Below, one piece after another: positions 1 through 41,700 of a DNA stretch of 41,700 bases (positions within the stretch are counted from its first letter, which is position 1; each line of letters starts with the position of its first letter). Source of the DNA: Clostridia bacterium. GTDB lineage: Bacteria > Bacillota > Clostridia > Christensenellales > Borkfalkiaceae. The notes under the pieces were generated by a model. It ran no database searches. It saw only the letters and a list, made by a program, of their open reading frames with translations, and was not told the origin of the DNA. Location of the stretch: assembly GCA_021204625.1 (NCBI GenBank), contig JAJPZA010000041.1, positions 1-41,700 of the forward strand, read 5' to 3'. The position numbers and the translations under genes were made by a program.

Positions 1-55
1 CGTACCTTGTAAAAACTTCTTACCCTACCATGTAAAAAAGTGCTTGACTTTTACA
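1..55 (-). mobile_element. Probable end of an insertion sequence (IS21-like?)
   Basis: Read on the minus strand, the sequence changes character right after codon 41 of the small gene at 51-179. The new sequence starts TGTAAAAGTC and carries related short repeats: TTTTTTACATGG and TTTTTACAAGG as direct copies, and ATGTAAAA with TTTTACAT as an inverted pair. Terminal TG and several repeated A/T-rich boxes at an end are features of IS21-family elements. That family assignment is a recollection-based guess, because no transposase lies inside the window. It could instead be an ordinary A/T-rich intergenic stretch. Confidence 0.3.
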
Positions 56-179
56 TATCAATCTGAAAGTACTTCTCACCATCTATTTCAAATGAAGTAT
101 ATCCGGATGTAACTTCAGCCTGGACAGTAGGCCTTTCTTTTTCAATTCTCTCCATTTTAAAAACATTCACTCTAGCCAT
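51..179 (-). pseudogene. Small conserved R-M-associated protein, 3'-truncated (42 codons left)
   Basis: An ATG at 179 follows a strong ribosome binding site (GGAG, 8 nt upstream) that overlaps the end of the methyltransferase gene. Translation begins MARVNVFKMERIEKERPTVQ and runs to FEIDGEKYFQIDM before a stop. I recall short bacterial proteins of about 65-75 residues with this kind of start next to cytosine methyltransferases, sometimes mislabelled methionyl-tRNA formyltransferase, that continue after FQID with a T-Y-G-type stretch. Here the reading frame meets unrelated A/T-rich sequence and stops at once, so the gene looks cut by an insertion. It is the last gene of the defence operon, 3 nt after the methyltransferase stop. 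Function is unknown. The alternative is a genuine 42-residue peptide. Confidence 0.5.
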
Positions 180-182
180 ATG

Positions 183-1763
183 CTAATCTCCTAACATCTT
201 AGTCAGTTCACTCGCAATAGCCTTTGCGAGAACGGGAGGCACTGCATTTCCGACCTGCTGATACTGAGAATCCTTTGTTCCTTTAAAGATATAACTGTCC
301 GGAAATGTCTGCAGGCGTGCAGCCTCTCGTACGCTGATTGCTCTGTCTTTTACCGGATGGATCCACATTGATTTCCTGACATTGATAACCGTCCCGCAGG
401 GTTCATCGTACTTGAGCCTCAGATAGATCGTGTTTTGTGTCCGCGAGGGATCTGCATAGGTGTCTTCTTTCAACTCCTTGTCAAGACTGTGGAAGTTCTT
501 CCCCTGCTCTATATGCTTGAACCTGTTCAATGCAGTTTCTCTTGTGTCCGGATTAATGTGGTTATATATCTCATGCATGCCTTTCTGCAATTCTCTGGTG
601 TATTCGTTGTCAGAAAACTCTGTACGAACAAACGGATTATCAGACACGGATTTGGATGGTTCAATATCCTCAAGATCGCCTATGGCATCACGCACTGTAG
701 CCGGCTTGTCGTATGTGCGCTCCGGGAATGTTATCATGCTATCCGGCTTAAAGTCACGAAGTATCCCTATCAGAATGAATCGTCTTCTGTCCTGTGGAGC
801 ACCGTAGTCCTTGGCATTTAAAACCGCGTCACCCAAATTGTAATCTTTTCCAAGACGTTTCGTTAGATACTCATAGACTGTATAGGTGTTAACATTGATT
901 TCTATTTTTGTGCCCTCGCTTTCAACAAAATCAAAAATAACCTTGTTTTCATAAAGCTCAGACATCAGGTTAATGGCTGTGGAAAAATCAATAAACTTCG
1001 ATATCGTATTAAAGTTCTCTGAACTTGCTTCTCGTGAGTTGTACATGAGAAGCAAATCATCAACGTAACCATTAACAATATTGCCTATTTTACCATTATA
1101 TATTCTAGTTTTATACTCTGATAAGGCTCTTGATATATTGCCAGCATATGTGGCAAAGTAATTGTTTAGTCTGTCAAGGTCATTCTTGTAACGAAGAATG
1201 ACTTTTATGCCATTAAACACGCTGTCCGCTAACTTATAGTTGCAGACAGCATCTTCGCTCTTTAGGACCTCCAACATGTCATTTCCATCCGGATTGCACT
1301 CCATAATGACTTGCTTCTCTTGCTTCAGACTAATCCCCAGTTCCTCTATTGTGTCATGATCCAGCGTGGAATCGAAGAACTTATGGACATCCGACTTAAG
1401 CATCGCAACATTTTCCATCACGAATGCCTTAGGCCTTAATTTAAGCACAACATCAGCATACTTTTTAACAAGACCATTGTTCAAGCTTATGAACTTGGTC
1501 TTTTGTCTGTTGGCATTAGAAAAGCCCTGGCATGGAGGACCTCCTATCACCACATCTACATGGCCTAAATCAGCCCTGTACTGGTCTAAATCTAAATTTC
1601 TAATGTCTTTATCAATCTTGGGTACTGGCTTGTGGTTTCTCAGGTATGTGAACAATGCCTTTTCATTGTTCTCCACAACGGCTACTACTTGATAATTCCC
1701 CTCTAGCTGGAATCCAAGACTTAATCCGCCAGCTCCAGCGAACAAGTCAACAACCGAATACAT
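183..1763 (-). CDS. DNA (cytosine-5) methyltransferase
   Basis: This 526-aa enzyme should methylate carbon 5 of cytosine in a specific DNA sequence, protecting host DNA from the linked restriction proteins. Family motifs are all visible: motif I DLFAGAGGLSLGF (6-18, SAM binding), motif IV GGPPCQGFS with catalytic Cys78 (74-82), motif VI ENV (117-119), motif VIII QDRRR (324-328), motif IX around REAARLQTFP (479-488) and motif X GNAVPP (505-510). The spacing is odd. Motifs VI and VIII are normally a few tens of residues apart, but about 200 residues separate them here, so residues ~125-305 form an extra, mostly helical insert. The usual target-recognition region lies between VIII and IX (~345-460). 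The gene starts 1 nt after the AIPR stop, so it is translationally coupled to it. Target sequence unknown. Confidence 0.95.
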   Translation of the reverse strand: MYSVVDLFAGAGGLSLGFQLEGNYQVVAVVENNEKALFTYLRNHKPVPKIDKDIRNLDLDQYRADLGHVDVVIGGPPCQGFSNANRQKTKFISLNNGLVKKYADVVLKLRPKAFVMENVAMLKSDVHKFFDSTLDHDTIEELGISLKQEKQVIMECNPDGNDMLEVLKSEDAVCNYKLADSVFNGIKVILRYKNDLDRLNNYFATYAGNISRALSEYKTRIYNGKIGNIVNGYVDDLLLMYNSREASSENFNTISKFIDFSTAINLMSELYENKVIFDFVESEGTKIEINVNTYTVYEYLTKRLGKDYNLGDAVLNAKDYGAPQDRRRFILIGILRDFKPDSMITFPERTYDKPATVRDAIGDLEDIEPSKSVSDNPFVRTEFSDNEYTRELQKGMHEIYNHINPDTRETALNRFKHIEQGKNFHSLDKELKEDTYADPSRTQNTIYLRLKYDEPCGTVINVRKSMWIHPVKDRAISVREAARLQTFPDSYIFKGTKDSQYQQVGNAVPPVLAKAIASELTKMLGD

Positions 1764-1764
1764 T

Positions 1765-3819
1765 TTATGCCTTAAACCCTTCTGCCTCTACCAAATCCTT
1801 AAGCTCAAGGCATAATAACGATTTTTTACCATTGGGGTACTTCTTAGGATAACTGGCGGCAACCAAGACAGCCTCAAGCATCTTGGGATTTCCAATTCTT
1901 CTGTCTATGGCGAACCTGTAAATAGCCTCCCATGTTTGAGCCGGTATAGCTATAACCTGGGACATTGCTTCGATTTCTGATACAAACTTCTGATCTTTTT
2001 TTGCATCCTTCTCAGCTTCCTTTCTGTCGGTCTCAGAAATTAGATACTTCGTAATCCCATTGCTAAGTATCAAATCACAAGTCTGCATTCTCTTCCAGCA
2101 ATCATCTCTCTTGCACCACTGAGTAACGTTCAGGACAAGCCTGTCCTCTGCGGTTATTGAATCCAGGACATACTTTGTGATACCAATAAGCTCATTCTTG
2201 ACAGCCTCCGGTACTGTCTGCGTATCCCAAATAATTGACAAGTCAAGGTCCTTTCCAGGAAACTGCTGTTTGATTAACCTGTGAAGCAAAGCTATGGAAT
2301 ATGTAACAATATTCGCTCTGTACCCAAGCTCATACCACGGCTGACTGGAAACCAGCGCTTCTGTCTGTTTAAAAAGAATCAACAATGAAACAGTATCCTT
2401 GAAATACTTCTCGTTATACTGCGCATCATTATCATTCCACGCTTTGCCAATCGTATCCGCAAATTTAATGAAATTAGACTGGGCTCCCTTGCTGACGATG
2501 TGAGGCAACTCATCCCATGTGTTCCTGTACTTTGCCAAATCAGTTTTAGAGAACACCTGCCTCTTGGGATGAACCATGTCAAAGTGGGCCTTCTCAGCCT
2601 TTGTCATCTTCATCTGTTCCTGCAGCCACTGGCCCTTTGCTCTCTCATAGTACCATTTCGTTTCATACTGCGCACCGCCAGTTGCAGGAGCAAAGAGACG
2701 GCGTGATATCTTTTCCATGCGGATATGGAACGGATGTGTAGAGAAGAAGTCCGCGTCCGTCACCTTGTTCTGGGTATTAGATGACCTTGAGATGCTTCTA
2801 GCAAACTCTGTATCATTGCCCTTCATGATTGTGATCTTCATCTGCACATAAATTCTGCTCAGATCCGCCTTATCCTTGAACCTTGCACTGGACAATGAAG
2901 CAGTCGTCTGGCCTCCGTTGATTATCTGGAAATCCTTTGCATAAACAATGCACCTGTCTTCCACCTTTAACTCTGTAGCAGTCGCAGAGATACCATTATT
3001 GAACGCAAAAAAGTTATGGGGGCATTTCAAGATGGTCTCTCGAATTTTCTTGTTAACAGCAACCTTGGTCGAAAGGAAACTGCGCACATTGCTCTCCAAT
3101 AAGTGGCTACCATATTTGTCGTAGATATCAGCCAAAGTTTCACCCGGGATAATGCAAAGATAACCCTGATAGTTTGAGCTGTTCGTTTCGCTTGCGGAGA
3201 GATACGGCAATCCGCGGCCATTGCCATATTCAGTGAAGTCAATCTCAATATTCTCGTCAGCTTCCGATATGCTGCTCTGGAACAGCCGGTTCAGATCCCA
3301 TATGTGGCGCTCAACAACAACCCCATTAAGAGACACGCTGTCTATTGTTGTTATGCGGTCACTCATGTTCCCATCTGTAAACAGGAAGATCCGATATCTG
3401 GTGGTTTTAAGTTTATAGTTCTTGATAAGGTCAACCAAGTCAGCCGCTGCAGTGCTCATTTCAACAATGCCGTCAAGTCTTCCGCTAATTGCCTCATCCA
3501 GAAAATAATAGGCTCTGTCAAAAATCTGCATTGCAGCAGACTTTGTGAGAGTGCGGTCCTCCATAACGCCTGTATAATCGGCTATTATGATATTCAAAGT
3601 TTGATCAAATTCCACAAAGGTATACGCATCAACGCGAAGTTTCCTGTTGTTCTTTCCGATACCCTGATAAAATGCAGGTATTACATCACTCAGCACATTC
3701 CAGTCACTTAAACTATCTGCGACCAATGAAACAAATGCCGCACATGAACCTTCTTTCTCAAAAGCGGCTGTTGACTTGACTTCCTCTAAGAAATCCTGCT
3801 TGTATTCATTAAAATCCAT
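1765..3819 (-). CDS. AIPR-family protein (abortive infection / phage resistance)
   Basis: This 684-aa protein carries the AIPR signature QIINGGQTTASL near residues 298-309. The flanking sequence also fits: an N-terminal restriction-endonuclease-like half with FVEFDQTLNIIIADY (~68-82), then FFAFNNGISATA just before the signature. AIPR proteins occur in phage-defence and restriction operons; in several families they are thought to act as effectors or nucleases, but the reaction is not settled. The start ATG at 3819 is preceded by AAGGGG at good spacing. It lies 25 nt downstream of the PD-(D/E)XK gene and 1 nt upstream of the methyltransferase, inside a five-gene operon. The inferred role is a restriction or abortive effector in the same system. 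No frameshift seen. Confidence 0.88.
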   Translation of the reverse strand: MDFNEYKQDFLEEVKSTAAFEKEGSCAAFVSLVADSLSDWNVLSDVIPAFYQGIGKNNRKLRVDAYTFVEFDQTLNIIIADYTGVMEDRTLTKSAAMQIFDRAYYFLDEAISGRLDGIVEMSTAAADLVDLIKNYKLKTTRYRIFLFTDGNMSDRITTIDSVSLNGVVVERHIWDLNRLFQSSISEADENIEIDFTEYGNGRGLPYLSASETNSSNYQGYLCIIPGETLADIYDKYGSHLLESNVRSFLSTKVAVNKKIRETILKCPHNFFAFNNGISATATELKVEDRCIVYAKDFQIINGGQTTASLSSARFKDKADLSRIYVQMKITIMKGNDTEFARSISRSSNTQNKVTDADFFSTHPFHIRMEKISRRLFAPATGGAQYETKWYYERAKGQWLQEQMKMTKAEKAHFDMVHPKRQVFSKTDLAKYRNTWDELPHIVSKGAQSNFIKFADTIGKAWNDNDAQYNEKYFKDTVSLLILFKQTEALVSSQPWYELGYRANIVTYSIALLHRLIKQQFPGKDLDLSIIWDTQTVPEAVKNELIGITKYVLDSITAEDRLVLNVTQWCKRDDCWKRMQTCDLILSNGITKYLISETDRKEAEKDAKKDQKFVSEIEAMSQVIAIPAQTWEAIYRFAIDRRIGNPKMLEAVLVAASYPKKYPNGKKSLLCLELKDLVEAEGFKA

Positions 3820-3844
3820 GATTTACCCCTTATGATGCATGCCT

Positions 3845-4774
3845 TTATTTCTTTATGAATTTATCTATGACCGGCAAAGAAAGCGTATAGCTGGCATTGT
3901 TAATGCCTATTGGAATATTGTTTCGCGTCAACTTAGGAAAGTCTGAGTCCAAACAATATGTCGATTCGCATGACAGATGGAACCTCGTACTCACATACTT
4001 GTCCAATAAAGGTTTAAAGCATTCACGCATGGCAAGTTTGCACCAAAGCTGCCCACGGATAAAATCGGAACTAATTTTGCTCTCCACACTCTCAACCATG
4101 GATTTGAGAGAGCACGCTGCAGGATCTTCGGTAGATGTTTGATCCATAAAGTAAACAACCAGATATCCTTCCCCGTTTCTGTCAAGTTGCTGAAGAGATG
4201 AGATTTTGATTTCACTAGAATCAGATGTGGTTGTCTTAATCTCCACCCATTTATCCATATAGACAAAGTCTTGGTCGGCCCCATCCGGTCCAATCCAACC
4301 ATGTACGGCAACATCTTCGCCGTAAGAATCTATTGCTTTGCTCAGATACAGCAATTCTCCAACCAAACCCTTCACCTTAATATCTGACAATCCATCCGGC
4401 TTTGATTCTTTTAGAAGCTTCTGCCATTTTCTGAAACGCTCAAACAACTTTTGGAGAGCATTGTTCTTGTCATCTGAGTAATCAATCAAATCCCAGCATA
4501 GCAACGTGAAGACATCCTCCAAGGTTGGATCTTCCAGGTTGAAAGTTAATGAGTGCTTCCCATTATTGAGATCCATAGTTGTAACGATAATTGATTTGGA
4601 AGACGGAAGTTTCTCAACCCTGTCTATGTTGTATACAACGAAACTCTTCTGTCGGGTGAACGCATAGCCTACATGAAAAGAAATGGGATGATTGCCCGAG
4701 ACTAGCAGATAGTTCTCCTTTCTGTTGTCCATATGATCCCATTTGACTCTTAACTCATCCAACGTCATCATCAT
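3845..4774 (-). CDS. PD-(D/E)XK nuclease-like protein (DUF4420 type)
   Basis: About 309 aa. A restriction-endonuclease core is visible: a conserved helix GLVGELLYL, then GPDGADQDFVY, the WVEIKTT strand (the ExK catalytic pair) and SLQQLD after it. This order (D, ExK, then Q-rich helix) matches the PD-(D/E)XK fold and the DUF4420 family found beside Z1 helicases. The start is ambiguous. The gene overlaps the 3' end of the Z1 gene in another frame, where AGGAGG is followed by four in-frame ATGs; 4774 or 4771 gives the best spacing, and a longer start at 4810 has no better signal. It probably cuts non-self DNA under control of the Z1 and GHKL ATPases. The link to a DNA target is inferred from context. 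Confidence 0.85.
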   Translation of the reverse strand: MMMTLDELRVKWDHMDNRKENYLLVSGNHPISFHVGYAFTRQKSFVVYNIDRVEKLPSSKSIIVTTMDLNNGKHSLTFNLEDPTLEDVFTLLCWDLIDYSDDKNNALQKLFERFRKWQKLLKESKPDGLSDIKVKGLVGELLYLSKAIDSYGEDVAVHGWIGPDGADQDFVYMDKWVEIKTTTSDSSEIKISSLQQLDRNGEGYLVVYFMDQTSTEDPAACSLKSMVESVESKISSDFIRGQLWCKLAMRECFKPLLDKYVSTRFHLSCESTYCLDSDFPKLTRNNIPIGINNASYTLSLPVIDKFIKK

Positions 4775-7616
4775 CGTCATCCTCCTGTTCAATCTGATCA
4801 CTATCGGCAAGATTTGACTTCAACTCTACGGTGTTGACAACAAAGTTCGCAATTTTTTCTTTTGCTCCCGAGGCCGGGAACCCAAGGCCCAAGGCAAAGA
4901 CATAATCCGGCAACCTAGGATCGTCTTTGTTAGTGTTCCGGAGAAGGTGTATCAACAACAACGGTTTCCTGTCTTTGATAAGATATGTTCTGTCTGTTAT
5001 GGGTAGCGTGCTGTTCTTGCGAAGATACTCAATCATGTTCTTGCTCAAGCCAATCTTGGTGCATCCGCCAGAACCAACGCGAACATGATGTCCATACACC
5101 TTAAGAGCATCCTTGAGGGTATCGTCATTCTCCATGAATCTGCCCTCATATGTGGAAAATATTGATGATCCGTCTGCCAGCTCAATTTTCATAGTCTCCT
5201 GGTTTTCCGCAGACTTCTTCTGCGGTATCGCGACATCCCACAAGTCATAGTCTTCATCCTTGTTGATGCAATCAGCTAAACCGACAGGCTGAAAATTCAA
5301 ATTCCAGGGGTGAGAAATGAAGCCCGACACAAACTCTGCTATCTTAGCTTTAGGAATATCTCTCCAGATATACGCATGCGTATATGGATCATACTCGCAC
5401 TTTACCTTGAGCCCCTTGATAAAACCGAGACAATGCGATTCGTTGTCTCCAAGACTTGCACTGTCATATTTGAGTCTTGGCGTTTCCAGCATTCTTCCAG
5501 AAACAGTAATTGGTATGCTGACAGCCACGCCACTACGCATCTTTGTCCTGGCTGTAACCATTAATGATACCGGTGCCTGTCTAACCCTGAGACCAAACTC
5601 TTCAGGCGTCTTGCCCAGTTTGTTCATGGTCCAGATTTCATCTTTCAATTCGTTGACCGCATCTGTTATGTATCCATACCAGTCTATTGCATCCTCTCCC
5701 ATCCAGATTTTGAACAGATCATCATAGTTGCTTCTGTAACCGAACCAACGCCCCATTTGAAGCAAAGTGTCATACATTGTTGAGCTTCTGTAAAAATAGC
5801 TTACGCACAGCCCCTCAAGAGTCATGCCTCGAGACAGGTTGTTACCTCCGACCGCAATAATTCTCCATCCTTCCGGATGGTCATCATAATTTAAAGAGTT
5901 AGGGCCTGTAGTTCTGTTTACGGCCTTGACCTTTACCCTTCTTATGGCATCATAAAGATACTTTTTAACAAGGTTTTCCCAAGAGATGCCAGCTGCTTTA
6001 TCTAATTCGTGGCCATCCCATGTTTTCTTGAAGTCGATAAATGCATCATATGTCATAAAACGGCGCGGTGTAGTCTGCGCATAGTTCTCTACTTCATTCT
6101 TGAGATAGGTAAGATATGTGTCTATCAGGTCCACCGTTCTATCCTGAACCTTTGTGAATCTGCTTACATTCACAAGCATTGACCTGTGAGCTTTTACATC
6201 TTTTCTGTAATCACTAATGGCTGTTATGAGTATAAAACACCTTATCGCATCCTTTAGACTCCCGGGTATATCTACAAGCTTATATGCCAAGTCCATCTTA
6301 TGACGGAAGGAATAATAATCAGACTGCTCCAGATTTGATATTGAAATTATGGACGATCCGTATTCTCCACCAGTCCTTTCACTTGAATATGATAACTGTT
6401 TGCCCGGTTTTATGGGCTTCCCCTCTGGAGTGAATTTTATTGGTCCGGGACGGCTCTCAGCCTCCCATTCATCAAGACTGCCATTCCCAAAAATCTTATC
6501 CGGACCAATGTAATGGCTAGGAGAAGGGAGCATAGTTATGAAATGCTTGGGAAACAGGTCAGTAAGATCGTTGTGCACAGTGTCAGGATCAATAAAAATG
6601 TTTGCGAAAGGTGTAGCTGTTACGGCAATGTATGAAGCCTGCTTAAACATGCTCAATATGGTTCTGATTGCTGTATTGATAGCCGTAGGGTCCTGCTCTG
6701 CCGAATGTGTATTGATGGAAGCGTTGTCCGCTTCATCATCTATAAACAACATCGGATAGTCTTCAATCTGCTTTTCATTGAATGAAGCGCTTAGCCATGC
6801 AATAAGGTTGTTCAGTATACTCTTGTTTTTCTTGACAACAAAAAGGGCCGCTCCTTTGATATTGTCAAGCGAGAGGCGCAATGCCTTGAGCGTTTCGACC
6901 TTGAAATCTGTTTGACTTGAGGTAAAGCATGCTATCGGATTTTTGGGATTCTTCTTGTTGTTCCTGATTTTTCCAACGCCTACCGGCTCTTCCTTTTTTA
7001 ATGTTGTAGCTTTTTTATCGAGAAAAAATTTGCTGGCTGTTCCCACAAAATCAGAGTCCAGGCGCTTTTGCGTCTGAATTCTAAGATTCTCGGTCATGCC
7101 TGACAAAATTATGATGACCCTGTAATGAACATCGACTGCTTTGTTGCATATTGCAGTATATGTAGCAGTTTTACCTGCCTGGACATCACCCAGAAGCAGA
7201 CCCCTGCGTTGGAATGGCTCATTTGTGTTAGGATCGCCCAATTCATCCATTACCGTATCTGTTGTCTTGTTGAGCTGATTGATTTCTGTCTGATTCCAAT
7301 GCTTAACCTGACTCAGGTATTTCTTGTATCTGTCCCAGTAAAAATTGTCGCTGGGGGATGTAAAGTACCATGACCTGTGGGTAACATCATCTCCACGGAT
7401 GGTGACAGAATCCCCTATCGTATGACTTATTTCTGAATAAAGCAACGTCTGGATTTCAGCAAACTCCTCGTCCGTAACCTTGTACACCGGAGAGAACATT
7501 TTCCTTATATCCTCAGCGCTTTTGGTTATCTCCTCTAAAGTAGGCAAATCATCCCTGTGGGTGTCGGCAATGTAGGTAAATATCTGATTGTAAAGATTTG
7601 TCTGTATTTCAGTCAT
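4755..7616 (-). CDS. Z1-domain SF2 helicase-like ATPase of an R-M system
   Basis: About 953 aa. Motor motifs of a superfamily-2 helicase are present: Walker A GDVQAGKT (143-150), Walker B FIDDEADN, the motif III-like VTATPFANIF and a motif VI-like LLQMGRWFGYR. The segment from GGNNLSRGMTLEG onward is typical of the Z1 domain. Z1 proteins are predicted ATP-driven DNA translocases working with a GHKL ATPase and a PD-(D/E)XK nuclease. The start at 7616 is chosen because it makes an 8-nt ATGACTGA overlap with the upstream stop codon and begins MTEIQ; reading further upstream would overlap the GHKL gene deeply. The C-terminus is a run of acidic residues (EQEDDDDDDVG) that overlaps the nuclease gene start. 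Confidence 0.9.
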   Translation of the reverse strand: MTEIQTNLYNQIFTYIADTHRDDLPTLEEITKSAEDIRKMFSPVYKVTDEEFAEIQTLLYSEISHTIGDSVTIRGDDVTHRSWYFTSPSDNFYWDRYKKYLSQVKHWNQTEINQLNKTTDTVMDELGDPNTNEPFQRRGLLLGDVQAGKTATYTAICNKAVDVHYRVIIILSGMTENLRIQTQKRLDSDFVGTASKFFLDKKATTLKKEEPVGVGKIRNNKKNPKNPIACFTSSQTDFKVETLKALRLSLDNIKGAALFVVKKNKSILNNLIAWLSASFNEKQIEDYPMLFIDDEADNASINTHSAEQDPTAINTAIRTILSMFKQASYIAVTATPFANIFIDPDTVHNDLTDLFPKHFITMLPSPSHYIGPDKIFGNGSLDEWEAESRPGPIKFTPEGKPIKPGKQLSYSSERTGGEYGSSIISISNLEQSDYYSFRHKMDLAYKLVDIPGSLKDAIRCFILITAISDYRKDVKAHRSMLVNVSRFTKVQDRTVDLIDTYLTYLKNEVENYAQTTPRRFMTYDAFIDFKKTWDGHELDKAAGISWENLVKKYLYDAIRRVKVKAVNRTTGPNSLNYDDHPEGWRIIAVGGNNLSRGMTLEGLCVSYFYRSSTMYDTLLQMGRWFGYRSNYDDLFKIWMGEDAIDWYGYITDAVNELKDEIWTMNKLGKTPEEFGLRVRQAPVSLMVTARTKMRSGVAVSIPITVSGRMLETPRLKYDSASLGDNESHCLGFIKGLKVKCEYDPYTHAYIWRDIPKAKIAEFVSGFISHPWNLNFQPVGLADCINKDEDYDLWDVAIPQKKSAENQETMKIELADGSSIFSTYEGRFMENDDTLKDALKVYGHHVRVGSGGCTKIGLSKNMIEYLRKNSTLPITDRTYLIKDRKPLLLIHLLRNTNKDDPRLPDYVFALGLGFPASGAKEKIANFVVNTVELKSNLADSDQIEQEDDDDDDVG

Positions 7617-9075
7617 TCTCTCTATCCTCTTCCAATGCTTTGCTGATTTCATCCTGATACTTGCAAAAAGGCTCCATGAGCAGCAAGGCTTCAGCTTTCG
7701 CAACGCGTTCTTCTTCCGGTTCCAAAGCAAGTAGCGTTTTGAATATTTCAATTACATTTTCCGAATCTGACTTGTTTTCACTGTCATTGATGATATTGTT
7801 GTCATCATTTATGTCAACATAAATCTTGTTGAGCGGTATTGAAGCGGAAATCTGATTAAAAATATTTTTAAGGAACCTCTCTGATCCGGGATAAAGGCTG
7901 ATAAAGCTTTGAATCATAGGATGCGCCATGTTGATCTCATACAGCACCCCATCCCTGGTGGGTTTTCTGTCCCATACATGCACTACCTTGTCAGTGACTT
8001 CTTTTTTGCCCCTAAATGTGTATGTTCTCTTGCTGCTTTCTGCAATCCTGTCAATAATTGTTTTAAGAGCAATTCTGACTTCCTCTGGAGGAGTAGCTGA
8101 GGACTTCTTAACATCAAGCGACCATAAATCATCCAGAGAATTAGGTATATCAACTTGTACTCTTGCAAGTTTAGTAAGATCGCCTTGCCGAAGGAGTCTA
8201 AACCATGTTCCCCACACCAACAGTCTTTTGTTTCTGTACACATAGAACCCTTGGAGTTTTCTTAAACTATCAGCCTCACTGAGCTCTTCCATCTCGCCGC
8301 CTGACAATTTAGACGGATGCGGCAATGTATACGGGGTCACAGCTATTTTTTCTCCCCTTATGGTAAAATACTCCGTATCCATTACCTGAGTGCTTTTGCC
8401 TTTCATAAAAGGGTCTTGGGGCGCAATAGGCCTCTCGTTCATCCAAATTGAGATCTTCTTTAACCCTGGCTCTCCTGCCAGATACCGATGAAACACTAAT
8501 GAAAGATGTTTCCTGACAGACGGGATTTTCTTGTTGAAAGCCATGTCAAGATTCGGTTCACCTACAGCAAATTTGTCTAAATCCTGCCATATTACGAGGG
8601 TCCCCTGTTCACGATTACTCAACTTGTCATAGTCAGGATATTCGCTGAAACTTTCTTCATCCAGCAAAATCAGAGTCCAGTTGTTAGTGTCTTTGATTAC
8701 ATCAAGATTCCATTGGCATCCATGTGTTTCATTATTAACCTTGCTAATGACGGTAAGGATTCTGCATTGTGACATTGATGCTGTTTTTAAGCCGAGGCCA
8801 TATCTTCCAAGATCGTTTGAACTTCTGACATCCAATGAATTTGCGCTACCATATCTCATTGCGTTTTTGAGAGTTTCCTCATCCATGCCGCAACCATTGT
8901 CCAGTATCACAATGTATGGCTTTAACCCGGGTTCAAAATCTATATCAACCCGAGTTGCAGATGCCGCTATGCTGTTGTCTATAATATCAGCTACAGCTGT
9001 TTCAACGGAATAACCCACAGCTCTAGTAGACTCCATAAGCATAGGCGCATATGGAGGCAGTAGCTCATATTTCAT
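7609..9075 (-). CDS. GHKL (MORC/MutL-like) ATPase of an R-M system
   Basis: 488 aa. The N-terminal half has the three Bergerat-fold ATP-binding motifs: N box AVADIIDNSIAA (27-38), G1 box DNGCGM (59-64) and G2 box DLGRYGLGLKTAS (88-100). The following region resembles the S5-fold transducer found in MutL/MORC proteins. Prokaryotic GHKL proteins of this paraMORC kind are known from genomic studies to sit with Z1 helicases, PD-(D/E)XK nucleases and cytosine methyltransferases; they may act as ATP-driven clamps that license cleavage. The start at 9075 (MKYELLPPYAP) is preferred because AAGGGGA precedes it. An in-frame ATG at 9162 would add 29 residues with no family character. It is the first gene of the operon, about 115 nt after the predicted transcription start. 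Confidence 0.9.
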   Translation of the reverse strand: MKYELLPPYAPMLMESTRAVGYSVETAVADIIDNSIAASATRVDIDFEPGLKPYIVILDNGCGMDEETLKNAMRYGSANSLDVRSSNDLGRYGLGLKTASMSQCRILTVISKVNNETHGCQWNLDVIKDTNNWTLILLDEESFSEYPDYDKLSNREQGTLVIWQDLDKFAVGEPNLDMAFNKKIPSVRKHLSLVFHRYLAGEPGLKKISIWMNERPIAPQDPFMKGKSTQVMDTEYFTIRGEKIAVTPYTLPHPSKLSGGEMEELSEADSLRKLQGFYVYRNKRLLVWGTWFRLLRQGDLTKLARVQVDIPNSLDDLWSLDVKKSSATPPEEVRIALKTIIDRIAESSKRTYTFRGKKEVTDKVVHVWDRKPTRDGVLYEINMAHPMIQSFISLYPGSERFLKNIFNQISASIPLNKIYVDINDDNNIINDSENKSDSENVIEIFKTLLALEPEEERVAKAEALLLMEPFCKYQDEISKALEEDREND

Positions 9076-9196
9076 GCTTCCCCTTACCAAATATTGACTT
9101 ACACAACGGTAGCACTCACTCCATGATTGCACCATTATAAAAATTGAACCATAGATGTCCATTCTTTTATGTGTAGTAAATCAATATCTTAAGTAT

Positions 9197-9225
9197 ATTA
9201 TGTGCTTTATAGAGGAAAAAGTCAA
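9197..9225 (-). promoter_or_regulatory. Sigma-A-like promoter of the defence operon
   Basis: On the minus strand TTGACT (9220-9225) and CATAAT (9197-9202) are separated by exactly 17 nt, close to the vegetative consensus. Transcription would start near 9190, leaving a leader of about 115 nt before the GHKL start. No operator is obvious next to it. Confidence 0.75.
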
Positions 9226-9261
9226 ACACCTTTACGAGATTTATCGAATTACTCCTTATTT

Positions 9262-9300
9262 AATAAAAGCCAGACAAGCGCATTTCTGTACCTTTCTGGC
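9262..9300 (-). terminator. Likely rho-independent terminator after yolD-like gene
   Basis: On the minus strand GCCAGA (9295-9300) can pair with TCTGGC (9269-9274) across a 20-nt loop, followed by TTTTATTA. It lies about 60 nt after the stop of the YolD-like gene and separates it from the defence-operon promoter. The stem is short and the loop long, so strength is uncertain. Confidence 0.5.
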
Positions 9301-9359
9301 GGTTAATTTTAATTCAGTTGTGTGAGCAATTTTAGTGTTACTTCAAAACTATGCTCAAA

Positions 9360-9782
9360 TTACACTTCTCCAAAGATCTCTCCCTCTATGGATATAATCC
9401 TTCCAATTGGCACCTTAGTGCCGTCTGTGAAGGTCATAGTCTTGGAGTAGGAGTCTATGCTCTTTACATTTCCAGTACGGTCCACATATGCCCCGCCAGA
9501 CTTAAGTTCGTCCGGGATGAAGTATGTCACCGTTATGAGAGGCCTTGTGTCCAGAGCACTGGAGATGGTCTGGATCTTAGCGTCCAGCTCTTCAATCTGG
9601 TCCGGGGAGAGTTCTATCTCTTCATCCGTGAGACGGGCCGTCTCGGAGATGGTGTCATCGTAGCCTGTGAGGGCGGCGAAGGGCGAGAACTGGGCCGCGC
9701 GCTCTATGGAAGACATATGAGAGCGGGTCTGGGAGACATGGTGCGGAAGGTTTATGATGTCATCGTATTTGCCGCTGCTCAT
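9360..9782 (-). CDS. YolD-like protein
   Basis: 140 aa. The sequence has the YolD-like pattern: an N-terminal YDDIINLPHHVS stretch, then RAAQFSPFAALTGYDD, and a C-terminal beta-rich part with FTDGTKVPIGRIISI. YolD-like proteins of Firmicutes are small partners encoded directly after Y-family polymerases of the UvrX/YqjW kind; they are thought to act like UmuD-type accessory factors. The start codon overlaps the polymerase stop (ATGA), so the two are translationally coupled. Its role is inferred to be damage-tolerance accessory protein. No signal peptide or membrane segment seen. Confidence 0.88.
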   Translation of the reverse strand: MSSGKYDDIINLPHHVSQTRSHMSSIERAAQFSPFAALTGYDDTISETARLTDEEIELSPDQIEELDAKIQTISSALDTRPLITVTYFIPDELKSGGAYVDRTGNVKSIDSYSKTMTFTDGTKVPIGRIISIEGEIFGEV

Positions 9783-11287
9783 TTCCGGTGCCCGCCTATC
9801 TGGTTGTTTCTTGTGCGCATTGTGGCTCCCTCTTCTATGTTCATGCCTTTGAGTAGAGCGTTTTTGCCATATTTGCGCTTTATCGCAAGCTCCGCCTGCT
9901 GGCGGCGCTTTTCTTTTTCCAGGTATTCGTCCTCTTCCTGCTTCTGCCTGTTGATGGCGTCTATGTCATCGAAGAGGGACATCTGCTGGACATCGCCCAA
10001 AGGGGCCTGCATCTGGGCTTCGGACTCAGGGATTACTCTGGCGGCCGTTATGTTGATCCGCCGGATGTACATTTTCTTGTCCACGGTCCTTTTGTATATC
10101 TCTGAGGCCGCCTCCATGATGAGTTTTGTGGATGCCGTCTGGCGTGAGAGGTTGTATGTGCCGTGTGCATGATGGGGGATGCGCCTGCCGTAATGGTCCA
10201 GATGACTGTCCCCTTCGTAATCATCGCTTGCGGCGTCATAGCCAACAGTAAGCACTATCTGGTCTGTTACAAGGCCCTTGCCGGCCAAATCCAGCGAGAG
10301 CTCTTCCGCCATCTCACGGACCACAAGGAATGCCTTGTCATAATCATACGGAGCCGTTAAGACCTGTCCGGAGCTTACGCTGTTGGCCTCTGGCTTGTAT
10401 GCCTTTATATCCGCTATGGTGCAGCTCTCCCATCCCCAGGCATGGTCTATGAGAAGCTCTGCATTCACGCCGAATTCCTTGTACAGAAGATCTTCCGTAT
10501 AGTATCCGGTTTTTCCTGCGGAGCAGCGGGCTATGTCTCCCATTGTGAACAGGCCCATTGCCGCCAGCCTGTCCGCATATCTATGGCCCACGCGCCAGAA
10601 GTCCGTGAGTGGCCTGTGGTCCCAGAGCTTCTGCCTGTATTCCATCTCGGTAAGGGAAGCTATGCGAACTCCCTTTTCATCCGCAGGGATATGCTTTGCC
10701 ACGATGTCCATGGCCACTTTGGCAAGATACAGGTTGGGGCCTATACCCACCGTTGCCGTTATGCCGGACGTGTCATACACGTCATGTATGATCTTTACGG
10801 CGAAATCGTTGGCCGTCATGTTGTACAGCTTAAGGTATGAAGTGACATCCATGAAGACCTCGTCTATGGAGTACACATGGATGTCATCCGGGGCAACGTA
10901 TTTAAGATATATCTTGTATATGTCCGCGGAATACTTCATGTAATACGCCATGCGGGGCGTGGCGCATACGAATGTGAGGGCAAGGTTTCCGTTCGCCGCA
11001 AGCTCATCCGCCTGGTATGAAGCTCCTTTAAGCTCCCTGCCCGCAGCAAGCTTCCTGCGCTCCTCATTTATCTCACGTACCTTCTGCTTTACCTCAAACA
11101 GTCTGGGCCTTCCGGAGATGCCGTATGCCTTCAGCGCCGGAGAGACGGCAAGGCATATGGTCTTGTCCGATCTCTCTTCATCCGCCACAACAAGGCATAC
11201 ATTGAGGGGATCCAGTTTGCGCTCCACAGCTTCCACGGCGGCATAAAAAGACTTGAGATCTATAGCTATGTACGTTCTCTCCGCCAT
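9779..11287 (-). CDS. Y-family DNA polymerase (UmuC/UvrX-like)
   Basis: 502 aa. This translesion polymerase copies damaged DNA with low fidelity. Y-family hallmarks are visible: the first acidic motif in YIAIDLKSFYAAVEAVE (catalytic Asp near residue 9, with SFYA instead of the common CFFA), the IHVYSIDEVFMDVT block with the catalytic D-E pair, ATVGIGPNLYLAKVAMD, and the little-finger region afterwards. The start at 11287 follows a perfect AAGGAGG; an upstream extension has no family similarity. The C-terminus holds an EEDEYLEKEKRR-type charged helix. It lies downstream of rarA, after a 162-nt gap with a dyad that may be an operator, and overlaps the YolD-like gene by 4 nt. Such genes are usually SOS-controlled in Firmicutes. 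Confidence 0.93.
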   Translation of the reverse strand: MAERTYIAIDLKSFYAAVEAVERKLDPLNVCLVVADEERSDKTICLAVSPALKAYGISGRPRLFEVKQKVREINEERRKLAAGRELKGASYQADELAANGNLALTFVCATPRMAYYMKYSADIYKIYLKYVAPDDIHVYSIDEVFMDVTSYLKLYNMTANDFAVKIIHDVYDTSGITATVGIGPNLYLAKVAMDIVAKHIPADEKGVRIASLTEMEYRQKLWDHRPLTDFWRVGHRYADRLAAMGLFTMGDIARCSAGKTGYYTEDLLYKEFGVNAELLIDHAWGWESCTIADIKAYKPEANSVSSGQVLTAPYDYDKAFLVVREMAEELSLDLAGKGLVTDQIVLTVGYDAASDDYEGDSHLDHYGRRIPHHAHGTYNLSRQTASTKLIMEAASEIYKRTVDKKMYIRRINITAARVIPESEAQMQAPLGDVQQMSLFDDIDAINRQKQEEDEYLEKEKRRQQAELAIKRKYGKNALLKGMNIEEGATMRTRNNQIGGHRK

Positions 11288-11365
11288 ATCCGCCTCCTTA
11301 AGTATTAGTGTGCTCTGTCTTTTTCCCCTGCGCGCATGTATGCGCTTATGTATATTCTGAATTTG

Positions 11366-11382
11366 TGCAAGCGACACTTGCA
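11366..11382. promoter_or_regulatory. Perfect 6-bp dyad upstream of polymerase gene
   Basis: TGCAAG and CTTGCA flank a 5-nt centre, giving a perfect inverted repeat about 80 nt upstream of the polymerase start. A weak TATACA -10-like box follows on the minus strand. It does not match the Gram-positive LexA consensus, so it may be an operator for another regulator or a small RNA hairpin. It is not a terminator because no T run follows on the minus strand. Confidence 0.35.
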
Positions 11383-11449
11383 ATAATGCCCACAACGGCA
11401 AAAAAAAGATTATTTGCCGATATGGTTGGTCCGGGGCCGGCTAATACGG

Positions 11450-12784
11450 CTAATCTTGTCCCTTGTGGGTTTCCTTCCACTTCTTTATCTCTTCCAGCCT
11501 TGCCTTGTATTTGGCCTCATATCCGTCTTCCGAGGGCTTATAGTATTCCCTGCCTACAAGGTTGTCCGGTAGGCATTGCATGTCCGTTAACTTGTCCTTG
11601 AAATTGTGCGCGTATTTGTATCCGGCCCCGTATCCCTGCTCCTTCATGAGCTTTGTGGGAGCATTTCGTATGTTGAGGGGCACGGGCTCCGCTATGGTCT
11701 CCAGGGCGTCCTTTTTGGCCGCCTCATATGCCATGTACATGGAGTTGGACTTGGGAGCCATGCTCATGTATATCACGGCCTCCGTGAGATGCACGGAACA
11801 CTCCGGCATGCCAATGAGCCTGCAGGCTTCAAAGGCTGCTATTGCTATCTCCAGGGCCTTGGGGTCTGCAAGGCCTATGTCCTCGCTGGCAAAACGGGTT
11901 ACGCGCCTTGCGATATATACCGGATCTTCACCGGCTTCCAGCATCCTGGCAAGCCAGTACACGGCTGCATCCGGATCTGAGTTGCGCATGCTCTTGTGAA
12001 GGGCTGAGATGATGTTGTAATGCTCTTCGCCGTTCTTGTCATACAGAAGGGACTTCTTCTGCGTGCACTGCTCTATGTCTTCCTTGGTTATTACGGTCTT
12101 GCCGTCCTGCGTGTCTGCGTTGAGGACGGCCATCTCAAGGGTTGAGAGAGCAGTTCTGGCATCCCCGTTAGCAAAGGACGCTATGATGCCTATCTCTTCC
12201 TCATCTATCTCAATATTCTGCCCGCCGAAGCCTCTCTCATCATTCAAGGCATTGTGCAGGAGCTCTGTTATGTCCTCTGCAGAGAGAGCCTGCAGAACGA
12301 AGACCTTGCAGCGCGAGAGGAGCGCGCCGTTAACCTCGAAGGAGGGGTTCTCCGTTGTGGCGCCTATTAGTATTATGCTGCCCTTTTCCACGTACGGGAG
12401 AAAGGCGTCCTGCTGGGCCTTGTTGAACCTATGAATCTCGTCCACGAACAGGATGGTGCGCTCCCCGTACATCCTGTTCTTCTCCGCCTCCTCCATGACC
12501 TGCTTTATCTCTTTTATGCCGGCCGTTACGGCAGAGAAGTCTATGAACTTGGCCTTTGTCCTGTTGGCTATGATCCTTGCAAGAGTGGTCTTCCCAACTC
12601 CCGGAGGGCCCCAGAATATCATGGAGGAAATCCTGTCTTCCTCTATTAGACGGCGCAGCACTTTGCCGGGGCCTAATAAATGCTTCTGCCCCACGTATTC
12701 ATCCAGGTCCCTTGGCCGGATGCGAGCCGCCAAAGGCTGGTCTTCATCTCTTGTAAAGAGCGTGCGCCCTGTCTGCTTTGCCAT
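11450..12784 (-). CDS. rarA: Replication-associated recombination protein A (AAA+ ATPase)
   Basis: 444 aa, the usual RarA/MgsA/WRNIP1 length. It is a clamp-loader-related AAA+ ATPase acting at stalled replication forks. The N-terminus has PLAARIRPRDLDEYVGQ, Walker A GPPGVGKT (59-66), Walker B ILFVDEIHRFNK (111-122), sensor 1 GATTENPSFE (141-150) and the LLSRCKV arginine-finger region. The C-terminal tetramerisation part has MLEAGEDPVYIARR and the GYKYAHNF block, both typical of the family. The start at 12784 follows a modest AAGAGAG site. It sits just upstream of the Y-family polymerase and downstream of a 34-bp LexA-box-like element (12869-12902), so damage-inducible expression is plausible but inferred. 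Confidence 0.96.
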   Translation of the reverse strand: MAKQTGRTLFTRDEDQPLAARIRPRDLDEYVGQKHLLGPGKVLRRLIEEDRISSMIFWGPPGVGKTTLARIIANRTKAKFIDFSAVTAGIKEIKQVMEEAEKNRMYGERTILFVDEIHRFNKAQQDAFLPYVEKGSIILIGATTENPSFEVNGALLSRCKVFVLQALSAEDITELLHNALNDERGFGGQNIEIDEEEIGIIASFANGDARTALSTLEMAVLNADTQDGKTVITKEDIEQCTQKKSLLYDKNGEEHYNIISALHKSMRNSDPDAAVYWLARMLEAGEDPVYIARRVTRFASEDIGLADPKALEIAIAAFEACRLIGMPECSVHLTEAVIYMSMAPKSNSMYMAYEAAKKDALETIAEPVPLNIRNAPTKLMKEQGYGAGYKYAHNFKDKLTDMQCLPDNLVGREYYKPSEDGYEAKYKARLEEIKKWKETHKGQD

Positions 12785-12868
12785 TTATTCTCTCTTGCCG
12801 TGTGGTTATCTTCTGTCTTGTTTTGCCGCTGACTGCGGCATATCCGCCGTCCTTTGAATCCGGCGATG

Positions 12869-12902
12869 GTATGAATGGACAAAAGTTGAAACATTTGTTT
12901 CT
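12869..12902 (-). promoter_or_regulatory. 34-bp element with LexA-box-like palindrome, copy A
   Basis: The minus strand holds GAAACAAATGTTTC (12888-12901), a palindrome with 6-bp arms that matches the Bacillus-type SOS box CGAACRNRYGTTYC at 12 of 14 positions. The match to copy B (38640-38673) runs for 34 bp with 29 identities, in the same orientation, well past the palindrome into CTTTTG-CC-TTCA. It is about 85-118 nt upstream of the rarA start and about 50 nt after the stop of the AAA gene. No clear -35/-10 pair overlaps it, so its identity as an operator is uncertain. Confidence 0.5.
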
Positions 12903-12950
12903 GCTCCGATCCCTTCGCAAAAATGTTGAGCCGGGACGGATGCCGGAGGA

Positions 12951-14141
12951 TTACTTGCCGTTTATGCGGCTGTCCCTGAATGCCTCATATTCCGCGAGCA
13001 TTCCTTGCGTTACGCTGTGCGGGTATGTTGCGAGGACGGTCTCTAAGTGGGCCGGGGTCATCTTGATGAACGGCTCATTCTCTCCGAAATGAAGAGACGG
13101 GTTCTCCGCGTTCTTCTTCCTGCATTCCTGCATGGCAAGGTATGCGCACTGCTCTATGATGCCGGATATGTCCGCGCAGGTGTACAGGGAGTCCCCATAC
13201 AGGTTGAGAAGAAGGGCTTCCTTGAAAGACTCTTCATACGGCCTTCCCTTGAGGTTTATCTCCACCGCCCTCTCCTTGGCGTCATTGTTTGGCATGCCTA
13301 TGTAGAACTGAAGGGAGAATCTCTTGTAACGGAGGTACGCCTCGTCCATGAGCTCCGGACGGTTCGTGGCGCCTATTATTACGCGCTTCTGGAACTTATC
13401 TCCCTGGCCGTTCATCTCCTGCAGGAGCTGGTTGGCAACGCCGAGGTTCGCTCTTGTGGCCTCGCCGGTACGGCGTGCGAAGATGCTCTCGCACTCGTCT
13501 ATGAGAAGAACCGCTCCGTCCGTGCAGACGGACATCTCGTCAAAGATGTTCTTGATGTTCTTCTCGGACTCCCCCACGTACGCGCTGAAGATGTCCGAAG
13601 GGGTTATCACGAAGTATCTCACGTTGAGGGCGTTGGCTATGGCCTCCGCGATTAAAGTCTTGCCTGTTCCCGGAGGGCCGTACAGGAGGATGCCTATGTT
13701 GGTGTCTATATGGTACGCCTCGGCCACCTTGGGGTTCTTTATCATGAAGAGATAGTCATATATCCTGCTCTTCACGTCCTCGAGGCCTGCCACGTCCGCG
13801 AAGGTGGTCTTGGGGATTCCACACATGGGAGAGCCGTACTTTTTGAGCCACTCCGTGAGGCCGTATATCTCGTTTGTGTAGCGCTCCTTCTTGTTCACAA
13901 GGTCCGCCATGTCCTTGCTGCCCTCTTTGGCCTGGCCCTTCTTTATGAGCTCGTCATATCCCACTCTGAGCTCATTGGCGCACGTGAACATCTCCTGCGC
14001 CATGCGCCTGAGCTTTCTGGGGGTGTCCTCATCATCCGCTGTGGAATTCTTCTTGTTGGAATCCCTGAGAGTTGCGAAGGCCTTCGCCTTCTCTCTGTAC
14101 TGGGCCTCTATGCCGGGCAAATTCTCTATGTATTCCGCCAT
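12951..14141 (-). CDS. Vps4-like classical AAA ATPase
   Basis: 396 aa. One AAA module follows an N-terminal helical domain of about 105 residues. Visible motifs are Walker A GPPGTGKT (155-162), pore loop 1 SAYVGESEKN with aromatic Tyr188 (186-195), Walker B VLLIDECES (211-219), sensor 1 GATNRPELMD (257-266), and an arginine-finger region RTGEATRANLG / LRYKR. The C-terminus (SVTQGMLAEYEAFRDS) has the helix seen in Vps4/p97-type AAA proteins. The N-terminal domain, with three predicted helices, could be MIT-like, the domain with which Vps4 binds ESCRT-III tails. It follows two ESCRT-III-like genes, so the inferred job is ATP-driven disassembly of their polymer. Other group members (SpoVK-like, p97-like) are the alternative. 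The start follows GAGGAC at good spacing. Confidence 0.85.
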   Translation of the reverse strand: MAEYIENLPGIEAQYREKAKAFATLRDSNKKNSTADDEDTPRKLRRMAQEMFTCANELRVGYDELIKKGQAKEGSKDMADLVNKKERYTNEIYGLTEWLKKYGSPMCGIPKTTFADVAGLEDVKSRIYDYLFMIKNPKVAEAYHIDTNIGILLYGPPGTGKTLIAEAIANALNVRYFVITPSDIFSAYVGESEKNIKNIFDEMSVCTDGAVLLIDECESIFARRTGEATRANLGVANQLLQEMNGQGDKFQKRVIIGATNRPELMDEAYLRYKRFSLQFYIGMPNNDAKERAVEINLKGRPYEESFKEALLLNLYGDSLYTCADISGIIEQCAYLAMQECRKKNAENPSLHFGENEPFIKMTPAHLETVLATYPHSVTQGMLAEYEAFRDSRINGK

Positions 14142-14157
14142 GTATTGTCCTCTTCAT

Positions 14158-14175
14158 GCCTGCCTGACGGCAGGC
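14158..14175 (-). other. Stem-loop in leader of the Vps4-like gene
   Basis: GCCTGCC and GGCAGGC (7-bp perfect arms, 4-nt loop) lie 17-34 nt upstream of the ATPase start, just 5' of its ribosome binding site. No T run follows, so it is not a terminator. It may set the translation or stability ratio between the ESCRT-III-like genes and the ATPase. Confidence 0.5.
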
Positions 14176-14274
14176 TCCTGGTGTGGTTATGTCTGGAAAA
14201 TCCTGCATATGCAGGGGTGTTCATATGGTGCCCACGGAAATATGGGCAGGTGGTCTGCGAATTACGAATATGGA

Positions 14275-14940
14275 TCAGAAATCGTCCGGACGGCCTACGG
14301 AAATGAAATCGTCATCCCCGCCTATGGCGCCGATTGTTCCGCCTGCAGGGTCTGCAGGGCCAATGTACTGTCCGACGGCCTCTCCGCCGGGCTCTCCGGA
14401 GAAACGCTCCGCAAGGCCCTGGTTTGAGCCGATGAGCTTTAAGAACGTGGTCTCGTCATCCGGCTCCGGGGCGGGCGCGTTCTTGCCCTTCTTCTGCTTG
14501 GGCTCAAACATGGAGTCTATGGCGCCCATCATCTTGTCCAGATCCATATCAAACCGGGTGAGGCACTTCCTGAACTTCTTAAGGTTTCTCACCGCCTTCC
14601 TTGTGGTCCCGGCGCTGGTTAAGCGCAGGAAGGAGTTGAAGTTCTTGTTCATCTTCTGCATGACGGCGAACATCTCGGATATGGCCGTCTGGTCCTCTAT
14701 GAGCCCTGCATACTCACGGCTCACCGTGGAAAGCTTGTCCATGAAGATGTACATGTTGGCATGCCTCTTGGCGCGCTTGAAATCCTTCTTCTCCGCGCAC
14801 CTTAGCATCTCCCTGTAATGCGTCTCCTTCTGCTTCTCCGCGGCGTCCGTGGCCTCGTTCGCGCCGGAAAGCATGTCGCTTATCGCTTCCTTGCGCTTGC
14901 GCTCCTGCAGAGCTTCCTTCATCTGGCTTTTCTCGCTCAT
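14275..14940 (-). CDS. ESCRT-III (Snf7/CdvB)-like helical protein 1
   Basis: 221 aa, almost entirely helical and charged. An N-terminal basic amphipathic segment (1-25) precedes a long helix pair. The stretch AEKKDFKRAKRHANMYIFMD (49-68) resembles the ESCRT-III pattern in which a helix carries A-x-x-G/K-D-x-x-x-A-K-x-x-A. RFDMDLDKMMGAIDSMFE (129-146) resembles the conserved helix 4/5 region, then an acidic Pro-rich linker leads to FLKLIGSNQGL (166-176) and a tail DDFISVGRPDD. The last two blocks recur in the paralogue at 15112-15774 and could be docking motifs for the neighbouring AAA ATPase. The start at 14940 (GGAAG site) replaces a longer frame that begins in non-conserved sequence. Similarity was judged by eye; PspA-like or unrelated coiled coil are alternatives. 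Confidence 0.6.
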   Translation of the reverse strand: MSEKSQMKEALQERKRKEAISDMLSGANEATDAAEKQKETHYREMLRCAEKKDFKRAKRHANMYIFMDKLSTVSREYAGLIEDQTAISEMFAVMQKMNKNFNSFLRLTSAGTTRKAVRNLKKFRKCLTRFDMDLDKMMGAIDSMFEPKQKKGKNAPAPEPDDETTFLKLIGSNQGLAERFSGEPGGEAVGQYIGPADPAGGTIGAIGGDDDFISVGRPDDF

Positions 14941-15021
14941 CTTATGTCTTCCTTGTGTGTTTCTGCGGGTGTCTGTCCTCCGGCCCAATAATGGCGCCGG
15001 ATGTCTGGCGTATGTCCTGCA

Positions 15022-15050
15022 TGCCTTCATGCTTGCGGTGAATGAAGGCA
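15022..15050 (-). other. 9-bp-arm inverted repeat upstream of ESCRT-III-like gene 1
   Basis: TGCCTTCAT (15022-15030) and ATGAAGGCA (15042-15050) are perfect complements around an 11-nt loop, about 80-110 nt upstream of the start at 14940. No T run follows on the minus strand. It may be an mRNA stability or processing structure within the operon. Confidence 0.5.
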
Positions 15051-15071
15051 CTGGGGATAACCTGGTATCAG

Positions 15072-15120
15072 CCCGGGTTTAACCCGGGTTTAGTCCGGGT
15101 TTAGTCCGGGTTTAGTCCGG
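15072..15120. repeat. Tandem 11-bp repeat (4.5 units) over a stop codon
   Basis: Plus-strand units are CCCGGGTTTAA, CCCGGGTTTAG, TCCGGGTTTAG, TCCGGGTTTAG and a partial TCCGG. The first units also make a 17-bp near-perfect palindrome (CCCGGGTT, T, AACCCGGG at 15072-15088). On the minus strand each unit holds an in-frame-independent TAA, and the last full unit carries the TAA stop of the ESCRT-III-like gene 2. The array could expand or shrink by slippage without changing the protein. Confidence 0.9.
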
Positions 15121-15774
15121 CCTGCCAACGGATATGAAGCCGTCATCGCCGTCTGAGCCCTTGGAAGGCTGGACATGCACTGCGGCTGGGGCTGCGGCCG
15201 GGCCCGTGGCGTCCTGGTATCTTGAGGAGAGCTCTTGATTGGAGCCTATAAGCTTCATGAAGGCAGCCTCGTCATCCTCCGCGGGAGCGGCGCCCTTGCC
15301 GCCCTTTTTGCCGTCCGAGAACATGTCGTCCATGGCCCCGAGCATCCGGTCCATCTCGCTGTCAAAATTGGAGACGTAGCTGCGGAACTTGTTCATGTTC
15401 CGGATGGTCTTGGCTGTGACGGAGTCTGTGGAGCCGGCGGACAGAAACAGGCTGTTGAAGCTCTTGTTGATCTTCTCCAGGGACTCCAGGGTCTGCATCA
15501 TGGTCTTCTGGTCCTCAAGCATCTCGCCGTACTCGCGGCTCACGTCCGAGAGCTTCTCCATGAACATGTACATCTTGGCGTGCCTCTCGGCGCTCTTGTA
15601 ATCCTTCTTCTGCACGCACTTCACCATCTCGGCGTAGTGCTTTTCCTTCTGCCTGTCCGCAGCATTCTGGGACTCTTTGGCGCTGGATATCATCTCCTGC
15701 ACCGCGGCGTCCTTCTTGCGTTTCTCCAGCGCCTCTTCCATATCGTTCTGAGGCTTTTGCTTTAACAATGCCAT
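15112..15774 (-). CDS. ESCRT-III (Snf7/CdvB)-like helical protein 2
   Basis: 220 aa, a clear paralogue of the protein at 14275-14940. Matching blocks in order are RQKEKHYAEMVKCVQKKDYK (41-60), SAERHAKMYMFMEKLSDVSR (61-80), EYGEMLEDQ (81-89), FDSEMDRMLGAMDDMF (137-152), DDEAAFMKLIGSNQEL (167-182) and the C-terminal FISVGRPD (213-220). A Gly/Lys/Pro-rich linker (155-165) and an Ala/Pro-rich linker separate the helical core from the tail motifs. In eukaryotes and archaea, paired ESCRT-III subunits co-polymerise on membranes and are removed by Vps4; the same arrangement here is an inference. The start at 15774 follows GAAGGAG with a 9-10 nt spacing. The stop lies in a tandem 11-bp repeat. Confidence 0.6.
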   Translation of the reverse strand: MALLKQKPQNDMEEALEKRKKDAAVQEMISSAKESQNAADRQKEKHYAEMVKCVQKKDYKSAERHAKMYMFMEKLSDVSREYGEMLEDQKTMMQTLESLEKINKSFNSLFLSAGSTDSVTAKTIRNMNKFRSYVSNFDSEMDRMLGAMDDMFSDGKKGGKGAAPAEDDEAAFMKLIGSNQELSSRYQDATGPAAAPAAVHVQPSKGSDGDDGFISVGRPD

Positions 15775-15921
15775 TATGTACGGTCTCCTTCCGTGAAGGT
15801 CATATGCTGTATGCCGTGTATTCTTTGCATATCCCCGCCTGTACACACCGGATGCCCTGGAAAGGCAACTCCGCGGACGGCAGGGATTACGGGCTTATAT
15901 TGGCCCTGTAATTGCGTGTGA

Positions 15922-18900
15922 TTATCTCTTCTTCACGCCGGCGTCCTTTGCGCAGGCGTCCTGGATGCGGGCAATGAGATTGTCCTTCTCCGTGCGGTAA
16001 TTTTTGAGCCAGCGGACTGCATACGCCTTGCACATGTTGTCCCAGCCGTGGGATGCCATGATGGAGTCGCAGGTGCGGACGTATTCGCGGATGGCAAAGC
16101 CCTGCGAGCCCCTGTCCGTCTCGCACATGATGCCGAGGATTACGTGGGAGCGGTCCTCCGAAAGCACCGAGACGGGCACCCTGTAAGACCTGGGGCTGGC
16201 GCCGAAATTGTACACAACCCTGTCCTTCCCCACGACGGACTCGCAGATGGCGCCGATGGACTCCACAAAGTCCGTGTTGAGGTCCGTGTTTGATACGAAC
16301 TGGGCCGAAGAGTCTTCATTGAACTGGCGAAGATAATCCGCCACGTATGAAAGGCTTCTGGAGCCGGAGCGCTCTATCTCTTCCGGGCGTACGGAATGGA
16401 CGAACTTGAGGTTGTCCTTGGCGCGCGTTACGGCCACGTTGAATTTATACAGGGCCACGGGCAGCTGGTTCATGTGGCCCCAGCTTGTTGAGAGGCCTCC
16501 CTGCGGATTGCGGCCGTATGTGAGCGAGAGTATCATCTCGCTCATCTCGTCTCCCTGTATCTCGTCCACAGGGGTTATGGAGAAGACCCTGTTGTCCCCG
16601 AACGAGGCAATCTTTTTGAGCTCCCTGTCCTTTTGCATCATGTCCAGAATCCTGCCCTTCTGGCGGATGCCGAAGACTATGACGCCCAAGGAGTGCTCCT
16701 TGTTGTACTTTTCTATTGCCTCGTCCGTGCGGTCCGGAAGGGGCCACTTCTTGAAGTGCGCCCGTATGAGCTCCAGGACCTTTTTGGCCTCCGTCTCGTT
16801 CTGCCCCTCTCCGCCCTGGATTACCGGCACTTCATCCGTCATGCAGTAATTCCAGAGGCCGAAGTTCTCCTCGCGGGACTTTGGAGACGGGAAGGTGACC
16901 AGCTTTCCGCCGTACAGGTTGGGGTTCTCGTTGGAGTACTTTATAAGGCTCTCATGGTTGGAGCGGTAATGGGTCTTCAAGCTGTACGTGCGGATTTTGT
17001 TGTCATAGGCGTTCAGGATGAAGTCTATGATGCTGTCGCAGGCTATGGCGGAGTCATCCTCGTCCGCCGCGGATGCGTCCGGCCCCTTGGGCTGGAAGTA
17101 TGAAATTGCCGGCATCTGCTTGGGGTCTCCGGCAATCACCACCTGCTTCTTTGTGCGCATAATGGAAGTTAAAGCGTCCTCCGCGGGAATCTGTGAGGCC
17201 TCGTCAAAAATGACGGCGTCAAAATCGTACCGGCCGTACGGCAGGAGCTTTGAGACGGAATAGACGCTCATCATGATGCAGGGCGCCAGCTGGACTATGG
17301 AGTCATGACGGTACTTCAATATCTTGCGCACGGAATAGTTCTTGTCCTGCGTCTGGGTCTCGAGGTAGCTGTGCAGCGTGCTGTTGTGGGTTATCATGGA
17401 TGCGAGCTGCATGTCCACGAGTTTGCGGTTAAACTCGTGCATGTCCCTGTCCGCCTCCGCAAAAGAGGCCGTCATATCCTCCAGCTCCGTGCCCTGCGAG
17501 AGCTTTGCAACCAAGCGGCCCTGGCTGGTGAGATACTCATAGTATGCCCACAGCACTGAGATGCGGAAGTTTGAGGCTATGCGGTCTATGGGGAAGTCCC
17601 TGCGGCTGCGCTTTACGTAGTCCGTGAAGAAAGTCCCTTCCGCCTTTCCTTCCATCTCCTTCGTTATGTTCCTGTATGAGACGTACTCCTCTATATGGTC
17701 CGTGTCCTTGATGTCGTCCAGCCATACTTTAAGGCTTTCATATGTGAGGGCGTCCGAATGCCTCTCATACAGCTCCTCCGGAACGAACCAGACGGGGTCT
17801 GTGTAGAACTTGTTGTAAATGCCGAGGATTCTGTCCGCCTTGGCCACATAGCCGCTGTCTGCGAGCGCCGTGGCTATCTGCGTGAACAGGGCCTTCTGGG
17901 CCTTGTTGTCCTTGCCGCCGCCGAGGACGGTGAATACCTCCTGGATTATGTCCAGAATGCCTAAAATCTCGTCCCATGAAGTGCGGCATCCGTTGTAAAG
18001 GGACGGAAGTATGCTGCGAAGATTCTTGTCTGAATCCAGCCGCCTGGTCTCCGTGTACACGGTGTCATAATCATCCGGGAGGGCGGCAAGCTCCGCCACT
18101 GTTATGTCCTTGCTTATGGAGAACATCTCCGCGCACTCCACGATGTTCTTGAGGTCTGAAAGCCTGTCCTGCGCAAAGCGCCTGAAGCCGTTCTTGGCGC
18201 CGGCCGTGAGATTCTGCACGGCGAAGTCCTCGCGCTCCGCAAGGAACTCCTTTAAAAAGATGTTGAAGTTTGTGAGCGTGTTTACGGACAGGTCCTCTTT
18301 GTCCAGGCCGTATGTCCCGAGAGTCGTGCGTATCTCCTCTTCCGTGGCGTCCACGGTGCTTAAGAAGTCCAGCTTGTTGACGAGGTCAAAGACGTAATTT
18401 ATGGTGAAGTCTATGGACGTGTCCCTGCACATCTTCATGAGGTCCTTGACCTGCCCCTTGAACCCCATGGGAGCCTTCATGCGCTCCACGTTCATGCGCC
18501 ACTTGGTGCGGAACTTCATGAGGAGCTTATGGTAATCATATGTGAGTATTGCGTCATCATATGAGCGGGCCAGCTCCTTCTGGATCTTCTCCGCTTTCGC
18601 GTCATTCACCGTTATCTGGTCTATGGTCTCAATGAGCTCATGCAGGTCCTTCAAGGAGAGCTGGTCTATCCTTGAGCTCTTGCTGGCCGCAATTCTGTCC
18701 AGGGTCTTGTTCACGATGCGGGCCCTGTCCAGCTCCTCGTTTATCCTTGAGAGCGTCCAGTCCGCGTAATCCTCTGCGGAAGAGAGCTTGGAGCGGACCT
18801 TTCTTGAGTCCGTGTCCGGGAGCTCTTCCGTTATGGCGTAATATCTTGCGGCTGCGTCCGCGTATCCGCGGGAGCGGTCCCGCTCCGCCGTTACTGCCTT

Positions 18901-20748
18901 TATCTGCTTTTTAAGGTCTCCGGAAAACAGAGTCTCAAGGTCCAGGGCCACATTGTTGTCCGCCACGGCCTGCACGGATGAAAGGGGCAGGCTCTTTAAG
19001 TCTGCTATGACCTGCTCCATGCCGCTGCCGCCGAGGGTCTCGAGGGAGTCATACGCATGCTCCAGAATGTCCAGGGCCTCTTGGGCGGAGCTTACATAGC
19101 CGTTGAGCTTGGACTGGTCTGCTCCTGTGTATTCCGCCTTTCTGAACCCGTACCACACGTCCGCGGGAAGAGACCCGGACCTGGAAAGGATGGAGACAAG
19201 GAGTTTCTGCGTCCTCTCCATCTTCTCCGCCTTGAGATCCAGCTCCTCACGGGTAAGCGTCTTGAGCTGCGCCTCCGGCACGCTGATCCGGACATAGTCC
19301 CCCTGGTATCCGAGGGCCATAATCTTTCCCGCTATGTCATACAGGGACATCTGCATGGAATTGTTCTTGTCCCACAGCTCCCTGCTGTACCCCTCCAGGT
19401 TCTGCCTGGACAGGCTGAATTTTCTTATGTTGTCCTGGTACTGCAGCTCATTCATGCGGGCGGGCGCAGTGTTGTATGACGCCTGGAGCTTGCCGTACGT
19501 GTCGCTGACGTTGTTCTTCTTGGTCTCGTCATCCCCGGTTATAAGCAGGCAGTGCTTGTCTATGTTCACCCCGGGCATGAGCTGGAGCTTCTTTATGACG
19601 GTGTTGAGAGCGGACATCTTGCCGGAGACGAAAAGGACCTTCTTTCCCGCCATGATGCTTTCCGCTATCATGTTGATTATGGTCTGCGTCTTGCCGGTTC
19701 CGGGAGGCCCCTCCAGGACAAAGCTCTCCCCGCGCTTGAAGCGCTCTATTACCTCATGCTGGGAGGAGTCGCTGTCCAGAAGCTCAAAGGAGCTCTTTAT
19801 GTCCATGCGGTTTAAAACCTCTTCCGAAGAGGCTGCGTCCAGCCTGGCTATCTCCGCGGCGTCCTTTCCCGCAAGCTGGATTTCCTCGCCGAACATGGCG
19901 CGTATTACGGGGTTTGCCACGATTTCGTCCTCGTTTTTGAGGACGTCCCTGTACATGCATATGCGGCTGTAATCAAAGGTGTCTATGCCAACGAAATCCG
20001 TGTCCAGCTCAAAGGGCAGATCGTCCGGCATGGAGTCGCACATCTTCAGGAACTGCTCATAATATGCGTGGAGGTCAAAGGAATCGTACTCCCCGGAGTC
20101 CCTGGAAAGGTCTATGCTCTGCCCTTCTGGAGGAAGAGGGAAATTCTTGTACCCCTCTTCGCCGTAACGCTTTATAAGCACGGGGTTTATGGTGGCATCA
20201 TTCGAGTCTGCGGGCACGGGATTGAGCCAGTAGCTCGTGCCTATCCTTGAGATTTTCACAGGCACGAAAATGAGGGGCGTGGTAATCTTCACATAGTCCA
20301 CGGTCTGCTCCCCGTTCTGCCTCGAGACTATCTCGCCGTAATCCGCGTCCGTGGGCGACGTGCTTGTGACAAACCATGTGAGTTTGCCGAAAACCATGCA
20401 CACCGGATTCTCTCCGCGCTGCACAATTGTTGCGTTGCCCTTGTCTATGACCTTGTCCAAAGCGTCCAGAGAGTGCGAGCCGTTCGCGTCCCACTCTATC
20501 CTGGATCCTTTCCGGACGTAAAAAGAGGCGCTTGAGAACGGGTACTCCGCTGCCCCGCCTCTGTCCGCTGCAATCTGCCAGAAAGAGTCCACGCTGTACT
20601 TTTCATTGGCAAGCAGGCGTATGGTGTCCGTAGCCTTCCCCTTCCTGTCCGGATTCATATTGAGAAGGTTGTTATGCTTTATGGAGGAGTTGAGATATTC
20701 ATCCCTCCACTTCTGAACCTGTTTTCTTACCTTGTCATCCATTTCCAT
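15922..20748 (-). CDS. Large SF1 DNA2/NAM7-like helicase with DUF4011-like N-terminus
   Basis: 1608 aa. The N-terminus (KWRDEYLNSSIKHNNLLNMN, 13-32) resembles the DUF4011-type start of large SF1 helicases. Motor motifs are split by an insert of more than 800 residues: Walker A LEGPPGTGKTQT (345-356), motif II FDEAS (~1180-1185), motif III AGDPKQMP (~1206-1213), motif IV-like THYRSNHESLIKYSN, and motif VI FNVAVTRAKDNL (~1434-1446). The insert is largely coiled-coil. The last ~120 residues (LGIMCETDR then SHGWDNMCKAYAVRWLKN) look like the degenerate restriction-endonuclease-like (Vsr/MTES_1575) domain that ends many such helicases, with acidic residues but no clear full catalytic set. It probably moves on DNA or RNA. 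Start follows GGAGAGAG. Confidence 0.85.
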   Translation of the reverse strand: MEMDDKVRKQVQKWRDEYLNSSIKHNNLLNMNPDRKGKATDTIRLLANEKYSVDSFWQIAADRGGAAEYPFSSASFYVRKGSRIEWDANGSHSLDALDKVIDKGNATIVQRGENPVCMVFGKLTWFVTSTSPTDADYGEIVSRQNGEQTVDYVKITTPLIFVPVKISRIGTSYWLNPVPADSNDATINPVLIKRYGEEGYKNFPLPPEGQSIDLSRDSGEYDSFDLHAYYEQFLKMCDSMPDDLPFELDTDFVGIDTFDYSRICMYRDVLKNEDEIVANPVIRAMFGEEIQLAGKDAAEIARLDAASSEEVLNRMDIKSSFELLDSDSSQHEVIERFKRGESFVLEGPPGTGKTQTIINMIAESIMAGKKVLFVSGKMSALNTVIKKLQLMPGVNIDKHCLLITGDDETKKNNVSDTYGKLQASYNTAPARMNELQYQDNIRKFSLSRQNLEGYSRELWDKNNSMQMSLYDIAGKIMALGYQGDYVRISVPEAQLKTLTREELDLKAEKMERTQKLLVSILSRSGSLPADVWYGFRKAEYTGADQSKLNGYVSSAQEALDILEHAYDSLETLGGSGMEQVIADLKSLPLSSVQAVADNNVALDLETLFSGDLKKQIKAVTAERDRSRGYADAAARYYAITEELPDTDSRKVRSKLSSAEDYADWTLSRINEELDRARIVNKTLDRIAASKSSRIDQLSLKDLHELIETIDQITVNDAKAEKIQKELARSYDDAILTYDYHKLLMKFRTKWRMNVERMKAPMGFKGQVKDLMKMCRDTSIDFTINYVFDLVNKLDFLSTVDATEEEIRTTLGTYGLDKEDLSVNTLTNFNIFLKEFLAEREDFAVQNLTAGAKNGFRRFAQDRLSDLKNIVECAEMFSISKDITVAELAALPDDYDTVYTETRRLDSDKNLRSILPSLYNGCRTSWDEILGILDIIQEVFTVLGGGKDNKAQKALFTQIATALADSGYVAKADRILGIYNKFYTDPVWFVPEELYERHSDALTYESLKVWLDDIKDTDHIEEYVSYRNITKEMEGKAEGTFFTDYVKRSRRDFPIDRIASNFRISVLWAYYEYLTSQGRLVAKLSQGTELEDMTASFAEADRDMHEFNRKLVDMQLASMITHNSTLHSYLETQTQDKNYSVRKILKYRHDSIVQLAPCIMMSVYSVSKLLPYGRYDFDAVIFDEASQIPAEDALTSIMRTKKQVVIAGDPKQMPAISYFQPKGPDASAADEDDSAIACDSIIDFILNAYDNKIRTYSLKTHYRSNHESLIKYSNENPNLYGGKLVTFPSPKSREENFGLWNYCMTDEVPVIQGGEGQNETEAKKVLELIRAHFKKWPLPDRTDEAIEKYNKEHSLGVIVFGIRQKGRILDMMQKDRELKKIASFGDNRVFSITPVDEIQGDEMSEMILSLTYGRNPQGGLSTSWGHMNQLPVALYKFNVAVTRAKDNLKFVHSVRPEEIERSGSRSLSYVADYLRQFNEDSSAQFVSNTDLNTDFVESIGAICESVVGKDRVVYNFGASPRSYRVPVSVLSEDRSHVILGIMCETDRGSQGFAIREYVRTCDSIMASHGWDNMCKAYAVRWLKNYRTEKDNLIARIQDACAKDAGVKKR

Positions 20749-20860
20749 ACAGAAACTCTCTCCGGCAATCTGTATTCATTGCGCCTTGAACGGCGCAGGC
20801 GTCTTCCACTGTTTTTTTTGTTCCGCGTCCGGCCCGTGGCGTGAGGCCGCGCTGTCTGTG

Positions 20861-20876
20861 CATGCTGCACAGCATG
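20861..20876. other. 7-bp-arm palindrome between two operon genes
   Basis: CATGCTG, CA, CAGCATG forms a perfect inverted repeat in the 141-nt gap between the metallopeptidase-like gene and the helicase. A second shorter hairpin (GCGCC, TTGAAC, GGCGC) lies near 20790. Neither is followed by a T run on the minus strand, so both look like mRNA structures rather than terminators. Confidence 0.4.
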
Positions 20877-20889
20877 TTCCGGCCGGCCT

Positions 20890-22719
20890 TTAAGGCTGGC
20901 TCATCTTGGCGAGCTGGGCGTCCTCGCTCTCGGCCCAGGCCTCGTCCGCGAAGACGCGGGCGTCCGCTTCAAAGACCTGCACGTGGTACCCGTTGTAATC
21001 CTGGCTGGATTCTATGTAGCCGCGGGTGGAGTTGTCCTCCCACGCCTCCTTTATCCTGTACTCCGTGATGCCGAAATTGTACTTGTAATATTCCAGGAGG
21101 TCCATCTGCTCCGCGCAGTTCTCCCCTTTTCTGCGCTCCACCTTGCGGAGGGCCTTCACGGCCTCGTTCTGCACCGCATGGAAGAGCTCATGCAAAAGGG
21201 TGTTGCATCCGTCTGCCGCGCATGAAATGTCCCTTGCGAACTTCTTGTTGAAGCGCACTGTCTGGCCGCCGTCACAGCACTCCCCGTTCATGTTGGAGTT
21301 TTCCGGGATGTCAAAGACGAAGTTGCCTGTGGGCACTTTCATAAGCTGCGTGAGGGCCGCATACCCCAGGGTCCAGCGCGCCTTCATCTCGTCCTCGTTG
21401 TCCTTCGTGACGTTCACAAGGTTCATGGCGTCCCCGTTGGTCAGCGCATATCTCAAGACCAGTCCGCACTTTTGCATTACGGAGATGGGGTTCCCCTCAT
21501 AATCCTCGTTCGTGTCCAAAACGTACTGGACGCTTGCACGTATGGCGGAGATGTCATCCATGCAGTCATAATCATACTGCGTCACGGGGATGGTGTATTT
21601 TACCGGCGCGAGTGTGCCTGTGGGATGAAGGGTCTTCTTCCTCGCCGGCTTTTTGTAATCCCAGTCCGTGTCCACAATGGCCGCCGTGGCGCTGTCTCCG
21701 GCCTTGCCGAGGAAAGAGTTCAGCATCCTCTTGCGCTTGGAGACTATGGCGTCCGCCTTTTCCCTGAAGGCGTCCGGCATGGCTGCCTGCTTTAAGATGT
21801 CCGTGAGGGCCCCGCATGCGAGCGGCAGGCAGTTGGCCTTTATGTATGCCTCCATTGCGCCTGCATCCGCAGACGGGGAATCCGTCTGGGAGTCATCCGA
21901 GGTTAAATGAAGGGCGTTCAGGACGGTCTTCGTTACATCCCTGCACGTGGGCATGGGAAGATACACGAATGTGAGGGCCTTTACGGAGAAGTCATCCTCT
22001 AAGATGTTGCCGCGGACCGCGGGGGCGTCAAAGAGGGAAATGTACAGGTCGTTGAAGTAATATGTCGGGTCTGTGGAAAGAAGGAGCTGCGTGCAGCTCT
22101 TTGCCTTGAGACGGAGCTGGCGAAGGACCTTTGCGAAAATCTTCGCCTCCTCGTCATGGCCCTGGAAGGCTTCCAGGCCCTTGTATACTATGAGGTCTTT
22201 CCCGGCTCCCGCGGAATAGTACGCGTGCAGGAGCTGGAGGACTTTGCCTATTGAGCCGGTCTTTATGAACGGCTCCATGTCCACAAAGCGCATGTCCATG
22301 CCGCAGCTTCTGGCGAAGTTTCTGGCCTCGAATACGAGTTCGTCTTCAAACGGCCCGCAGAGGATCATTGCGTTGTCCCGGTACATGCGGCCCACGCCTG
22401 TGTCTATGACGTATGAAACGGAAAGGACGGGCGAGGGCGTGTCCTTTGAAAGCGTCAAAGGGCACAGAGCATCCAGGTCCTTTCTGGACACCGTCTGGGG
22501 ATGGTCCGTAAGGCCGCTCTCCGCGGTGAGGGTCTTCTTGCGCCTTAGGTTTATGAGGAGCTCGCCCATGGCGTTTTTCTGCCCGCCTGCGGGAAGGGCC
22601 GTGTAATAGTTGGCAGCGCAAGACAGGGCATGGTCTATGGACGAGAGGGTGTACCCTTCTTCACGGCAGCGCTGCGTCGCCGCCATTACCTCGTAATAAA
22701 GGACTTTGAGGTCATCCAT
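20890..22719 (-). CDS. Putative HExxH metallopeptidase with degenerate P-loop-like domain
   Basis: 609 aa. A zincin active site is present near the C-terminus: HELFH (510-514, two zinc His and catalytic Glu511) with a likely third ligand Glu584 in FEADARVFADE. This fits a gluzincin-like protease core of about 130 residues (480-609), well conserved in its key residues. The middle region (~115-225) has AMILCGPFEDE followed by strand/helix patterns and DLIVYKGLEAF, resembling an AAA/P-loop fold that has lost its Lys/Thr Walker A residues. No signal peptide, so it is probably cytosolic. It begins 9 nt after the upstream gene stop. Possible role: cleaving a partner protein in this system, such as a polymer subunit or the membrane protein; this is speculation. 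Confidence 0.65.
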   Translation of the reverse strand: MDDLKVLYYEVMAATQRCREEGYTLSSIDHALSCAANYYTALPAGGQKNAMGELLINLRRKKTLTAESGLTDHPQTVSRKDLDALCPLTLSKDTPSPVLSVSYVIDTGVGRMYRDNAMILCGPFEDELVFEARNFARSCGMDMRFVDMEPFIKTGSIGKVLQLLHAYYSAGAGKDLIVYKGLEAFQGHDEEAKIFAKVLRQLRLKAKSCTQLLLSTDPTYYFNDLYISLFDAPAVRGNILEDDFSVKALTFVYLPMPTCRDVTKTVLNALHLTSDDSQTDSPSADAGAMEAYIKANCLPLACGALTDILKQAAMPDAFREKADAIVSKRKRMLNSFLGKAGDSATAAIVDTDWDYKKPARKKTLHPTGTLAPVKYTIPVTQYDYDCMDDISAIRASVQYVLDTNEDYEGNPISVMQKCGLVLRYALTNGDAMNLVNVTKDNEDEMKARWTLGYAALTQLMKVPTGNFVFDIPENSNMNGECCDGGQTVRFNKKFARDISCAADGCNTLLHELFHAVQNEAVKALRKVERRKGENCAEQMDLLEYYKYNFGITEYRIKEAWEDNSTRGYIESSQDYNGYHVQVFEADARVFADEAWAESEDAQLAKMSQP

Positions 22720-22728
22720 CCGCTAATT

Positions 22729-24462
22729 TCAGCCTCCGTTCTTCATCATCTCGACTTCGCGCAGGATGCTGTTGATCTCATCCTCGTCCGGAATCTGGTT
22801 TTCAGGCTCCTGCTCTTTCTCGGGCTCCTTTTCCGGCTCCTCTGGAGCTCCGCCGCCAAACTGGGCGAACTCGTCCAGAGGGTTCTTCTCGGGCTCCTTT
22901 TCCGGCTCGCCGAACATCTTGCCCCACTGTTCCATCTCCTGACGCTCCTTCTCGATCTCCTCCGGAGTCTTCTCCCTCTTCTCGGGCTCGGGCTCGCCGG
23001 GAACATCCAGCCTGGGGAGCTTCTTCTGGACGCCTGTGACGTTGACGTCTATGGCCGTCTTTATGATGTCTATCGTGTCGTTGTCATGATCTGCCAAAGC
23101 TTTCTGGTACAGCTCCACGATGTCCGCTATGCTGTTTATGACCACGTTGTCCTTGCGGCGGGAGAACAGCTTCTTGGGACGGACGTAGTTTATGTTGTCC
23201 TGCACCTTTTTAAGGTACTGCTGGTAATTCTTGAGCGTTAAGCGGTACTGGCCGGGAAGGGGGATGAAATAATCCCTAAGGGACTCCACGTACGCGGCAA
23301 GCTCGTTGTACGACTGGCCGGTGACTGCGTAATACTCCGAGAGCTTTTTGATGTTTGCCTCGTTATGGGCCTGCCTGTTCTCCATCTGCTTCGTGACGTT
23401 TCTTAGCTGTGAGGATATGATGTTGCGCTGGGCGTCCGTGCGGGCCTCCTTGAGCTGCTTGTACAGCTTCTCGCCTTTCTCCTGCAGGGTCTTGAGCTGA
23501 TGGTCTTCATTGAGCCCCTTGATGCCGAACATGATGTTGACGGCGTTGTCATACATCTTGTTTATGATGCTGTCCGCCTGGTTAAAGGTCTTGTATATCA
23601 CAATGCCGGCGTCCAGTTCGTCCAGCTTGTCCGGGTCCGCCTTTCCAACTTCTATTGTGGCCGTGTTGGGATACGGCTCCCCGAGGTCCGCGCCCTTCAC
23701 GGCCCTGGACCGGGTAAGCTCTCCGGATCTGGCCATGTCCGTGAGCTTTTCCGCCTTCTCCGCAACCCTGTTGAGGTTGTTGTCTATGTCATATCCGTAG
23801 TCCTTTGCCACGGATGAGCGTATCTTGTCCAGCTCCGCGCGTATCTGCTGGTACAAATCGTACGTGGCGGCAGTGTTGGGAATCTCCGTGTCAGCTATCG
23901 TGTCCTTGATCTGCAGAAGACGGTCTATTGTGTCCTGCACGCTTCCGGCGTCCGTTCCGGCGTAATCACAGGAAAGCTTGTCAAAGGACGCTATGTCATC
24001 CGCTGTCTGCGAGATGAGGCTTATAAGGTTGTTCTTAATTTCGCTGGTCATGATGGTGGTTCCCCCTTCATTGTTCTCTACATATCTTTTGATTGTCTCA
24101 TAGCTGGACCTGGCGTCCTCCCAGTCATACAGCCTGGACAGAATGTTGTCAAAATCAGCCGGCCCCACCGCGCTGGCCACCGCGTTCGTGACCCTCGAAA
24201 GCAGCGCCGCGCACGAGGCGTCCGCCTGCGCCTGGAATTCCCTGAACGCGCTCCCGTACGCTCTGATTGGCACCCGGCAGAAATCCGGGTCCGAGAGCAT
24301 GCTCTCAGCCCTCTCTATCCTGTCCCTCATCGCGGGATTGTTCTTCTTCGCTTCCGCAAGCCCCTTGAGCGCCTGCCTTCTCGCATCTTCCGCACGCATA
24401 CGCTGTGTCTGCATCTCCTTCATTATTCCAAAGCGCTCATAATATGCGCTTCCGTGTGCCAC
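22729..24462 (-). CDS. Long coiled-coil protein with acidic Pro/Glu-rich tail, unknown family
   Basis: 577 aa starting at a GTG (24462) just after AAAAGGAAA; an ATG at 24423 is a possible later start. Residues 1-~450 are predicted helices with frequent charged heptad-like stretches (e.g. EKGEKLYKQLKEARTDAQRN). Residues ~478-560 are a low-complexity Pro/Glu/Lys tail with several EPEKEPEK units, ending in a short acidic helix DEDEINSILREVEMMKNG. I do not recognise the family. The gene precedes the metallopeptidase-like gene by 9 nt and follows another helical protein gene. A structural scaffold or an adaptor for the ESCRT-III-like proteins fits the composition but is not shown. Confidence 0.6.
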   Translation of the reverse strand: MAHGSAYYERFGIMKEMQTQRMRAEDARRQALKGLAEAKKNNPAMRDRIERAESMLSDPDFCRVPIRAYGSAFREFQAQADASCAALLSRVTNAVASAVGPADFDNILSRLYDWEDARSSYETIKRYVENNEGGTTIMTSEIKNNLISLISQTADDIASFDKLSCDYAGTDAGSVQDTIDRLLQIKDTIADTEIPNTAATYDLYQQIRAELDKIRSSVAKDYGYDIDNNLNRVAEKAEKLTDMARSGELTRSRAVKGADLGEPYPNTATIEVGKADPDKLDELDAGIVIYKTFNQADSIINKMYDNAVNIMFGIKGLNEDHQLKTLQEKGEKLYKQLKEARTDAQRNIISSQLRNVTKQMENRQAHNEANIKKLSEYYAVTGQSYNELAAYVESLRDYFIPLPGQYRLTLKNYQQYLKKVQDNINYVRPKKLFSRRKDNVVINSIADIVELYQKALADHDNDTIDIIKTAIDVNVTGVQKKLPRLDVPGEPEPEKREKTPEEIEKERQEMEQWGKMFGEPEKEPEKNPLDEFAQFGGGAPEEPEKEPEKEQEPENQIPDEDEINSILREVEMMKNGG

Positions 24463-24560
24463 TTTCCTTTTCCGGCATCCTGTCTGTGCCCTTCTGCCGG
24501 CACCGGTTCAAGTGTTTGAGTATGACGTTTTTTTTAGTGCAGCGGTTTACAGGCCAGCCG

Positions 24561-25397
24561 CTAAATCCTGGAGGCGTCCAGGTACATCTGCATCTGGTCC
24601 GACTGCCATGATGAAAGCCCGAGGACCTGCGAGTCGTCCGCCCTGGGGTTGGTCTTATTTTTGGACACGCCCGAGTAGCGCACGCTCCAGCCCTTGGCGA
24701 TTCTGTCCGCTTCATGAAGGGCGTCCGCCATGGAAGGCTCCAGCATGAGATAGGCGTATACGGACACGTCCCGCCATACCTTTATGCAGTCTATGATCCG
24801 GGCGGCTGTCTGAAGGCCGGCCACGGAGGAATTGTCCACGACGAGGGTGAGGCTTTCCTTGATGTCGTTGAGCGTGGAGGCCACGTCCTTCATTACGGCC
24901 TTTATGGTATTCTGCCACTGGTCATATCCGGCGTATGAGGCACGCTGGAGGTACTGCTCATTGATCTTTCTGTACTCTATCTCGTCCACGGTGTCCGCAT
25001 CCTTTTTCATGGCCTTGAGAGCGTCCGCCGTGCTCTTGACGCAGTCATTTACCCTGAGGTTGAGCCCTAAGCTGTTGCTGCCCTGAGGGGCCGTGCGGTT
25101 TATCTCATCCGCCGCTGCCGCGAGGCTTCTGAACTTGCTTCCGCCGGCGTCCGTGTTCCTGAGCGACAGGATTGAATATGCCGTCTTGACTCCCTTTTTG
25201 AGGGAGTCCGTGGCAGCCTTGCTGTCATAGCCGTTGTTTATGACATAGTCCAGGGCCCGCTGTATGGCCATAATGCAGATGTTGTATGCCGGAAGGGCGT
25301 ACGTCTGCACGCTCCCCGGAGCGTAGAGCTTTCTGCCCCTTTCCAGGTATCCGTATGCGTCCAGCGCCTCGTTTATGTTGTTTCTGTCCAGTGCCAT
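24561..25397 (-). CDS. Helical protein of unknown family
   Basis: 278 aa, nearly all alpha-helical by composition, with no signal peptide, membrane segment or catalytic motif that I can name. Notable pieces are an N-terminal MALDRNNINEALDAYGYLER, a central SLKKGVKTAYSILSLRN, and a C-terminal LGLSSWQSDQMQMYLD. The start at 25397 has GGGAGAT then AGGGC before it. It lies between a minisatellite-like repeat array (25434-25559) upstream and the 577-aa coiled-coil gene (98-nt gap) downstream. Being in the same transcription unit suggests a structural partner role in the operon. Function unknown. Confidence 0.6.
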   Translation of the reverse strand: MALDRNNINEALDAYGYLERGRKLYAPGSVQTYALPAYNICIMAIQRALDYVINNGYDSKAATDSLKKGVKTAYSILSLRNTDAGGSKFRSLAAAADEINRTAPQGSNSLGLNLRVNDCVKSTADALKAMKKDADTVDEIEYRKINEQYLQRASYAGYDQWQNTIKAVMKDVASTLNDIKESLTLVVDNSSVAGLQTAARIIDCIKVWRDVSVYAYLMLEPSMADALHEADRIAKGWSVRYSGVSKNKTNPRADDSQVLGLSSWQSDQMQMYLDASRI

Positions 25398-25433
25398 GCC
25401 CTATCTCCCGTGCTTTGCGCTCTTTTGCGCCGT

Positions 25434-25559
25434 CTGCGCTGTCCGCGCTTCGCAGCCTCTTGCGCTGCCTTCTGCGCTGTCCGCGCTTCGCAGCCTCTTG
25501 CGCTGCTGTCTGCGCTGTCCGCGCTTCGCATCCTTTGCGCCGTCTGCGCTGTCTGCGCT
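25434..25559. repeat. Tandem 38-bp repeat array (about 3.3 units)
   Basis: Copies begin at 25434, 25472 and 25510, each starting CTGCGCTGTCCGCGCTTCGC, with a partial copy at 25544 that ends at 25559, inside the stop codon of the 399-aa protein. The first two units are 38 bp with only end differences; the third is shortened to 34 bp. It fills the 160-nt gap between two operon genes. Unit length is not a multiple of 3, and no good start site reads into it. No unique spacers, so it is not CRISPR. Confidence 0.9.
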
Positions 25560-26757
25560 ATTTCTCCCATGCTCCTGTGTACTCTCCGGACGAAAGCATC
25601 AGGAATCCGGAGATGATGCTGCTGTAATTCTCTTTACCGGCCTCGCGTTTAAGCTTTCCCTTGTTGGCGGAAACGAAATAGCCGTCATCCCAGTAGAATA
25701 TCTGCTCCTTCTTTCCGGACGCGCTCACAATCTCGGCCATGCCGTTCTGCGTGCCGTTGTCTATGACCACGTCCTCCAGAGAGCTTGCCTTGAAGCCCTT
25801 CTTGTACACCTTGCTCGCGGACCCCTGGTTGAAGAAGTAGAAATACAGCTTAAGGCCCGGGTCTCCGTTCATGATTCTCTCCGCCTCGCTGTTCCCTATT
25901 CCGGCCCATTCCATATAGCCGCCCTGCTCATACAGAAGGCCCATGACGATTCCCTTGGGATATTTTGCGGAAAGAGCCTTGACGCCGTAATACTCGTCCG
26001 GGGTTATCTCAAAATACCCGAACAGGGGCGAATGCGAGGAGGACTTTTCCTTGCACCGCTCCAGCGTCTTTGAAATCCTCTTCATCTTGTCCGCGGCCTC
26101 TTCCGCCGCGGTCCTGAAGGCGAAATCCCCCATGTCCCCTATCTTTATGTACTTGTTGCTCTCTATGAGCTCCTTGGCTTTCGCCAGCGAATACTCCGGC
26201 TGTTCTGTGAGCTCCTCCGGAGCGGATGATATCATGTCCAGCATATAGTACGCCGCCTTTGTGGCGACCCTTGCGGCCTCGTCCGTGGGGCTCCCCGCAA
26301 TTCCGTTGTCCCTGAAGTACGCCGCATACTTGTCATGAAGGTCATCAAAGTTGTTGGGGTCTATGATGCATCTGAAATACGAATACGCCGTCTTGTATCT
26401 TCCCACGCCCACGACGTCCTCGTTGACGTAGTTCTTGCTGTAATAATACCCGAGGTCCACGATGGCTTCCGGATGAAGGGCGTTGGCCGCGTTTCCGCAG
26501 AACTCCACGGCCCTCTCCAGGTATCCTGAAGTTTCCTTTTTCTCCTTGTCCGTGGTCTTCTCGCTTTGCCCGGAGGCCCGCTCAAGGTATGTGAAAAAAT
26601 TGGCCCTTGAGAGCCTGTACAGCTCATCATTGTCCCTTGTGACATCCAGGTCCCCCTCTCCGGGAACGATGCCGGCCCCGCAACCGGGGCACCTTAAATC
26701 CCCGTTGAAGAGCTCCAGGGCCTTGACTATATCCTTGCCGCACTTTCTGCATTTCAT
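25558..26757 (-). CDS. Zinc-ribbon protein with helical middle and unknown C-terminal domain
   Basis: 399 aa. The N-terminus (MKCRKCGKDIV then RCPGCGAGIV) has two CxxC pairs that make a zinc ribbon, residues 3-25. A helical middle (30-220) has Sel1/TPR-like character with YLERAVEFCGNAANALHPEA. The C-terminal part includes GYFEITPDEYYGVKALS, a mixed alpha/beta domain with GNSEAERIM that I cannot name. The start at 26757 is preferred over one 8 codons earlier because GGAGG precedes it at 9 nt. It begins 4 nt after the stop of the MBG membrane protein. Likely a cytosolic adaptor; two paralogous-style zinc ribbons in the operon (also 30606-32582) suggest a shared binding job, but this is inference. 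Confidence 0.7.
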   Translation of the reverse strand: MKCRKCGKDIVKALELFNGDLRCPGCGAGIVPGEGDLDVTRDNDELYRLSRANFFTYLERASGQSEKTTDKEKKETSGYLERAVEFCGNAANALHPEAIVDLGYYYSKNYVNEDVVGVGRYKTAYSYFRCIIDPNNFDDLHDKYAAYFRDNGIAGSPTDEAARVATKAAYYMLDMISSAPEELTEQPEYSLAKAKELIESNKYIKIGDMGDFAFRTAAEEAADKMKRISKTLERCKEKSSSHSPLFGYFEITPDEYYGVKALSAKYPKGIVMGLLYEQGGYMEWAGIGNSEAERIMNGDPGLKLYFYFFNQGSASKVYKKGFKASSLEDVVIDNGTQNGMAEIVSASGKKEQIFYWDDGYFVSANKGKLKREAGKENYSSIISGFLMLSSGEYTGAWEK

Positions 26758-26761
26758 ACCG

Positions 26762-29700
26762 TCATGCCTCCGTGATTTCAAAGCTCTTCTGCGTCTCTCC
26801 GGAAAGAGTGCAGTTGACGGTGTCCGAAAGGACTGCCTTCACAACATAGCTGCCCGGATCTGTGGGGCTGGATGAAAGCTTCGTTCCGTCTTCCGTGTAA
26901 TACTCATAGGTGAAGTATACGTTCTCCGAAAGCGTTGCCGTGGGCACCGTGCCGTCTGTATTCCACTCTATTGTAATTGTTTTGGGAGAGATTGTAAAGG
27001 TGCAGGAATCATTGGACAGTGTGTAATTTGCACTGTCCGAAAGGGTTGCCGTGGCTGTATATGTGCCTGCGTCCGTTGCTTCGCCGGATATGATCAACTC
27101 AACCGTGTCTCCCTCAGCAATGCCTTCAGCTGCAGCCGAGGGCTTCTGGGCAGAGCCGTTGTATGTGAGCTCCGTGTCCGTCCAGGTGATTGTCACGGTC
27201 TTCGGAGAGATTGTGTAGCCGCATGACTCACTGCCTGCCGCTATGAAATAATTGCCGGATCCAAGCGTTGCGGTCTGCGTGTAACTGCCTGCATTCACGC
27301 TGTCCGTCACGCTGTATGTGAAAGTCAAATCATCAAAGGAATCCACTCCGTCCACGAGGCCTTCAGCGGAGATTGCCGCAGGATACTGCGCTTTTCCGCT
27401 GTACGTGAAGGACGAGCCGCTCCAGGTGAGCGTGAGCGCTTTCTTCGCTATCGTATAAACCAGCGAATTGTTGGAGAGCGTGTAGTTGGAGTCATCCGTA
27501 AGGGATGCAGTGGCCGTGTACGTCCCGGCGTCCGTGCCGGAGCCCGTCACTGTGAATGACACGCCGTCCCCCTCCGCAAGGTCCTCTGTGGAAGCCGAAG
27601 GGATCTGCGCCTGTCCGTTATACGTGAGATCCAGGTTGGTCCAGGCGAAAGTCACGGTTTTCTTGCCGATTGTGTATGAAGTCTCATTGCCGGACAGGAT
27701 ATAGTTGCCGTTGGAGATGGCAACGGACGCCGTATATGTGCCCGCGTCCGCTGCATTGTCCGCAGTGTATGCGGCCTCAAGAAGCTCGTCCGTTATCTCA
27801 TCCTCGCCGAGCGTTGAGATGCCGTACGTGTAGACGGGGTTCTGCACGGAGCCGTTGTACGTGAAGGACGTGCCGGACCAGATCACTTCCAGAGTGTATG
27901 CGGAGATTGTGTATGAGTATGCAGGCTCCTCGCTTTCGGCAATGCGGTAGTTGGCTGTTTCAAGGGAGACAGCCGTGGAATAGCTGCCCGCATTCCTGCT
28001 CTCCGTATTGGTGTACGCGAAGGGTATGGATGAAAGCTTGTCCGAGCCTTTAAGGCCGGTCACGCCGGAGATTACGGGATACTGGATCTCCCCGTTGTAT
28101 GTGAATGAATCGCTGTCCCAGACAAGGCCGGAAAGCTCCGCCTTGGCTATGGTGTAGTCCGTGGTAGCTCCCTCGGCGATGTAATAGTTTCCGTCCGTTA
28201 TGTACACGGTCTCGGAATAGCTGCCGGCGTCGAAGCCGGAAGAGCCGTAATACAGCGTCACGGTCTCACCGCTGACGGCCCCCTCAGCTTCCGCTTCGGG
28301 ATGCTGGGATCCGCCGCTGTACACAAGCTCAGTGTCCGGCCACGTGACTTTCAGGGGAGCCTTCTCAACCGTGAAGGACACCGTATTGTTTGAGACGGTG
28401 TAGTTGCCGTTGGAGACGGAGACTTCCGCCGTTCCGCTCCCCGCATTTGTTATTGCTCCGGAAACGGAGTCTCCGGCCGTCTCCCCTTCAAACGGGTGTA
28501 CCGTGTATTCCGGCACATGGGAGGAGCCGTCATAGGTGAATGTGGTGTCACCCCAGGTCACGGCGAGGTCATAGGGTGAGATGGTGTAACTGTATGTTGT
28601 GCCTGTGGCCGCGTACAGGTCCGCGCAGGTGCCCGTCAGGGAAACGGATGCCGTATATGTGCCGGCGTTTGTGGCCGCTGCGTTTGATGTGCTGTACGTT
28701 ATGGCGTCCCCGTTCACAACCTGGGAGCCGTTGTAGCTGCAGGATATGGTTTTCTCCGTGGCGCTGTACGTCATGTTGTCGTCATCCTGCCATGAGAAGC
28801 TCAAGGTCATCTTTGAGATGGAGACGGTCACGGAGCTTGCATTGGATGAGCTGAGGCTTGTGGCGTGCTCCCCGGCCGAAGGTCCGGAGACTGTCACGTA
28901 CGCATAATACGTGCCGCTGTCCGCAGGGGTTGCAAGGCTGTTGGTGTATTTGGCCTCATAGCCTATCGTTCCGTTTGCCGCGGAGCAGGCCCAGTCATAG
29001 GAGACCGTCATCCAGCTGTATTCCGGTTCGGTTTTCGCTGTGAGCTCCAGAGCCGTTCCGTACGTTATGGACGTGGAGCCTGAAATCGCGGGAGCGTCCG
29101 GAATGTCCATCTCCCATGCAGGAAAAATCTCCATTCCGTCCTGCACAACGGATGCGAAATCGTCCAGCGTGTAAGTGTATCCGTTCATCTCGTACTCCCA
29201 CACATACGAGAAGCCTTCGCGCCCTGTGAGGCCATTGAGAATTTCCCCGCAGGTGCCTGCAGTCACATACCTGTATCCTGTGGACTTGCCGGTAGTCGTG
29301 CTCGTGTATGACGTGAGGCTTGCAGGAAGAGTGTACAGGTCATCGTTGTCCTCGAGGACGGTAATCCTGTATACGTCCGTGAAGTTCACCGCAACGTCAT
29401 GGCTGGCCTTCAGGGCCGTGCCAGTTATAGGCTGGGAATCCTCGTCCGTGAACGTGGAGAGCATCTGCCTGTTCGTTGTGGTGTAGCTCATGTAGCGGTC
29501 TTCCTCGGACTGCTCGTCTGAGTATACCATGTAGTCGTATGAATCGGTTATAAGGGACTGCTGGAACGTCGTGCCCGAGTCAAGGACAAGCGTTGAAAGA
29601 GTCTCAAAGTTTGCGGTCTTAAGGTTTGAGTACGTGTACGTGAATGAGACGTACACCTGGCCCTCTTCCGTTATGGGCTTCACGCAGTTGCCGTAATCCG

Positions 29701-30586
29701 TGTAGGGGCAGTAATCGTCGGATTCGTCAAAACCTGCGGTCCCGGCCAGGGAATAGAACTCATTGCGGTAATAGTCCGTCGCGGCGATGGGCGAGTATAT
29801 CCTGAAATTGCTGTACTTCATGACAAGGCTTGAGGAGCCGAGGCCCCGGATCTCAACCGGGTCTTCGGACTCAAGGACCAGCGTGCGGACGCCGTGGGCC
29901 TGGAGAAGATTTGCTGAGATGGCCGTGACTTTCTTGCCGTTGAACTCCTCCGGCACCACCACCGTGTCACCGTCTCCGGTAAGGACCGAAGAGGCCGTGT
30001 ATGAGTCCGTGGACTCGTCATATGTGTATCCTAATGTGCGGAGCGTGTATGAGTAGCCGCTGTAGCCTGATCCCGCCTGGCCGAAGAATCCGCCCTCCGC
30101 CACCATTACGATGTATGTGATTCCGTACGCGGCGTAAATGACGGCGCAGACGAAGACTATGACGCGCATCAGAAGGCCGGACCCGGACGCGCGGATTGCG
30201 GAGAGGATGGTCACGGCAACAGTTAAAAGCTGCATGACTATCCACATGATGAAGGCTTTGTCTGTGAAGATTATATAGTTTGCCGTAAGGGCGAACCAGA
30301 TCCAGAACGCAATGGTCACAACCACGGTGAAGACGCCGTATACTATGGGGGCTATGAGGCTGTGGCGGAACCTGAAGTTGGACACGGCCGCGCATGCGGC
30401 GAGGGCCAGGTCCAAAACGAGGAGGATCAGCGGGAATACGGTGTATGAGAACGAGATGTCCTGCAGGGCCAGGGATATGAGCACGTTCACGTCCGCGAGG
30501 GCGGAAAGGACTATGCACACCCAGAGCCATATGCTCCAGAGCCTGGAGCCTAAAAGTTTCTTTTCCAGTTCAGTCTTTCCTGTCAT
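26762..30586 (-). CDS. Multi-pass membrane protein with about nine MBG-type repeats
   Basis: 1274 aa. The N-terminal ~165 residues hold about five membrane segments (roughly 16-40, 48-68, 78-100, 110-130, 140-162), without a cleavable signal. With a Lys-rich N-terminus inside, the long remainder should be outside. Next comes a BspA-like LRR-type stretch (about 190-330) and an InlB/Flg_new-like part ending AWEMD. Residues ~595-1274 contain nine repeats of 70-80 residues with the signatures LTYNGxxQxPS, DAGTYTATxSL, NYxLS and TISPKT, which fit the MBG family. There is no LPXTG anchor. In this operon it is the only membrane protein, so it may present an extracellular stalk or connect the cytosolic ESCRT-III-like machinery with the membrane. 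The start has a perfect GGAGG. Confidence 0.8.
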   Translation of the reverse strand: MTGKTELEKKLLGSRLWSIWLWVCIVLSALADVNVLISLALQDISFSYTVFPLILLVLDLALAACAAVSNFRFRHSLIAPIVYGVFTVVVTIAFWIWFALTANYIIFTDKAFIMWIVMQLLTVAVTILSAIRASGSGLLMRVIVFVCAVIYAAYGITYIVMVAEGGFFGQAGSGYSGYSYTLRTLGYTYDESTDSYTASSVLTGDGDTVVVPEEFNGKKVTAISANLLQAHGVRTLVLESEDPVEIRGLGSSSLVMKYSNFRIYSPIAATDYYRNEFYSLAGTAGFDESDDYCPYTDYGNCVKPITEEGQVYVSFTYTYSNLKTANFETLSTLVLDSGTTFQQSLITDSYDYMVYSDEQSEEDRYMSYTTTNRQMLSTFTDEDSQPITGTALKASHDVAVNFTDVYRITVLEDNDDLYTLPASLTSYTSTTTGKSTGYRYVTAGTCGEILNGLTGREGFSYVWEYEMNGYTYTLDDFASVVQDGMEIFPAWEMDIPDAPAISGSTSITYGTALELTAKTEPEYSWMTVSYDWACSAANGTIGYEAKYTNSLATPADSGTYYAYVTVSGPSAGEHATSLSSSNASSVTVSISKMTLSFSWQDDDNMTYSATEKTISCSYNGSQVVNGDAITYSTSNAAATNAGTYTASVSLTGTCADLYAATGTTYSYTISPYDLAVTWGDTTFTYDGSSHVPEYTVHPFEGETAGDSVSGAITNAGSGTAEVSVSNGNYTVSNNTVSFTVEKAPLKVTWPDTELVYSGGSQHPEAEAEGAVSGETVTLYYGSSGFDAGSYSETVYITDGNYYIAEGATTDYTIAKAELSGLVWDSDSFTYNGEIQYPVISGVTGLKGSDKLSSIPFAYTNTESRNAGSYSTAVSLETANYRIAESEEPAYSYTISAYTLEVIWSGTSFTYNGSVQNPVYTYGISTLGEDEITDELLEAAYTADNAADAGTYTASVAISNGNYILSGNETSYTIGKKTVTFAWTNLDLTYNGQAQIPSASTEDLAEGDGVSFTVTGSGTDAGTYTATASLTDDSNYTLSNNSLVYTIAKKALTLTWSGSSFTYSGKAQYPAAISAEGLVDGVDSFDDLTFTYSVTDSVNAGSYTQTATLGSGNYFIAAGSESCGYTISPKTVTITWTDTELTYNGSAQKPSAAAEGIAEGDTVELIISGEATDAGTYTATATLSDSANYTLSNDSCTFTISPKTITIEWNTDGTVPTATLSENVYFTYEYYTEDGTKLSSSPTDPGSYVVKAVLSDTVNCTLSGETQKSFEITEA

Positions 30587-30605
30587 GACTGCCCTCCTTC
30601 AAGCC

Positions 30606-32582
30606 CTAAGCCTGGTAGTCCAGAATGAGCCTGGACTTCTCCGCCGCCTTTATGTAGCCGGTATCGGTCACGAGCAGCTTGTCGAATTTGTAAATGCTGG
30701 AGCCCACGCGGAACATGATGTACCTTTCGTTCTCCGCACAGCCGTGCACAGAGCGGAGAGCCTCTACCCTGGCGCCAAGGCCTAAAATGCCCTTGTATTT
30801 TTTGAAGAGCTCATGGCTCTCCTTTACCTCTTCCGGAGTGCCGGTGCCCAAGGCCTTGCTGCATGTGGGGCACACGTACCCGGGGAATTTGCCGGAAGAG
30901 CGCACACGCCTTGAAACCTTGAAGAACGCCTCGCTCCCCTTGTACGTCCTTCCGCAGACAGGGCACTCATAAACGTACTCGGACTGCTTTGCGCACATCC
31001 TGCCTTCGGCTGCGTCAAAGAACAGGGAGGACGTGGCAACGTACCTGTCCGCTGCCGTCCTTGCGTCTCCCGCATTGAGGAACACGTTCTCAGGCCTGTA
31101 GCATCTCTTGCACAGGCACACGCCGCCCCTTGCGGAAAGGCGCTGGCAGTCGCATATCCGGAGCCTGTAGCAGGCAGACCCTTTTACGGACACGTCCTGG
31201 CATGTTGGAGTCACGGAAAGGTGCTTTGCAAAATTGGAGAGGCTGTACACGGACACGCGCTTGCCGTCCTCAATCCTGGTGTCCGCCATGAAACGGGCAA
31301 AAGCCTTGCGGATGCCTTCCGGGGTGCGGTCCAGAGTGCCGTCCCCGCTGAAGGAGTACACGGAATATTTTCCGTTCAGTCCTGTGGATTCAGGGAAGAC
31401 AATGCAATTGCCGCGGACAAGCGCGTCCTCCCCTTCCCTGCAGTCTCCGGCGCAGGAGATGCAGGATATGGTCGTGCCTGTCATGGAATAGTTTATGGCA
31501 AAGGCCTCTTTTCCGGCATACAGGGCCGTATACCTTAAATTCGGCCACATGATCTTGGCCACGGAAATGAGCTCTATGCTCTTGCACTCAAGGGAAAGGG
31601 TTACGATGCCGCCGTCTCCTTCCACCTGCCCGTCACGGGCGTGCTCGTTGAGCACTTCCATGCTCTTTTCCGAAAACAGGAAGCTCTCCGAGAACATCTT
31701 TGAGCCGTCCGGCGAATTGAGGTCCGTCTCAAGGCGGGTCTTGAGCGTTGATGATATTGCGCCCTGGTTGACAGGGTCCGGCTCCAGGCCGGACGCGCTG
31801 TTTTCCGAGATGCCCACAAGGCAGCTGTCCACGACGGCCGCCTGCTCGCGGGTAAGCATTGTGTAGACATAGGACTTGGTGTCCGATTTGCCTTCGTATC
31901 TGTAATATATGCGCCCTATGACGGGTATGGGCTGGCCCACGCCGAATGAGACGTTTACCTTGAGCTTGGCGCTGTAATATGTGTCCGGGGTTCCCGTCTG
32001 CGCGCCGAGGCTTAGCTCCAGAAGGCTCTTTGGCTTGTCCGCGGGAGCCGCTCCCGCGCCGGCATTTGCCGGACCCCCGGCCTGGGGGGCCGGGGCGTCA
32101 TTGTATATGAATTCGCCAATAACGCTTACAAGGTCCTTGGCGCATCCGCGCGCCGCGGCCTCGTCCAGCTCCTGGTCTATGACGTATTCTATGGTGTAAT
32201 ACTTTCTGTGATATGCGTCCGCTATGCGGTCTCTGCGCTCCGCCCAGTCCGAATCCGGGGATTCCATGGGCTCCGCGCATCCTTCGCGGAAGTTTGCAAA
32301 CCAGGAGGCTCCATCTTCCGTGAAGCCTGCAGTGTCGTCCCTTTTTGAGCCGCTGTCCAGCTCGTATGCTATGTCCTCGCTCTCGCCGGGCGTGGAGAAG
32401 ACTATGCGGGTGGGGCCGGACCTGCGCGAGTCTATTATGAACTGGGTGCCGCTGAGCGAGAGGCGCTCATAGAAGCGGTCCGTGCCGGTCTTCTCCGCAT
32501 TGGCGTCCTCGTTTTCCAGGAGATCCGCTATGCTCTTGAAGATTTCCTCATTCTGGCCCCTGTTGACCTTAATTGTCCGCAT
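30606..32582 (-). CDS. Zinc-ribbon protein of unknown function
   Basis: 658 aa. Cysteine clusters lie in the C-terminal third: CDCQRLSARGGVCLCKRC (~475-495), YECPVCGRTYKG (~536-547) and YVCPTCSKALG (~567-577), each fitting zinc ribbons or knuckles. The N-terminal two thirds are mixed alpha/beta with an Ala/Pro/Gly-rich linker (~165-190) and no motif I can name. Its start codon overlaps the helicase stop by 14 nt (ATGCGGACAATTAA), so translation is coupled to the SNF2-like helicase, which also has a Cys-rich tail. The two proteins probably act together. It ends 19 nt before the membrane protein gene. Confidence 0.7.
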   Translation of the reverse strand: MRTIKVNRGQNEEIFKSIADLLENEDANAEKTGTDRFYERLSLSGTQFIIDSRRSGPTRIVFSTPGESEDIAYELDSGSKRDDTAGFTEDGASWFANFREGCAEPMESPDSDWAERRDRIADAYHRKYYTIEYVIDQELDEAAARGCAKDLVSVIGEFIYNDAPAPQAGGPANAGAGAAPADKPKSLLELSLGAQTGTPDTYYSAKLKVNVSFGVGQPIPVIGRIYYRYEGKSDTKSYVYTMLTREQAAVVDSCLVGISENSASGLEPDPVNQGAISSTLKTRLETDLNSPDGSKMFSESFLFSEKSMEVLNEHARDGQVEGDGGIVTLSLECKSIELISVAKIMWPNLRYTALYAGKEAFAINYSMTGTTISCISCAGDCREGEDALVRGNCIVFPESTGLNGKYSVYSFSGDGTLDRTPEGIRKAFARFMADTRIEDGKRVSVYSLSNFAKHLSVTPTCQDVSVKGSACYRLRICDCQRLSARGGVCLCKRCYRPENVFLNAGDARTAADRYVATSSLFFDAAEGRMCAKQSEYVYECPVCGRTYKGSEAFFKVSRRVRSSGKFPGYVCPTCSKALGTGTPEEVKESHELFKKYKGILGLGARVEALRSVHGCAENERYIMFRVGSSIYKFDKLLVTDTGYIKAAEKSRLILDYQA

Positions 32583-35500
32583 CGCCGCTCACCTCCCTAA
32601 TCTCCTCTATCTCCTTCACCTGCCGGAACTCCTTGTCCAGGATGTCGCAGAACTGCGCGTCGCCCAGGCTGCTGTTCCAAAGGTACTGTATGTGCCCGCT
32701 GAACGTCTTTATCTTCACCTGCTCCAGCTTTCCGCGCCTGGCGCCGGAAAGCCCTTCCGCACGGCATACGGGGCACTCCGTGCCCCAGTTGTCATCAAAG
32801 TCCAGAACATACGGCCCGGGCGTGCAGTCAAAGGACACGCTTCCTCGGCCGAAGCACTTCATGCACTCAGAGACGGAGTCCGCCATCTGCAGATCGGATC
32901 TGGGCGGCAGGCAGCTGCACCTGTACAGGCCCCTCTTGCACGCGTCATAATGAGGGCACTTTCCTCCCCTGGAGGAATGCAGGCACTTGTCCACGGCGTT
33001 TATGTACAGCTCTCCGGCCTCGTATGCGGAAACAGCCTCGCAGTCCGGGAACTGGTCCCTGTGCTCGCGGCACTTGGAAAGGGCGCACAGCTTGTTGCAG
33101 AAATACACGCGCTTGTGCGGCGCTCCCGTGGAGCACATGATTCTGGGCGAGAACATGTCCATGCACTTGTATCCGCCCCTTCCTGCGGAAGATCTGGAAA
33201 GGCGGTGCGTGGCGTCCTTGGAGCAGACGAACTCCGCATTGGAAATGACGTCCATGAGATACATGCACTTGTCCGCGTGGGCTTCCTTGCATATGAGGGG
33301 ATTGTTCTCGTAATCGTCCCTGTACGTGGCCTCCATCTCCTTGCCCTGGGATTTGACGTACACGTACGCCTTGCGCTCGTCCGGAGCGAGACGGCTTATG
33401 TAGCCGCCGTTCTGCTCCCCGCCCATCCGGAGCTCTCCCATGTATGTGTCATACTCTTTCTGCGGCATTACAAGGACCTTCTTGCACTCCCTGCACTGCA
33501 CGCAGACCATGTTGGAATCGTTGCATCCGGAAAGGATGGTGGCGTCTCCGTTGTCCACGGCGAAAAGGCCAATCCCGGTGAAATACGCAAGGGCGTATCC
33601 CTCCAGCCTGTTCACGTCCGCGAGGGAATATACCGTGACGTTCCTGCTCTGGCCGAGGCGGAAGATACGGCCTATCTTCTGCTCCATGTCCACGGGGTTG
33701 CAGGAGACCTGGAAGTTTATTATGACGGCCGCTTTCTGCAGGTTTGCGCCGTGAGTGTAGCCGCCCTTTACAATCAGGATGCAGTCCGGGTTGGCGTCAT
33801 CGTTGAAGCGCGCGAGGTCCGCGCGGGATATGCCGGAATCATCCCCGGAATCCGGGTCCGCGGCCTTGGACGCGTCCACGGAAATGAATTCTCTTGCTGA
33901 ACCCTTCTTTTTGAGGGCCGCCTTGAGGTCTGTCTCAAGCCGGTCATATAAAGACGGCTCCACAGTGCCGTCCACACGCACCTTCTCCCTGTTGGAGGGA
34001 AGGTCATAGTCAAAGAATATGATGACCCGCTCGTTTTTATGCTTCTGCAGTATTTTTACCACGTACGAGAGCTTGTTCTTATAGCTGTCCGCATCCAGAG
34101 CGTACTCGTACGGCATGACAAGGTTGAACTGTCCGGAAAGCCCTTTCTCCGCTCCCTGGTATGTCTGCAGGGATGAGTGCTTGTCCGGATAATTTGCGAG
34201 CATGGTGTCGTAATATCTGAGATAGTTGGGCTTGAACCCCGCCAGGGCATCCGCGTCCGGAACGGCGTAGTCATCCCCGGAAAGGGTTGTCATGAGAGCG
34301 CGGGAGACGGCCGCGTAATATTTCTGCGGGGCCATGGGGATGTCATCGAAGAGCTTGTGCTTGTAGCCCCCTATGTTCTTCTGCGGGTAGTATTTGTCCG
34401 GGAACTTCGCTATGGTGTCCTTGAAATCCAGCTCCATCTGCACTCCGCCGGGGCCCTGCACTTGGAACTTCTTGTCCTTCATGGACCCTTTGCGCACCGG
34501 GCAGAAATACAGGTTCACAACCTTCTTGTACACGGAAATGTTGCGGATCTCAGATCTCGGCTGGCGGATCATGATGAGCCCTAAGAGCTCCTTGTACGCC
34601 TGCGCCACGGAACGGTTCTCATCCGCCATCCATTTTGAGTTGGAAGGCTCCTCCAAAAATTCGTCTATCCAGCTTATGCGGTACCAGTCATTGGCGATGT
34701 CAAATGCGGATATTGCGCGGCCTTTCTCTGCAAGCCACGCCTCAAAGGCTGCGCGTATCGGCGTGGTTATGTTGTCCTCACGCCTGCGGAAATCCTCCAG
34801 CTTCTTGTTCTTGACGAAGTCCGAGATGTTCTCCGCCCCCTTGCATACATTGCCGGTGTAGAAGGCACGCTCTGCCAGATAGTCCGCGCCGTGCGCGTTG
34901 TTCGCGCCCTCGCCCGCAAAGAACTCCCTGGGGTCTCCTCCTCTTCTGCGTATGAAGTACCAGAGGGGGAACATGCCCTTGAGGTCCCCGTTGTGAGGAG
35001 TTGCGGAAAGCATGAGGCAGTAGCACTCGCTTCCGGAGCCGTCCCTTCTCTTTTCCTGTATCATCCTGGACAGCTGGGCCATGGCGGGAAGGTTGTTCTC
35101 GTTGCACAGTTCATGGGCCTCGTCCACGATTATCATGTCAAAGACGCAGCCCTGCGAGAAGACGTTGCTGTCCGCCCACATCTTGAAGACCTGCAGGTCC
35201 ACAAGGATGGGATGCGTGGGCCGAAGGCCCTTGCGCTCTATTATCTTTCTCCAGTCCTCGCATGAGGGCGTGGCCCTCGTGATTACCTGCAGGCAGTCAC
35301 CGAGGCCGAATTTTTCGCACAGCACTTCCCTCCAGGAGTCTATGACCTCTCCCAGAGCAACCACAAGCAGGGTGCCGACCTTTCCCCTGTAGCACAGCTC
35401 TGAGAGCACCACGCCGGCCTCAAAGGTCTTTCCGGAGCCCACCACGTCCGCAAGGAGCCCGAAGCCCCTGAGGTTTTTGAGGAACATGGCGGCGGCGTTC

Positions 35501-35790
35501 TCCTGGTGCTTTAAAATGACGTTCCCGTCCCCGTGCACGACGTCATCCCTTTTGATGCCGTACCTTGAGCCGGGCGTCTTCTCGTACGCCTTCATGCTTA
35601 TTTTGAGGGAATCAAAGTCATCGAACCTGTCCAGCACGTCCACGGCCCTTTCCATGCGGTCCACGTAGGAAGTGAATTTCTCAACCCTTCCCATCTCCTT
35701 TTCCGTCTGCTTGGCCGAGGAGAACTTGTTCTCGACATCCTTTATTTCAATTTTGCCGACCCCTTTCAGGATCTTCTCATCTTTTCCCAT
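32569..35790 (-). CDS. SNF2-like SF2 helicase with Cys-rich C-terminal tail
   Basis: 1073 aa. The motor has motif I ADVVGSGKT (114-122), motif II DEAH (223-226), motif III SATPHNGD (262-269), and motif VI QKIGRIFRLGQSRN (~703-716), all in the SNF2/SWI2-type SF2 order. Residues ~760-1010 hold many Cys/His pairs, for example CVQCRECKK, CNKLCALSKC, CPHYDACKRGLYRCSC and CPVCRAE, consistent with several zinc-binding folds. SNF2-type proteins are DNA or nucleoprotein remodellers that hydrolyse ATP. The start at 35790 has AGGG about 9 nt before. It follows the Hsp70-like gene after a 234-nt gap and overlaps the next gene by 14 nt. Substrate unknown; it may remodel protein-DNA complexes in this system. 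Confidence 0.88.
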   Translation of the reverse strand: MGKDEKILKGVGKIEIKDVENKFSSAKQTEKEMGRVEKFTSYVDRMERAVDVLDRFDDFDSLKISMKAYEKTPGSRYGIKRDDVVHGDGNVILKHQENAAAMFLKNLRGFGLLADVVGSGKTFEAGVVLSELCYRGKVGTLLVVALGEVIDSWREVLCEKFGLGDCLQVITRATPSCEDWRKIIERKGLRPTHPILVDLQVFKMWADSNVFSQGCVFDMIIVDEAHELCNENNLPAMAQLSRMIQEKRRDGSGSECYCLMLSATPHNGDLKGMFPLWYFIRRRGGDPREFFAGEGANNAHGADYLAERAFYTGNVCKGAENISDFVKNKKLEDFRRREDNITTPIRAAFEAWLAEKGRAISAFDIANDWYRISWIDEFLEEPSNSKWMADENRSVAQAYKELLGLIMIRQPRSEIRNISVYKKVVNLYFCPVRKGSMKDKKFQVQGPGGVQMELDFKDTIAKFPDKYYPQKNIGGYKHKLFDDIPMAPQKYYAAVSRALMTTLSGDDYAVPDADALAGFKPNYLRYYDTMLANYPDKHSSLQTYQGAEKGLSGQFNLVMPYEYALDADSYKNKLSYVVKILQKHKNERVIIFFDYDLPSNREKVRVDGTVEPSLYDRLETDLKAALKKKGSAREFISVDASKAADPDSGDDSGISRADLARFNDDANPDCILIVKGGYTHGANLQKAAVIINFQVSCNPVDMEQKIGRIFRLGQSRNVTVYSLADVNRLEGYALAYFTGIGLFAVDNGDATILSGCNDSNMVCVQCRECKKVLVMPQKEYDTYMGELRMGGEQNGGYISRLAPDERKAYVYVKSQGKEMEATYRDDYENNPLICKEAHADKCMYLMDVISNAEFVCSKDATHRLSRSSAGRGGYKCMDMFSPRIMCSTGAPHKRVYFCNKLCALSKCREHRDQFPDCEAVSAYEAGELYINAVDKCLHSSRGGKCPHYDACKRGLYRCSCLPPRSDLQMADSVSECMKCFGRGSVSFDCTPGPYVLDFDDNWGTECPVCRAEGLSGARRGKLEQVKIKTFSGHIQYLWNSSLGDAQFCDILDKEFRQVKEIEEIREVSGDADN

Positions 35791-36024
35791 CAGATTGCCC
35801 TGTCTGCTAAAGCATATTGTATCGTGTGATATTATCTCTTCACGGACGCATATGCGCCGTCCGACCGGCGGCGTCCGCTGCGTGTAATCCGATTCGGTCT
35901 GCTCATTCCTTTCATGTGGTTATACATGAGCCTTGTGCAGTCTGCATGACGCTTCTGTGAGTTTTCTGTAATGGAACAGCCAAGGCCCCATGACCTCTGA
36001 ACGCGCATAATCGCGCTCCGGGCG
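35791..36024 (-). other. 234-nt gap between Hsp70-like and SNF2-like genes
   Basis: I see no gene. On the minus strand a weak TACAAT -10-like box (35816-35821) could be part of an internal promoter, but the -35 region (TGAAGA) is poor. CGGACG and CGTCCG (near 35844-35864) can form a small hairpin without a following T run. A TGTGGTTAT sequence (~35916) matches ones upstream of rarA and of the Vps4-like gene. Confidence 0.4.
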
Positions 36025-38343
36025 TCAATGCAGGGATTCTCCTGTGTCCACGGATATCGTGCGGTTAAAGTCCACGATGAGCTCGTTTGGCGGTACATTG
36101 TACGCATAGCGGGTGCCCTGACCGCAGCGGTACACGATGTCAAAAGTCTTTCCGCGGTTGGAACTTTCCCCGGACTTGTTCTCCGTCATGCGGGCGAATG
36201 TCACGGCTATTCCTTCCTTGTCTATCCGCACGCCCACATCCACGAAATATACCTTGCTTGAATTGGAAGCGAACCCGTCTTTAACCGTGAGCGAGGTCAC
36301 CAGCTGGTTTTTGTTCCTGTACCATACGCAGACCTTGGAGCCGCTGCCTCCGCCCTCCAGCTTGAATCCAAGCTCGTTCTCCAGTGTGGGAAGCAGGTCA
36401 CGGTCTATAGGCTTTGCGTCCCTGTATGAATTGTCTGTGGGGGTTGCCAGGAACACTTTGCCGTAGCTACAATTATGAACTGTAAGAACGCCTGTGGGCA
36501 CTCCTGCGGACGGGCCCACGTGAGCGAAATAAGAGACGGGCTTTGCGCCTATGCCTATTCCGCACGCCCTGTCCCTGTACAGCTTCTGTATGTCTTCCGG
36601 AACGTCCGCATCATCCGGGAATACGGAGCTGTCCGTCACCGAGGATGAGTAGATGTAGATGCCGTCCGATTCCGCCTTGGAAAGGAAATAGGTCTGGCTG
36701 TATTCCTTGTACTGCACATTGCCTTTTGCGTCCGTGACATAGCGCTCCCTGAACTCTCCGGTGCATGTCTGCATTGTCCGGTTCTCAAAGTCCAGCACGG
36801 AGCCCATGTTGGCTATCACGGAATAGAACCTGCGGTTCCCTCCGTCCGCCTCCCCGCGGAATTTTGTAAGGTACGCTATAGTGCCGTACGATTTCGTGAG
36901 GCAGACCATTATCCTGTCCTTTCTTAAAGCCACAAGGGCCGCCCCCACGCTGGGGCCGTATGAGAAAATGTCCGTATCCTTCACGGAATATGCGGTGTCC
37001 GCGGCGGACTTGAAGCAGTCCGCAAATGTCCGCACCTTTTTGCCAGAGTCCACATTGTCCACGACGGCCTGCACGAATTCCGCAAGCCCTGCCGTTCCGG
37101 CCGCCCCGCCGGTCAGGTATATTTTTTTTGCATTGGCGTCCGTGCTCCTGTATGTGCTGAGCTCCGCGGCTATGTAATTGCCAATCCTGTACGCCACGCT
37201 TCCGGAGACGCAGGTCCTTCCGCCGGGATTTATGCCTATGCCCCTGGCGAACTCATCCTGCGTTATGTTCTGGTATATGTCCACGTCCCTTATGATGCTC
37301 ACGGGAACGCCGTCCGGGTAATCCGTCTCCTCGCCTTTTCTGAACTCGCGGCCCAGAATGGTCTTTGCGGCCTTCACGCTCTTCATGAAGAGGAAGTTGT
37401 TGGACCTAAGGCCCGTCTCATGTATGAACCCCTTCTTTCCGGCCACTTCGGCGCCCACGGCTTCCATGCCTATGATCTGCTTCTCTATCTCTTCCACAAG
37501 GGCCTTGTCTATGTCGTTTCCGCCGAGTTTTTGCGGCTCGCTGTGCCCCGTGATTCCGTCTATGTTGAACGAGGACCCGTTCCCTCTTGCGAGTTTGGTG
37601 AACTTGACGACGGAGATCCTTTCCTCGCCGATGTCGAAGAGCAGCGCGCTCTCCGTGCCCTTTGCTCCCAGGCCGTCATAATATGCCGCCAGCATGCCAA
37701 GCACCTTTGCGGAGGACTGCACCTGCACATTGCCGGCATATCCGCCCTCTTCATCCACCGCCTTGACAAAGAGCCTCTGGAGCTCCTCCACAAAAACGGA
37801 GCTGGCCTTGGGAGGAACGACCAGAGTATAGCTTATGTTAAGCATGGGCGTGAACAGCTCCTTCAAAAGCCTTGAAAAGAATCCGGAGATGACGCCTGCG
37901 ACGTATGCAAAAAACTGCTCGCAGACGCTCTTCGGCGTAGCCGGAGCCGCGCTGAAGAAATACTTGTCATAAAGGCTCGCATAGCCCTGTGGCCTGTAAT
38001 TCCTGTAATATGATTCCGGAACGGTGTTGGTTATGGGAAACTCGAACAGCGGAAAACGGGAGCATCCGGAATAGTATGCCCCGTTCAGGGTTATGATGTT
38101 CAGAAGGTCCTTTATCTTGACCACCGTGGCGTACGTGCGCTCATTACTCCTTCCGACCTGGTACCCGAAAAGCCACCTCCGGGTCTCGTCATCATAGCAT
38201 GCGACAGCCGGTATCGCTATCTCCGAGTATCTGGGATCCACGACCTTCAGAACCGTCTCTTTTCCGTTTTTGCCCAGGAACGCGCAGGCGATTTTGACCG
38301 AATCGCTGCCCAGATCCAGGCTGACACTGTATTCTCTGCCCAT
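36025..38343 (-). CDS. Hsp70/actin-superfamily ATPase with unique C-terminal domain
   Basis: 772 aa. The ASKHA nucleotide-binding motifs are visible: phosphate 1 LDLGSDSVKIA (9-19), phosphate 2 LLFDIGEERISVV (234-246), then GGNDIDKAL (274-282), adenosine loop IYLTGGAAGTAGL (408-420) and connect-2-like GPSVGAALVAL (463-473). The domain ends near residue 485; a beta-rich C-terminal ~285 residues does not resemble the standard DnaK substrate domain. So it is an Hsp70-like or actin-like ATPase rather than ordinary DnaK. It is the first gene after a strong promoter (38424-38452), which makes it the lead gene of the operon. The start at 38343 follows AGAGGC. Possible roles: chaperone for polymer subunits, or a polymerising ATPase; neither is shown. 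Confidence 0.85.
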   Translation of the reverse strand: MGREYSVSLDLGSDSVKIACAFLGKNGKETVLKVVDPRYSEIAIPAVACYDDETRRWLFGYQVGRSNERTYATVVKIKDLLNIITLNGAYYSGCSRFPLFEFPITNTVPESYYRNYRPQGYASLYDKYFFSAAPATPKSVCEQFFAYVAGVISGFFSRLLKELFTPMLNISYTLVVPPKASSVFVEELQRLFVKAVDEEGGYAGNVQVQSSAKVLGMLAAYYDGLGAKGTESALLFDIGEERISVVKFTKLARGNGSSFNIDGITGHSEPQKLGGNDIDKALVEEIEKQIIGMEAVGAEVAGKKGFIHETGLRSNNFLFMKSVKAAKTILGREFRKGEETDYPDGVPVSIIRDVDIYQNITQDEFARGIGINPGGRTCVSGSVAYRIGNYIAAELSTYRSTDANAKKIYLTGGAAGTAGLAEFVQAVVDNVDSGKKVRTFADCFKSAADTAYSVKDTDIFSYGPSVGAALVALRKDRIMVCLTKSYGTIAYLTKFRGEADGGNRRFYSVIANMGSVLDFENRTMQTCTGEFRERYVTDAKGNVQYKEYSQTYFLSKAESDGIYIYSSSVTDSSVFPDDADVPEDIQKLYRDRACGIGIGAKPVSYFAHVGPSAGVPTGVLTVHNCSYGKVFLATPTDNSYRDAKPIDRDLLPTLENELGFKLEGGGSGSKVCVWYRNKNQLVTSLTVKDGFASNSSKVYFVDVGVRIDKEGIAVTFARMTENKSGESSNRGKTFDIVYRCGQGTRYAYNVPPNELIVDFNRTISVDTGESLH

Positions 38344-38423
38344 ATGCCTCTGTTGCCCCGCACCGCGCTTTTTTCGTGCAATGCGCTAATATAACCAACT
38401 TTTCTATGGAATTGGTCAATTTT

Positions 38424-38452
38424 ATTATACCCGTCCATATATCAAAAATCAA
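38424..38452 (-). promoter_or_regulatory. Strong sigma-A-like promoter of the big operon
   Basis: On the minus strand TTGATT (38447-38452) and a perfect TATAAT (38424-38429) are 17 nt apart. Transcription should start near 38417, giving a leader of about 75 nt before the Hsp70-like start. It is the best promoter match I found upstream of the 25-kb gene run. Confidence 0.8.
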
Positions 38453-38639
38453 GCAGCAGGCCTTCAATAAGCCCCCTGCTGGCCAAATTGTAAAAAAAAG
38501 TCTCACGCACACATACGCCCGCATTCCCTGCCGCCGCCCGTCTCCGGCTCTTCCCTCCATCCATGGTCCCGCAAACGGAGATGAGGCACACGGCAAAACA
38601 AGGGGCAGTTCCGGCATGACAGCGGTGCCAGATCAAACT

Positions 38640-38673
38640 GTCTGAACGGCCAAAAGCAGAAACATTTGTTTCT
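38640..38673 (-). promoter_or_regulatory. 34-bp element with LexA-box-like palindrome, copy B
   Basis: Second copy of the element at 12869-12902, with 29 of 34 positions identical and the same orientation. The palindrome GAAACAAATGTTTC is at 38659-38672. It is about 190-250 nt upstream of the promoter at 38424-38452, too far for simple repression of that promoter, so it may control another start site or act at a distance. It also marks the boundary between the Sel1 genes and the 12-gene operon. Confidence 0.5.
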
Positions 38674-38737
38674 CAATGAAGCCATTCCAAAAGGCCCGGA
38701 GAGCCATTAGAGCGGACTTATGCGCGTTCCAAGCGCA

Positions 38738-38761
38738 AAAAACGCACGGCCGGGGCCGTGA
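38738..38761 (-). terminator. Rho-independent terminator of the Sel1 genes
   Basis: On the minus strand CACGGCC and GGCCGTG form a perfect 7-bp GC-rich stem with a 2-nt loop, followed by CGTTTTTTG. It lies about 80 nt after the stop at 38841. The loop is tight, so the closing pairs are probably open, but stem plus T run is convincing. Confidence 0.75.
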
Positions 38762-38840
38762 GTTTGAATTGCAGTATCCGGTTGTGCCTGCGGGGATCAT
38801 TCTCTGTGCTGGCCGGGGCATGAGGCCCTGGAAAAGACGG

Positions 38841-40016
38841 TCAGATGTCTATGCTCTCCTCGTACTTCATGACGTTATCCCGCGCTTCCTCATTGCCGAG
38901 CTCCGCAGACTTTTTGTACAGCTTCTTTGCAACGGAGATGTTCATCTCAACGCCCTTGCCATCCTCGTATAAATGAGCGAGAGAGCACATGGCTTCGGCA
39001 TCCCCCTCCTTGGCGGCCTTGGTGTAATTCTCTGCGGCAAGCTTGTACCATTTGTCCGCCTCAGTCTGGCTCCGCTTTATTCCGGTTCCCGTCTCATATA
39101 AAATTGCCAAGGCGCACTGCGCGTCATTGGATCCTTTTTCCGCAGCGAGCTTGAAAAGCCTTGCGGCCTCTTTCTCATTCGCTTTCACGCCCTGGCCCAT
39201 CATGGTCATAACAGCAAGCTGGGTCTGCGCAACGGCATCCCCCTTGTCTGCGGCCTGGCGGTACAGCTTCGCCGCTTTGCCGGCGTTATCCTTTACGCCG
39301 AAGCCTTTGAGACAGCATAATGCCATGCCGTACAGGACATCCGGGTCTTCGTCCTTTAAACGGAGTTTAAACCACTCCGCGGCTCTTTCAAATCCGCCGA
39401 GAGCAATTTCCAAAGATGTCTCAATGCCCCAGAATTTGCGTTCCCTGATGCCTCCGCCGCAGTTGTACAGCATTGTAAGGCAGAACTCTGCGGCATCATT
39501 CCCATGCATGAACGCATGCCTGTACTGCATAACTGCCTTCTCATAATCCTGCTCCACGCCGGTCCCGGTACGGTACATCTCTCCCAGAACGAACATGGCG
39601 ATGTCATCCCCGCCGTCCGCTCCTGCCTTGAAACACTTCGCAGCCTCGCCATAATCCTTTTCCACTCCCAGACCGGAAGCATAGAGGATTCCAAGGAAAA
39701 AATCAGCGGCAAAATAATCCTGCTCTGCAGCCTTCCTGTACCAGTCCGCGGCTGTGGCATAATCCGACTTAACGCCCGTGCCGTAATGGTAAGAGCATCC
39801 CAGGACGCACTGGGAGTATGCGTCTCCCTGCTCTGCGGCTTTTCTGTACCACTCCAAAGCTTCGGAGAAATCCTGCTTCACCCCGTTCCCCTGCGTGCAG
39901 CAGTCTCCATACCTGGCCTGGGCCTTTGCATCCCCCTGCTGTGCGGCAGCCTTCAGCTCTTCAATTTCATCCTGTGTGAATTTATGCGCAAAATCTTCCA
40001 TGTAATAATCTGCCAT
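38841..40016 (-). CDS. Sel1-repeat protein (B)
   Basis: 391 aa made almost wholly of about nine Sel1-like repeats of ~36 residues, with the pattern A..GD..AQ..LG..Y..G.GV..D...A..WY..AAEQG. Sel1 repeats are TPR-like alpha-solenoids that hold protein complexes together. There is no signal peptide, so it is cytosolic. It is a paralogue of the next protein upstream: both share a repeat-breaking segment of form LYNC(G)G.IRERKFWGIETSLE followed by AAEWF. The start at 40016 follows AGAGGAA. A strong terminator follows the stop. It lies outside the big operon, but its neighbourhood makes a scaffold link possible. Confidence 0.9.
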   Translation of the reverse strand: MADYYMEDFAHKFTQDEIEELKAAAQQGDAKAQARYGDCCTQGNGVKQDFSEALEWYRKAAEQGDAYSQCVLGCSYHYGTGVKSDYATAADWYRKAAEQDYFAADFFLGILYASGLGVEKDYGEAAKCFKAGADGGDDIAMFVLGEMYRTGTGVEQDYEKAVMQYRHAFMHGNDAAEFCLTMLYNCGGGIRERKFWGIETSLEIALGGFERAAEWFKLRLKDEDPDVLYGMALCCLKGFGVKDNAGKAAKLYRQAADKGDAVAQTQLAVMTMMGQGVKANEKEAARLFKLAAEKGSNDAQCALAILYETGTGIKRSQTEADKWYKLAAENYTKAAKEGDAEAMCSLAHLYEDGKGVEMNISVAKKLYKKSAELGNEEARDNVMKYEESIDI

Positions 40017-40121
40017 ATAACGTTCCTCTCTGCATCGCCTGTCCTGGCCTCTCTGAATCCGGCATATCCGGCTGAGTTGTGCCGCATTATGCGATGTCCC
40101 TGTGGGTATTGCGGCAGCCTG

Positions 40122-41447
40122 TCACTCCTCCGGAGCGGCCTCCAGCTGTGTTCGGAAGCGTGTCCAGATGTCTGTATACTGATCTTCCTGGATATGACGC
40201 CTTGCCTCCGGGCTGCCGCCATCCAGAGCCTTTCGGAACCATTCTTCCGCGAGGTCATGATCCTTTTCCATGCCGTATCCGTGCTCACAGCAAAGAGCTG
40301 CGGCGCACTGGGCGTCCGGGTCTCCGTGCTCCGCGGCCTGCATATACTGGTCTGCGGCCAGCCGGTACAGCCTGTCCGCCTCTTCCATGTCTGTCTCCAC
40401 TCCGGCCCCGCACTCATAGCATGCCGCCAGGGCGCACCTGGCGTCCGGGGAATCCTGTGAGGCAGCTTTTTTAAGAAGCTTCACGCCCTTTTTGTCATCC
40501 CGCTTCACGCCTGTGCCTGTAAGATACATGGCGCCCAGCAGGGTCTGGGCTACGGCATCCCCGCCGTCCGCTGCACGGTCAAACCACCTGGCCGCTTTTT
40601 TGAGATTCTGGGACAAGCCTATGCCTGTGAGACGGCATACTCCCATGCCGAACATTCCGTCCGGATCATCGTCCTTTGCCAGATCTATGAACCACTCCGC
40701 GGCCTCGTCCAGCTCTCTGCGGGCAAGCTCAACGGATGTCTGAAGGCCCCATAATTTGCGCTGGATGGAGCCCTGGCAGCAGTTGTACTGCATTGCAAGG
40801 CAGAGCTTGGCAGGATTATTGCCATGCGCTGCGGCAAGCCTGTACCACTTCGCGGCTGTGCCCAAATCCTGCTTCACGCCTTTCCCGGTCCTGTACAGCT
40901 CTCCCAAAAGGAACTGCGCGGACTCGTCCCCGTTTTCTGCAGGGGGCTCAAGCCAGTCTGCCGCCTCGTCATAATCCTTCCTGACGCCTCTGCCGGTTAA
41001 ATACATCTCTCCGAGAGCAAAGAAGGCATCCATGCGCCCCTTGTCTGCGGCCTTTTTCAGCCATTCATAAGCATTGGAATAATCCCTCTTGACTCCGTCC
41101 CCGTTATAGTAGCAGTATCCGAGGCCGGACATTGCGTCTGCGACGTTCTGCTTAGCGGCCTTCCTGTACCATTTGACGGCCTGTTTGCTGTCTTCCTTAA
41201 CCAGCGCGCCTACGATATACAGGTCTCCCATCTTGGCCTGCGCTTCCGCACATCCCTTCTGCGCGGCCTGCCTGCACAGCTTTACGGCAAGATCATAATC
41301 CTTATCAACCGTGTCGCCCAGAAAAAAACACTGCGCGGCATTGAACATGGCTTCCGGATCTCCCCGCCTTGCCTTTTCCATGTATGTCTTCAGCGGCTCG
41401 CTGTAATAATTCTGCTTTGTCTGGGTTTCCTTTTTATCCTTGCTCAT
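40122..41447 (-). CDS. Sel1-repeat protein (A)
   Basis: 441 aa with about ten Sel1-like repeats, for example AEAQAKMGDLYIVG, ADAMSGLGYCYYNGDGVKRD and AVAQTLLGAMYLTGTGVKRD. A shared non-repeat segment QYNCCQGSIQRKLWGLQTS near the middle shows that it and the 391-aa protein arose by tandem duplication. The N-terminus is a short charged stretch (MSKDKKETQTKQ). No signal peptide. The start at 41447 has a strong GGGAGGATGA. It is the first gene after a promoter (41554-41583) and a leader hairpin, and it lies 105 nt upstream of its paralogue. Presumably a cytosolic protein-protein interaction scaffold; partner unknown. Confidence 0.9.
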   Translation of the reverse strand: MSKDKKETQTKQNYYSEPLKTYMEKARRGDPEAMFNAAQCFFLGDTVDKDYDLAVKLCRQAAQKGCAEAQAKMGDLYIVGALVKEDSKQAVKWYRKAAKQNVADAMSGLGYCYYNGDGVKRDYSNAYEWLKKAADKGRMDAFFALGEMYLTGRGVRKDYDEAADWLEPPAENGDESAQFLLGELYRTGKGVKQDLGTAAKWYRLAAAHGNNPAKLCLAMQYNCCQGSIQRKLWGLQTSVELARRELDEAAEWFIDLAKDDDPDGMFGMGVCRLTGIGLSQNLKKAARWFDRAADGGDAVAQTLLGAMYLTGTGVKRDDKKGVKLLKKAASQDSPDARCALAACYECGAGVETDMEEADRLYRLAADQYMQAAEHGDPDAQCAAALCCEHGYGMEKDHDLAEEWFRKALDGGSPEARRHIQEDQYTDIWTRFRTQLEAAPEE

Positions 41448-41481
41448 TCATCCTCCCGCGCCGCCTGCATCCTGCAAAACC

Positions 41482-41500
41482 TGTACCCCTTCGGAGTACA
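41482..41500 (-). other. 8-bp stem-loop in the Sel1 gene leader
   Basis: On the minus strand TGTACTCC, GAA, GGGGTACA pairs over eight positions (one T-G wobble). It lies about 35-50 nt upstream of the start at 41447, just 5' of the ribosome binding site, in the untranslated leader. No T run, so not a terminator. Confidence 0.5.
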
Positions 41501-41553
41501 CATTCCTGCGGCCTCAATATAATCCGTGCAATGTTCATGCTCCAAGACAATAT

Positions 41554-41583
41554 ATAATAGCACATCAGGGCCGGCGCATGCAA
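41554..41583 (-). promoter_or_regulatory. Sigma-A-like promoter of the Sel1 genes
   Basis: Minus-strand TTGCAT (41578-41583) and TATTAT (41554-41559) are 18 nt apart, with a TG one base before the -10 (extended -10). Transcription would start near 41546, about 100 nt upstream of the first Sel1 gene. Confidence 0.6.
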
Positions 41584-41646
41584 TTGTTGCAAGCATTTTG
41601 CACAGGGCATTCTGCATGATTTTGCCCGTTCTTCCCGCAGAGAGCG

Positions 41647-41700
41647 ATCGGGTAGGAGGCGGTGATTAGCCGCCGTCCTCCCACACCACCGTACGTACGG
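41647..41700 (-). mobile_element. 3' end of a group II intron (domain V half and domain VI)
   Basis: On the minus strand the window opens with the distal half of a domain V stem (CCGTACGTACGGTGG) and then a domain VI hairpin: GGGAGGA, CGGCGG, loop CTAATCA, CCGCC, TCCT, A, CCC. The unpaired A at 41653 is the expected branch point, 6-7 nt before the likely 3' splice site at GAT (ends 41647). This wording matches bacterial group II introns I recall. The rest of the intron, probably with a reverse transcriptase gene, lies beyond the right edge. The intron is on the same strand as the Sel1 genes and just upstream of their promoter. Confidence 0.8.

Follow-up and report, generated by a model that had tools for sequence, protein, structure and literature searches.

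A clustered pair of bacterial small proteins with a predicted ESCRT-III-like fold and a CDC48-branch AAA ATPase

Introduction

The locus described here raises the question of whether a bacterium can encode small proteins of the ESCRT-III kind together with an AAA ATPase that would remodel them. It lies in a stretch of 41,700 nucleotides (the window), positions 1 to 41,700 of contig JAJPZA010000041.1 in the Clostridia bacterium assembly GCA_021204625.1. Since this assembly of 233 contigs is listed with 5.35% contamination, the assignment of the contig to its host is uncertain. A preliminary description had seen in the locus an ESCRT-III-like pair with a Vps4-like ATPase. On balance we favour a related reading, in which the small proteins would form an ESCRT-III-like polymer at the membrane, remodelled by the AAA ATPase and serving a membrane-associated complex made by the rest of the cluster.

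Gene organisation and conservation

Three genes are encoded in one run on the minus strand at 12951-15774. The first, small1 (15112..15774), encodes 220 aa from an ATG at 15774. The second, small2 (14275..14940), encodes 221 aa; its mechanical ORF call began at an upstream GTG and the ATG at 14940 was taken instead. Both are followed by a 396-aa AAA ATPase (12951..14141). Since small1 and small2 share 47% identity over 217 columns (E 7e-63), they are paralogues, which bears out the arrangement first described: two paralogous proteins of about 220 aa, then an AAA ATPase, on the same strand. The two helix motifs quoted at that time are also present in both proteins with one-residue deviations, the first as KKDYKSAERHAKMYMFM and KKDFKRAKRHANMYIFM and the second as FDSEMDRMLGAMDDMF and FDMDLDKMMGAIDSMF. 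A Pro/Ala/Gly-rich linker and a common C-terminal tail, DDxFISVGRPD, are likewise found as described, while the N-terminal region is a mixed-charge helix and not purely basic.

When 297 genomes of the order were searched with an alignment of the ATPase, 19 gave a match at E<=1e-60, the window's own among them. We compared 21 loci, namely the window, two relatives (G172 and G502) and all 18 other neighbourhoods, with extra stretches for 12 of the 18 and for G502; the extra stretch of G361 covered the wrong flank and was uninformative. The cluster runs in the order Hsp70-like protein, SNF2, a homologue of the window's 658-aa protein, MBG membrane protein, zinc-ribbon protein, a protein of about 500 aa (12 loci including the window, assigned from position only), an optional zincin and SF1 helicase, small protein and AAA. 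The entire span from Hsp70-like protein to AAA is visible in 15 of the 21 loci (the window, G172, G502 and 12 others), the other six reaching contig ends, and the Hsp70/actin-like gene is the first of the cluster in all 15. G172 and G502 keep the same gene order, G502 without helicase and zincin.

A same-strand ORF of 188-284 aa lies directly upstream of the AAA gene in 18 of the 21 loci, that is, in the window, G172, G502 and 15 of the 18 neighbourhoods. Two of the three misses are at contig ends; at the third, L054 (genome G430), the stretch preceding the AAA gene (about 9500-10450) yielded no callable small ORF. The pairing of small protein and AAA is part of a cluster present in about twenty related genomes. 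Moreover, each paralogue has a counterpart elsewhere, P0002 being 60% identical to small1 and P0008 77% identical to small2. Since the arrangement recurs in relatives and the paralogues have these counterparts, it is not due to chance. In G418 two small proteins precede the AAA gene (L053:11307-11873 and L053:11951-12697). Since this second pair is 28% identical, and small1 and small2 each have their own counterpart, duplication has probably occurred more than once.

The small proteins fall into two families. Family I has 12 members including small1 and small2 (profile search, 8000 candidates scored). Most of the 18 neighbourhoods carry a protein of family II, which resembles family I little in sequence. 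With 12 family II sequences as query, 36 of 8000 scored candidates were recovered, and those four of them that have a name come from Clostridia. The score between the families (43.9, hhalign) is weak by itself because family II reaches 37.4 against its own reverse, and the kinship of the two families rests on gene order.

The other cluster genes of the window are all on the minus strand. A 772-aa Hsp70/actin-like protein (36025..38343), labelled from motifs read by eye and assigned nothing by Pfam, is followed by a 1073-aa SNF2-family ATPase (32569..35790; PF00176, 5.4e-6) with a C-terminus that is Cys-rich by eye. The 658-aa protein (30606..32582), with cysteine clusters seen by eye, has same-position homologues in relatives and no match in the plasmid collection. 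The membrane protein (26762..30586) has five TM-like segments followed by MBG Ig-like repeats (MBG_2, 8.7e-6), and no other protein among the 14 of the window examined by hydropathy scan has such segments. Next are a 407-aa zinc-ribbon protein (25558..26781), also with same-position homologues in relatives, a 278-aa protein (24561..25397) and a 577-aa protein with an acidic C-terminus (22729..24462), the G172 and G502 counterparts of the last two being assigned from position only. The 577-aa protein and its own counterparts end in a short acidic-hydrophobic stretch, and the protein is possibly another client of the AAA. A 609-aa zincin-like protein (20890..22719) was so labelled by eye from a HELFH motif; a Pfam scan gave no match, its G172 homologue also has HExxH, and a scan of the genome-contig collection with the two sequences gave one record, taken to be G172's own. 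Last comes a 1608-aa SF1 helicase (15922..20748) with a weak C-terminal match to the MTES_1575 REase family (Pfam, E 0.013). Outside the cluster, two Sel1-repeat proteins lie side by side upstream (38841-41447). The stretch at 9360-12784 has a YolD-like protein (sub-threshold) beside a Y-family DNA polymerase-like protein (label by eye), and this pair is followed by a MgsA/RarA-type AAA (11450-12784).

Several of these genes recall conflict systems, and it is a realistic possibility, if somewhat short of probable, that the whole cluster is an anti-phage system with the ESCRT-like pair as its membrane or assembly module, an idea compatible with a polymer. The SF1 helicase is related to the defence candidate PDC-S37 (PADLOC, 1.8e-149) and to ProA (NCBIfam, 5.3e-143, under cut-off), the SNF2 ATPase gives BrxH/DrmD-type matches in PADLOC, and PADLOC places an MZA-type system near the cluster at 183-9162. 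The cluster also appears rare in the window's own family, the small-protein search finding it in at least 2 of 201 genomes. Against this, the ATPase is present in 13 of the 17 genomes of one genus, and five of the six loci fetched from that genus have the same downstream transporter-like gene (label by eye), so that the cluster looks like a stable trait there. Furthermore, the SF1 helicase is present in 12 but absent from seven of the 19 loci where this could be determined, and the family-I small protein of G502 found no match by tblastn of phage and plasmid collections.

Predicted fold of the small proteins

The ESCRT-III-like polymer that we favour depends on the fold of the small proteins. 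The AlphaFold2 model of small1 (pLDDT 69.8, moderate confidence) has helices at 7-55, 59-112, 117-152, 168-178 and 180-190, predicted to form a hairpin of helix 1 with helix 2/3, then an elbow, helix 4 and helix 5. The ESCRT-III hairpin and helix order are therefore both in the model, and Foldseek returned members of the ESCRT-III superfamily at all of ranks 1-20. CHMP1B, CHMP2A, Snf7 and Asgard ESCRT-IIIB outranked PspA/Vipp1, which appeared at rank 9 and below. The fold Z is middling for a helical protein.

The register of the structural match could be compared with that of the sequences. Among gapless offsets it ranks first for CHMP1B by a clear margin and for Snf7 by a narrow one, and lies outside the best four for Shrub, PspA and Vipp1. 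When the offset is carried over from the CHMP1B alignment it comes first for CHMP2A, second for CHMP1A and third for Vps24; the CHMP2A agreement holds only via that alignment, since the VIA superposition of CHMP2A itself is poor (rmsd 31.6) and its end residues indicate a slightly different offset.

Sequence searches gave less. Neither small1 nor small2 matched any Pfam or NCBIfam family above cut-off, Snf7 and PspA_IM30 included, the same holds for the scanned homologues, and PADLOC returned weak coiled-coil matches only. Profile searches of the PDB yielded a single chance-level match for family I (E 2.8) and chance-level matches only for family II. A core model of family I scored yeast Snf7 at 14.5 bits, where 1998 scored shuffles peaked at 10.0, and nine other references all stayed below 4 bits. 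Against a thin ESCRT-III profile family I scored 25.6 (15.6 against its reverse). The yardstick for equally thin profiles was ESCRT-III against a two-sequence PspA/Vipp1 profile, accepted homologues which scored 21.5 (reversed, 12.7). Since family I reached 24.6 with family II reversed and 33.4 with itself reversed, its ESCRT-III score is weak; its score against PspA/Vipp1 (14.3, reversed 13.1) is background. With these reversed controls and the narrower register result, the sequence link to ESCRT-III becomes weaker.

A three-sequence small-protein alignment found no relatives in the genome-contig and viral-contig collections. Weak matches were taken as chance in G531 (other gene context), G717 (internal stops) and G404, G234 and G1018 (short pieces only). 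The ESCRT-III-like layout put forward in the preliminary description is thus carried by the model and its fold matches, while significant sequence matches are absent. We take the fold as ESCRT-III-like with fair though not full certainty, a prediction that stops short of making the small proteins established members of the superfamily.

The AAA ATPase and the C-terminal tail

The ATPase is a complete classical AAA protein (Pfam AAA, 2.3e-34) with intact Walker and pore-loop sequences. Among NCBIfam models it scored highest with CDC48 (142.6 bits, 1.4e-41), followed by PAN (130.8 bits) and CdvC (129.1 bits, 1.8e-37), all under their cut-offs, and its best 60 PDB sequence matches are p97/CDC48 and close kin (NVL, Rix7, AFG2). 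All 21 cluster ATPases have the VAT register LRxxRF before the arginine finger, a place at which yeast Vps4 lacks two residues. Their identity is 32-38% with VAT D2 and 27-33% with Vps4, measured over unequal lengths since the VAT D2 sequence in the alignment is partial. Judged by these comparisons the AAA core is of the CDC48 branch and not Vps4. Its N-terminus is predicted, in an AlphaFold2 model of the ATPase from three sequences, to form three helices of 25-29 residues each (8-32, 39-67 and 76-102), the AAA core being poor in that model, and three N-domains gave no match to Pfam MIT. Of the Vps4-like partner originally proposed, the adjacency and the predicted helical N-domain hold, and the core belongs elsewhere.

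The C-terminal tail of the small proteins is conserved. Family II proteins keep their last residues, (I)DDI(V/I/A) or WGDDIL, after a variable Gly/Ser/Ala-rich linker. The pattern [DGS]D[IVL] occurs within the last eight residues in all 44 family II proteins longer than 200 aa, where shuffles expect 0.6; the pattern was picked after inspection, and removal of near-duplicates leaves 19 proteins. Of four shorter database proteins, two carry it (P0040 and P0043) and two lack it (P0046 and P0047), giving 46 of 48 in total. The 188-aa protein that is the second small one of G418 is without the conserved tail, and family-I tails differ (DDFISVGRPD, GMPDGI, DDIPGGL). The tail does not appear to match MIM1 or MIM2. 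It looks as would be expected of an ATPase docking site, and we infer that it may bind the AAA.

On another explanation the pair would serve a CDC48-like unfoldase as coiled-coil adaptors or substrates, which the AAA would use to engage other cluster proteins, their hairpin having arisen independently and with neither polymer nor membrane involved. The CDC48-branch core would suit such a role, as would the middling Z, the non-significant sequence link to ESCRT-III and a profile score close to its reversed controls. We nevertheless regard it as unlikely, since the top 20 fold matches are all ESCRT-III and not assorted coiled coils, the sequence register coincides with the structural one for CHMP1B and Snf7, and a variable linker with a conserved tail recalls ESCRT-III. 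A type VII secretion-like device of helical hairpin substrates with an EccA-like AAA chaperone, hinted at by matches to WXG100_2 (E 0.3) and LXG (E 0.027) that stay below threshold, is highly improbable and was rejected, since no EccC/FtsK-type ATPase is among the Pfam matches of the cluster and the AAA scores 39.9 bits with EccA versus 142.6 with CDC48. An IetAS-like pair of AAA and protease was also rejected: the IetA matches are taken to reflect AAA homology, and in seven loci no zincin turned up.

Proposed function

In the polymer model that we favour, small1 and small2 would co-assemble at the membrane, on its cytosolic side. The conserved C-terminal tail, borne on a disordered linker, would be offered to the N-domain of the AAA with its three helices, and the AAA hexamer would then extract subunits through its pore, causing the polymer to turn over. 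The complex served by the polymer would comprise the five-TM protein with Ig-like repeats, the SNF2 ATPase, the Hsp70-like protein, the zinc proteins and sometimes the SF1 helicase and zincin. Two features suggest membrane contact: the cluster has a single membrane protein, and 9 of 13 family-I proteins contain a cationic amphipathic segment; small1 and small2 are not among the nine, the moment alone is unspecific, and ordinary helices of small1 and small2 can reach equally high amphipathic scores.

More tentatively, bacteria of this order might possess in the cluster a complete machine of the ESCRT-III type, with ESCRT-III-fold subunits and a dedicated remodelling ATPase recruited from the CDC48 branch, in which a dynamic membrane-bound polymer is coupled via the five-TM surface protein to the SNF2, Hsp70-like and helicase proteins, and in which nucleic acid or a large envelope complex either controls the polymer or is acted on by it. 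If this is true, it would suggest that the polymer-plus-remodeller design can be built with a different AAA branch, and the cluster, which points to about ten partner genes, would be a small testable system for ATP-driven ESCRT-III turnover beyond archaea and eukaryotes.

Comparison with known systems

The literature already holds bacterial pairings of this general kind. According to excerpts from a 2024 study by Ravi et al. (PMC11237479), homologues of PspA and Snf7 in bacteria occur in AAA+ operons, for which ATP-dependent membrane remodelling was suggested; the earlier view that no such bacterial pairing was established was therefore too strong. Those operons resemble the present locus in that a gene of the ESCRT-III superfamily neighbours one for a classical AAA+ protein. 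They differ, in the excerpts, in having ABC transporter, permease and OmpA/PBPB genes or a protein with two AAA domains, and the excerpts do not mention the partner genes of the present cluster. Part of a 2023 review (PMC7615534) describes bacteria as having no clear Vps4 homologue. We found no prior report of this cluster in the open-licence literature, a body that leaves out bioRxiv.

Vps4 and CdvC resemble the cluster AAA in their single classical AAA domain, helical N-domain, predicted C-terminal helix and ESCRT-III-like neighbours. In contrast, the cluster AAA has the CDC48-type register, the CdvC model ranks under CDC48 and PAN, and its C-terminal part seems by eye too short for the Vps4 beta domain. 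Since CDC48 outscores CdvC and the register is unlike that of yeast Vps4 in all 21 loci, the ATPase is not filed as Vps4. PspA and Vipp1 have the superfamily fold in common with the small1 model, but stand below the four ESCRT-III proteins in Foldseek and at background in profile score. Archaeal and eukaryotic ESCRT-III (CHMP1B, CHMP2A, Snf7, Asgard ESCRT-IIIB, CdvB) are the closest comparison: they share the predicted helix order and hairpin, tandem paralogues, a linker with a tail and an AAA neighbour, whereas the small proteins have no significant sequence match to them, no recognised MIM in the tail, a bacterial origin and a cluster with SNF2, Hsp70-like and MBG proteins. On our proposal, the pair would work in the manner of ESCRT-III with a remodelling AAA ATPase.
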